Shown here: piece after piece, positions 1 through 39,945 of the stretch
Layout: every line of letters begins with the position of its first letter
How positions within the stretch are numbered: position 1 is the stretch's first letter
Source: Acidobacteriota bacterium
GTDB taxonomy: Bacteria; Acidobacteriota; Terriglobia; Bryobacterales; Bryobacteraceae
DNA length: 39,945 nt
Reading direction: 5' to 3'
NCBI GenBank assembly: GCA_025354525.1
Contig: JANXMS010000620.1
Span: forward strand, 1-39,945
Translations under genes and position numbers: made by a program
The notes under the pieces: generated by a model
Database searches by the model: none
The model's input: the letters and a program-made list of their open reading frames with translations, nothing else
What the model was told of the DNA's origin: nothing

Positions 1-340
1 GCGGTGCTGGCGGCGGGCCGGGTTCGGTTATAGCAAGTCTTGACTTAACAGAGGGCATATCCGCGACGTCTGAATAGATCAGGAGCAATGTCGGGAGAGA
101 GGAAGGGGGAGAGAGCCTCGGCGAGATCGACGACAAGCGCAAGCATTGACGGGGCCCTGAGCTGGGACAAACGTAGTTTGCAGTCCGCCCAATACGGGGC
201 CGATAGTTCGGGTTTCCAGAACGCCTCCATTAAGGCGGGTATCGCTCTAGCACTGCGAGAACCTGCTCGCTGCCCGGCTCATTCAGAAGAGCGGCCAGAA
301 GTGCAGAAGTGTCCAGAATGTGGCTATAGGTCGCGCTCAC
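1..340 (-). pseudogene. PIN-domain (VapC-like) toxin, interrupted by a MITE and cut by the window edge
   Basis: The reading frame starts at GTG 340 and overlaps the end of the upstream antitoxin gene by 17 bp, as in many vapBC operons. Its first 31 residues include HILDTSALLAALLNEPGSE, the N-terminal strand and first acidic residue of PIN-domain RNases. The frame enters the repeat element at 249 and stops after five element-encoded residues at 230. Removing the element (31-249, one TA kept) joins the frame to bases 1-28, which stay open to the window edge. PIN toxins are usually about 130 residues and cleave RNA using a cluster of acidic residues, so the 31-residue fragment cannot be active. 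The family call rests on the short N-terminus; the rest of the gene lies outside the window. Confidence 0.62.
29..249. mobile_element. MITE-like element, copy A, with TA duplications at both ends
   Basis: This 219-bp element plus flanking TA dinucleotides (29-30 and 248-249) matches bases 576-796 without indels and with about ten substitutions, roughly 95% identity. The first 25 bases and the reverse complement of the last 25 share an imperfect inverted repeat, with common CTTAA and GAGG blocks in register and about 15 matches. TA target duplication with terminal inverted repeats is the pattern of Tc1/mariner (IS630)-type MITEs. It carries no transposase. A 61-codon minus-strand frame inside it resembles no protein I recognise. 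It interrupts the PIN toxin gene. Confidence 0.75.
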
Positions 341-803
341 GTGCGGCCTCGAGTCGCCGTTCTTCGATTTCCTCTTCCGACCAGACTTCGCCCGGATTCT
401 TATATTTAGCCAGTAGCTGCTGCGCCTTGCGGAGCGCCAATTGACGGGAACTGATCTCGACGCGATTTGATGCTTCATCCAGAGTAAACACGACATCCGT
501 ACCCGGCAGCAGTCCCATTTCCGTTCTCAATTTGAGCGGAACCAGAACTCTGCCAAAATTGTCGATCTTGGCAACTATAGCAAGTCTTGACTTAACAGAG
601 GGCACATCCGCGACGTCTGAAGAGATCAGGAGCAATGTTGGGAGAGAGGAAGGGGGAGAGAGCCTCGGCGAGATCGACGACAAGCGCGTGCATGGACTGG
701 GCCCTGAGCTGGGACAAACGTAGTTTGCCGTCCGCCCAATACGGGGCCGGTAGTTCGGGTTTCCAGAACGCCTCCATTAAGACGGGTATCGCTCTAACTT
801 CAT
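324..803 (-). pseudogene. AbrB/MazE-type antitoxin interrupted near its start by a MITE
   Basis: The body (about 575 down to 324) encodes VAKIDNFGRVLVPLKLRTEMGL, a SpoVT-AbrB swapped-hairpin DNA-binding domain, followed by a charged helical tail ending EEEIEERRLEAARERDL that would bind the toxin. The element at 578-796 splits it from its start. Deleting the element and keeping one TA rebuilds ATG AAG TTA GTT GCC AAG in frame (ATG at 803-801), giving MKLVAKIDNFGR. As the sequence stands, translation from 803 ends after eight codons inside the element. An ATG inside the element (683) could drive a 119-residue hybrid with a foreign N-terminus, so some residual antitoxin cannot be excluded. The gene stop overlaps the toxin start. 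Confidence 0.75.
576..796. mobile_element. MITE-like element, copy B, in the antitoxin gene
   Basis: This is the second copy of the 219-bp element, bounded by TA at 576-577 and 795-796, exactly 547 bp from copy A and in the same orientation. It has the same imperfect terminal inverted repeats. The substitutions between copies are scattered, so the two are separate, somewhat aged insertions or one copied from the other. Virtual excision restores an intact start for the antitoxin gene, which fixes the insertion boundaries and the TA target duplication. Confidence 0.78.
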
Positions 804-895
804 ATTTCCAGATTATCACGACCCGAAAAGTGATTGTCCCCGCGCTCGCCTCGAACTTCGGCGATTGCGTACGTGGCAAGTTGGCGTGCTTAGGC

Positions 896-910
896 CTCTC
901 TGAGCGAGAG
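896..910 (+). promoter_or_regulatory. Candidate operator upstream of the DUF433/DUF5615 operon
   Basis: CTCTC-TGAGC-GAGAG is a perfect 5+5 inverted repeat. It ends just before a TAATAT -10-like stretch (911-916) and the strong Shine-Dalgarno AAGGAG (922-927) of the gene at 937. Antitoxins usually repress their own operon from such sites. This is inference from position and symmetry only. Confidence 0.3.
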
Positions 911-936
911 TAATATAGAGCTAAGGAGTTTAGGCT

Positions 937-1167
937 ATGGCAGTTCTAGATTGGTCGCAATGTCCCGCGGTGGAAAGCGTTCCCGGCAGGGTGAGCGGCG
1001 CTTGGACGTTTCGCGATTCTCGCACGCCGGTGAAGGTCGTTTTTGAGAACCTTGAAGACGGCATGTCGTTCGATGAGATTATGGAGCAGTACCCCGTTTC
1101 TCTAGAAGAGATCAAAGCCGTGCTCGCGTTCGCTTCCGCCAGTCTCGATAAGGAACCTAGCTTTTAG
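937..1167 (+). CDS. DUF433-family antitoxin
   Basis: This 76-residue protein has the DUF433 core: a short beta region (GRVSGAWTFRDSRTPVKVVFENL), then the helix-turn-helix stretch EDGMSFDEIMEQYPVSLEEIKAVLAFA. DUF433 proteins are commonly the antitoxin partner of DUF5615 PIN-like proteins, and such a gene follows 6 bp downstream. The expected role is to bind and neutralise that toxin and to repress the operon. The start is well supported by AAGGAG nine bases upstream of ATG 937. An inverted repeat at 896-910 is a possible operator. Confidence 0.8.
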   Translation: MAVLDWSQCPAVESVPGRVSGAWTFRDSRTPVKVVFENLEDGMSFDEIMEQYPVSLEEIKAVLAFASASLDKEPSF

Positions 1168-1173
1168 GCTCTC

Positions 1174-1503
1174 GTGCTGATTTTGCTGGACAACAACGCG
1201 CCGCGCGGACTTGTCCGCGCACTGGCCAATCACGCCGTTATCGAAGCGAGAGAGTGCGGGTGGGCGACGCTGAAGAACGGCGACCTGCTAACCGCCGCGG
1301 AGCTAGCGGGTTTCGACGTCTTGCTGACGGCGGACAAGAATTTTCGATACCAGCAGAACCTGAAAGATCACAGGATCGCAGTCGTCGTTTTGACTCAACT
1401 CCGGTGGGGTCTTGTGAACAAGCGGTTGACAGAAATCACCGCGGCGGTGAACGCGGCCACACCTGGAAGTTACGCCGAAGTAGCCATCCCGTTTGATTTG
1501 TAG
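1174..1503 (+). CDS. DUF5615 PIN-like toxin
   Basis: The 109-residue protein begins with MLILLDNNAPRGLVRAL, the first PIN-like strand with its acidic residue, and continues with NGDLLTAAELAGFDVLLTADKNFRYQQNL, the conserved second half of the DUF5615 fold with a further aspartate. This is the usual size and layout for DUF5615 toxins, predicted metal-dependent RNases of the PIN-like clan. It starts with GTG at 1174, only 6 bp after the DUF433 gene, so the two are co-transcribed. Unlike the neighbouring AbrB/PIN module, this pair is intact. Confidence 0.78.
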   Translation: MLILLDNNAPRGLVRALANHAVIEARECGWATLKNGDLLTAAELAGFDVLLTADKNFRYQQNLKDHRIAVVVLTQLRWGLVNKRLTEITAAVNAATPGSYAEVAIPFDL

Positions 1504-1525
1504 AGACGAGGCTTTGCCTGATGCC

Positions 1526-1810
1526 CTAAAGAATGGCGAACACGGGCGGGGTGCCGAGGGGCGCGTCGGTTTCGGGTTCCTGCAAGACTTCGACGCCGCG
1601 GACTTGGCTCCAGCGGGGCCCTTGGTGGAGTCGACCCTCGAAATCAGCCAGGACATCGAACGGGCCTTCGGCAAGAGCTTCGACCCGACCGTCGTCGAGA
1701 TTTCGGACCCAACCTCTGAGGCCTCGGGAGACGGCCTCGCGTTGGACGAAATTTCGGAAGCCGACTCCCTGCACTTGGCCGCGGACAAAATATCGGCGGC
1801 ATTCGGCCAT
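1526..1810 (-). CDS. acyP: Acylphosphatase
   Basis: This 94-residue protein carries the acylphosphatase signature: VRGQVQGVGFRNFV with the substrate-binding arginine (R19) and GWVRNLDDGRVEALAEG with the catalytic asparagine (N37). It hydrolyses carboxyl-phosphate bonds of small acyl phosphates in the cytoplasm. The length is typical. It starts 5 bp after the stop of the pyrophosphatase gene on the same strand, so the two phosphate-releasing hydrolases form an operon. Confidence 0.92.
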   Translation of the reverse strand: MAECRRYFVRGQVQGVGFRNFVQREAVSRGLRGWVRNLDDGRVEALAEGPFDVLADFEGRLHQGPRWSQVRGVEVLQEPETDAPLGTPPVFAIL

Positions 1811-1815
1811 GACTG

Positions 1816-2382
1816 CTATTCAGCCTGGGGTGCTGCCGCGGCGGCGGCCTTCTTCCCTTCAAGGTATCGAGTGCGGCTTTCGATGATGGCCTTGCGGGCC
1901 TCAATGGGGCCTCCCCAGCCGTCCATTTTGGGCATGGAGCCTTGGAGTTCTTTGTAGATCGAGAAAAAGTGCTCGATCTCCCGGCGGACGTGAGGGAAGA
2001 TCTGGTCCATCGTATGGATCTGATCGTAGCGGGGATTTCTGGTGGGGACGGCTAGGATTTTCTGGTCGCCTTCGTTGGCGTCCACCATGTTGAGCACTCC
2101 GACGGGCCGCACTTCGATCAAGCAACCGGTAAAACTGGGCTCCTGGACGAGAACGAGGACGTCCATGGGGTCGTTGTCCTCGGCTAAGGTGCCGGGGATG
2201 AAGCCGTAGTCGCCGGGGTAATGCATGGGCGAATAGAGAGCGCGATCGAGCCGGAAAATCCCAAGTTTGCCGTCGTACTCAATTTTGTTCGCGGAGTTTT
2301 TGGGGATTTCCACAATGGCGCGACAAATTTCGGGGCAATCGGGACCCGGTTCCATGTCATAGAGGCTGATGGGCGAGTGCAC
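1816..2382 (-). CDS. ppa: Inorganic pyrophosphatase (family I)
   Basis: It hydrolyses pyrophosphate to phosphate, pulling biosynthetic reactions forward. Family I features are clear: AIVEIPKNSANKIEYD (substrate-binding glutamate and lysine), YPGDYGFIPGTLAEDNDPMDVLVLV (metal-binding aspartates) and a lysine- and tyrosine-bearing C-terminal helix. An alanine-rich tail (KKAAAAAAPQAE) ends the protein. The frame is open up to 2508, but I choose GTG 2382 because homologous proteins start just before the LYDMEPGPD segment and the upstream residues look non-coding. ATG 2355 is the alternative. At 188 residues it has normal length, and acyP follows directly. Confidence 0.9.
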   Translation of the reverse strand: MHSPISLYDMEPGPDCPEICRAIVEIPKNSANKIEYDGKLGIFRLDRALYSPMHYPGDYGFIPGTLAEDNDPMDVLVLVQEPSFTGCLIEVRPVGVLNMVDANEGDQKILAVPTRNPRYDQIHTMDQIFPHVRREIEHFFSIYKELQGSMPKMDGWGGPIEARKAIIESRTRYLEGKKAAAAAAPQAE

Positions 2383-2586
2383 CTGCTCAGGGTAGCAAAA
2401 TGGAGTTGGTGAAGGGAAGCGGGGGGAGCCGGTCTTGGGGTAGGAAAGGCTCTCGACTACAACCCGTTGTGGGGTCCCTCCATAATTCGCCTTTCGTTCG
2501 CCATGCAAGGTCGGATGATTCCGTAAAGCGTTTGCCGACAGCAGTTTAGCGAAGAAAGATGATGCCCGTCTTTCGCAAGATTTCTC

Positions 2587-2615
2587 TTGCTATGCATCGT
2601 CAGGCAGCGTAAACT
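2587..2615 (+). promoter_or_regulatory. Candidate sigma-70 promoter for the dcw cluster
   Basis: TTGCTA (2587-2592) and TAAACT (2610-2615) are separated by 17 bp, each matching four of six consensus bases, about 75 bp before mraZ. The region 2383-2688 separates divergent ppa and mraZ and must hold promoters for both. I saw no other convincing structure in it, and no clear array of MraZ-type TGGG direct repeats. Confidence 0.3.
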
Positions 2616-2688
2616 TTGGGAATAGTAGCTTCAAAGCGGCTCCAAAGTAGCCCGGAAGTACTAAGAAAGCGTAGAATAGAGTGTAGCA

Positions 2689-3171
2689 GTGACAGAAGAA
2701 GAGCTCAGCCAAAAACAGCTTGAGGCCCCGCCCGGGAGTTTTTCTCTCAAGGTGGACGGTCAAGGTCGTTTGGCGATTCCTCGGGAATGGGAGCACTACT
2801 TCGTTGGCAAGTTGGACGAGAAGGAATTTTTCATCACCTTCGAGAAGGGCTGGTTGAAGATTTTTCCGAGGCAGATTTGGTTTAAGCAGAACGCGACTGC
2901 ATTCCGGGAGAAGTCCGAGGAAGAGTACGAAGACTGGAGCATCACGATGCAGCATTATGGCGTGATGACCGGATTCGATAAAGAGTATCGGCTCACCCCG
3001 AGCCAGACACTGCGGACGGAGATGAACCTGAAGGGTGCCGAGTTGATCATGATGAATCACCAGGGCACTTTGCGGGGGATGTTGAAGACGGATTATGAAC
3101 AGCGTCGGCGTGACGCTGAGGAAGCAACCAACAAGCAACAGTCCCGGCCGGATGGCCTGCGGATGCTGTAA
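2689..3171 (+). CDS. mraZ: MraZ-like transcriptional regulator, first gene of the dcw cluster
   Basis: This 160-residue protein has two SpoVT-AbrB-like repeats: FSLKVDGQGRLAIPREWEHYF near residues 18-38 and EYRLTPSQTLRTEMNLKGAELIM near 103-125. That is the MraZ layout. MraZ proteins form rings and bind repeats upstream of their own operon to repress division genes. The sequence is divergent from textbook MraZ and has a charged, glutamine-rich C-terminus. The start is GTG 2689; no strong Shine-Dalgarno is visible. Position directly before rsmH supports the call. Confidence 0.82.
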   Translation: MTEEELSQKQLEAPPGSFSLKVDGQGRLAIPREWEHYFVGKLDEKEFFITFEKGWLKIFPRQIWFKQNATAFREKSEEEYEDWSITMQHYGVMTGFDKEYRLTPSQTLRTEMNLKGAELIMMNHQGTLRGMLKTDYEQRRRDAEEATNKQQSRPDGLRML

Positions 3172-3185
3172 CCGAAATTAGATGC

Positions 3186-4046
3186 ATGCACTACCCTGTA
3201 CTACTGCCGGAGACGATGGAATGGATGAATATCCATTCGGGCGGCGTGTATGCGGATTTGACATGCGGCATGGGTTCTCATACCCGGGCGTTAGCCGAGC
3301 GGGCGGCTCCGGGGATGGTTTATGCGCTGGACCGGGATGCCGAGTCGCTGGCGATGGCCAAGGCGAACTTGGCGGACGGGCCGCAGAACATAGAATTTAT
3401 CCACACGGCATTTTCGGAGGCGCCACGGGTGCTGCGGGAGCGGGGTGTGGGCAAGCTGGACGGACTAACGGCAGACCTGGGCGTATCGCGGGTGCAGTTA
3501 ACGGGTCAGCGTGGGTTTTCCTTCTCGACGGACGGTCCCTTAGATATGAGGCTGGATGCTTCTCAGGGATTTACGGCCGCAGAGTTAGTGAATCAACTTC
3601 CGGAACGGGAGTTGGCGAATTTGTTGTTCAACTTAGCCCAAGAAAGGAGGAGTTACGTCATAGCCAGAGCACTCGTAAGGAATCGACCGATTCATTCTTC
3701 GCTGCAGTTAGCGGAGATTGTATCCCGGTCGGTTCCACGTACGAGCCACAAGTTACACCCGGCTACTTTGACGTTCATGGCTCTTCGGATGGCTGTCAAT
3801 CAAGAGTTGGACGAGGTTACCGCGCTGATGGAAGCGCTGCCCGAGTTGTTAAAGCCTGGCGCACGAGCCGCCGTGATTGCTTTTCATTCCGGGGAAGCAA
3901 AGATTGTAAAGACGTATTTTCAACGCTTGCACAAGGAAGGGCGGGCGCGACTCTTAACCAAACATGCCGTCAAACCGACGGATCGGGAAGTATTCGAAAA
4001 TTCAGCCAGCCGCAGCGCCACGCTCCGCGTACTGGAATTGGTGTAA
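3186..4046 (+). CDS. rsmH: 16S rRNA m4C1402 methyltransferase RsmH
   Basis: It methylates N4 of C1402 in 16S rRNA using S-adenosylmethionine. The sequence shows HYPVLLPETMEWM at the N-terminus, the SAM-binding YADLTCGMGSHTRA, GLTADLGVSRVQL, GFSFSTDGPLDMRLD, and LTFMALRMAVNQELDEV. Two normally conserved blocks differ: the usual SFHSLEDR is AFHSGEAK, and the usual NPRSRSA is NSASRSA. The length (286 aa) is slightly short for the family. ATG 3186 gives the family N-terminus; the overlapping ATG 3182 is in another frame. It starts 14 bp after mraZ. Confidence 0.93.
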   Translation: MHYPVLLPETMEWMNIHSGGVYADLTCGMGSHTRALAERAAPGMVYALDRDAESLAMAKANLADGPQNIEFIHTAFSEAPRVLRERGVGKLDGLTADLGVSRVQLTGQRGFSFSTDGPLDMRLDASQGFTAAELVNQLPERELANLLFNLAQERRSYVIARALVRNRPIHSSLQLAEIVSRSVPRTSHKLHPATLTFMALRMAVNQELDEVTALMEALPELLKPGARAAVIAFHSGEAKIVKTYFQRLHKEGRARLLTKHAVKPTDREVFENSASRSATLRVLELV

Positions 4047-4082
4047 TCGAGTTAGTAGGGAATGTCGAGGGGGTAACAGAAA

Positions 4083-4580
4083 ATGGGAACTTTCGCGAGT
4101 GTATTTAACCGAGTACTGCCGCTGATTGCGGGCGGGGAACGAAACGATTTCAAGGAACGGATGACGCCTCGCCCTGAGCCGTGCGCATTGCGCGCGATGC
4201 CGAACGAGGACATTCATTTATTTATCAAGCGGATCGATAACAATCGCGTAATCCGCACGGAAGACAAGCAAGCGACGGCGACCTGTTGGCGGACGATCGG
4301 GGTGGCAGGCCTTTCGGCGGTAATTGCTGTGGGCATGATTGTTCCGACGGCCTACGGGCAGCTGGCTGGCTATCAAATTGAGCGCTCGCGGGAAGAGCAG
4401 TCGCGGTTGAGAAAGCAATTAGCGCAGCTTGAAGCGATGGAAGCCCAGTTGTTGAGCCCAGCGACGCTGGCGCGTATGGCGGATGACCAGAATTTTGTCG
4501 AGGCTTCTCCGGAGACGATGGTGGTCCTCAATGTCGATCGGTCGACGGCATTGGCGATGAATCAGAGTCCGAAGCAGTAG
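4083..4580 (+). CDS. ftsL: FtsL-like division protein
   Basis: This 165-residue bitopic protein has a cytoplasmic N-terminus of about 70 residues, one membrane helix (VAGLSAVIAVGMIVPTAYGQLAG, about residues 75-97), then a coiled coil (EEQSRLRKQLAQLEAMEAQLL) and a short tail with the ASPETMVVL segment. Size, topology and place between rsmH and ftsI match FtsL, which joins FtsB and FtsQ to activate FtsWI septal synthesis. FtsL is poorly conserved in sequence, so the call rests mainly on topology and synteny. The long cytoplasmic region is unusual compared with the E. coli protein. Confidence 0.78.
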   Translation: MGTFASVFNRVLPLIAGGERNDFKERMTPRPEPCALRAMPNEDIHLFIKRIDNNRVIRTEDKQATATCWRTIGVAGLSAVIAVGMIVPTAYGQLAGYQIERSREEQSRLRKQLAQLEAMEAQLLSPATLARMADDQNFVEASPETMVVLNVDRSTALAMNQSPKQ

Positions 4581-4596
4581 AAACAGTTTTTCCATG

Positions 4597-4680
4597 CCGG
4601 GGGCGGCTGGCTTCCATTCCCATTCCCCCGTCGCGAATTTCGGTTCGCGAACAGCCGCCCTCGGATTCTTTCGATTTTTG
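4597..4680 (+). terminator. Large stem-loop with downstream T-rich tract: possible attenuator between ftsL and ftsI
   Basis: A 13-bp GC-rich stem with one G-U pair is formed by 4597-4609 and 4652-4664 (core GGGCGGCTG / CAGCCGCCC). Its loop holds a second perfect 6-bp hairpin, CGCGAA (4632-4637) with TTCGCG (4644-4649). A T-rich stretch with a run of five T (4675-4679) follows, as at intrinsic terminators. It lies inside the operon, so read-through must occur; attenuation is an inference. Confidence 0.45.
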
Positions 4681-4688
4681 TATCTGAA

Positions 4689-4779
4689 TTTCCTCCCCCG
4701 AAGGAAAGGCCGCAAGGTCCTGGAAGTAGGGCGAGCGTGCTTACTGCACAAGTAAGTAAGGCCAACGACACGCTTGCCC
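4689..4779 (+). ncRNA. Candidate structured leader RNA upstream of ftsI
   Basis: Three further hairpins follow the terminator-like stem. TTTCCT (4689-4694) pairs with AGGAAA (4702-4707). GGCC-GCAA-GGTC (4708-4719) forms a GNRA-tetraloop hairpin. An 11-bp stem with one G-U pair (4729-4739 / 4769-4779, GGGCGAGCGTG / CACGCTTGCCC) carries a directly stacked inner hairpin CTTACT-GCACA-AGTAAG (4740-4756) and a 12-nt one-sided bulge. It ends 22 bp before ftsI. I cannot match it to a known riboswitch class. Confidence 0.4.
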
Positions 4780-4801
4780 GGTTTCCAGTGGAATTATTAC
4801 G

Positions 4802-6808
4802 ATGGACAGCAACATGGAGACGACGGCAGAGCCGCAATCGCATAAGCGATTGATTTTCGTGACTTGGTGTGCACTCGGTTGGGGACTGATTATCTTCGGA
4901 CGATTGGTGCAGCTCCAGGTTTTCGAGCATGAGGAGCTTTCAAAGCGCGCCCAGGCTCAACAATCGAAGAAGACAAAAGTCGTAGCGCTTCGAGGGCAGA
5001 TCCTGATGCGCGACGCGGGTAAGCTGGCGATGAGCGTACCAGTCGATGCGATTAGCATCAATCCGATGCAGATTCCGGACGTCGACTTTGCGACCAGCAT
5101 GTTGGCGTCGACGCTGGAGTTGAAGGTGGCTGACCTTGAAGCGAGCATCATGGAAGCGAGAACGGCTCGGCGGGGCTACCTGCGGATCAAAGAGCACGCG
5201 ACTATGGAGCAGGTCGACCGGCTGCGGTCATACAAGCTGGACTATGTGACAGTGGAAGCGGTGGGTAAGCGGATCTATCCGAAGCAGACGTTGGCGGCGA
5301 ATGTGGTTGGTTCGTTGAACGGCGACGGGCGGGGCGAGGGTGGTCTGGAGCTTGGCTCGGAAGAGGATTTGGCGGGACTCGATGGCCATTTGATTGTGGA
5401 TCGGGATTCCCGTAGCCGGGGATACAACCGGAGCTACGAAGGCGAGCCAACGGCGGGGCAGGACATTACGTTGACGCTGGACGAGGGCATCCAGTTCATC
5501 GCCGAGAAAGCACTGCGAGAGGCGATGGAGCGGGAGAATATTCCGTTTGGTTCGTTGGTGGTTCTGCACGTGAAGACCGGCGAGATCCTGGCGATGGCCA
5601 GTTGGCCTACTTTTGATCCGAATGTCCGTTTCCAGGACAAGCGCGAGTTCAGTGGCCGACTGAACAATGCGCTGACGGTCCCCTTCGAACCCGGATCGGT
5701 TTGCAAGGTGATGACCATTACGGCGGCGCTAGAGACGACGAATCTGCGGCCGGAGACACCGATTGTTTGCGGTGGCACGGTGATGCGGATTCTGGGTCGG
5801 GACATTCATGATGAGCACGCCTACGGGGTATTGCCGATGCAGATGGTGCTTGCCAAGTCTTCGAATCTCGGCGCGGTAAACATTGGCATGAGGGTGGGCA
5901 AAGAGAACCTTTACCACTACATGAAGCTGTTCGGGTTCGGCGATACGTTGGGCATTGGCTTGCCTGGCGAATCGGGCGGTGTGATGCGACCGACGCGGCA
6001 GTGGAATCCGGATTCGATTGCATCGATCGCAATTGGCCACGAGATGATGACGACGACGCTGCAACTGGCGCAGGCGGCTTCGATCATAGCCAACAATGGA
6101 ACGCTGATGAAGCCACGGCTGATCTTGCATCGGCAGTCTCCCGGCGGGCCTATCGAAAGAGAGCCGGGGGCGGTTCCGGAGAGGCGGATTAAGCCGGAGA
6201 CGGCGATCATGATGCGCCGGATGATGGAGATGGTGGTGCTTGAGGGGACCGGCAAGGCGGCGAAGTTGAAGGGCTACACGTCAGGCGGCAAGACGGGCAC
6301 GGGCAAAATTTTTGAGCAGGGCAAGGGCTATCGGAGTTTGTACAACTCTACGTTCATGGGCTTTGCTCCGGTGGCGAACCCGGAGATCGTGGTGGTGGTA
6401 ACTTTAAACCGGACGACGAAGAAGGCTGGCGGAGTCGCTGGACCGGTGTTTCGCGATGTGGCCCAGGGCGCTTTGCGGATTTTGGGTGTGCCGAAGGACC
6501 TCCCGGAGCCGGAGCCCGTGAGCCAGGCCCCGGCGCGGAGTTCAAAAGAGACCGAGACCCAAGACGAAGAGGAAGAAGAGAAAGAGCTGGAGCGTCAGTT
6601 TAATGTTGCGCAACAGGATTCTCGAGTCGTGGCCGGGCCCAAGGTACCTAACTTTAAGGGCATGACCCTGCGAGCGGTTTTGCACAAGTCGGCGGCCGAA
6701 GGTTTTCGGGTGGACGTGGTGGGGTCTGGCGTGGCGAAGCGGCAGCAACCGCCGCCGGGCGCGGTGCTGGACCAGACGCGGCGCATTCTCGTGGTGTTTT
6801 CGCGGTGA
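4802..6808 (+). CDS. ftsI: FtsI / PBP3 septal transpeptidase with C-terminal PASTA domain
   Basis: This 668-residue class B penicillin-binding protein crosslinks septal peptidoglycan with FtsW. A short cytoplasmic tail and a membrane helix (about 17-40) lead to the dimerisation domain (ALRGQILMRD near 62-71). The transpeptidase domain has SVCK (S299 nucleophile, K302), SSN (353-355) and KTGTG (497-501). An acidic linker (ETQDEEEEEKELE, about 585-597) joins it to a PASTA domain (about 605-668, VPNFKGMTLRAVLHKSAAEGFRV). ATG 4802 is used; ATG 4814 is possible. It follows the only sizeable gap in the cluster and its stop overlaps the murE start (GTGA). Confidence 0.95.
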   Translation: MDSNMETTAEPQSHKRLIFVTWCALGWGLIIFGRLVQLQVFEHEELSKRAQAQQSKKTKVVALRGQILMRDAGKLAMSVPVDAISINPMQIPDVDFATSMLASTLELKVADLEASIMEARTARRGYLRIKEHATMEQVDRLRSYKLDYVTVEAVGKRIYPKQTLAANVVGSLNGDGRGEGGLELGSEEDLAGLDGHLIVDRDSRSRGYNRSYEGEPTAGQDITLTLDEGIQFIAEKALREAMERENIPFGSLVVLHVKTGEILAMASWPTFDPNVRFQDKREFSGRLNNALTVPFEPGSVCKVMTITAALETTNLRPETPIVCGGTVMRILGRDIHDEHAYGVLPMQMVLAKSSNLGAVNIGMRVGKENLYHYMKLFGFGDTLGIGLPGESGGVMRPTRQWNPDSIASIAIGHEMMTTTLQLAQAASIIANNGTLMKPRLILHRQSPGGPIEREPGAVPERRIKPETAIMMRRMMEMVVLEGTGKAAKLKGYTSGGKTGTGKIFEQGKGYRSLYNSTFMGFAPVANPEIVVVVTLNRTTKKAGGVAGPVFRDVAQGALRILGVPKDLPEPEPVSQAPARSSKETETQDEEEEEKELERQFNVAQQDSRVVAGPKVPNFKGMTLRAVLHKSAAEGFRVDVVGSGVAKRQQPPPGAVLDQTRRILVVFSR

Positions 6809-8298
6809 GCGACACAATTGGAGAGAACCTCGCCGCTAGTGGCATCGTGTCGGTGAGCGAGGAATCGGTGCTGGGGCAGCCTTGCCAGGGTCTAGCCTAT
6901 GACTCGCGTCAGGTACGAGACGGCTACCTGTTTTTTGCGTTTGTAGGTGCCGCTCTGGATGGCCGGAAGTTCGCGCATGCGGCCATCCAGAGCGGCGCCA
7001 CGGCAGTGGTAAGCGAGGCTCCGCGCCCGGAAGAGTTGACGATGCCTTGGATCGAGGTGGGGCACGGACGCCGGGCATTGGCGGCGGCGGCGAAGCGGTA
7101 TTACGGCGCTCCCGATGAACGGCTGGGACTGACGGGTATTACGGGCACAAACGGGAAGACCACCTGCACCTATCTAGTAGACGCGCTGTTGCGGGCCGCT
7201 GGGCACACGACCGCGCGCATTGGCACAATTGGGTGCGAGGTAGCTGGGGTGGCGGAGGCGGTGGCGAACACGACGCCGGAATCGCTGGAGCTGATTCAGA
7301 TCTTTGCAAGGACCTTAGAGGCTGGTGGCAGCTACGCCACGATGGAGGTTTCGTCCCATGCTTTGGCCCAAGGGCGGGTAGCGGGATTGCACTTTCACAC
7401 GGCGGTCTTCACGAATCTGACGCAGGACCATCTGGACTTTCATGGCTCGATGGAAGAGTATTTTGCGGCGAAGCGGAAGCTGTTCGAAGGGGATTTTAGG
7501 CCACCGTTTGCGGTGATCAACGCGGATGATGCTTACGGCCAGCAGATCAATCCTGGCGCGGCTACGACGACGATTCGGTATGGGCTGAGCGAGGCGGCCG
7601 ACTTGCGGGCGGAGGCGATTGAGAGTTCGCATTCGGGACTGCGCTTTTTGGCTTGCTACGGCGGCAACCGGTACGAAGTGCGGTCGGCGATGGTGGGCGA
7701 GTTCAACGTTTATAACATCCTGGCCGCCCTGGGAACCGGGCTGAGTTATGGGCTGGAATGGGATACGATGCTGGCGGGGATTGCGTCCTGCCCCGGCGTG
7801 CCGGGCCGCTTTGAGCGAGTCGACGCGGGCCAGCCGTTTCTCGTGATCGTAGACTACGCCCACACTGATGACGCGCTACGGAATACGCTGCGGGTGGCTC
7901 GGCAGTTGCTGAGCGGCGGCAAGTTGATCACCTTGTTCGGCTGTGGGGGGGATCGCGACCGGACCAAGCGCCCGCGAATGGGAATGGCGGCGGGGGAGTT
8001 GAGCGATTATGTCGTACTGACGAGCGACAATCCGCGGTCGGAGGAGCCGCTGTCGATTCTGAACGACGTGCTGGTGGGCTTGCGCCGGTTCGATACGCCG
8101 CACGCGGTGGAGCCGGATCGGGCGGCCGGGATTGCGCGGGCGATGAGCCGGGCGCGGGCGGGCGATATCGTGATTTTGGCGGGAAAGGGGCATGAGACTT
8201 ATCAGGTTCTGCGGGGTCGCACGATCGATTTTGACGACCGGGTGGTGGCTCGGCAAGTCTTAGCGAAGTTGGGCTTTGGGGTGTCGTCATGCGTATGA
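6805..8298 (+). CDS. murE: UDP-MurNAc-L-Ala-D-Glu:meso-diaminopimelate ligase MurE
   Basis: This cytoplasmic ATP-dependent ligase adds the third residue of the peptidoglycan stem peptide. The Mur-ligase P-loop GTNGKT is at 114-119, followed by NTTPESLE and MEVSSHAL (substrate binding and lysine-region motifs), and DNPR at 408-411, the motif that selects meso-diaminopimelate over lysine. The length (497 aa) is normal. Translation starts at GTG 6805, overlapping the ftsI stop by 4 bp, and its end overlaps murF by 10 bp, indicating translational coupling. Confidence 0.96.
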   Translation: MSDTIGENLAASGIVSVSEESVLGQPCQGLAYDSRQVRDGYLFFAFVGAALDGRKFAHAAIQSGATAVVSEAPRPEELTMPWIEVGHGRRALAAAAKRYYGAPDERLGLTGITGTNGKTTCTYLVDALLRAAGHTTARIGTIGCEVAGVAEAVANTTPESLELIQIFARTLEAGGSYATMEVSSHALAQGRVAGLHFHTAVFTNLTQDHLDFHGSMEEYFAAKRKLFEGDFRPPFAVINADDAYGQQINPGAATTTIRYGLSEAADLRAEAIESSHSGLRFLACYGGNRYEVRSAMVGEFNVYNILAALGTGLSYGLEWDTMLAGIASCPGVPGRFERVDAGQPFLVIVDYAHTDDALRNTLRVARQLLSGGKLITLFGCGGDRDRTKRPRMGMAAGELSDYVVLTSDNPRSEEPLSILNDVLVGLRRFDTPHAVEPDRAAGIARAMSRARAGDIVILAGKGHETYQVLRGRTIDFDDRVVARQVLAKLGFGVSSCV

Positions 8299-9626
8299 CG
8301 TTTGCCGAAATCGTGGCTGCTACAGGAAGCGCTTCGTCGGCCCCGGTGGGGAGCGTGGGCGACTGGAGTATCGACTCGCGGACGTTGGCAGGAGAGGCGA
8401 TTTATATCGCTCTGCCTGGCGAGGTTTATGATGGCCATCAGTTCGTCGAGCAGGCGGCGGCGAATGGAGCGGTGGCGGTGCTGGTCGAGAAGGAAGTCGC
8501 TGCTTTGGCAATTCCTTGTATTCGGGTTTGGAACACGCTGGTGGGGTTGCAGGAGCTTGCCCGCCGGGCGCGACTGCGGCTGACAGGCACGGTGGTTGGG
8601 GTAACCGGGAGCGCCGGCAAGACCACAACGAAAGATACGATTGCGACTTTGTTGGGTGGTGCGTTGCGCGTGGGAAAGAACGAAGGCAACCTGAACAACC
8701 ATATCGGGCTACCGCTGTCGATTCTGCGGCAGAGCCCGGTCGAGCAGGTTTACGTCTTCGAAATGGGGATGAATCACCTGGGCGAGATCCGATTTCTGGC
8801 TTCGATGGCGCGGCCTCAGATTGCGGTGGTGACCAACGTCGGCACGGCGCACATCGAGAACCTGGGCTCGCGGGAGGCCATTGCGCTGGCCAAGCGGGAG
8901 TTGGTGGAGAGCCTGCCGGCGGACGGGATTGCTGTGTTGAACGCCGATGACGCGCACGTGGCTCGGTTCAGTGAAATCCATCCGGGGCAAACGGTAACGT
9001 ATGGGCTGGAATGCGAGGCCGACTTCCGCGTGGAGAGCCTGACGATGTCGGAAGCTGGAGCGCGTTTTCAAATTGGCAAGACGATTTTTGAAACAGCTGT
9101 GGCGGGAAAACACTCCGTATTGAATGTGGCGGCGGCGGTTGCGGTTGGCAGCTTGATGGGCGTGACGCCGACGGCGATGGCCGAGCGAGCGAGGCTGCTG
9201 GAACCCGGGAAGATGCGGGGGGAGCGCGAGGAACATAAGGGAGTGACGATTCTGAACGATTGCTACAACAGCAACCCGGACGCCGCGAAGGCCATGTTGG
9301 CTTATGCCGCGATACTACCGGCGCGTCGGCGCATTGCGGTGCTGGGGGAGATGCTCGAACTCGGCGACTGGTCGACGGCGCTGCACCGGGAGGTGGGCGA
9401 ACGGGCCGCCGAACTACGCTTCGATCTTGTGGTCGGGGTGAAGGGCGACGCTTCGCATTTGATCGACGCGGCGAAGAGTGGAGGGGCTGAAGCGCTCTAC
9501 TTTGCCACGGCGGAGGAGGCTGGTGAGGCGCTTCGTTCTTTGACAGAACCGGGCGATCTGCTGCTGTTCAAAGGCTCCCGCGGCACGCGGATGGAACTCG
9601 CGCTCGAAAGGTATAAGGCCGGCTGA
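8289..9626 (+). CDS. murF: UDP-MurNAc-tripeptide:D-Ala-D-Ala ligase MurF
   Basis: This ATP-dependent ligase adds D-Ala-D-Ala to the UDP-MurNAc tripeptide, the last cytoplasmic peptide step. It has the P-loop GSAGKT at 107-112, NLNNHIGLPL, the MGMNHLGEI segment, NVGTAHIENLGS, and the C-terminal DCYNSNPDA and LGEMLELG motifs typical of MurF. At 445 residues it is of normal size. It starts inside the end of murE (10-bp overlap), and its TGA overlaps the mraY ATG by one base. Confidence 0.96.
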   Translation: MRMTFAEIVAATGSASSAPVGSVGDWSIDSRTLAGEAIYIALPGEVYDGHQFVEQAAANGAVAVLVEKEVAALAIPCIRVWNTLVGLQELARRARLRLTGTVVGVTGSAGKTTTKDTIATLLGGALRVGKNEGNLNNHIGLPLSILRQSPVEQVYVFEMGMNHLGEIRFLASMARPQIAVVTNVGTAHIENLGSREAIALAKRELVESLPADGIAVLNADDAHVARFSEIHPGQTVTYGLECEADFRVESLTMSEAGARFQIGKTIFETAVAGKHSVLNVAAAVAVGSLMGVTPTAMAERARLLEPGKMRGEREEHKGVTILNDCYNSNPDAAKAMLAYAAILPARRRIAVLGEMLELGDWSTALHREVGERAAELRFDLVVGVKGDASHLIDAAKSGGAEALYFATAEEAGEALRSLTEPGDLLLFKGSRGTRMELALERYKAG

Positions 9627-10756
9627 TGCTCTACTGGTTACTCTACGAACAAATTTCTCCGGTTTTTGGTCCCGCCCGCCTCTTCGGGTACGTGACGTTT
9701 CGCACGGCGTTTGCGAGCCTCACGGCGCTGTTCCTATCGCTTTTCCTGGGCCCCTGGTTGATCCGGCGGCTGCGCGAGTTCAAGTATGGGCAGCAGATCC
9801 GGGCTGAGGTAACGGCGCACCAGAAGAAGGCCGGTACGCCGACGATGGGCGGCTTGCTGATCATTGTCTCGATCGTGGTACCGACGCTGCTCTGGACCAA
9901 TCTGCGCAATCCGTACGTCTGGATTGCGTTGTTTGGTCTCGTGAGTTTTGGCACGATCGGCTTTTTCGACGACTACGCGAAAGTGAAGAAGATGCAGAAC
10001 ATGGGGTTCACGGCGCGCAAAAAATTCTTCTGGCAGGTGGTTGCCAGTTGCGTGATCGGCGTGATGCTGCTGATCCTACACGCGCGCGGGGGCTACGATC
10101 CGGCGATGAATGTACCATTCTTCAAGTCGTTCAAGCCGAGCCTGCTGATCACCGCTTTTCTAGGGAACCCTTGGACCTATCCGCTGGCGTTTGGGTTCTT
10201 CTTCCTGTTTCTCATCGTCGTGCTGGCGGGCTCATCGAATGCGGTGAATCTGACGGACGGCCTGGACGGTTTGGCGATTGGCTTGATGATCATCGCCGCC
10301 GGCGCCATGACGATGTTGACGTACATGAGCGGGCACCGGACTTTCGCCGAATACTTGGACCTGAACCGTCTTCCGGGCGCGAGCGAACTGACGGTTTTTT
10401 GCGGCGCGATGATGGGGGCCTCGTTGGGGTTCCTGTGGTTCAACGCGCATCCGGCCGAAGTGTTCATGGGCGACGTCGGCTCGCTGGCGTTGGGCGGCGC
10501 GCTGGGAACTGTCGCGGTGTTGATCAAGCAAGAGTTGCTGCTCGTGTTCATCGGCGGCGTTTACATCATCGAATTGATGAGCGTCGTTCTGCAGGTGGGC
10601 AGCTACAAACTGCGCAAGAAACGGATCTTTAAGATGGCGCCGCTGCACCATCATTTCGAAATCGTTGGTTGGACGGAGACCAAGATTATCACTCGGTTTT
10701 GGATTCTTGGTTTGATCATGGCGCTGTGTGCGTTGACGACTTTGAAGTTGCGGTAG
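9626..10756 (+). CDS. mraY: Phospho-MurNAc-pentapeptide transferase MraY
   Basis: This polytopic membrane enzyme transfers phospho-MurNAc-pentapeptide to undecaprenyl phosphate to make lipid I. Catalytic motifs are present: FFDDYAKVKK (aspartate pair), AVNLTDGLDGLA, FMGDVGSLALGG, and the cytoplasmic HHHFE. About ten hydrophobic segments are visible. The length (376 aa) is slightly above the usual 360, matching the bacterial types with a longer N-terminus. The start overlaps the murF stop. Confidence 0.96.
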   Translation: MLYWLLYEQISPVFGPARLFGYVTFRTAFASLTALFLSLFLGPWLIRRLREFKYGQQIRAEVTAHQKKAGTPTMGGLLIIVSIVVPTLLWTNLRNPYVWIALFGLVSFGTIGFFDDYAKVKKMQNMGFTARKKFFWQVVASCVIGVMLLILHARGGYDPAMNVPFFKSFKPSLLITAFLGNPWTYPLAFGFFFLFLIVVLAGSSNAVNLTDGLDGLAIGLMIIAAGAMTMLTYMSGHRTFAEYLDLNRLPGASELTVFCGAMMGASLGFLWFNAHPAEVFMGDVGSLALGGALGTVAVLIKQELLLVFIGGVYIIELMSVVLQVGSYKLRKKRIFKMAPLHHHFEIVGWTETKIITRFWILGLIMALCALTTLKLR

Positions 10757-10767
10757 CGGAGATTTTG

Positions 10768-12090
10768 GTGGAACTGGTCGGCAAACAAATCCTCGTCGTC
10801 GGGTTGGGCAAGAGTGGCCTGGCGGCGGCGCGCTTAGCGTTGCAGTTGGGGGCGAGGGTTACGGTGTGCGACGAGAAGCCGCTAGCGGAGACCCGATTCG
10901 CGGCGGAGGTAGCAGAACTAGGGGTGGGCTATTTGCCGCAGGCGGAGGCGGTAGGCGCTGCGTTCGATCTGGTGATTCAGTCGCCGGGTGTTCCGCTGGA
11001 AGCGCCGGTTTTTGCTGGAGCGCAGGTGACCGGCGAACTGGAGTTTGCGGCGCCGCTGTTGCGCGGCCGGACCATTGGAATTACCGGTTCGAACGGCAAA
11101 ACGACGACCACGGCGTTGATCGGCCATATTCTGCAACACGCTCAAGTGCCCGCGCAGGTGGGGGGCAATATCGGCACGCCGCCAACGGCGATGGTCGAAA
11201 ACTCGCGAGTCGGCCAGTGGAATGTGCTGGAACTGTCGAGCTTCCAACTCGAGACGATTCAAAGTTTTCAGGCCGACATCGGGCTGATTTTGAACATCAC
11301 GCCGGATCACTTGGATCGACATAAAACGATGGAGCGATACGTCGACGCGAAGGCCCGCTTGATCGAATTGCAGACTCGGTTGAACGTCGCTGTGCTGAAT
11401 GCGGCGGACCCGTTGTCGGGCGAGTTGGCCAAGCGGACCCGGGCTCGGATTGTGTACTTCAATGCGACGGCGCCGGGCCCATGGGCGATCGCCGAAAAAG
11501 ACGGCTTGATCACGGTGGACGAGCAGGTTTTGATTCCGATTGAAGCCATCTCGCTGCGGGGTCGACACAACGTGGAGAATGTGATGGCGGCGGCGGCGGC
11601 GGCGTGGTTGGCCAATGTGTCGCTCGACGATATTGCAGCCGCGATCCGCACTTTCCCCGGAGTGGAACATCGGTTGGAGTTTGTGCGCGAGGTGGCTGGA
11701 GTCCGCTACTACAATGATTCGAAGGCAACCAACGTGGACGCGACGGAGAAGGCGCTGGACGCCTTCGACGGTGGGTTGTGGGTGATTCTCGGGGGCAAGG
11801 ATAAGCAGAGTGACTATCGGGCGTTGGCAGGTCGCCTGCGGAGCAAGGCGCGCGGCATTCTGCTGATTGGCAAGGCCGCAAGCATTATCCGTCGGCAGTT
11901 GGAAGAGGTGGAACCCGGCCTGCCGTTGCTCGATTGCGGCACGCTCGGGGAAGCGATTCGAGTGGGCCATGCCGAAGGGCAAAGTGGCGACACGGTTCTG
12001 CTGGCGCCGGCGTGCGCGAGCTTCGATCAGTTTCAAAGTTATGAGCATCGCGGAAGCGTGTTCAAAGAATTGGTTCACAACCTGAAGTAG
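10768..12090 (+). CDS. murD: UDP-MurNAc-L-Ala:D-Glu ligase MurD
   Basis: This cytoplasmic ligase adds D-glutamate to UDP-MurNAc-L-alanine. An N-terminal nucleotide-fold segment (ILVVGLGKSGLAAARLAL) is followed by the ATP loop GSNGKT at 107-112, ELSSFQLE, NITPDHLDRH, the NDSKATN motif characteristic of MurD, and LGGKDKQSD. The frame extends upstream to 10669 inside mraY, but GTG 10768 (protein VELVGKQILVVG) has CGGAGA a few bases before it and gives the family length (440 aa). It starts 11 bp after mraY. Confidence 0.95.
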   Translation: MELVGKQILVVGLGKSGLAAARLALQLGARVTVCDEKPLAETRFAAEVAELGVGYLPQAEAVGAAFDLVIQSPGVPLEAPVFAGAQVTGELEFAAPLLRGRTIGITGSNGKTTTTALIGHILQHAQVPAQVGGNIGTPPTAMVENSRVGQWNVLELSSFQLETIQSFQADIGLILNITPDHLDRHKTMERYVDAKARLIELQTRLNVAVLNAADPLSGELAKRTRARIVYFNATAPGPWAIAEKDGLITVDEQVLIPIEAISLRGRHNVENVMAAAAAAWLANVSLDDIAAAIRTFPGVEHRLEFVREVAGVRYYNDSKATNVDATEKALDAFDGGLWVILGGKDKQSDYRALAGRLRSKARGILLIGKAASIIRRQLEEVEPGLPLLDCGTLGEAIRVGHAEGQSGDTVLLAPACASFDQFQSYEHRGSVFKELVHNLK

Positions 12091-12099
12091 GAAGCGACG

Positions 12100-13248
12100 A
12101 TGGGAAAGAGACTTTACACCGACAAAATATTGTTCTATGCCGTCGTGGCGTTAGTCACGTTTGGCTTGATCATGGTCTATTCCGCGAGTTCGATCATTGC
12201 CGTGCAAGGCAAGTATGACGTCGACTCGAACTATTTTTTCGTACACCAGTTGAGCTGGGCCGTGGTTTCGTTTCTCGTCCTAATGATCTTGAAGCGGCTG
12301 AACTATCGGATCTTCAATACCCCCGCATGGGCGTTTGGGGGTATCGGCGTCGTGCTCACGATGCTAATTGTTGCGTTCTTAACCGACACGGCGAAACATC
12401 GTTGGCTCAAGCTCGGAGTCGGGTCGCTGCAGCCAAGCGAACTGGCCAAGCCGGCGCTTGTCTTGTTCCTGGCGTTCTTTCTTTCTCGCCGGATTCGCGC
12501 GGTCAACAATGCCCGCTTTACGCTCGCCGGTTGCGGCTTGGTGCTCTCGTTCGTCGTCTTCTTTGTGTCACTGGCCGACCTGGGAACGGCGGTGGTGCTG
12601 ATCGCAACGACGGCTTTGACGTTTTTCGTGGCGGGTTTGGATCGGCGCTATCTGCTGTTGGCGGTGCCGGTAGCGGCGCTGTTTATGCTCGTTGGCGTCG
12701 CGGCTAAGCCGTACCGAGTGGGACGCGTCGTCGTGATGCTGGATCCAGAGCACAAGGTTCTGAACGTCGTCGACCCGAACGGCTGGGTGATGACCTACGT
12801 GAAGAGCTCCACCGCTCCGTCGGACCCGGCCTATCAGGCGCTGCAATCGAAGATCGCGATCGGTTCGGGTGGACTATTCGGCCTTGGGCTGATGGACGGC
12901 AAGCAGAAGCTGTTCTATGTCCCGGAGCCGCATACGGATTTCATTTTTGCTGTGATTGGCGAGGAGTTTGGACTGCTCGGTTCGACAGCCTTGCTGGCGG
13001 GGTTTTTCGTCATTCTTTGGCGAGGGTATCGAACCTTCCTGATGGCACCCGATGACTTCGGGCGCTATATAGCACTTGGGGTGACGACGATGATTGTCTT
13101 CCAAGCTCTTTTTAATCTTTCGGTAGTAACGGGCTTGGGCCCCACGAAAGGAATCCCGCTGCCGATGATCAGCTACGGCGGCAGTTCGCTGCTGGCGACG
13201 CTGTGCTCGGTTGGCCTTTTGCTCAGCGTCAGCGAGCGTTCGCACTAA
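12100..13248 (+). CDS. ftsW: FtsW septal peptidoglycan glycosyltransferase (SEDS family)
   Basis: This polytopic SEDS glycosyltransferase polymerises lipid II at the septum with FtsI. Conserved blocks include MVYSASS in helix 1, HRWLKLGVGSLQPSELAKPALV, DLGTAVVL, the extracytoplasmic loop PEPHTDFIFAVIGEEFGLLG, and TGLGPTKGIPLPMISYGGSSLL. About ten membrane helices fit in 382 residues, the normal size. Context between murD and murG favours FtsW over RodA. Its stop overlaps the murG ATG by one base. Confidence 0.95.
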   Translation: MGKRLYTDKILFYAVVALVTFGLIMVYSASSIIAVQGKYDVDSNYFFVHQLSWAVVSFLVLMILKRLNYRIFNTPAWAFGGIGVVLTMLIVAFLTDTAKHRWLKLGVGSLQPSELAKPALVLFLAFFLSRRIRAVNNARFTLAGCGLVLSFVVFFVSLADLGTAVVLIATTALTFFVAGLDRRYLLLAVPVAALFMLVGVAAKPYRVGRVVVMLDPEHKVLNVVDPNGWVMTYVKSSTAPSDPAYQALQSKIAIGSGGLFGLGLMDGKQKLFYVPEPHTDFIFAVIGEEFGLLGSTALLAGFFVILWRGYRTFLMAPDDFGRYIALGVTTMIVFQALFNLSVVTGLGPTKGIPLPMISYGGSSLLATLCSVGLLLSVSERSH

Positions 13249-14288
13249 TGGTGTTTCTTATGGCAGGAGGCGGCACTGGCGGACATGTGATTCCCGGCAT
13301 CGCGGTGGCCCGCGAACTGTCTGCCCGTGGCCACCGTCCGGTGTTTGTGGGCACGCGGCGCGGCCTGGAGACGAAGCTAGTGCCTGCCGCCGGGTTTCCG
13401 CTGGAGTTGATCGAGATCGGCAGTTTGCAGGGGCAAGGCCGGTGGCATCAGTTGACGACCCTAGTGCGCATGCCGGGGAGCATCATCCGCTGCCTGGCTC
13501 TGCTGCGGCAGCACGAAGCAGCGGCGGTATTCAGCATGGGCGGGTACGCGGCGGGCCCAGTGGCTGTGGCTGCGGCGCTGCGACGGCTCCCCTTAATCCT
13601 GATGGAGCCGAACGCCATACCGGGCCTGACCAATCGCTACATGGCCCGTTTCTCGCGCAAGGCCCTATTGAGCTTTGATGAAGCTGTAGCTTACTTTCCG
13701 GCGGGAAATGCCGAGTTGACCGGGCTACCGGTGCGCCGAGAGTTTTTCAATTTGCCGCAGCGGAAACGTGGCGAGATCCTTAACATCCTGGTGACCGGCG
13801 GCAGTCGCGGGGCACGGACGTTGAACCAAGCCGTGGCCGGCCTTTGGCCGTTGCTGGCAGGACAACCCGTGCGAATTCTGCTGCAATCGGGCGCGGATGT
13901 TCCGGACATTCCGGGGGTAACGGTGGTTCCCTTCATCGACGATATGCCGACGGCGTTCGCGGAAGCGGATCTGGTGATCTGCCGAGCAGGAGCGGGGGCC
14001 GTGGCCGAACTTGCCGCCGCGGGTAAGCCGGCCATACTGGTTCCCTACCCCTACGCCGCCGATGACCACCAAGCCAAGAACGCCGCCGCGTTCGAACGAA
14101 AGGGCGCGGCTCGCATGGTGCGCGACGGCGAATGCACGCCAGAACGGCTGCGTGACGAGATCGCGGTGCTGCTTTTGCCCGGAAACTTGGAGGCCATGGG
14201 CACTGCGGCGAGACGCTTCGCCCGACCCGGCGCGGCGGAACGGGCGGCAGACCTGCTTGAGGAATGTGTTGGAGTATTGAAACAATAG
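13248..14288 (+). CDS. murG: Lipid II synthase MurG
   Basis: This peripheral membrane GT28 glycosyltransferase adds GlcNAc from UDP-GlcNAc to lipid I. It has the N-terminal AGGGTGGHVIPGIAVA loop, GGYAAGP, EPNAIPGLTNR, GGSRGARTLNQA and the UDP-binding CRAGAGAVAELAAAGKPAILVPYP, in family order. The start is taken at ATG 13248, which overlaps the ftsW TAA by one base and gives MVFLMAGGGTGGH; the frame is open further upstream in ftsW but those residues are not MurG-like. The protein is 346 residues long. Confidence 0.95.
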   Translation: MVFLMAGGGTGGHVIPGIAVARELSARGHRPVFVGTRRGLETKLVPAAGFPLELIEIGSLQGQGRWHQLTTLVRMPGSIIRCLALLRQHEAAAVFSMGGYAAGPVAVAAALRRLPLILMEPNAIPGLTNRYMARFSRKALLSFDEAVAYFPAGNAELTGLPVRREFFNLPQRKRGEILNILVTGGSRGARTLNQAVAGLWPLLAGQPVRILLQSGADVPDIPGVTVVPFIDDMPTAFAEADLVICRAGAGAVAELAAAGKPAILVPYPYAADDHQAKNAAAFERKGAARMVRDGECTPERLRDEIAVLLLPGNLEAMGTAARRFARPGAAERAADLLEECVGVLKQ

Positions 14289-14297
14289 AAAGTTGAA

Positions 14298-15668
14298 ATG
14301 TTTTTTAAGCCACAACACGTTCACTTCACCGGCATCGGCGGCATTGGCATGAGCGGCCTAGCCATGGTGCTGCACAATCTGGGTTACACGATCACGGGTT
14401 CTGATCAGAAATTCTCCGCGACCACGGAGCGTCTCGAGAGCTTAAGCATCAAGGTTTACGAGGGCCACACAGCGGCGCATGTAGCGGGTGCGAAGGCGCT
14501 GGTGGTGACGTCGGCCGCGAGCGCGGACAACCCTGAATTGCTCGAAGCCCGGCGGCTCGGCATACCGATCATTCCGCGCGGCGAACTGCTGGCCGAATTA
14601 ATGCGCCTGAAGTATGGCATCGCGATTGCGGGGAGCCACGGGAAGACGTCGACGACTTCGATGACGGCGGCGATCCTGGCTTACGCCGGGCTCGACCCGA
14701 CGGTGGTAGTTGGCGGCAAGGTAGGGACCCTGGGCGGGGGCAACGCGCGCCTGGGTAAAAGTGATTTTCTGGTGGTCGAGAGCGATGAGAGCGATGGTTC
14801 GTTTCTGAAGCTCGCGCCGATTCTGGCGGTGGTAACGAACATTGACCGGGAACACCTCGATCACTATCACTCGATTGAGGCGATCCGCGCCGCCTTTCGG
14901 GACTTCGTCAACAAGGTTCCTTTTTACGGAGCGGCGGTATTGTGTTTGGATGATGAAAACGTGCAGCAGATCCTGCCCGAGGTGAAGCGCCGGACGATCA
15001 CTTATGGGTTCAGCTCCCAGTCTGACCTGCAGATTATTGATGCCGACTGCGGCCACTTCTTGTCGACTTGGAAGCTGCGTTTGCGGGGTGAGGACCTTGG
15101 TACATTTCAGATCCGCGTGCCGGGCGTCCACAACGTTTTGAATGCGACGGCTGCGATTGCGGTGGCCGACGAGTTGGACGTGCCGCAGGATGTGATCCGG
15201 CGCGGGTTGCTCGAATACACGGGCGTTGATCGGCGGTTCCAGTTGAAGGGCCAAGAGGGTGGCGTGACCGTGATCGATGACTACGGTCATCATCCAACCG
15301 AGGTCCGCGCGACGCTTGCGGCGGCTCGACTCTGCAAGTTTGGGCGCATTCACGTCATATTCCAACCGCATCGGTATACCCGCACGCAGCACTTGATGGA
15401 CGATTTTGCGCGCAGTTTTCATCAAGCCGAAGCGGTTTATTTGCTCGATATCTACGCGGCCTCGGAGGCTCCGATCGCCGGGGTCACCGCCGAAGCGCTG
15501 GTTTGCCGTCTGCAGGATTTCGGCCACCGGGGTGCCCAATTTTGTGGCACGATTGAGGCCGCTATCGAAGCCGTCTTGGCCGCCGTGCAGCCAGGCGACC
15601 TGATCATAACGCTAGGAGCCGGCAGCGTCTGGCAGGCCGGCGATAAACTCCTTTCCCGTCTGAAGTAA
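14298..15668 (+). CDS. murC: UDP-MurNAc:L-Ala ligase MurC
   Basis: This ligase adds the first amino acid, L-alanine, to UDP-MurNAc. The N-terminal HFTGIGGIGMSGLA loop binds the UDP moiety. The ATP loop GSHGKT lies at 112-117, followed by ESDESDGSFL, NIDREHLDHY, and DDYGHHPTEV plus QPHRYTRT, which are MurC-specific. The length of 456 residues is normal. No murB follows; the next gene 13 bp away is ftsQ, so UDP-MurNAc synthesis must be encoded elsewhere. Confidence 0.96.
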   Translation: MFFKPQHVHFTGIGGIGMSGLAMVLHNLGYTITGSDQKFSATTERLESLSIKVYEGHTAAHVAGAKALVVTSAASADNPELLEARRLGIPIIPRGELLAELMRLKYGIAIAGSHGKTSTTSMTAAILAYAGLDPTVVVGGKVGTLGGGNARLGKSDFLVVESDESDGSFLKLAPILAVVTNIDREHLDHYHSIEAIRAAFRDFVNKVPFYGAAVLCLDDENVQQILPEVKRRTITYGFSSQSDLQIIDADCGHFLSTWKLRLRGEDLGTFQIRVPGVHNVLNATAAIAVADELDVPQDVIRRGLLEYTGVDRRFQLKGQEGGVTVIDDYGHHPTEVRATLAAARLCKFGRIHVIFQPHRYTRTQHLMDDFARSFHQAEAVYLLDIYAASEAPIAGVTAEALVCRLQDFGHRGAQFCGTIEAAIEAVLAAVQPGDLIITLGAGSVWQAGDKLLSRLK

Positions 15669-15681
15669 TAGGAAGACATTT

Positions 15682-16563
15682 ATGGCACGCAAACAGCCCA
15701 CTCCCACCGCCGTCCGCACCGAAGATCGCCAGGCTCGCTTTCGAACCGTGCGTAAGGGTCTTGTTTGGGCCACGCTGTTTTCAGTCGCGCTAGTCAGCCT
15801 GCTTCTCGGCTGGCAGGAAACGCAGAACTATCTTTTGCGAGACGCGCAGTTCCGAGTGCCAATGCCGCCGGACTTAGGTGAGGAGAGTCCGAATCTTGAA
15901 ATTCACGGAATCAAGAATGCGGCCCGGGCTCAGGTGGCCGCTCCATTTGGCGCTGACTACGGACGCAGCCTTTACATGGTTCCTATCCGTCAACGGCGCC
16001 TTCAGTTACTGGAAAATCCCTGGATCGCCGAAGCGAGCGTAACTCGGGTTTGGCCCAATCGGGTGCGGGTTCACATTACCGAACGGGAGCCGGTAGCGTG
16101 GATCCAGATACCGGGCGAAGATCAATCGGCGCGACCCGCATTGATTGATGGCGATGGCAACATTTTGCAATTGCAGCAGCCTGGTGACTTCAAGCTTCCA
16201 GTGCTTTCGGGGGTAACTCCTCGTCAGGCCGAGGACGATCGAAAGTTGCGTGTTCACCGTTTTGTTAAGCTGCTGCAGGACGCTGGAACGTTGGCCGAAA
16301 AAATATCTGAAGTCGACGCCGCCGATCCGGGTAACCTAAAGGTGATGCAGGATGAAAGCGGGCACGTGGTTACACTCCTTCTAGGGGACCGTCAGTTCAA
16401 GCGGCGGCTGGAGAAGTTCCGGCTGAGTTATCCGGAGATCCAGAAGCGTGCGCCGGAATCGACCATTTTTGACCTTCGGATAGAAGGCAGCATTCTGTCC
16501 GTGCCCCGGGGCCCCGGGCAAGCGGAGCAGATCATCCGAGTTGAGGTTCCGCGTGGAGTCTAG
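15682..16563 (+). CDS. ftsQ: FtsQ / DivIB division protein
   Basis: This bitopic divisome protein forms the FtsQBL scaffold. A cytoplasmic tail and membrane helix (about 27-45, LVWATLFSVALVSLLLGW) precede a POTRA-like region (LEIHGIKNAARAQV to LLENPWIAEASVTRVWPNRVRVHITEREPVAWIQI) and the FtsQ beta domain (about 140-290). The segment W-I-x-x-A-x-V-x-R-x-W-P-N is the recognisable FtsQ core. It is 293 residues. The first ftsA-like gene starts inside its last 11 bp. Confidence 0.9.
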   Translation: MARKQPTPTAVRTEDRQARFRTVRKGLVWATLFSVALVSLLLGWQETQNYLLRDAQFRVPMPPDLGEESPNLEIHGIKNAARAQVAAPFGADYGRSLYMVPIRQRRLQLLENPWIAEASVTRVWPNRVRVHITEREPVAWIQIPGEDQSARPALIDGDGNILQLQQPGDFKLPVLSGVTPRQAEDDRKLRVHRFVKLLQDAGTLAEKISEVDAADPGNLKVMQDESGHVVTLLLGDRQFKRRLEKFRLSYPEIQKRAPESTIFDLRIEGSILSVPRGPGQAEQIIRVEVPRGV

Positions 16564-17419
16564 CGGATCGCTCTTGCGCGCCGGACTCGACGCGGGCAGC
16601 GTATATACGCGCTGCGTTGTGATTGAGTGGAGCAGTGGTCGACCGCGTTTGCGCAGTGCCAGCGTCGTACCTTCCCAGGGCTGGCAGGACGGTCGGATTC
16701 GAAACGCTGACGCCGTGGGGGGGTCCATATCGGCGGCAGCACTTTCGGCTGGCATCCGGGCGGGCATATCGGTGGACGCGATCACGGTCGGGTATGCCGA
16801 TTCGTTCAATCAGATGGAAGCCTTAAACGCCGCGATTGAGCGGAGTGGCCTGCGCGTGGCTGATTTCGTGGTCGAGAGCGAGGCTGCTCTGCTAGCGACG
16901 ACTTCGGACTTAATGAGGCAAGGGGGGATCAGCGCGGCGGCGATTGGCGTCGACGCGACCGAACTAGCTTATAGCGATTTGACTGGCGGCATTCGCACGG
17001 CCAGCGTGGATGTTGGCTCGCGCGAATTCACGCAGGATATCGCTAGCCTTTTTGATTTGCCGCTGGCCGAGGCCGAACACCTTAAGCTGGCGGAAGGGAG
17101 CATTGGCCGGATCGGCGTGGAACAAAAAACCACCCCGTTGCAGGAGATTCTGGAGGCGCGAGCCGGACAGTATCTTCACATGCTTGAATTTCGGATCGAA
17201 GAACTATCCGGACAGTTGCCGCCTCCGGGTGGGCTGATTCTAGCGGGCGGAGGCGCTTCCCTGCCCGGCTTATGTGATTTCGCGGAGAGGTTATTGCAAT
17301 GCCCCGTCCGGTTGGGCCAAGTGATCGGAGTGGCGGAATGGCCGCTGGAACTTTCCGCACCAAGCTGGGCCGTTGCGGCAGGGTTGGCGCTGCATGGAGG
17401 TGTCTCCCATGGCTGGTAG
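16553..17419 (+). CDS. FtsA-like protein lacking subdomain 1C (FtsA paralog 1)
   Basis: This 288-residue actin-fold protein is closely related to the next gene product. Residues 11-80 align without gaps (GLDAGSVYTRCVV in both). Then about 79 residues present in the neighbour (its about 84-162) are missing, which is the 1C subdomain of FtsA. The rest of the fold continues to the adenosine loop AGGGASLPG (231-239). The phosphate-2 aspartate, D209 in the neighbour, is A130 here, and no amphipathic C-terminal helix is present (ends GGVSHGW). I choose GTG 16553 (11-bp overlap with ftsQ); TTG 16541 is also possible. It is likely a non-polymerising or modulatory FtsA relative, which is inference. 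Confidence 0.8.
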   Translation: MESSGSLLRAGLDAGSVYTRCVVIEWSSGRPRLRSASVVPSQGWQDGRIRNADAVGGSISAAALSAGIRAGISVDAITVGYADSFNQMEALNAAIERSGLRVADFVVESEAALLATTSDLMRQGGISAAAIGVDATELAYSDLTGGIRTASVDVGSREFTQDIASLFDLPLAEAEHLKLAEGSIGRIGVEQKTTPLQEILEARAGQYLHMLEFRIEELSGQLPPPGGLILAGGGASLPGLCDFAERLLQCPVRLGQVIGVAEWPLELSAPSWAVAAGLALHGGVSHGW

Positions 17420-18611
17420 TCGGGTTCGTTTAGCGGTTGGACTGGACGCCGGAAGTTTCTACACCCGCTGCGTGGTCTGCGTCGTCGAGGACGGCAGAAT
17501 TCGCTTTCTGGGTTCGGGCGAAGTCGAGTCGAAAGGTTGGACGAAAAGCCGGATTGCGGACCGGGACGTGATGTCGGAATGCATCTGTCGAGCGGCTGGG
17601 GAAGCTGAGCGCCAAGCGCAAATTTCCTTCGATGCGGTCGTGGTTGGTTTAGGCGGCGAAGCGGTGAAAGGGGCCAACGCGCGGGGTGTCTACGAGTTCG
17701 GTCGGCCTCGCGAAATCGACGATTCGGACATGCGCTACGCGGTGGAACTGGCGTGCCGGGTGCGGCTCGAAGATGATCGAATTCTGCTCCAAGTATTGCC
17801 GCAAGACTTTACGGTCGACGGTCGGACCGGCATACTGAACCCACGCGGTATCCGTGGTTCGCGGCTCGAGGCCAATGTGCACGTCGTGACGACTTCGGCC
17901 ATCGACCATCAGGCCCTTGTCAGCGCAGTTCATCATGCGCATCTGGCGGTGGAAGAGACGGTTTTCGAGGCGATGGCGGCGGCCTATGCCTGCGTTCTTC
18001 CAGAGGAGCGGGCCAAGGGTGTTGCGGTCGCCGACATCGGGCTGCACTCGACTGAACTGGTCATCTACGACGGCGAGGCGATGGTGCAGGCGATCAGCAT
18101 TCCTGTCTCCGCGGATCACTTCACGCGGGACGTGAGCACGGGCTTTCACGTTACGCACGAGGACGCCGAACGGCTCAAGATTGAATACGGTTGCGCGATC
18201 CTGGGATTGACGGCGGACAACACCTTCATTGAGGTACCGTCGGCCGAAGGAAGACCCGCCCGGGAGGCGCCTCGGCGGGAGTTGAATGACATGCTGGAAG
18301 CGCGGGCGCAGTTTCTATTCGAGTATCTGCAGCGCAAAGTAATTGAAGTGGACATGGATCGGTCTCTGCTCGAAGGCATCGTGCTGTGCGGCGGCGGTGC
18401 TCGACTGAACGGCATGTGCGACGTCGCCGAACTCGTACTGAATTGCCCCGCTCGAAACGGTCTCCCGGTCGGCATCCAGGACTGGCCGAGTCGACTCAAC
18501 AATCCGAGTTGGACTACCGCCGCGGGCTTGGCCATGTACTCGGGCCGCTTGAAACAACACCGCGACGGGCGCAAGCCCCGCCCCCCTTTTCTTAATCTTT
18601 TAATGCGCTAA
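17409..18611 (+). CDS. ftsA: Cell division protein FtsA (full-length paralog)
   Basis: This 400-residue actin-like ATPase anchors FtsZ to the membrane. It has the phosphate-1 loop GLDAGSFYTR (11-20), the complete 1C region (about 84-162, VLPQDFTVDG), the phosphate-2 loop DIGLHSTEL (209-217), and the adenosine loop LCGGGARLNGM (326-336). A basic linker ends in PPFLNLLMR, a plausible short membrane-targeting tail. The phosphate-2 loop lacks the usual glycine pair. ATG 17409 is chosen because GGAGG lies just upstream; it overlaps the previous gene by 11 bp. ftsZ follows after 17 bp. Confidence 0.9.
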   Translation: MAGSRVRLAVGLDAGSFYTRCVVCVVEDGRIRFLGSGEVESKGWTKSRIADRDVMSECICRAAGEAERQAQISFDAVVVGLGGEAVKGANARGVYEFGRPREIDDSDMRYAVELACRVRLEDDRILLQVLPQDFTVDGRTGILNPRGIRGSRLEANVHVVTTSAIDHQALVSAVHHAHLAVEETVFEAMAAAYACVLPEERAKGVAVADIGLHSTELVIYDGEAMVQAISIPVSADHFTRDVSTGFHVTHEDAERLKIEYGCAILGLTADNTFIEVPSAEGRPAREAPRRELNDMLEARAQFLFEYLQRKVIEVDMDRSLLEGIVLCGGGARLNGMCDVAELVLNCPARNGLPVGIQDWPSRLNNPSWTTAAGLAMYSGRLKQHRDGRKPRPPFLNLLMR

Positions 18612-18628
18612 GCGCGGAAGGTATCACC

Positions 18629-19876
18629 ATGGCAGAACTCAAATTTCAAATTCAGGAAGAGGCCGAACTCGGCACCCGGATCAAGGTGATCGGCGTCGGA
18701 GGAGGTGGATGCAACGCGGTCGCTCGCATGATGAACGCTGGGTTGCAAGGCGTAGAGTTCTACGTCCTCAACACCGACATGCAGGCGCTGCAGGCTTCTC
18801 CAGTGCCGAACAAACTGGCGATTGGCAGCAAGATCACGAACGGCCTAGGGGCGGGAGCGAACCCGGAGATAGGACGCCAGGCGGCGATGGAGGACACCAA
18901 CCGTATCATCGAGATTCTCGAGGACGCCGACATGGTCTTCATTACCTCCGGTCTGGGAGGTGGCACGGGCACGGGCGCAACGCCGATCGTGGCCTCATTG
19001 GCTCGGGAACTAGGCGCGCTTACGGTGGCCGTCGTCACCAAGCCGTTCAGCTTCGAAGGGCCCCGTCGGATGAAACAGGCCGAGCAGGGTCTGGCCGAGA
19101 TCGCCGGCGTGGTCGATACCGTAATCTCAATCCCGAACGATAAATTGCTGAAGCTGGCGGGTAAGAACACAAGCTTTCAGGAAGCGTTGCAGATGGCCGA
19201 CGACGTGTTGCGGCAGGCCGTGCAGGGCATCGCCGACATCATCACGACCCCAGGCATCATCAACCGGGACTTCTCCGACATTCGAGCCATCATGTCCGGC
19301 ATGGGTTACGCCATGATGGGCACTGCGTCGGCCACGGGCGAAGATGCCGCCATCGAAGCCGCGCGGCAGGCTATCAACTCGCCGCTGCTGGAAGAGGGCG
19401 GCGTGGAAGGTGCCCGCGGCATTCTTATCAACATTACGGGCTCGAGCCGTTTGGGTCTACTCGAAGTCAGCGAGGCTTGCACCCTGGTTCGCGAGGCTAC
19501 GCAGAACGATGACGTGCAGATCAGCTTTGGCGTTGTCGCCGACGAGAGCATGGACGAGACGGTGAAGCTCACCGTCATCGCGACCGGCTTCGAGCGGCAG
19601 ACCTTGCCGCAGATTCAACGCCGGAAGACGGCCGGGTCGCAACCGGTGGCCATCGACCCGGCGCTGTTTATGGACTTGCCGACGCCCCCACCCCCGATCA
19701 ATCTGATCGAGCGAGAACCTTTTTCTGAGACCGAGATCCAGACGCCCGAGGCCGAGTGGGTCGCTCCGCCACAGCCTGCGGAATCGGCTACGCCAGAAGC
19801 GACAAAGCCAGTCGATCCATTCGACGACGTGGATACCCCGGCGTTCTTGCGCCGCGAACGTAGGCTCTTCCGCTAG
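18629..19876 (+). CDS. ftsZ: Cell division protein FtsZ
   Basis: This tubulin-like GTPase forms the Z-ring. It shows GVGGGGCNAV (22-31), the tubulin signature GGGTGTG (110-116), and the T7 synergy loop GIINRDFSDIRAIM (about 208-221), where the usual hydrophobic residue before DF is arginine. A proline-rich linker (about 330-395) leads to the conserved C-terminal peptide DTPAFLRRERRLFR that binds FtsA. The length is 415 residues. A GGAAGG ribosome site precedes ATG 18629. Its stop shares the CTAG tetranucleotide with the stop of the convergent esterase gene. Confidence 0.97.
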   Translation: MAELKFQIQEEAELGTRIKVIGVGGGGCNAVARMMNAGLQGVEFYVLNTDMQALQASPVPNKLAIGSKITNGLGAGANPEIGRQAAMEDTNRIIEILEDADMVFITSGLGGGTGTGATPIVASLARELGALTVAVVTKPFSFEGPRRMKQAEQGLAEIAGVVDTVISIPNDKLLKLAGKNTSFQEALQMADDVLRQAVQGIADIITTPGIINRDFSDIRAIMSGMGYAMMGTASATGEDAAIEAARQAINSPLLEEGGVEGARGILINITGSSRLGLLEVSEACTLVREATQNDDVQISFGVVADESMDETVKLTVIATGFERQTLPQIQRRKTAGSQPVAIDPALFMDLPTPPPPINLIEREPFSETEIQTPEAEWVAPPQPAESATPEATKPVDPFDDVDTPAFLRRERRLFR

Positions 19877-21441
19877 CGCAACACGCGCTGAAAAAACGCG
19901 GCGATCTTGGCCAGGTTCTCGGCCGTTTGGAAGGCCGGCCCGCCGTGGCCGGCACCATGGAAGATCGTCATTTCCACCGGCACGCCGGCCTTCTTTAACG
20001 CATCCCGCAACAGTTCACTCTGCTCGAGGGTGACCAGCGGATCGGCGTCACCGTGCTGAATCAGGAAGGGCGGGTCGTCCTTCGTGACGTAGGAGATGGG
20101 GTTCACCTTTTCGGCCAACTCCGCGTTTTGCTGCACAGGTCCGCCGATCAGACGGGCCTCCGGAGCCTCGGGCGAATCGTGATCCATCCTGGATGCGTAC
20201 ATCGACATGCGACGGAGCGCGGTGGGTCCGAACCAATCAACGACGGCTTGGACCTTATCCTCCCCTTCCCCGATGGTGCCGAGCAGGGCGACCAAGTGAC
20301 CGCCGGCCGAAGACCCCCAAACGCCGATCTTCGTTCCGTCGTAGCCGTATTTGCTGGCGTTCTTGCGTAGAAAGCGAATCGCGGTGCGGCAATCGTCGAT
20401 CTGAGCAGGCATCGGAGCCACTTGGCTCAAGCGGTACCGAATGCTCGCTGCCGCAAAGCCTTTGGGAACCAATTGCAGCGATGGCGCGTTCTCTTTTGAT
20501 CCGTTCTGCCAGGCTCCGCCGTGGATCCAAACGATGAGAGGCGGCGGCTTTGCCGGCTTCGACTTCGGGACGAAAACGTCGAGCAGTAGACCCGGGGCGT
20601 ATTCCACGTTCAAGTGAGATTCAATGCCATCGGGGATCGGTCGTTGCGGCCCAGCAGGAGAAGGCTGCAGAGCGCCTTCGGCGAAGAGCGCCCCTTTGCT
20701 GCCTTGCGGCATCGCGATAGTTGGCTTGCCCTGCAAGAACCCTTGCGAGCGCAGAAAGCCATCGGCCAAGTAGGTGGTCGAGGCATGCCAAGTGCCGTCG
20801 CCGCGATCGTTGAAAAATCCGTGTGGCTGGCCTTTGGCGACAAACAGTTGCACCGGCAGTCGCTTGGCCTGCGCCTTCCGCCAATACGCTTGCGCTTCCG
20901 GGTACATCTTGTCGGCTGAGCCGAAGAATAGAATGGTGGGCGGCATCCCCGCAACGGGTTCGGCCTGAGCCAGGCCAGCCGGATTGAAGAGCACCATCGA
21001 AGCTGGTTTGGCACCTGTTTCCAAGAGCGACAGCGCACAGGAGCCGCCCGCGGAGCCGCCGCCGGCTGACAACTTCGCTGGATCGATGCCCTGCTCCCGC
21101 GCATGGGCTTGGAGCCAGGCGAAGGCCGCTTGGCAGTCAACCAGCGCGTCTTCTTTGGAGGTTTTGTGCTGGCTCTTTACCCGATACTCGGCGCTCGCCG
21201 CCACAATGCCGCGGCTGGCCAAGTAGCCGGCCTTGGAGTAAAACTGCCGCGTGCTTCCATTCACAAAGCCACCGCCGAAAAAGAGAACGATACCCGGTCG
21301 GACATCCGTCGGCTTCCACCCATCCGGGTAGAACACGGTCATCTTCAACTCGCCCTGCGGAGTCGTTCGGTAGACAACTTCCTCGCGGGTTATACCCCAC
21401 CCAATTCCCAGCACACCCAGCAGACACAAAAGACGGATCAT
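19873..21441 (-). CDS. Secreted tandem alpha/beta-hydrolase (two esterase domains)
   Basis: This 522-residue protein has an N-terminal signal sequence (MIRLLCLLGVLGIGWG) and two complete BD-FAE/acetyl-xylan-esterase-like domains. Domain 1 (about 20-235): oxyanion FFGGGF (54-59), nucleophile in GGSAG (S130), D177 and H207. Domain 2 (about 275-522): HGGAW (307-311), GSSAG (S378), D467 and H499. Each triad looks complete. Such esterases remove acetyl or feruloyl groups from polysaccharides; the substrate here is unknown. It is convergent with ftsZ and divergent from the gene at 21468, with only 26 bp between starts. Confidence 0.85.
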   Translation of the reverse strand: MIRLLCLLGVLGIGWGITREEVVYRTTPQGELKMTVFYPDGWKPTDVRPGIVLFFGGGFVNGSTRQFYSKAGYLASRGIVAASAEYRVKSQHKTSKEDALVDCQAAFAWLQAHAREQGIDPAKLSAGGGSAGGSCALSLLETGAKPASMVLFNPAGLAQAEPVAGMPPTILFFGSADKMYPEAQAYWRKAQAKRLPVQLFVAKGQPHGFFNDRGDGTWHASTTYLADGFLRSQGFLQGKPTIAMPQGSKGALFAEGALQPSPAGPQRPIPDGIESHLNVEYAPGLLLDVFVPKSKPAKPPPLIVWIHGGAWQNGSKENAPSLQLVPKGFAAASIRYRLSQVAPMPAQIDDCRTAIRFLRKNASKYGYDGTKIGVWGSSAGGHLVALLGTIGEGEDKVQAVVDWFGPTALRRMSMYASRMDHDSPEAPEARLIGGPVQQNAELAEKVNPISYVTKDDPPFLIQHGDADPLVTLEQSELLRDALKKAGVPVEMTIFHGAGHGGPAFQTAENLAKIAAFFQRVLR

Positions 21442-21467
21442 CCCGATACTCTACACTGAAGGATCGA

Positions 21468-22601
21468 ATGGCTGAACCAGTATGGTCAAAATATATTCAC
21501 CCGGGGACGATTCTTGAACAAGTTCAAAACACGGCTCCTTTTCTTGCGTCGCGCCTGCATCCCCTGCCTGGCCCACTGATCGCGATGGGCGCGCCGCCAG
21601 ACGGATTCCTTAACGTCCTCGCGTCGGCCAAAGACATTGGAACAGTCGAGGACTATTTCGCTCTCTGTTGCTCCGCCCATCAAGCGACGGTTGCAACGTT
21701 CGTCCCCACCGATGTCGACAGCAAGATCCGAGGCATTCTGTGGAATGAAACGCGGGACCCGCAGGTATTGGGGCGCATGGCGAAGTTTGCCCTGCAGATG
21801 CAGCATTGGACTCTCGACGGGATCTCCCAGCGAGTTACGGTCGACCCCGAACTGGGCCTCGTCTCCGGACACAACGGGGAATGGTTCTCGGTGGCCAGCG
21901 GCGGTCTCGGCCGGTTTTTGCAACTGGGTTTGGACGAGCCGTTCACGGAATTGATCGACGCGGAACTGAAGCGCGAGGCACAGGCGTTCCTCAACGCACT
22001 GCGCACACCTGGCCGCGAGATCGACACCATGCTGCTTGTGGTCTCGATCACCCACAACGTTGGAGACCTCGACCAAGGCATCAGCTTTTGGGAAGGTGCT
22101 GGCCAACACTCCGAACAGAAGCAGCGATTCAATCGTTTGGCCCACGAAAACAAGCTGGCCTACGGCGGCATCTTCCAACACATCGCGGGCCTTTACAAGG
22201 ACTGCCTCAGCGCTGAGGGCCACCGCCACTACCCGCTGCGGCCGATCAAACCCCTGCGCCAGTCGCCGACGCTGCTGTTGCCCCTCGGGCCATTTTTCGA
22301 TGAGTGGGGCGCAATCATCGGCGGGAGCCCGCTGCTCACCGACAGTGACCGAGCCGAGGTCCTGGACGCCCTGTTGAAAGGCTGCAAGAAAGTCGACAAC
22401 CAGTTCGGCTATTTCCGCGCCATGGCCGGTTGGCAAAATGAGCAAGCGAACAGCTTCCAGCGAGCCGCGGACCGGCTACCCGCCGGGAGCAAGAAGCTTT
22501 TAAAGGAGCCGCTCATGCGCCAGAAGCTAGCCGTTCCCCGGCGGAGTTTCGAGTCGACCTACGTCAAGCGGGTGGAGGCTTTGCGAGCCAAGCTCCGCTG
22601 A
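21468..22601 (+). CDS. Conserved-looking protein of unknown function
   Basis: I do not recognise this 377-residue protein. It has no signal sequence or membrane helix, so it is probably cytoplasmic. The composition is balanced and mostly helical, with a segment AKFALQMQHWTLDGISQRVTVD followed by a glycine-rich turn (HNGEWFSVASGGLGRFL) and a basic C-terminus (SFESTYVKRVEALRAKLR). AAGGA sits a few bases before ATG 21468. Its 3' end overlaps the convergent pseudouridine synthase gene by 43 bp. It is the first gene after a 26-bp divergent spacer, so its promoter must lie inside the esterase gene. Codon use looks like that of its neighbours. Confidence 0.75.
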   Translation: MAEPVWSKYIHPGTILEQVQNTAPFLASRLHPLPGPLIAMGAPPDGFLNVLASAKDIGTVEDYFALCCSAHQATVATFVPTDVDSKIRGILWNETRDPQVLGRMAKFALQMQHWTLDGISQRVTVDPELGLVSGHNGEWFSVASGGLGRFLQLGLDEPFTELIDAELKREAQAFLNALRTPGREIDTMLLVVSITHNVGDLDQGISFWEGAGQHSEQKQRFNRLAHENKLAYGGIFQHIAGLYKDCLSAEGHRHYPLRPIKPLRQSPTLLLPLGPFFDEWGAIIGGSPLLTDSDRAEVLDALLKGCKKVDNQFGYFRAMAGWQNEQANSFQRAADRLPAGSKKLLKEPLMRQKLAVPRRSFESTYVKRVEALRAKLR

Positions 22602-23314
22602 GGCATGAGCCTAGCCCGCTCGGAGGGCTCCAAATATCGCCACTTTCCGACGTTCAACTCGCCGATCCCCAGCGGGCCGATCGCCACCCGGACCAATTTC
22701 AGCACCACCGAACCTAGCGCCTCCACCATACGTCGCACCTGCCGATTGCGGCCTTCGGTGATCGTAATCTCAAAATGCGTGTACTTCTCGCTGTCGCGCG
22801 CCCGCTTAACGAAAGCGGGTCGCGTTGGCCCGTCTTCAAGTTCCAACCCGTTCCGCAGGCGACCGAGCTCTTCATCGGTCAGCAACCGATTCGCCTTCAC
22901 GAGATACCGCTTAGCGACGTGGAACTCCGGATTCATGATCCGTTCCGCAAACTGAGTATCGTTCGTCAACAGCAGCAAGCCACTGGTGTCAAGGTCGAGC
23001 CGCCCGACGGGCACGACGAAGGTGCCCACGTCCTGCAAGAGATCGTAGACAGTCGGCCGTCTTTCTGGATCTTTGTAGGTTGTCAGATAGCCTTTCGGCT
23101 TGTAGAGCATGAGGTAGATGTGCTCTTTTTTCTCGAGCGGCTTGCCGTCGAAGTGCACTTTATCGAGCTCCATGTCGACCCAATGGTCCGGGTTTTGGAT
23201 CACGCGTTTGTTCACCGACACCCGGCCGGCACCGATCCAACCGCGGGCCTCAGTCCTCGACCCTAAGCCTGCCTTCGAGATCACGCGCTCTAAAGTTTTC
23301 AACGGTCGTTTCAA
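22559..23314 (-). CDS. RsuA/RluB-family rRNA pseudouridine synthase
   Basis: This 251-residue enzyme isomerises a uridine in rRNA. An S4 RNA-binding domain (about 7-55, LERVISKAGLGSRTEARGWI) precedes the catalytic domain with YKPKGYLTT and GRLDLDTSGLLLLTND, where D107 is the catalytic aspartate. The RsuA-branch motif EGRNRQVRRMVEALG lies near 188-202. The target could be the RluB, RluE/F or RsuA site; sequence alone does not decide, though RluB is most common in such genomes. Its end overlaps the convergent upstream gene by 43 bp. Confidence 0.93.
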   Translation of the reverse strand: MKRPLKTLERVISKAGLGSRTEARGWIGAGRVSVNKRVIQNPDHWVDMELDKVHFDGKPLEKKEHIYLMLYKPKGYLTTYKDPERRPTVYDLLQDVGTFVVPVGRLDLDTSGLLLLTNDTQFAERIMNPEFHVAKRYLVKANRLLTDEELGRLRNGLELEDGPTRPAFVKRARDSEKYTHFEITITEGRNRQVRRMVEALGSVVLKLVRVAIGPLGIGELNVGKWRYLEPSERARLMPQRSLARKASTRLT

Positions 23315-23338
23315 CCCTCTAGTGTATCTTTAAGAGCG

Positions 23339-24232
23339 ATGCCCCTCCGCGTTGCTGTCGTGCAAGCCGGTTCCGTTCCCTGGGACACCCCGGCCACCCT
23401 CTTGCGACTTGACCATTGGGCCGGAGCCGCTGCGGCGGCTGGTGCCCAACTTGTAGTTTTCCCGGAAGCCTTCGTTGGGGGCTACCCCAAAGGCCTCGAC
23501 TTCGGTGCCACGGTCGGTCGTCGTACGCCCGAGGGCCGCCGAATGTTCGCTCGTTACGCCCAGTGCGCCATCGACGACCCAGCGCCGCTCGCCGCCGTAG
23601 CCGCCGCCCACAACGTATGGCTGGTCGTCGGTGCCATCGAACGAGCGGGGGGCACCCTCTACTGCACGGTCTACTATCTTTCACCTGATGGAGCTGTCGC
23701 CGGCAAGCATCGCAAAGTGATGCCGACCGCCATGGAGCGGATCATTTGGGGTTTTGGCGACGGCAGTACGCTCGCCGTGATCGACACTCCCCATGGTCGC
23801 CTCGGCTCGGCGATCTGTTGGGAAAACTATATGCCTCAGCTTCGCCTGGCGCTCTACGGTCAGGGCATCCAACTCTATTGCGCCCCAACGGTCGACGATC
23901 GAGAGACATGGCTACCGACCATGCGCCACATTGCAATGGAGGGTCGCTGCTTTGTCTTCAGCGCCAACCAATGGCAGGTCGATGGCGAATGGGCCGCGAT
24001 CCAAGGAGGCAGCGCGATCATCGGGCCACTCGGCCAGATCCTCGCCGGGCCCAAGCGCGACGGGGAGGGTCTCCTCCTTGCGGATCTCAATCTTGCCTCA
24101 ATTACGGAGGCTCAGTTCGACCTTGATGTGACCGGGCACTATAGCCGTCCCGACCTCTTCGAACTCCGCGTCAATACATCTCTCCAAACTGTTACATCGA
24201 TAGGCGATCCAATCGATCACCCGGAGCCCTGA
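23339..24232 (+). CDS. Nitrilase-branch carbon-nitrogen hydrolase
   Basis: This 297-residue protein has the nitrilase-superfamily triad in order: E43 in VFPEAFVGGYPKG, K126 in KHRKVMPTAMER, C160 in SAICWENYMP. The CWENYMP and PTxxER segments match true nitrilases (branch 1), which convert nitriles to carboxylic acids and ammonia, rather than amidases or carbamoylases. The cytoplasmic substrate is unknown. It starts 24 bp after the divergent pseudouridine synthase gene, and its end overlaps the convergent receiver-domain gene by 16 bp. Confidence 0.87.
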   Translation: MPLRVAVVQAGSVPWDTPATLLRLDHWAGAAAAAGAQLVVFPEAFVGGYPKGLDFGATVGRRTPEGRRMFARYAQCAIDDPAPLAAVAAAHNVWLVVGAIERAGGTLYCTVYYLSPDGAVAGKHRKVMPTAMERIIWGFGDGSTLAVIDTPHGRLGSAICWENYMPQLRLALYGQGIQLYCAPTVDDRETWLPTMRHIAMEGRCFVFSANQWQVDGEWAAIQGGSAIIGPLGQILAGPKRDGEGLLLADLNLASITEAQFDLDVTGHYSRPDLFELRVNTSLQTVTSIGDPIDHPEP

Positions 24233-24597
24233 ATCCGCAAAAGCGACAAAAGCTCCTGGGGAGAAAACGGCTTTTGGAGCACGACCGCCCGCCCGCGCTC
24301 GCCTTCCGACAACATGTCCAAAGCCAACGGATAGCCGCTACAGAGAACCGCTCGAAGGCTCGGGTCGGCGCGGAGAAAGGTGCCGACCAGATCCAACCCC
24401 GAGCCGTCAGGCAAAGTCAGATCCGCCAGAACGCACGAGTAGGCTCCCGGCACAAAACGCTCGACGGCCAGCGCAGCCGTTTCCGCCCCCTCTATTTCCA
24501 TCCCAGCCCTTTGGAGATAGCGAACCAAAAGGCGCAAGAGCGCTGGATCGTCTTCGACGACTAAAACGCGATCCACGCTAGCCGGGAGGGCTGTCAT
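24217..24597 (-). CDS. Single-domain response regulator (CheY-like receiver)
   Basis: This 126-residue protein is one receiver domain with acidic residues at 15-17 (VEDDP), phosphoacceptor D59 (VLADLTLPDGSG), switch residue S87 (LCSGYP) and conserved K109 (QKPFSP). No output domain follows. It would be phosphorylated by a histidine kinase and act by protein contact or in a phosphorelay. No kinase is encoded nearby, so the partner is unknown. It lies 27 bp downstream of the beta-barrel gene on the same strand and could be co-transcribed with it. Confidence 0.9.
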   Translation of the reverse strand: MTALPASVDRVLVVEDDPALLRLLVRYLQRAGMEIEGAETAALAVERFVPGAYSCVLADLTLPDGSGLDLVGTFLRADPSLRAVLCSGYPLALDMLSEGERGRAVVLQKPFSPQELLSLLRIQGSG

Positions 24598-24624
24598 CGC
24601 TGACAGCTCCGAAGCGTTCCGAAG

Positions 24625-25977
24625 CTACTTCCCAAATGGAAGCGAGGTCGGAGCATAGTTTAACCCAAACGAAACGCGACTCCCGCTACGATCAAAGGAC
24701 GATCCTTCAATCTTAAACTTGCGGTATTCCACTCCACCCGTAAATCCTATCTCGCGGGTAAGCTTGCGCGTCAACCGAACTTGAAAGCTATCGCTCGAAA
24801 ACGCGCCCAATAGGTTTCCGGTGCCTATCGAGTCCATCTTGCTGCGTAGCGCCAAAGCGGTCATGCTCCACTTCGCCTTCAGTTGATAGTTCGCCGAGGC
24901 GGTGTAAGTAGAGACGATAGAAGTCAGAATCAAACCGTTTCCTGGCTGTACACCACGTTCGGTCCCGACCGAATACGAGCTCAATCGAATGCGTTTTGAG
25001 ACGTTAGCCCCAAACCCAGGCGTTCTCGTAACATTTCTGAAAGCCTCGGAGCCCTGATTCGCACCGAGCAATGCGGCAATCACCGGGTCCAACGCAACCC
25101 GGCGAACGCCCACCGTCCGAACGTCGAAGATGGAAACATGGGCCGAAGCCTGCCACCCTCTCCCCAGCTCCCGTGAATAGTTCCCGGAGACACCGTTGAT
25201 ATCCGATTCGCCAAACTGCTTCCCAAAGTCGAAATGGGAATAAGTGTAAGTCAATCCGAGCGAAGACCGCCGATTCAGGCGATAGTTCGCGCCCACCGCT
25301 CCGCCAAACAAGTTTGTGTCAGCAAGGGCCCGGGCCTGCCTTCGCACGACCCCGCCATTGCCAGAAAATTGTAGCTGCCAACGATTATTCAAGCGGTAGC
25401 CCAAGGCCATGCTCGACTGGAGAAAATAGATTCTGGCGTCAAACAATTCATTGGTCGGAGCCGAGAAAAACTCAAAACCATCCGTCTGCCGATTGAGCAG
25501 ATTCCCTAAAACCCGATTCGAGATGCTCCCCGCTGTGTTCAAGGTCAGTTCGGTCCGCTTGGTCATCCGTCGCGAATACGCTAAATTTATCGACTGATTG
25601 CTTCCATTGAAATTAGACGCGTTAAAGAAGTGGTTGTAGTTAGCCAGATAGGAGATCCCGAATACAGCTCGCCGAAGCTTCTTCTGGCCGGAGATAGTAA
25701 ACCCTCCATCGACACCGTACGACCCAGAACCGGGAGTCAATTTTCCATCTTTGTCGACACGGAACGCCCCCAGCAGCGTGTCATAGGACCCGTCCAGCGT
25801 CATCGAAATGGAGATAGGAACGGATTCAGCTCCCAGCATCCCAATCCGGATCGGACCCTGACCCGCCCCACCCTCATAGGGGGTCGCCACGTTCGAAGAA
25901 CTGCCGGAGGTGGAATCCTGTGCCCAGACCGAGGAGGCAAGGGAACACACGAAGCATAATCGGACGAAAACTTTCAA
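24625..25977 (-). CDS. Outer-membrane beta-barrel protein
   Basis: This 450-residue protein has a signal peptide ending at VWAQ (MKVFVRLCFVCSLASSVWAQ). After a low-complexity Ser/Gly stretch, the rest is alternating polar-hydrophobic strands with aromatic girdles (FGISYLANYNHFFNAS, LGLTYTYSHFDFG, VSANY-like repeats, SRVSFGLNYAPTS), typical of an outer-membrane barrel, perhaps 16 or more strands. I recognise no specific family. A role as porin-like or assembly protein is open. It is divergent from the gene at 26229. Confidence 0.78.
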   Translation of the reverse strand: MKVFVRLCFVCSLASSVWAQDSTSGSSSNVATPYEGGAGQGPIRIGMLGAESVPISISMTLDGSYDTLLGAFRVDKDGKLTPGSGSYGVDGGFTISGQKKLRRAVFGISYLANYNHFFNASNFNGSNQSINLAYSRRMTKRTELTLNTAGSISNRVLGNLLNRQTDGFEFFSAPTNELFDARIYFLQSSMALGYRLNNRWQLQFSGNGGVVRRQARALADTNLFGGAVGANYRLNRRSSLGLTYTYSHFDFGKQFGESDINGVSGNYSRELGRGWQASAHVSIFDVRTVGVRRVALDPVIAALLGANQGSEAFRNVTRTPGFGANVSKRIRLSSYSVGTERGVQPGNGLILTSIVSTYTASANYQLKAKWSMTALALRSKMDSIGTGNLLGAFSSDSFQVRLTRKLTREIGFTGGVEYRKFKIEGSSFDRSGSRVSFGLNYAPTSLPFGK

Positions 25978-26228
25978 GGCGCAAACTCCCTAATGTAGAT
26001 ATCGGCTGACTCGGGCGGTTTCTTTACTCAAATTCCAGCCTTCTGCCCAATCACAAATGACCCCTACAATTTACCAAGAAATTACCCTAGGTAGCCGAAA
26101 AGGTCTGGTGCTCCTTTCCTGTTTTCGCGAAACGCGTCATCATCGAGTCGAATCCTATCATGACGAAACGTCAAATTTCCGCGAAAGGATCGGCCTCCCG
26201 GCGAAATCCCCCAGTGAACGGAGAACCC
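25978..26228. other. Divergent intergenic region
   Basis: This 251-bp AT-richer spacer separates two divergent genes for exported proteins. It contains the 10-bp palindrome TTTCGCGAAA (26123-26132) and must hold both promoters. A reading frame starting at ATG 26160 joins the downstream gene in frame, but ATG 26229 is preferred for it. I see no RNA gene. Confidence 0.5.
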
Positions 26229-28196
26229 ATGAAAAACAAAATCGTCCCCGCCGTCCTCGTGGCTACGGCTCTTGTTGCCGCTGAACTGCCCGTAAAACGG
26301 GTGGTGCTTTACAAACATGGCGTAGGCTACTTCGAACGCGCCGGCGAGGTCCCCAGCGGCCAGACGGCCCGTCTCGAATTCAAGCCCAACGAAATGAACG
26401 ACGTCCTGAAGTCGCTCGTCCTCGACGAAAAGGGCGGAGGGCGGGTTACCGGGGTACGTTATGACTCCGCCAAACCAGCTCGCAGTTCGCTCTCGGTCGA
26501 AAACGAAGTCGCTCTCGCCAAATTCCTCGACGGCCTCCGCGGGGCGAAAGTCGACGTAGAACTAGTCTCGGGCAAACTCTCCGGCTCCATTCTGAGCGGA
26601 CGCGTCGTCGCCTCCACCGATCAAAAGGTGCAGCAGGAACTGCTTGTGCTGCTCACCGATTCCGGCGATCTTCGCACCCTTGACCTCGCCAGCGCCAACT
26701 CGGTCCGTCTCACTGACCCCCTTCTTCAACTCAAGCTCCGTGAATACCTCCAATCCATGGCCGGGCTGCGCACGCAAGAGCAGCGCGCCGTTTACATCGA
26801 TGGCGAGTCCACCCGCTCCCGGCAGCTCCGTGCAAGCTATCTTCTGCCCACCCCGATTTGGAAATCGAGTTACCGTCTCATCCTTGGCGCGACTCCCATA
26901 CTCGAAGGCTGGGCGATCGTGGATAACACGACCGACAGTGACTGGACCGGCATCAGCCTCGCCCTCGTTTCCGGTAAGCCCGTCAGCTTTCAGAGCCGAC
27001 TTTACGATCCCAAATTTATCGAACGCCCCTTCGCCGAACTCGCGGAAGAGCGCGCGGTCGCGCCCGAACTCTACGCCGCCGGCATGGGCGGCGGCGTCGG
27101 CAGCGGCGGACCTCAGCCCGCCCCGATGGCCATGGCCGCCCCGATGTCCAAGCGCTCCATGGCGCGCGCCGAATTGATGGCCGACACTGCCTTCGCCCCC
27201 GCCCAGAGCAATGTCGCCGTCAACACGGCCGGTCGCGATCTCGGCGAACTCTTCGAATACGCGTTCTCGACACCAGTCACGGTGAAGAAGAATGAGTCAG
27301 CCATGCTGCCCTTCCTGCAGCAGAAGATCGAAACCCGCAAACTGCTTATCTACAACGATGAGTCCCAGCCCAATCCCCGTACCGCCTCCGAAATCACGAA
27401 CGGCACGGGGAAGACGCTAGACGGCGGTCCCATCACCGTCTTCGACAACGGCGCGTACGCCGGCGAAGCGCTCGTCGAAACGGTGAAAGCCGGCGACAAG
27501 CGTTTAATCTCTTACGGCATCGATCTGGGGACCCGCATCACCACTAACTTCGATAGCGAACAGCGCCAAATCCGCGAAATCCGAGCCAATCGCGGCATCC
27601 TCATCGCCAAGGCCAGCACCGAAGAAACCAAAACCTACACGATCAAGAACGTCGACCCGCGCGCCAAAACACTGATCATTGAACACCCCCTCCGTGGCGG
27701 TTTCAAACTGATGGGACTTACCGCGACGGAGAAGACCGCCACCGCTTACCGCTTCTCGCTCAACCTCAAGCCCAACTCCGAGGAGAAATTTGTCGTCAAG
27801 GAAGAGTACCTTTACGATCAGTCCTACGCGATCTCCTCCACCACTCCGGACCAAATCAACATCTTCCTGCGTAACCCAACGCTCTCGCCCGCCGGGAAGT
27901 TGGCGCTTGAAAAAATTCAATCGCTCAAGAGCCAGATCGCCGAGTCCGACCGACGCCTGCGCTCAACCGAAGCCCAATCGGCCAGCCTCGAAAAAGACCA
28001 GGAGCGCTTGCGCGAAAACATCCGGTCCCTCAATTCAGTAAGCGGCCAAGCACAGCAAGTGCAGCGCTACGCCAGCGACCTCTCAGCCCGTGAAACCAAG
28101 ATCGTCGAACTCCGCGATCAGGCCCAAGCCGAACGGCTGAAGAAGGGTGCGTTAGAATCAGAGCTGAATGGCTTTCTGGCTACCGTCACTTTTTAA
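26229..28196 (+). CDS. Secreted DUF4139-like protein with C-terminal coiled coil
   Basis: This 655-residue protein has a signal peptide (MKNKIVPAVLVATALVAAE) and begins its mature part with LPVKRVVLYKHGVGYFERAGEV, the N-terminal strand pattern of DUF4139/MuiA-like proteins. The middle is beta-rich (about 200-550), interrupted by a Met/Pro/Ala/Gly-rich stretch (about 295-330, PAPMAMAAPMSKRSMARAELM). Residues about 560-640 form a coiled coil (IQSLKSQIAESDRRL and following). ATG 26229 with GGAG upstream gives the signal peptide; ATG 26160 would hide it. Function is unknown; periplasmic location is likely. The next gene starts 9 bp later. Confidence 0.7.
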   Translation: MKNKIVPAVLVATALVAAELPVKRVVLYKHGVGYFERAGEVPSGQTARLEFKPNEMNDVLKSLVLDEKGGGRVTGVRYDSAKPARSSLSVENEVALAKFLDGLRGAKVDVELVSGKLSGSILSGRVVASTDQKVQQELLVLLTDSGDLRTLDLASANSVRLTDPLLQLKLREYLQSMAGLRTQEQRAVYIDGESTRSRQLRASYLLPTPIWKSSYRLILGATPILEGWAIVDNTTDSDWTGISLALVSGKPVSFQSRLYDPKFIERPFAELAEERAVAPELYAAGMGGGVGSGGPQPAPMAMAAPMSKRSMARAELMADTAFAPAQSNVAVNTAGRDLGELFEYAFSTPVTVKKNESAMLPFLQQKIETRKLLIYNDESQPNPRTASEITNGTGKTLDGGPITVFDNGAYAGEALVETVKAGDKRLISYGIDLGTRITTNFDSEQRQIREIRANRGILIAKASTEETKTYTIKNVDPRAKTLIIEHPLRGGFKLMGLTATEKTATAYRFSLNLKPNSEEKFVVKEEYLYDQSYAISSTTPDQINIFLRNPTLSPAGKLALEKIQSLKSQIAESDRRLRSTEAQSASLEKDQERLRENIRSLNSVSGQAQQVQRYASDLSARETKIVELRDQAQAERLKKGALESELNGFLATVTF

Positions 28197-28205
28197 GGCA
28201 CCCGC

Positions 28206-29165
28206 TTGCGCATCGCGCTAATCGGATACGGCAGTGTTGGGAAAGCGTTTGCGCGGCTCCTTGAAAGCCAGCGCAAACGCTTCCCCTTCCGCATCACCGC
28301 TATCCGGACCCGCAAGGCAACCGCCTACGACCCTAAGGGACTGCCCGTCAGCCCGGAGTGGGGCCCGGAGTCGACCGTCGACGAATTTCTCGATATCGCT
28401 CAGCCGGAAGTCGTCATCGAAATTACGTCGCTTAATCCGGTCGACGGCGAACCCGCAATCAGCCACATCCGCTCCGCCTTCGCCCGCGGCATCCCGGTCA
28501 TTACCGCGAACAAAGGGCCCATCGCCCACGCTTATTCCGCCCTTCGCGCCGAGGCCGCCGCTCGCCATATCCTGTTCCGGTTTGAGTCCACCGTGATGGA
28601 CGGTTCGCCGGTCTTTAATTTGGTGCGGCAGAATCTGCCAGGCATCACGATTAATGGTTTCAGCGGCGTACTCAACTCCACCACCAAAATCGTCCTTGCC
28701 GAAATGGCCAAGGGCAATTCGCTGGCCGCCGGCATCACCCTGGCACAAGAAATGGGCATCGCCGAAACAGATCCCGCTTACGACATCGATGGTTGGGACG
28801 CCGCCGCCAAAACGGCCGCGCTTGCCAATGTGCTCATGGATGCCAACGTCACTCCGCAAATGGTGGAGCGTACCGGCATCGCCGACATTACACCCGCACA
28901 GGTACAGGAAGCCGCCGCCAAGGGCTTCGTCATCACGCTCGTCAGCCGCGCTACCCGCCGGCCAGACGGCTCCCTTCAGCTCAGCACCCAGCCAGAGCGC
29001 CTGCCGGAAGACGACCTTCTGGCCAACGTCGACGGCACCTCCAACGTTCTCCTCCTCCACACCGATTTGATGGGTACCCAAGGCATAGTCTCCGTCTCCC
29101 CCGGCGTCGAGCAAACCGCCTACGGCCTCTTTGCCGACCTCGTCGATATCGCCAAACACTTATGA
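28206..29165 (+). CDS. hom: Homoserine dehydrogenase (short form without ACT domain)
   Basis: It would reduce aspartate semialdehyde to homoserine for threonine and methionine synthesis. The 319-residue protein has a dinucleotide-binding start (IALIGYGSVGKAF), ITANKGPIA with the conserved lysine, GVLNSTTKIVL (usually LNGTTN), and ETDPAYDIDGWDAAAKTAAL, the substrate-binding signature. It lacks the C-terminal ACT domain, so threonine feedback through that domain is not expected. It starts at TTG 28206, with a 4-bp ATGA overlap to the next gene. The altered LNGTT motif leaves some chance of a related NAD(P)-dependent oxidoreductase. Confidence 0.82.
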   Translation: MRIALIGYGSVGKAFARLLESQRKRFPFRITAIRTRKATAYDPKGLPVSPEWGPESTVDEFLDIAQPEVVIEITSLNPVDGEPAISHIRSAFARGIPVITANKGPIAHAYSALRAEAAARHILFRFESTVMDGSPVFNLVRQNLPGITINGFSGVLNSTTKIVLAEMAKGNSLAAGITLAQEMGIAETDPAYDIDGWDAAAKTAALANVLMDANVTPQMVERTGIADITPAQVQEAAAKGFVITLVSRATRRPDGSLQLSTQPERLPEDDLLANVDGTSNVLLLHTDLMGTQGIVSVSPGVEQTAYGLFADLVDIAKHL

Positions 29166-29956
29166 AACTTCTTCGCTTCCGACACAACAATCAGATTCAC
29201 GCTGGGGCGCTGACCCCCGAGGGCGTCCTTCCCTTCCCTTCGAGCGATCTCCTCGCGCTCATCCACGCCGGAGCCCATCCGGTTCAAATGGGTGCCCCCA
29301 TTCCCTTGGCCGACGTTACCCCGATCCTGCCGTACGACATCCCTCCCAAGATCTGGTGCATCGGTCTCAACTACCACTCCCATGCCCTCGACATCAACGC
29401 CGTGCAGCCCGACCAGCCCGGCAGCTTCATGAAGCCGGCGTCGTGCATGTTCGCCCCCGAAGGCGAAATCATTCTCCCGCCGCCCGCCGTCTCTGACGAT
29501 GTCGACGCCGAAGGCGAACTCGCCATCATCATCGGCAAAACGGTCAAGGGGCTCGCGTCTCTCGACGAAGCCAACGACGCCATCTTCGGCTACACAACCA
29601 CGCTCGACCTCACTGCCCTTGACGTTCTGGCGAAGAACCCCCGCTATCTCACCCGCGCCAAGTCGATGGATACGTTCTTCTGCTTCGGCCCGGTCATCGT
29701 CACCAAAGACGAAATCGACAACGTCGACGACCTCGAAGTGATCACCGAACACAACGGCAAAGTCTGGTCACGAGATTTCGTCCGCAACATGAAACACCGC
29801 CCTCTCGAACTGGTTCGTTTTCACAGCCAAGCGATGACCTTGTACCCCGGAGACATCATTTCCACCGGTTGCCCGAAAGGAGCCCGCATCAAATCGGGCG
29901 ACACGGTCCGAGCCCGCATTGAAGGAATCGGCACGCTCGGCGCTTCGGTTCGCTAA
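29162..29956 (+). CDS. Fumarylacetoacetate hydrolase-family protein
   Basis: This 264-residue protein has the FAH fold: IWCIGLNYHSHALD, the metal ligands E117 and E119 (DAEGELAIIIGK), D149 in GYTTTLDLTALD, K167 in TRAKSMDTFFCFGP, and the C-terminal PGDIISTGCPKGA. Family members cleave or decarboxylate beta-diketo acids, or act on oxaloacetate or acylpyruvates, using a divalent metal. The usual GNDVSARD is replaced by TLDLTALD. The start overlaps the homoserine dehydrogenase stop (ATGA), so the two are translationally coupled. The substrate is not evident. Confidence 0.85.
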   Translation: MKLLRFRHNNQIHAGALTPEGVLPFPSSDLLALIHAGAHPVQMGAPIPLADVTPILPYDIPPKIWCIGLNYHSHALDINAVQPDQPGSFMKPASCMFAPEGEIILPPPAVSDDVDAEGELAIIIGKTVKGLASLDEANDAIFGYTTTLDLTALDVLAKNPRYLTRAKSMDTFFCFGPVIVTKDEIDNVDDLEVITEHNGKVWSRDFVRNMKHRPLELVRFHSQAMTLYPGDIISTGCPKGARIKSGDTVRARIEGIGTLGASVR

Positions 29957-29966
29957 ACTACTCACC

Positions 29967-30320
29967 ATGGCTTCGGCTTTCCAGCGTTTCATCTTGTGGG
30001 ACTACCCGCGCGCCTCTTGGCAATACGATGTGATGGTGCTGCTTATCGTAGCCTTCATCTTCTTTACGCCTCGCGATTTTTTTAAGGATCAGCCTCGCGC
30101 TGCTTCTATCGTCCTCCTTCCCAGTGAGGGTGCCGACGAGGTGTTCTACCTCGAACCCAAACTCCTCGCCGACCTCGACGAGGCCGATCGGTTGGCGAAA
30201 GCCTCCGATCTCCTCCGGAACAAGGACGGCAAAAAGCTCGATCTCCAACGCCTGACCCCGATCTACGATAGCGAAAAGGAGATCAAGGGGTTCATGGCCT
30301 ATACGAGACTGCGGAAGTAG
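29967..30320 (+). CDS. Small single-pass membrane protein of unknown function
   Basis: This 117-residue protein has a short N-terminus (MASAFQRFILWDYPRASWQYD), one membrane helix (about 22-36, VMVLLIVAFIFFTPRDFF) and an extracytoplasmic domain of about 75 residues with many charged residues ending FMAYTRLRK. I recognise no family. ATG 29967 follows CTCACC without a strong Shine-Dalgarno, 10 bp after the preceding gene. It sits just before a LolA-like gene, so a role at the envelope is possible but unproven. Confidence 0.68.
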   Translation: MASAFQRFILWDYPRASWQYDVMVLLIVAFIFFTPRDFFKDQPRAASIVLLPSEGADEVFYLEPKLLADLDEADRLAKASDLLRNKDGKKLDLQRLTPIYDSEKEIKGFMAYTRLRK

Positions 30321-30358
30321 GTAACCGCTGCCGCGCCCGAAGCATCCAAGAGAGTGAA

Positions 30359-31030
30359 ATGCGACCGATCCTGCTCATTTGCGTAGCCGCCGCAGGCCTT
30401 ACAGCGGCTGAAACTTTAGACCAAGTACGGGTTCGCATGGACGCCTCCGCGAAGGCCTTCCAGTCCCTCACAGCCAAAGTTCGCAAGGTCACCTACACCG
30501 CCGTCATCAGGGACACGCAGTCAGAAAGCGGCACCTTCACGCTCAAAAAAGTGAAGGCCGGCGACCTCCGCGTGCGCATGGACATCAACCAGCCCGATAC
30601 CAAAGCGATCGCCCTCAGCCGCAACAAATACGAACTCTACCTGCCTAAAATAGCCACCGTCCAGGAGTTCGACCTCGGCAAGTATCGCAGTTTGGTCGAC
30701 CAGTTTTTGCTCCTCGGCTTCGGCACCCCGTCGAAGGAACTCCTTAAGAGTTACGACATGAAGGTGCTCAGCGCAGAGACCCTCGACGGCAAAGCAACCA
30801 CCCGGATTGAGCTCGTCCCCAAGTCCGCCAGCGTTAGAGAGCACTTGAAACGCGTCGAAATGTGGATTCCACTGACTGATGGAAATCCGATTCAACAAAA
30901 ATTCTTTCAGCCCAGCGGCGACTACTTCTTATCGGCCTATACCGACGTCAAAATCAACCCGCCCGTCCGCGAAGCCGAACTCGCCCTCAGTTTGCCCAAG
31001 GGAACAAAGCGCGAATTTCCCCAGAAATAA
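30359..31030 (+). CDS. LolA-like periplasmic lipoprotein-carrier protein
   Basis: This 223-residue protein has a signal peptide (MRPILLICVAAAGLTAAE) and the LolA/LolB-like pattern: an N-terminal helix (LDQVRVRMDASAKAFQSLTAKVRKV), then antiparallel strands (SGTFTLKKVKAGDLRVRMDI, NKYELYLPKIATVQEFD, TRIELVPKS, RVEMWIPLTDGNPIQQKFFQPSGDY, TDVKINPPV). LolA carries lipoproteins to the outer membrane. It may be the main carrier or a LolA-like paralog; sequence alone does not settle this. It follows the small membrane protein by 38 bp. Confidence 0.75.
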   Translation: MRPILLICVAAAGLTAAETLDQVRVRMDASAKAFQSLTAKVRKVTYTAVIRDTQSESGTFTLKKVKAGDLRVRMDINQPDTKAIALSRNKYELYLPKIATVQEFDLGKYRSLVDQFLLLGFGTPSKELLKSYDMKVLSAETLDGKATTRIELVPKSASVREHLKRVEMWIPLTDGNPIQQKFFQPSGDYFLSAYTDVKINPPVREAELALSLPKGTKREFPQK

Positions 31031-31077
31031 CGCAGCCCTTGCGATAGCCCCTCCGGGAACGATACCGTGTCAGGTAT

Positions 31078-31641
31078 ATGAAACGTCGGCACCTGCTGCA
31101 AACCCTCGCGGCGACCCCCGCGCTGCTCCCCGCCCAGCAGACCACTCCTTCTCCCGATGAAAACGTCGTTCTCGCCGTAGTCTCGCCAGACTTCGCGGGT
31201 CTCCCGGTGCGCCGCTTCCTCACCCCCGACCAGTACGCGACCCTTCAATCGCTAGCCGACCTGATCGCCCCGTCCATCGACGGCCGCCCCGGAGCAAAGG
31301 AAGCCGAAGCCGCGCCATTCCTCGATTTCCTGCTCGCCAAATCCCCGCGCGACCGCCAAGCCCTCTACCAGCGGGGTCTCGACACGCTCAACCGAACCGC
31401 CCGAACTCGGCACCAAAAGGCCTTCGCTGAACTTCTCCCAGCCGACGCCAACGCGCTCCTCGCGCCCCTCAAAGCCAAGTGGACCTATTCTGTTCCGACT
31501 GACCCCGTGGCGGCCTTTCTCCGCGCGGCGAAAGCCGACATCATCCGCGCCACCACAAACTCCCGCGCAGTCGCCGAAGCCAACGTCGCTGGTCGCCGCC
31601 GAGCCACCGGCCTGAACCCTTACTGGCAAGTCATCGAATAA
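31078..31641 (+). CDS. Gluconate 2-dehydrogenase subunit 3-like protein
   Basis: This 187-residue protein starts with a Tat-like signal (MKRRHLLQTLAATPALLPA). The core FLTPDQYATLQSLADLIAPSIDGRPGAKEAEAAPFLDFLLA is the signature of gluconate 2-dehydrogenase subunit 3 proteins, which help export and stabilise the GMC flavoprotein. That flavoprotein follows 12 bp downstream, and a multiheme cytochrome follows it. A short inverted repeat (ATACC 31062-31066 / GGTAT 31073-31077) sits right before the ATG, where the ribosome site is otherwise weak. Confidence 0.87.
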   Translation: MKRRHLLQTLAATPALLPAQQTTPSPDENVVLAVVSPDFAGLPVRRFLTPDQYATLQSLADLIAPSIDGRPGAKEAEAAPFLDFLLAKSPRDRQALYQRGLDTLNRTARTRHQKAFAELLPADANALLAPLKAKWTYSVPTDPVAAFLRAAKADIIRATTNSRAVAEANVAGRRRATGLNPYWQVIE

Positions 31642-31653
31642 CGAAACGAACCA

Positions 31654-33246
31654 ATGCCAACTTTTAACCACGACGTCGTCATTATCGGCTCCGGTGCCTC
31701 CGGCGGCATGGCCGCCTACATCCTCGCCCAAGCGGGCGTAAAGTGCCTCATGCTCGAAGCCGGCCCCATGGTCGACTTCACCCGCCACCGTTCGCTCAAA
31801 GCCGTCTACGACCTGCCCTTCCGCGGCTTCGGCGAACCCGGCCGATTCCCTCACATTACCCAGGCTTCGGAGTTTGACGCCAACCTCTGGATCGACGAAA
31901 AGAAGAACCCCTACTCCCATCCGGAGAACGATCCCTACTACTGGGTTCGGATCCGTCTGCTCGGCGGCAAAACCCTCCGTTGGGGCCGGGCCTCGTGGCG
32001 GCTCTCCGACTACGAATTCAAAGGCAAAGATCACGACGGCTGGGGTGAAAATTGGCCTCTCTCGCTGGCCGACCTTGCCCCCTTTTACGACCGCGTCGAA
32101 CCGCTCTTCCGCGTCTCCGGCCGCAATGAAGGCTGGGCCCAATTGCCGGACGGCAAACTGCTTGCCGACGAATCCACCGAGTCCCTTAGCATGGAGCGGT
32201 TCCTGGCCAGCGCGAAAAAGCTGGGGGTTCCCACCACCAAACCGCGTCGCGCCACCGGCACGCTCGCCAGTTCTGTAAATCTGCTCCTCCCGGCCGCCCA
32301 GGCCACGGGCAATCTCACGATCGTTCCCAACGCCATCGTCCGCGAAATTGGGATTGACCCCAAGACCGGCCTCGTCAATGCCGTCCACTACATTGACCGC
32401 CGCTCGAAACGCGAATACACCGTCCCCACGAAAACTTTGTTTCTCGGCGCATCAACCCTCGAATCCACCCGACTTCTGCTTAACAGCCGAAGCCGCCAAT
32501 ACCCCACCGGACTCGCCAATTCCAGCGGCGTCCTCGGCCATTATCTGTTCGATCAGTTCTACGTCAAGAACTCCGTCACGGCCCTCGTCCCCGAAGCCCG
32601 CGGCGGCAAGGGCCCGCGCAACTTGATGGGCGGCGCCGGCTATGTCCCTCGCTTCACGAACCTCAAGCCGGGCAAGCCCGAAAAGAATTACCTCCGCGGC
32701 TGGGCCTGGGACTTCGGCAGCGGCGGCACTCCTTCGCCCGAACTCTTCCCCCAGTGGGGCGACGAACTCGCCCGAACCATGGCCGACGCGCAAGGTGCTG
32801 GTTTCTCCATGACCACGATGGGCGAAAGCCTGCCGCGATTTGAACATAAGCTCACCATCCATCCCACGCTTCGCGACGAATGGGGCATCCCCGCCCCTCA
32901 TCTCGAACAGCGTTATACCGACAACGAACACAACATGGCAAAGGACGCCATGGAAACCGGCGTTGCAATGTGCGAAGGCGCCGGGTTCGAAGTGCTCGCC
33001 GCTCACTCTCAGATGGTTCCCCCGGGCGAGTCCATCCACGAACTCGGCACTTGCCGCATGGGTGCCGATCCGAAGAAATCGGTCCTGAATTCCTTCAATC
33101 AAGCTCACGACGTGAAGAACCTATTCGTCCTCGACGGCAGCGCCTTCCCCAGCGGAGGCGCTCAAAATCCGACCCTCACCATCCTCGCTCTTACCGTCAG
33201 AGCGAGCGAATACCTCCTCGAGCAGAAGAAACAGGGCAAACTATAA
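31654..33246 (+). CDS. GMC-family FAD-dependent dehydrogenase
   Basis: This 530-residue flavoprotein has the FAD-binding [17 protein letters not shown] (GxGxxG at 12-17), [18 protein letters not shown], and the C-terminal GMC signature: HELGTCRMG followed by [24 protein letters not shown]. This branch includes the catalytic subunit of gluconate 2-dehydrogenase and other sugar or sugar-acid dehydrogenases. The substrate is not evident. No signal peptide is present, so co-export with the Tat-type subunit 3 is expected. Electrons would pass to the cytochrome encoded 2 bp downstream. Confidence 0.93.
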
Positions 33247-33248
33247 GT

Positions 33249-33737
33249 ATGCGGTTACTGCTGATTCCGGCATTGCTCTTGGTGGCTTTGGCCCTCGCGC
33301 AGGCCCCCGCGACGGGCCCCGTCCAACCGATCCCCTACAGCCACGCGCTTCACGCCGGCAAACTAAAACTCAAGTGCGCCATGTGCCACGAAAACAAGGA
33401 CCCCGGTGAACTGATGGGTATCCCCACGGCCGCCAAGTGCATGACGTGCCACCAAGCCGTGAAGACCGACGCCGAACCAATCCAGAAGCTCCGTACCTTC
33501 TTCGAATCGAAACGGGAGATCCCCTGGGTCCGCGTCTATCAAATTCCCAGCTACGTCTTTTTTTCTCACCGCGCGCATACCGAAACCGGTGCCACTTGCC
33601 AGGAATGCCATGGCTCGGTCGCGACCACCGATGTCCTCAAGCGGGAAACCGACATTTCGATGGGCGGTTGCATGACCTGCCACCGTCAGAAGAAAGCACC
33701 GCTCAACTGCACCTATTGCCATGAACCGCGAAACTAA
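33249..33737 (+). CDS. Periplasmic pentaheme cytochrome c (c3/c7-like)
   Basis: This 162-residue protein has a signal peptide ([18 protein letters not shown]) and five CXXCH heme-binding motifs at 43-47, 64-68, 117-121, 141-145 and 154-158. Additional histidines ([15 protein letters not shown]) fit bis-histidine ligation. The segment [20 protein letters not shown] resembles the ActA-type cytochromes of alternative complex III. ATG 33249 lies 2 bp after the GMC gene. It probably accepts electrons from the flavoprotein, in place of the usual triheme cytochrome subunit. Confidence 0.92.
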
Positions 33738-33761
33738 GCTACTCTCCAAGTTCGGCCAACA

Positions 33762-34757
33762 ATGATTCCCAACACTTTCACGCTCACTCTGCTCGCCCTA
33801 TTGTTCTCGATCCTCTGTTGGGGCTCCTGGGCCAGCACCCAAAAAGCAGCCGGCAAATGGCGGTTTGAACTTTTCTATTTCGACTTCGCCATCGGTGCCG
33901 TGCTGACGGCTCTCCTGTTAGCGTTGACGTTTGGAAGCTTTAGCGACAACCTGACCTTTGAAGACAATCTCTCCATCTCGGGCAAACGGCAAATGGCTAC
34001 CGCTTTTACCGCCGGAGCAATTTTCAATCTCGGAAACATGTTGTTGTTAGCCGCCACCGCAATTACGGGCCTTTCCGTTGCCTTTCCCATCGCTATGGGC
34101 CTAGCCTTCATCGTTACGTCGGTTGTCGGCTATTTCACCGCTACCCCTGCGAACCCCGCCCTGCTGTTCGGCGGCATTGCGCTTATCTTGGGCGCGATCA
34201 TCGCCGACGCATTGGCTCATCGCCGTCACACCATCGAAACCGCCGTGACTAAGAAACAGGGTGGAGGCATCAAAGGAATCTTCATTAGCCTCGTGTCCGG
34301 GCTCCTGCTGAGCGCCTTCCTTCCCATACTGGCGTCCAGCCGCGCCGGCGACATCGGCCTCGGCGTTTACGCCGCCACCGTTTTCTTTACTCTTGGCATT
34401 CTCGCCAGCAGCGTCTTCTACAGTTTATATTTCATGAATCTGCCCGTTCAAGGGGATACGCTTTCGCTCAAGAACTACCGGAACGGAACCATTGGTCAAC
34501 ACGCTTGGGGACTCATCGGAGGTGCCGTCTGGTGCGCCGGCACCGTCGCTCACTTCGCCGCCGCCAGCGCGCCCAAATCTGTCCAACTCAGCTCCGCGCT
34601 GTGCGGCGTGCTCGGCCAGGCGGCAGCCGTCGTCGCCGCCGTTTGGGGCCTACTTTGGTGGAAGGAGTTCGCTGGGGCATCGAGCGGCGTAAGGGCGCTC
34701 ATTGCCGCGATGCTCGTGCTTTTCTGCGCAGGCCTAGCCCTTGTTGCAGTGGCCTGA
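33762..34757 (+). CDS. Ten-helix permease of the drug/metabolite (GRP/RhaT-like) superfamily
   Basis: This 331-residue integral membrane protein has about ten hydrophobic helices with short loops, starting LTLLALLFSILCWGSWASTQKAAGKWRFELFYFDFAIG. The CWGSW motif and the two five-helix halves fit the glucose/ribose porter and L-rhamnose transporter group of the DMT superfamily. Its position after the sugar-dehydrogenase-type genes suggests sugar or sugar-acid transport, which is inference. It starts 24 bp after the cytochrome gene. Confidence 0.78.
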   Translation: MIPNTFTLTLLALLFSILCWGSWASTQKAAGKWRFELFYFDFAIGAVLTALLLALTFGSFSDNLTFEDNLSISGKRQMATAFTAGAIFNLGNMLLLAATAITGLSVAFPIAMGLAFIVTSVVGYFTATPANPALLFGGIALILGAIIADALAHRRHTIETAVTKKQGGGIKGIFISLVSGLLLSAFLPILASSRAGDIGLGVYAATVFFTLGILASSVFYSLYFMNLPVQGDTLSLKNYRNGTIGQHAWGLIGGAVWCAGTVAHFAAASAPKSVQLSSALCGVLGQAAAVVAAVWGLLWWKEFAGASSGVRALIAAMLVLFCAGLALVAVA

Positions 34758-34812
34758 ACCCGCGGATTGGATCGCCGGCCGGCCAAGGCAGGATGCTACA
34801 CTATAGTTAATC

Positions 34813-34860
34813 TCTTAGATCACCTTTTTCGAATCTGAGGAGTCTCGACGCCTTCGGGCG
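34813..34860 (+). promoter_or_regulatory. Structured hfq leader with UUCG tetraloop hairpin
   Basis: Two hairpins precede hfq. The first pairs 34813-34820 with 34833-34840 (AGAT/ATCT core, extended by G-U pairs). The second is CGCC-TTCG-GGCG (34849-34860), a classic stable UUCG tetraloop, ending three bases before the AGGA ribosome site (34863-34866). In E. coli, Hfq represses its own mRNA at the leader, so a similar control is possible here but not shown. Confidence 0.35.
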
Positions 34861-34871
34861 CTAGGACGTTT

Positions 34872-35162
34872 ATGGACAAACTGGCGCAAAACATACAAGA
34901 AGCATTTCTCAATAATGCGCGCAAAGACAAAACCTTCCTCACAATTTACCTGATGAGCGGAGTGAAGCTTTCCGGACGGATCAAGAGTTTCGACAAGTAC
35001 TCGGTCGTGCTCGAATCGAACAATCAGGAACAACTGATTTTTAAGCACGCCATATCAACGGTCGTTGTCTCCCGACCCGTCCATTCCCATGCCGCCTCCG
35101 TCCAAGCCGCGGCCGCCACTGCCGGAACCATCGAGTCTCCCGGAGAGCCCGGCGAAGCTTGA
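34872..35162 (+). CDS. hfq: RNA chaperone Hfq
   Basis: This 96-residue Sm-like protein helps small RNAs pair with mRNAs. The Sm1 motif ([29 protein letters not shown]) and Sm2 ([12 protein letters not shown]) are clear. The proximal-face KHAIST carries the conserved lysine-histidine pair. The C-terminal tail is short and alanine-rich. AGGA lies five bases before ATG 34872. The gene overlaps hflX by 4 bp (TTGA), the hfq-hflX order seen in many bacteria. Confidence 0.95.
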
Positions 35163-36424
35163 GCCGACACTTAGAGCTTACGCAGTCCGGCCCTGAGAAG
35201 ACGATTCTCGTGTCCGTCGAGATCCGTCGGCGGGCCAAGCGGGATTTCTCGCCGGAAGAATCGCTCGAAGAGCTACGCACTCTCGCCTCCAGCGCCGGAG
35301 CCGAAGTCGTCGACGTCTACACGCAGGTGCGCGACGTTGCCGACCGTGCCCACTTCGTCGGCGAAGGGAAACTCGAAGAACTGAAAGCAGCGGTCGAAGC
35401 AACCAAAGCCGATCTCGTCGTCTTCGATAACGAACTGAGCCCCACCCAACTGCGGAACATCGAAGCCAAACTCGATACCCGAGTCGTCGACCGCACCCAA
35501 CTCATCCTCGACATTTTCGCCAAGCGGGCCCGCACGCGCGAAGGGCAACTTCAGGTCGAGCACGCGCAGCTCAAGTATCTTCTTCCCCGCCTCAGCGGAA
35601 AAGGCATCGCCATGTCTCGCCTCGGCGGCGGCATCGGTACCCGCGGACCCGGCGAAACCAAGTTGGAAATTGATCGCCGGAAGATCAGCCTTCGCATCAC
35701 CAAAATCGAGAAGAACCTCGAGACCGTCCGCAACACGCGCCTCGTCCAACGCAGCCAACGCCAAAGTGTTCCGTTGGCTACCGTCGCCCTCGTCGGCTAT
35801 ACAAACGCCGGAAAGTCGTCGCTCTTCAATCGGCTGACCAACGCCGCCGTCTTCGCCGACGCCCGCATGTTCGCGACGCTCGACCCCACCGTTCGCGCCG
35901 TCCAACTGCCCTCGCGCCGCACTGTTCTTCTCAGTGACACCGTCGGCTTCATTCGCAACCTCCCCACCACCCTCATCCGAGCCTTCCGCGCCACTCTCGA
36001 AGAGGTCGCCGATGCCTCGCTCCTCGTCCATGTTGTCGATTCCAGCGCCGAGGGTGCCCAACATCAAATGGCGCACGTTCAGGCGGTGCTCGAAGAAATC
36101 AAAGCCCACGAAACGCCCCAAATCCTCGTCTGGAATAAACAAGATCGAGAAGGTTCCGCCCAATTGCCTGAAGGTGCGGTCGGCGTATCTGCCCTGACCG
36201 GTGCCGGTATCGAAACGCTCCTCGCGCGCATCGACGACGCCCTCACTCTCGATCCTGTCGCGCCTTGCGTTCTTCGAATTCCTGTCGGCGATGGAGCAGC
36301 CCTCAGCATCCTCCACGAAACCAGCAGAATCCTTTCGAAAACCTACGAGGACGAAACCGTACTCATCGACGCCGTGGCTCCCGAATCAGCCCGTCGCCGC
36401 CTATCTAAATATCTGGTACTGTAA
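35159..36424 (+). CDS. hflX: Ribosome-associated GTPase HflX
   Basis: This 421-residue GTPase splits or rescues stalled ribosomes. The N-terminal HflX domain has [13 protein letters not shown] and [14 protein letters not shown]; a coiled-coil segment [16 protein letters not shown] follows [12 protein letters not shown]. The G domain has G1 GYTNAGKSS (213-221), G2 in the [10 protein letters not shown] region, [17 protein letters not shown] (G3) and NKQD (G4). Start TTG 35159 overlaps the hfq stop, so translation is coupled. Length and motif order are normal. Confidence 0.95.
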
Positions 36425-36450
36425 GCTCGGGATATAGTGGATAGACCGGG

Positions 36451-37149
36451 ATGAATCTCCCCAACCTGCTGACCATCCTTCGGATCTTTTTCGTACCGCT
36501 GCTCGTCGCCGCGCTGGTACAAGAAGACCTGCGCATCGAACTCTTCGGCTTCCGCATCGCTCAAGAATTCCTCGCTCTCGCCACGTTCCTCGCCGCGGCC
36601 CTCACCGATCTTCTCGACGGCTACCTCGCCCGCCGCTGGAAACAGGTCACGACCGTCGGCACGCTTCTCGACCCCGTCGCCGACAAACTGCTCATCTCCG
36701 CCGCCCTCATCTCCCTCGTCCAGATCCGACTCATCCCCGGCTGGCTGGCCATCCTTATCATCGCCCGCGAATTCGCCGTCTCCGGTCTCCGATCCATCGC
36801 CGCCGCGGAAGGTTACACCATCAAAGCCTCGGACCTGGGGAAGACGAAAATGGCCACTCAGGTCATCGCTATTTCCCTCATGCTCATCTCCATCCGCTAC
36901 AAAGACTGGTACAGCTTTGCCATGCTCTGGATGTATGGAGTTGTCTTCTTCGCCCTCGTCAGCGCCATCCAATACTTCGCCAAGTTCTGGACCCATATCG
37001 ACGGCCACACCAAGCTCCGCCGACGCCGCGAACTCATCAAACTAGAACGGCACGATAAGCTCGAACATCGCCGCCAACGCCGTCAAAACCGCGCTAAGGC
37101 GCCAGATAGTCCATCCGGCCCCCATCGACCACCATCACCTGTCCAGTAA
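36451..37149 (+). CDS. pgsA: CDP-diacylglycerol-glycerol-3-phosphate 3-phosphatidyltransferase
   Basis: This membrane enzyme makes phosphatidylglycerol phosphate from CDP-diacylglycerol. The CDP-alcohol phosphotransferase motif is complete: DGYLARRWKQVTTVGTLLDPVADK (D-G-x2-A-R-x8-G-x3-D-x3-D), preceded by PNLLTILRI. About five or six membrane helices are visible. The tail after residue 190 is a basic, low-complexity extension (RRRELIKLERHDKLEHRRQ) ending in Pro/Ser, unusually long for PgsA. The last 56 bp overlap the convergent SDR gene, so the final tail codons are shared. Confidence 0.92.
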   Translation: MNLPNLLTILRIFFVPLLVAALVQEDLRIELFGFRIAQEFLALATFLAAALTDLLDGYLARRWKQVTTVGTLLDPVADKLLISAALISLVQIRLIPGWLAILIIAREFAVSGLRSIAAAEGYTIKASDLGKTKMATQVIAISLMLISIRYKDWYSFAMLWMYGVVFFALVSAIQYFAKFWTHIDGHTKLRRRRELIKLERHDKLEHRRQRRQNRAKAPDSPSGPHRPPSPVQ

Positions 37150-37855
37150 TAAAACCGGCCCGGTCCCCCGCCAGAAAAGCAATCACGTCCGCGATGTCTT
37201 CGGGCGTTCCCACCCGCCGTACCATCGTCTTGCTCGCCATCGTCCGCAACAGTTCCTCGCCCTGCTCCTGGCTTCGCCCGCTGAATACCATATCGGTCGC
37301 GATGAATCCCGGTGCCACGGCATTCACGGTAATCCCTTGGGGCCCCAACTCCATGGCAAATCGCTTCGTCAACGCGATCACCGCCGCCTTCGTAGCCGCG
37401 TAAAAAGTCGTCCCCGCCATCGCCGTTCCGAAGGCCGCAATCGACGACAAATTCACGATCCGGCCGTATCCCGCCGCCTGCATCCCCGGCAACACCGCCC
37501 GCGTCATGTGCACCAAACCGTCAACGTTAATCCGCCGCATCGGCTCCATCTGCGCGAAGTCGAAGTCACCCAAATCGCCCCGCTTCAACACCCCCGCATT
37601 GTTGACGAGAATCGTCACCGCCCCCAACCGATTCGCCACCTCTTCCACCATTCGCGGTCCACACGCCGGGTCGCCCACATCCCCCCGCACCGCAATCGCC
37701 CTTCCTCCCGACCGCAGAATCAGCTCCGCCGTTTCTATCGCCGCCGCTTCATTCTCCCGGTAGTTTACGGCTACCGCCACCCCGTCCATCGCCAGCCGTA
37801 GGGCCGATGCTCGCCCTATGCCCCGCGATGCCCCCGTCACAATCGCGGTCGCCAA
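37094..37855 (-). CDS. Short-chain dehydrogenase/reductase (FabG-like)
   Basis: This 253-residue classical SDR has TGASRGIG (cofactor binding), NNAG, the catalytic serine in NLSSIAAFGT, and YAATK with the catalytic Tyr-Lys pair, ending in GFITGQVMVVDGG. The cofactor is likely NADPH, given the basic residues after the first strand. The closest role is 3-oxoacyl-ACP reductase, but many SDRs look alike, so no symbol is given. It starts at TTG 37855, immediately after the clpS stop. Its 3' end overlaps pgsA by 56 bp. Confidence 0.88.
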   Translation of the reverse strand: MATAIVTGASRGIGRASALRLAMDGVAVAVNYRENEAAAIETAELILRSGGRAIAVRGDVGDPACGPRMVEEVANRLGAVTILVNNAGVLKRGDLGDFDFAQMEPMRRINVDGLVHMTRAVLPGMQAAGYGRIVNLSSIAAFGTAMAGTTFYAATKAAVIALTKRFAMELGPQGITVNAVAPGFIATDMVFSGRSQEQGEELLRTMASKTMVRRVGTPEDIADVIAFLAGDRAGFITGQVMVVDGGRMDYLAP

Positions 37856-38200
37856 TTACTCCGCCCCCTGGGTCGCCGGTTCCACTACCGCCGTCATCGA
37901 CCCCTTAGAATTCGCCATCCGCGGATCCGCCCCGTAGCCGTGGATCATCTCCTTCGACACCGTTGCCTCTTCAATCTCTCCCGTCAACACAATCGTCCGC
38001 TTCATCGTGTCCACCTCCACCGTGTGCCGCAGAGCCTGGGCCTCGCCCAACGAAAAAAGCCGCATCAGCATTTCGATCACATAGTCGTAGGTGTGCTCAT
38101 CGTCATCAAGCAAGACGACGTTGTACAGAACGGCCCGTTCGTTCTCATTCTCCTCGCCCGTCTTTCGTTCAATGGTGGTCCGCGTCAACGTTCCTGGCAT
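37856..38200 (-). CDS. ClpS-like adaptor (variant subfamily)
   Basis: This 114-residue protein has the ClpS fold pattern YNVVLLDDDEHTYDYVIEMLMRLFSL, then a helix and TIVLTGEIEEATVSKEMIH. ClpS delivers N-degron substrates to ClpAP. Canonical ClpS has NDD and a V-H pair in the binding pocket; here the first is DDD and the histidine position reads VEVD. A similar DDDxHTYxYVIEML variant occurs in planctomycetes and acidobacteria, from memory. It may read a different signal or serve another partner. It abuts the SDR gene with no gap. Confidence 0.78.
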   Translation of the reverse strand: MPGTLTRTTIERKTGEENENERAVLYNVVLLDDDEHTYDYVIEMLMRLFSLGEAQALRHTVEVDTMKRTIVLTGEIEEATVSKEMIHGYGADPRMANSKGSMTAVVEPATQGAE

Positions 38201-38212
38201 AAATGAGAAAGC

Positions 38213-38398
38213 CTATCCGTGACCTAGCTTCATCAGCCAGCCCAACCCAAAAATGGTCCCCACGAAGCAGGCAAAACAATAGAGCCCGTATTGCAAGCGG
38301 TCTCGATCCGTCTTCTTCGTCACTACACCCAGCACCACTGAAATCAGTAGCGCAAACAGAATAGCGGTCTCCAAATGCGTTAAAGCAATCTTTGGCAT
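38213..38398 (-). CDS. Small two-helix membrane protein
   Basis: This 61-residue protein has two hydrophobic stretches (AILFALLISVVLGVV, about 12-26; GLYCFACFVGTIFGLGWLM, about 38-56) split by a basic loop (TKKTDRDRLQ). I recognise no family. It lies 12 bp before the clpS-like gene and 5 bp after the next membrane-protein gene on the same strand, so it is probably in one operon with them. The tight packing supports it being a real gene. Confidence 0.6.
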   Translation of the reverse strand: MPKIALTHLETAILFALLISVVLGVVTKKTDRDRLQYGLYCFACFVGTIFGLGWLMKLGHG

Positions 38399-38403
38399 CT
38401 GCG

Positions 38404-38832
38404 TTAGTCCTTCTTCCCCGTCGCAATCTCGTATGCGTCCACTAACGAAAGTACGTTCAACATTCCAGCACCGGCCAAAAACTTAGTGCCGTAATCGTGC
38501 ACGTGCCCCGCCACATCCGCTTGGTTGTAGCCCAGCCATGTCGCCAGAAAGTACGGAATCCCAACCATCTTGTTCGCGATGTTGCCGCCCGTATAGATCA
38601 GCGTCGTCAACAAATCACCCGTCTGCGGCTCGAAAAACGCGCCGCGCATCAACAGCCCAAATAGAAAACAAACAATCGTCGAGACGCCCAGCAGCAAGCC
38701 GCGTTGCATCCGGCCTTGGTAAATGTGGCCGCCGCCCGGCACCAGCCATCCAATTAACACCGGCGTCACCCACTTCATAATCGGGACGCTCTTCTTCGAG
38801 TTCAACGCCGCCACTACGCTTTTGTCTGCCAT
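38404..38832 (-). CDS. TM2-like membrane protein of unknown function
   Basis: This 142-residue protein has several membrane helices. The segment PVLIGWLVPGGGHIYQGRMQRGLLLG recalls the TM2-domain pattern of a short glycine-rich loop between helices. A second hydrophobic region (TIVCFLFGLLM) and a last one near FLAGAGMLNVLSLVDAYEIATG follow. ATG 38832 is chosen because GAGGT lies upstream; an earlier ATG (38901) would add a basic, unlikely N-terminus. It heads a tight minus-strand run with the small two-helix protein. Confidence 0.68.
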   Translation of the reverse strand: MADKSVVAALNSKKSVPIMKWVTPVLIGWLVPGGGHIYQGRMQRGLLLGVSTIVCFLFGLLMRGAFFEPQTGDLLTTLIYTGGNIANKMVGIPYFLATWLGYNQADVAGHVHDYGTKFLAGAGMLNVLSLVDAYEIATGKKD

Positions 38833-38900
38833 AAGGTCACTACCTCGATTTTCGCATAGAACCCCGAAGAGCCGCGTCCTCGGGGTCCGATGCGGCACCA

Positions 38901-39230
38901 CTACTTTTGCTTGGCGATGATCTTGTCTTTGATCTTGTCGTAGACGCCCTGCGGCACCCCGGCCTTCTTCACAATCTCGTCTTTGCCCTTGTACGGGCGA
39001 TTGGCGATGATCTTTGCCGAATAGGCATCTCCAACCCCCGGAATCGACTTCAACGTCGCAGCGTCCGCGGAGTTGATATCAATCAACCCAGCCACAGCCG
39101 GGGCCGCGGCCTTCATCTCTTTTTTCGCAGCAGGGGCCGGCGCTTTCTTCGCCGCCCCCTGAGCGAACGTGGGCGCTACGGTCAAGCAAAGCGCCGCAAG
39201 CAAAGCAAGCAAGGTTTGTTGCAGTTTCAT
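38901..39230 (-). CDS. Secreted helix-hairpin-helix (ComEA-like) protein
   Basis: This 109-residue protein has a signal peptide (MKLQQTLLALLAALCLTVAPTFAQ), an Ala/Lys/Pro-rich linker (about 25-48) and a helix-hairpin-helix domain (IDINSADAATLKSIPGVGDAYSAKIIANRPYKGKDEIVKKAGVPQGVYDKIKDKI). The ComEA pattern INSA-x-x-x-L-x-x-IPGVG is clear; such domains bind DNA. Whether it serves DNA uptake or another surface role is open. ATG 39230 gives the signal peptide. It is divergent from the radical SAM gene. Confidence 0.85.
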   Translation of the reverse strand: MKLQQTLLALLAALCLTVAPTFAQGAAKKAPAPAAKKEMKAAAPAVAGLIDINSADAATLKSIPGVGDAYSAKIIANRPYKGKDEIVKKAGVPQGVYDKIKDKIIAKQK

Positions 39231-39290
39231 AAAGCGTATTGTACGCAATTCACTCCCCCGTGCGTGATAACCTAGGCGCCAGAGCCCCCC

Positions 39291-39945
39291 ATGCGCATTG
39301 TCTTTCTCGAAGTGGACACCGAAAGCCAGTGGGCGATGGCCTCCCTCGGTCCCGCCTTCCTCGCCGCATACCTCCGCCAGCACGGCCACCAAGCCATCAT
39401 GGTCCGCGCCCTCGTCGATTTGCCGGACGCCGAAGTCGTCCGCCTCATCCGGGAATCTGCTCCCGACCTACTCGGCGTTTCGATGACCACCCGCCAATGG
39501 CTTCGCTCGCGCCACCTCGTCGGGGTGATCCGCGCCGAACTCAATGTCCCCGTCATCGCCGGCGGACTCCACGCCACGTTCTCTCCAGAAAGCATCCTCT
39601 CCGCCCCCGGCTTCGATTTCGCCGCCCTCGGCGAAGGCGAGGAAGCCCTGCTCGAACTCGTCGAGACTCTCGCCGCCGGACGGTCGCCACACGGCATCCG
39701 GAACATCTGGGTCCGCGGCGGCTTCAAACCCGTCCTCCGTCCGCCCGTCGAACCCATCGACCGCCTCCCCTTCGCCGCCCGCGATATCCTCGACGAACCC
39801 CACGGCGTCGTTCAAGTTTCCACCCAACGCGGCTGCCCCTTCCCTTGCACCTACTGCGGGGCCCGCATGTTCAACGAACTCTACGAAGGAACCGCCGAGT
39901 ACGGACGCCGCCGCTCTCATCAAAACGTCCTCGACGAACTCCGCG
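39291..39945 (+). CDS. B12-binding radical SAM protein (partial, cut by window end)
   Basis: The visible 218 residues begin MRIVFLEVDTESQWAMASLGPAFLAAYLRQHGH and continue through a cobalamin-binding-type Rossmann domain (LLGVSMTTRQWLRSRHLVGVIR, VPVIAGGLHATFSPES, ALGEGEEALLELVETL). The radical SAM motif RGCPFPCTYCGARMF (CxxxCxxC) follows near residue 182. Such proteins perform methylations or rearrangements using a 4Fe-4S cluster and SAM. The C-terminal part and thus the specific role lie beyond the window. Confidence 0.88.
   Translation, partial: MRIVFLEVDTESQWAMASLGPAFLAAYLRQHGHQAIMVRALVDLPDAEVVRLIRESAPDLLGVSMTTRQWLRSRHLVGVIRAELNVPVIAGGLHATFSPESILSAPGFDFAALGEGEEALLELVETLAAGRSPHGIRNIWVRGGFKPVLRPPVEPIDRLPFAARDILDEPHGVVQVSTQRGCPFPCTYCGARMFNELYEGTAEYGRRRSHQNVLDELR

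Follow-up and report, generated by a model that had tools for sequence, protein, structure and literature searches.

The window, which is the whole 39,945-nucleotide stretch of acidobacterial DNA that was analysed, almost certainly holds an ordinary dcw cluster whose murB and ddl genes are encoded at two other places in the same genome. Their lack within the cluster is an ordinary and already known layout, since it is the commoner one in a sample of the phylum and agrees with the excerpts of a published dcw survey (PMC8871954). Less ordinary than the whereabouts of murB and ddl is a short FtsA-like gene that lies between ftsQ and ftsA.

Layout of the dcw cluster

The mur and fts genes of the window lie in the conserved order and end with ftsQ-ftsA-ftsZ, with one extra FtsA-like gene between ftsQ and ftsA, and it is this arrangement that identifies the group as a dcw cluster (Table 1). 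The original prediction held that murC passes directly to ftsQ across a gap of 13 bp, and the gene boundaries bear this out; neither murB nor ddl, whose presence at this point is a variable rather than a required trait of dcw clusters, lies between the two. Six of seven named relatives (L010-L015) likewise have a murC-ftsQ spacer of 13-15 bp, in which GAGGAAG or GAGGAG occurs; in the seventh, L016, the start of ftsQ was not located. The nearest named relatives of ftsQ, with 66-92% identity in six loci, are acidobacterial metagenome-assembled genomes, one of them Candidatus Sulfopaludibacter sp. SbA3.

Table 1. Features of the dcw cluster in the window and the basis on which each was assigned
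Feature	Position	Strand	Basis
mraZ	2689..3171	+	Pfam MraZ 28.4 bits, cut-off 23; ORF as listed, start may differ
mraW / rsmH	3186..4046	+	Pfam Methyltransf_5 271.1 bits
Small ORF at ftsL place	4083..4580	+	Assigned by position only; no Pfam match at 0.001
ftsI-type penicillin-binding protein	4802..6808	+	NCBIfam PBP models, all below own cut-offs
murE	6805..8298	+	TIGR01085 496.6 bits
murF	8289..9626	+	TIGR01143 393 bits
mraY	9626..10756	+	TIGR00445 392.1 bits
murD	10669..12090	+	TIGR01087 411.2 bits; ORF as listed, start probably further in
ftsW	12100..13248	+	Best score and position; TIGR02614 317.7 bits, below cut-off 337.5
murG	13203..14288	+	TIGR01133 292.5 bits
murC	14298..15668	+	TIGR01082 525.4 bits, cut-off 335.1
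murC-ftsQ spacer, 13 bp	15669..15681	+	Shine-Dalgarno-like AGGAAG ahead of ftsQ ATG
ftsQ	15682..16563	+	Pfam POTRA_1 49.3 and FtsQ_DivIB_C 35.9 bits, both above cut-off
Short FtsA-like gene, 288 aa, GTG start	16553..17419	+	Pfam FtsA, alignment, model
ftsA	17409..18611	+	Pfam FtsA 97.1 and SHS2_FTSA 70.3 bits (ORF from 17373)
ftsZ	18629..19876	+	Pfam Tubulin 163.1 and FtsZ_C 87.2 bits

Two of these assignments were compared with further models: the ftsW frame scores 153.6 bits with the RodA subfamily model NF037961, barely above that model's own cut-off of 150, and ftsQ reaches only 29.7 bits with NCBIfam PRK10775, for which the cut-off is 366. Downstream of the cluster lie open reading frames at 21468-22601 (377 aa), 24625-25977 (450 aa) and 26160-28196 (678 aa), none of which has a Pfam match at 0.001.

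The E. coli dcw cluster serves for comparison, and both clusters run from mraZ to ftsZ with their mur and fts genes in the same order. In E. coli, ddlB sits between murC and ftsQ, whereas here ddl is found elsewhere and a second FtsA-like gene separates ftsQ from ftsA. With respect to murB the two clusters are alike, as that of E. coli misses both murA and murB according to the excerpts of the dcw survey (PMC8871954), where it is also stated that the FBC superphylum no longer has murB and ddlB in its clusters and that the genes often located elsewhere include murC, murB and ddlB.

murB and ddl in the genome and across the phylum

Where, then, are the steps of MurB and Ddl encoded? The original prediction saw neither gene in the flanks of the cluster, proposed that both steps must be supplied from elsewhere, and called for murB and ddl to be located in the complete genome and for the layout to be compared across the phylum. 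All of this has held: the contig that contains the window (C154) has no match for either gene, murB is found on contig C370 and ddl on contig C195 of the same genome, each above its curated cut-off, and the split layout is the commoner one in the phylum. A location of either gene immediately beyond the cluster was considered and is rejected by the same contig assignments, and enzymes absent from the genome are likewise rejected, given that both genes were found.

In a genome-wide profile search murB has a single match (G000:C370:53713-54600; TIGR00179, 163.8 bits, cut-off 144.5), which spans positions 1-290 of the 290 in the model and is thus full-length. The Pfam domains FAD_binding_4 and MurB_C are both present and the protein aligns with the solved MurB 4pyt across residues 21-318 of 320, including an AGSIF stretch whose serine we take to be the catalytic one. 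For ddl there is one match above the cut-off (G000:C195:12513-13439; TIGR01205, 345.1 bits, cut-off 245.65), again full-length at positions 1-317 of 318, and the protein finds the solved Ddl 7u56 with an E-value of 4.3e-84; the remaining nine matches of the ddl search in this genome score at most 53 bits and are probably other ATP-grasp proteins. Inspection of the contig ends in this genome places both genes in the interior of their contigs, of 78274 (C370) and 19311 (C195) bases. At its own locus murB has a xylose-isomerase-like gene 13 bp behind it, and ddl shares 4-bp overlaps with an arginase-family gene and with an S41 peptidase gene.

MurB is the UDP-GlcNAc-enolpyruvate reductase that makes UDP-MurNAc for MurC, and Ddl is the D-Ala-D-Ala ligase that makes the dipeptide added by MurF. 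The two predicted enzymes would be produced from separate loci of their own and feed the same pathway as the products of the cluster, with both genes presumably expressed and acting as the only source of their steps.

The genome is a 7.3 Mb draft, 97.2% complete, and it is from its 633 contigs and estimated contamination of 1.79% that an argument could be made for the contigs with murB and ddl being contaminants, the real genes being missing or lost in assembly gaps. This is very improbable, as a single murB is present in 17 of the 19 genomes of the genus, this one among them, and a single ddl in 18 of 19 at a threshold of 1e-30, the scores being similar throughout, and the same 331-aa open frame recurs in eight of the 17 genus murB matches. 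The two members of the genus that miss murB or ddl are 58% and 62% complete, and wherever the genes occur in the genus they are on a different contig from ftsA.

The phylum sample comprises 149 genomes, each at least 90% complete, and murC was found in all of them. When murB was placed relative to murC, six genomes had no murB match and in six murC was not among the matches listed, leaving 137 that could be placed. Here murB lies directly behind murC in 35, on the same contig at a distance in 18, 9.5 kb away in one and on another contig in 83, although most genomes are fragmented drafts, such that "another contig", in this count and in those that follow, may conceal a true neighbour that was separated by a contig break. 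Of the 62 families, 20 include at least one genome with murB directly behind murC, and the two profile matches are then 55-293 bp apart. These clusters resemble that of the window in possessing murC and differ in what follows it, which is murB there and ftsQ here.

With ddl the separation is more complete, in that none of the 140 phylum genomes with both genes has it adjacent to murC: in 116 it is on another contig, in 21 further off on the same contig and in three within 15 kb. The latter are G011 and G036 (family f12) and G128 (f43), where ddl is 4.4-4.8 kb from murC and not in its classical place. The split layout is common to the class and the order of the window. Within the class, murB follows murC in none of the 15 placeable genomes (17 sampled), and among the 104 genomes of the order in which ftsA and murB were both placed the two are on different contigs in 95 and at least 33 kb apart on one contig in nine. 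For the evolution of dcw clusters the layout simply adds counts, with murB behind murC in roughly a quarter of the placeable genomes and ddl never adjacent.

Could the genome nonetheless truly lack MurB activity, Ddl activity or both, and rely on a bypass or on precursor scavenging? At a threshold of 1e-30, seven of the 149 phylum genomes are without a murB match and four without a ddl match, which is what such a proposal can draw on; against it, the genome of the window has both genes, complete and above cut-off, which refutes the proposal here unless their contigs are contaminants or the genes inactive, and for five of the seven murB-less genomes the sample includes another member of the family that does have murB, which makes assembly gaps likely, the other two being alone in their families. 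We regard a genuine absence as scarcely credible, and the encoding of murB and ddl at two separate loci as the reading to be preferred. The seven genomes concerned (G015, G020, G023, G070, G092, G116 and G132) are estimated to be 90-99% complete.

A short FtsA-like gene between ftsQ and ftsA

The short gene, which the original prediction does not mention, begins within the last 11 bp of ftsQ. At its other end the ATG of ftsA overlaps the short-gene stop codon in all seven loci compared at this junction, and in six of them a GGAGG inside the end of the short gene precedes that ATG, the sequence in L028 being GGGGGG. The frame, read from 16541, matches Pfam FtsA with 46.5 bits (cut-off 31.8) and has no Pfam match to SHS2_FTSA (PF02491), the family of domain 1C, which is present in the ftsA that follows.

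The product thus resembles FtsA in having an actin fold, with domains 1A, 2A and 2B kept as judged by Pfam, a structure model and Foldseek, and differs from it in three ways, namely that it lacks domain 1C, that it lacks the C-terminal tail and that a different residue takes the place of the aspartate in the second phosphate motif. These differences are seen in an alignment of eight short proteins with 30 FtsA proteins from fetched loci, within which 48 columns are invariant in FtsA. Around 80 residues of domain 1C are gapped and 11 of the 48 invariant columns are deleted in all eight short rows; 29 of the others are kept in all eight and eight are changed, including the aspartate at position 209, presumably the one in the second phosphate motif of FtsA, which has become alanine in seven rows and valine in one. 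Each of the eight short proteins falls 18-19 residues short of the C-terminus of the genus FtsA, and the tail that they lack would be the C-terminal amphipathic helix by which studied FtsA binds the membrane, as described in excerpts of two papers (PMC7613929, PMC11323482).

A similar picture is given by modelling, where AF2 returned a pLDDT of 92.5 and a pTM of 0.90 when 33 FtsA rows were included in the alignment and a pLDDT of 31.4 with the eight close rows alone, such that the model leans on FtsA. Among the structures matched by this predicted fold in Foldseek, FtsA ranks best (7q6g, E 4.0e-23, TM by query 0.86, rmsd 6.3), followed by a second FtsA entry (7q6d, E 3.2e-22, TM by query 0.87, rmsd 5.1), and PilM, MreB and the compact EutJ rank below the FtsA structures. 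Identity as a PilM was set aside because the FtsA structures score best and because PilM_2 reaches 23.4 bits against a cut-off of 27. EutJ (3h1q, rank 34) is the structure best covered by the model among the 50 matches listed, with a TM by target of 0.76 and an rmsd of 3.0, although its E-value of 2.4e-14 is worse than those of the FtsA and PilM rows; to our knowledge EutJ is not a division gene.

What might such a protein do? Where FtsA has been studied, its 1C (IC) domain is responsible for the lateral contacts within the double filament and also binds the tail of FtsN, and in the excerpted description it is held to be unique among actins (PMC7613929). A paralogue that lacks both 1C and the membrane helix and has kept 2A and 2B might attach to FtsZ tails, or cap protofilaments of FtsA, without serving as their anchor, and the idea of a soluble partner follows from the role of 1C in the double filament and in FtsN binding in those excerpts (PMC7613929). 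It is therefore conceivable, if rather doubtful, that one clade of the genus possesses in this compact second FtsA a built-in regulator of the divisome, which may be a soluble FtsZ-binding partner or a cap for FtsA protofilaments. No title on a short FtsA-like gene of this kind was present among the literature matches listed. If the gene is indeed a natural, conserved paralogue without 1C, it would offer a ready-made test of the remaining functions of FtsA in division, and would be informative because 1C is unique and carries both the FtsN binding and the lateral contacts according to the same excerpts (PMC7613929).

The short gene is present in nine of the 19 genomes of the genus. Eight of the ten others have ftsQ and then ftsA with no short-gene match between them; of the remaining two, one lacks the gene in the 271 bp that its contig extends upstream of ftsA, and in the other the locus is truncated by a contig end. 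Matches above 95 bits in an order sample of 120 genomes are confined to seven of the ten genus members; the best match in the other 110 (94.8 bits) is an ordinary ftsA, and the best in the 148 phylum genomes other than that of the window is 72.4 bits. At 21 loci of the order sample that lie outside the genus, ftsQ directly precedes ftsA in 20 and one is cut.

In the ftsA tree the carriers group together in a single clade (100/100) that is sister to the non-carriers (100/99), a relationship explained by a single gain, or by a single loss in the sister group. G276 and L011, with identical FtsA rows, are probably the same genome. The short gene itself branches off on a long stem (2.34 changes per column) and does not group with the FtsA of the genus in the free tree, and AU tests of such a grouping did not reject it (p 0.125, 0.263 and 0.253).

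The possibility of a pseudogene was rejected, as dN/dS is low and none of the nine genus matches has an internal stop codon. Judged from codon comparisons, the gene appears to be under purifying selection, with dN/dS of 0.028-0.142 (28 pairs from eight rows of 864 bases each, the ninth carrier, G272, not being included) as compared with 0.020-0.082 for ftsA (21 pairs from seven rows, L011, truncated by a contig end, being left out), ratios that are rough since many dS values are near saturation. Among pairs of the short gene, 13 have a dS below 1.2, and their median dN/dS is 0.060.

Follow-up and report, generated by a model that had tools for sequence, protein, structure and literature searches.

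The dcw cluster of an Acidobacteriota bacterium of the family Bryobacteraceae (GenBank assembly GCA_025354525.1, contig JANXMS010000620.1) contains two adjacent genes of the FtsA type ahead of ftsZ, and the first of them is clearly shorter than the second. This arrangement raises the question of what the short protein is, whether its gene is maintained or decaying, and what it may do beside a canonical FtsA. Here we present a set of features for this locus within a window of 39,945 nucleotides (the whole stretch of DNA analysed), together with the distribution, the origin and the possible function of the short protein.

In FtsA, subdomain 1C is described as the lateral filament contact: protofilaments are built by longitudinal IIA-IIB contacts and pair by 1C, and FtsN binds in the cleft between 1A and 1C (PMC7613929). 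According to a report that cites deletion work, 1C is needed for self-contact and for the recruitment of FtsQ and FtsN, and the strands S12-S13 of subdomain 2B are reported there as essential for FtsZ binding (PMC4281207). An E. coli FtsA variant unable to make double filaments is reported as dominant negative; recruitment of FtsN persists in this variant, superfission alleles rescue it, and the authors propose that a double filament can be destabilised by one or two subunits of this kind (PMC11323482). In E. coli, double filaments of FtsA are reported to activate the divisome; the same source terms the identity of the assembling and activating FtsA oligomer unproven. The substitution R286W is reported to lower self-contact with a gain of function (PMC9098913, PMC5832921) and also to ease double-filament formation with an FtsN peptide (PMC7613929).

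Locus organization

Two FtsA-type open frames in tandem had been reported in an initial annotation of this DNA, and both are present, at 16553-17419 and 17409-18611. The window contains a dcw cluster with the gene order ftsQ, short FtsA, FtsA and ftsZ; mraZ- and mraW-type genes, a penicillin-binding transpeptidase, Mur ligases, mraY-, ftsW- and murG-type genes and murC (the last named by eye) belong to the same cluster. The features referred to in the text are the following.

15682-16563, + strand: ftsQ (PF08478 and PF03799)
16553-16563, + strand: overlap of the end of ftsQ with the start of the short gene, 11 bases, kept in 9 of 9 carriers
16553-17419, + strand: short FtsA paralog, 288 residues, without 1C, a 17-residue piece of 2B and the C-terminal tail (open reading frame, PF14450)
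16940-16942, + strand: codon of A130, aligned to the phosphate-2 aspartate D209 of FtsA
17141-17191, + strand: QEILEARAGQYLHMLEF, the longest invariant stretch of the nine short proteins (residues 197-213), including the equivalent of E. coli R300
17409-17419, + strand: overlap of the end of the short gene with the start of ftsA, 11 bases, ATGGCTGGTAG in the window, kept in 9 of 9 carriers
17409-18611, + strand: canonical FtsA, 400 residues from ATG (TIGR01174, PF02491, PF14450)
17655-17894, + strand: 1C/SHS2 domain (79 residues), located at FtsA residues 83-162, with an edge that may be off by one to a few residues
18198-18248, + strand: FtsA residues 264-280 (E. coli 265-281) in 2B, gone from the short protein according to the alignments and hhalign
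18561-18608, + strand: C-terminal tail of FtsA with the end RKPRPPFLNLLMR, presumably membrane-targeting, gone from the short protein
18629-19876, + strand: ftsZ, named by eye, with the tail DPFDDVDTPAFLRRERRLFR

The GTG at 16553 is supported as the start of the short gene by an ATG at the equivalent place in one relative (L041) and by the GAGG found upstream in all nine carriers. Upstream of ftsA, seven of the nine carriers have GGAGG, with GGGGGG in L039 and L040. The overlap of the frames suggests that the two proteins are translated in a coupled manner and in matched amounts.

Relationship to FtsA

The short protein matches FtsA with E = 3e-34 in BLASTP and E = 5e-45 in hhalign, and on these scores the homology is not a matter of chance. 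With the FtsA equivalog profile TIGR01174 it reaches 91.3 bits, below the cut-off of 175.85, compared to 281 bits for the canonical FtsA. The FtsA core profile PF14450 gives 46.6 bits for the protein of the window (cut-off 31.8) and matches all nine short proteins at E values up to 0.1. Scores for related actin-like families lie below their cut-offs: 31.9 bits against 133 (TIGR01175) and 23.4 against 27 (PF11104) for PilM, and 17 against 27 for MreB (PF06723). A second full FtsA in the genome of the window was ruled out; the third PF14450 match there sits in a gene that is MreB-like by eye.

With FtsA as a family (TIGR01174; PF14450 plus PF02491; structures from E. coli, T. maritima and V. maritimus) the short protein has in common the actin-like core, the dcw position ahead of ftsZ and the GLDAG and GGGA motifs, the phosphate-1 and the adenosine motif, respectively. 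It differs from FtsA by the lack of 1C/SHS2, of 17 residues of 2B, of the C-terminal tail and of the phosphate-2 aspartate. PilM (TIGR01175, PF11104) has an FtsA-like fold and gives the weak match of 31.9 bits, but is reported to have a 1C of its own (PMC7613929), and the short gene, unlike PilM, sits in the dcw cluster.

Regions lost from the short protein

A block of 79 residues is missing, corresponding to FtsA 83-161 in the pairwise MAFFT alignment and to 84-162 in an alignment of 47 rows, in which the cut joins VGYAD directly to SFNQMEAL. hhalign likewise omits 79 residues, with the gap split around three residues, so that the limits of the block are accurate to within a few residues. The same region of the canonical protein is matched by SHS2_FTSA (PF02491) over its full length (79/79 profile positions, residues 83-161, 17655-17891, 70.3 bits), and the initial assignment of the missing block to 1C is thus borne out. 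None of the nine short proteins gave a match to this profile at E values up to 0.1. A 1C-like domain elsewhere, which would have spoken against the initial reading, was not found at the sequence level, as exactly one SHS2_FTSA match per genome occurs in all 19 genomes of the genus, leaving no sign of a displaced second 1C.

The initial annotation stated that the first protein lacks exactly 1C and that the alignment continues behind the gap at a constant offset of 79. This offset holds for short residues 84-184 only and changes to 96 from residue 185 on, where a second gap of 17 residues (FtsA 264-280), visible in the 47-row alignment and in hhalign, had been overlooked. The loss of 1C therefore stands, and its exclusiveness does not. 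By the domain limits of FtsA the second gap is placed in subdomain 2B, and judging from its position the piece probably holds the strands S12-S13.

The missing C-terminal tail, also reported initially, is evident from the alignment: the short protein ends with HGW, and FtsA continues for about 16 further residues. The hydrophobic C-terminal end typical of the FtsA proteins of the family is gone from the short proteins. Likewise, the alanine A130 described opposite to D209 proved to be characteristic, since this position is alanine in eight and valine in one of the nine short proteins and aspartate in 38 of 38 FtsA proteins from the family sample; the aspartate is not absolute, since asparagine occurs in 4 of 14 further FtsA proteins from the phylum sample. 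Residue V189 of the short protein corresponds to R285 of FtsA and to R286 of E. coli, and the non-arginine residue may weaken the self-contact of the short protein. The equivalent of E. coli R300, presumably an FtsZ contact, is retained as R203 together with the motif EAR in all nine short proteins.

Distribution and conservation

In a profile search of 237 genomes of the family, full-length relatives of the short protein were found in nine, all within the genus of the window, where they account for 9 of 19 genomes; the other 218 family genomes searched have none. Three further matches within the family concern the second part only and lie inside frames of ordinary FtsA length. In eight of the ten congeners without the gene, ftsA follows ftsQ so closely that a short gene would not fit; in the other two the ftsQ-ftsA junction lies outside the loci covered. 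Among the matches listed for a sample of the order (150) and one of the phylum (396), none from outside the genus was full-length. Scanning the entire collection of genome contigs with a pattern that detects close relatives only delivered eight loci, all of Acidobacteria type, matching the other eight carriers. These eight are all metagenome assemblies. The assemblies of the relatives carry the labels Acidobacteria, Bryobacteraceae, Acidobacteriaceae, Acidobacteriales or 'Candidatus Sulfopaludibacter' (Bryobacterales according to NCBI).

A survey of dcw clusters in related genomes had been proposed initially, with decay or absence of the first gene named as evidence against the initial reading. 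Decay is not seen: the frame is open in all nine carriers with no frameshift or stop, the other eight proteins are 75-93% identical to that of the window, and dN/dS (NG86) is 0.028-0.141 for the short gene in all 36 pairs and 0.020-0.082 for ftsA in 28 pairs, values that are rough for distant pairs because many dS values exceed 1. An assembly error or a pseudogene is ruled out by the open frames in nine genomes and the low dN/dS. Absence applies in part, the gene being kept in nine of the 19 genomes of the genus and missing from ten and from the other 218 genomes searched of the family; this distribution suggests a gain specific to the lineage. The short FtsA is a lineage-specific paralog that is maintained by selection and is not decaying.

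Origin and divergence

In a tree with outgroups the short proteins fall inside the FtsA clade of the family with a support of 100/100, and this nesting rules out an ancient actin without 1C. Their stem is long, with 2.06 changes per site in the outgroup tree, compared to 0.14 for the partner FtsA, and 1.73 in another tree. The residues W44 and W263-P264 are common to the short proteins and the FtsA proteins of the family in every row with a letter there; among the 14 further FtsA proteins, one of which (L063) comes from a genome of the same family, W44 is found in one, W263 in one and P264 in six. The outgroup tree places the short proteins elsewhere in the family than the partner and congener FtsA (support 86/91). 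Three alternative groupings are not rejected: with the partner FtsA (cost 6.07 lnL, AU p 0.10), with the FtsA of all congeners (3.94 lnL, AU p 0.18) and with the FtsA of the congeners plus L013 (3.86 lnL, p 0.18). The mean identity of the short proteins to five FtsA groups is alike (33-35%). The pattern suggests a duplication, followed by a burst of change with three losses and then by tight constraint.

When the nine short proteins were compared with eight partner FtsA proteins at 288 positions, the two paralogs were fixed for distinct residues at 84 positions and for the same residue at 67; 69 positions were fixed in FtsA only, 36 in the short proteins only, and 32 were variable in both. Fixed differences occur at 22 of 61 positions within 2B, a somewhat higher density than in the remainder (62 of 227). 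These differences stand out in the E. coli 302-309 helix, where seven of eight positions are fixed differently and which is covered by the invariant stretch at residues 197-213, aligned to E. coli 294-310. The next longest invariant runs of the short proteins are residues 247-257 and 110-119.

Changes in FtsA were polarised at sites that are fixed within, and differ between, the partner and the sister FtsA proteins, with L013 deciding. Of the 384 core sites, four changed in the partner clade and 13 in the sister clade, and for 14 the direction stayed undecided; the tail of 16 residues has four changes in the partner clade and one in the sister clade. By this measure, the core of the partner FtsA lacks a burst of change to match that of the short gene. 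By eye, the last 20 residues of FtsZ hardly differ between the congeners that have the short gene and those that lack it, and the ends of the adjacent ftsQ, read by eye, contain no obvious new part. SepF, the only further FtsZ anchor looked for, gave no match in any of the 19 genomes of the genus, with a control that matched in 7 of 14 genomes.

Possible function

The initial annotation had suggested that the short protein may cap or modulate FtsA filaments, or bind FtsZ without the membrane. In the light of the published work on E. coli FtsA, modulation of FtsA filaments is a natural reading of the features described here. The leading interpretation, which we hold tentatively, is that the short FtsA could tune FtsA oligomers as a genetically encoded poison subunit or cap; somewhat more doubtful is the specific proposal that a natural 1C-deleted FtsA, co-translated with FtsA, might serve as an endogenous brake on double filaments and hence on septum activation. 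The short protein would be made together with FtsA and would join it end to end through the shared 2A/2B faces, a candidate contact that is the weakest step. Because 1C is gone it could not pair laterally, and an FtsN-like partner would find no cleft between 1A and 1C to bind. Lacking the tail, the short protein would depend on a partner for reaching the membrane. Each incorporated copy would interrupt or delay the antiparallel double filament or, owing to the reduced 2B, end the protofilament, so that the short protein would be a brake or tuner of the oligomer state of FtsA which delays activation. The loss of the 2B piece would weaken both the contact with FtsA, which uses 2A and 2B longitudinally, and the binding of FtsZ; any contact of the short protein with FtsA may even be absent.

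The short protein would be a natural counterpart of E. coli FtsA M96E R153D, which poisons double filaments and in which the lateral 1C contact is likewise predicted to be impossible; that variant, unlike the short protein, is a full-length point mutant with 1C and the membrane helix and is reported as dominant negative beside FtsA (PMC11323482). FtsA R286W (FtsA*) also has a non-arginine residue at the R286 site, as V189 is in the short protein, but is a full membrane-bound FtsA with a reported gain of function. Laboratory deletions of 1C or S12-S13 from E. coli FtsA (cited in PMC4281207) remove the same modules, the second by our placement of the gap; those deletions are artificial, whereas in the short protein both losses are natural, joined and conserved.

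The conserved overlaps, the low dN/dS, a loss that matches the lateral interface, V189 and the lack of SepF matches in 19 genomes would favour a brake on FtsA filaments. Against it may be set that about half of the genus (10 of 19) lives without the gene, that the core of the partner FtsA underwent no burst (4 of 384 sites, though 4 of 16 in the tail), and that the mechanistic precedents come from E. coli. The comparison with R286 would cut both ways, since R286W lowers self-contact yet eases double filaments.

The 84 fixed differences would fit a new partner as well as FtsA. An actin-like core that has left filament duty could act as an adaptor for another division or wall protein, such as the cytoplasmic parts of FtsQ or FtsW, via surfaces fixed in the short family only. 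The denser differences in 2B and the position of the longest invariant run over the divergent helix speak for such an adaptor, as do two-hybrid data from N. gonorrhoeae, which reportedly implicate FtsA 2A and 2B in contacts with FtsQ, FtsZ and FtsN, and 2A in contact with FtsW (PMC5727935). Against it, the ends of the adjacent ftsQ show by eye no obvious new part, and we regard this role as rather unlikely. The binding of FtsZ without the membrane is less well supported. In that case the short protein would keep the pocket for the FtsZ tail in 2B, compete with membrane-bound FtsA for FtsZ and so reduce tethering; R203, EAR and the invariance of the surrounding stretch agree with this. It is weakened by the loss of the 2B piece at the presumed S12-S13, strands reported as essential for FtsZ binding (PMC4281207), and by a 2B helix that is fixed for other residues than in FtsA. 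With FtsZ tails that are alike with and without the short gene, and thus no matching change seen, we consider it improbable.

Matched amounts from coupled translation would also suit an obligate partner or folding aid, the short protein stabilising FtsA as the non-polymerising half of a heterodimer. Such a subunit is missing from ten of the 19 congeners and from the other 218 genomes searched of the family, and the FtsA core displays no matching burst, which leaves this role a poor prospect. Least probable is a relic or translational leader whose frame merely couples ftsQ to ftsA and whose protein has no role: both ends of the frame do overlap the neighbouring genes in all nine carriers, but a dN/dS of at most 0.141 in all 36 pairs and nine genomes free of frameshifts and stops disfavour it.

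Significance

Among the open-access papers listed, as judged by title and abstract opening, none appears to describe a natural FtsA paralog without 1C. A natural paralog minus the lateral module, the tail and part of 2B would be a ready-made reagent for the question of the FtsA oligomer, and the split of one genus into nine genomes with and ten without the short gene offers a natural comparison. The short FtsA would also allow a test of whether cells regulate the oligomer state of FtsA through a dedicated subunit. If the short protein is indeed a brake on FtsA filaments, it would be the genetic equivalent of a dominant-negative FtsA serving as a regulator.

FtsA and its short paralog

The initial annotation held that, beyond the 1C gap, the short protein (the 288-aa FtsA paralog) aligns with FtsA at a constant offset. 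This was not borne out, and the statement masked a second conserved segment that is absent from the short protein:
18198-18248, FtsA residues 264-280

In the clade whose genomes carry the short gene, the FtsA C-terminal tail (window 18561-18608) contains 4 fixed changes derived in this partner clade among 16 sites, whereas the core contains 4 among 384 sites. The phosphate-2 motif reads DIGxxST in most aligned FtsAs of the family Bryobacteraceae, compared with DIGGGT in E. coli; asparagine replaces the phosphate-2 aspartate in 4 of 14 further FtsAs of the phylum sample.

The third match of the genome to PF14450, the Pfam FtsA core, lies within a 341-aa frame at locus L002 (G000:C180). Named by eye, this frame reads as MreB and is followed by a frame reading as MreC.

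Other genes in the window

Three long frames gave no Pfam match at 1e-5:
21468-22601 (+), 377 aa
24625-25977 (-), 450 aa
26160-28196 (+), 678 aa

The same holds, at 1e-5, for a shorter frame:
4083-4580 (+), 165 aa, flanked by an mraW-type gene and a penicillin-binding transpeptidase gene

Its location between these two genes suggests a divergent ftsL candidate.

Convergent with ftsZ, and overlapping its end by 4 bases, is a further gene:
19873-21441 (-), alpha/beta-hydrolase-matching gene

Because BD-FAE, Abhydrolase_3 and COesterase each match its product in two stretches, the gene probably encodes one protein with two predicted hydrolase domains.
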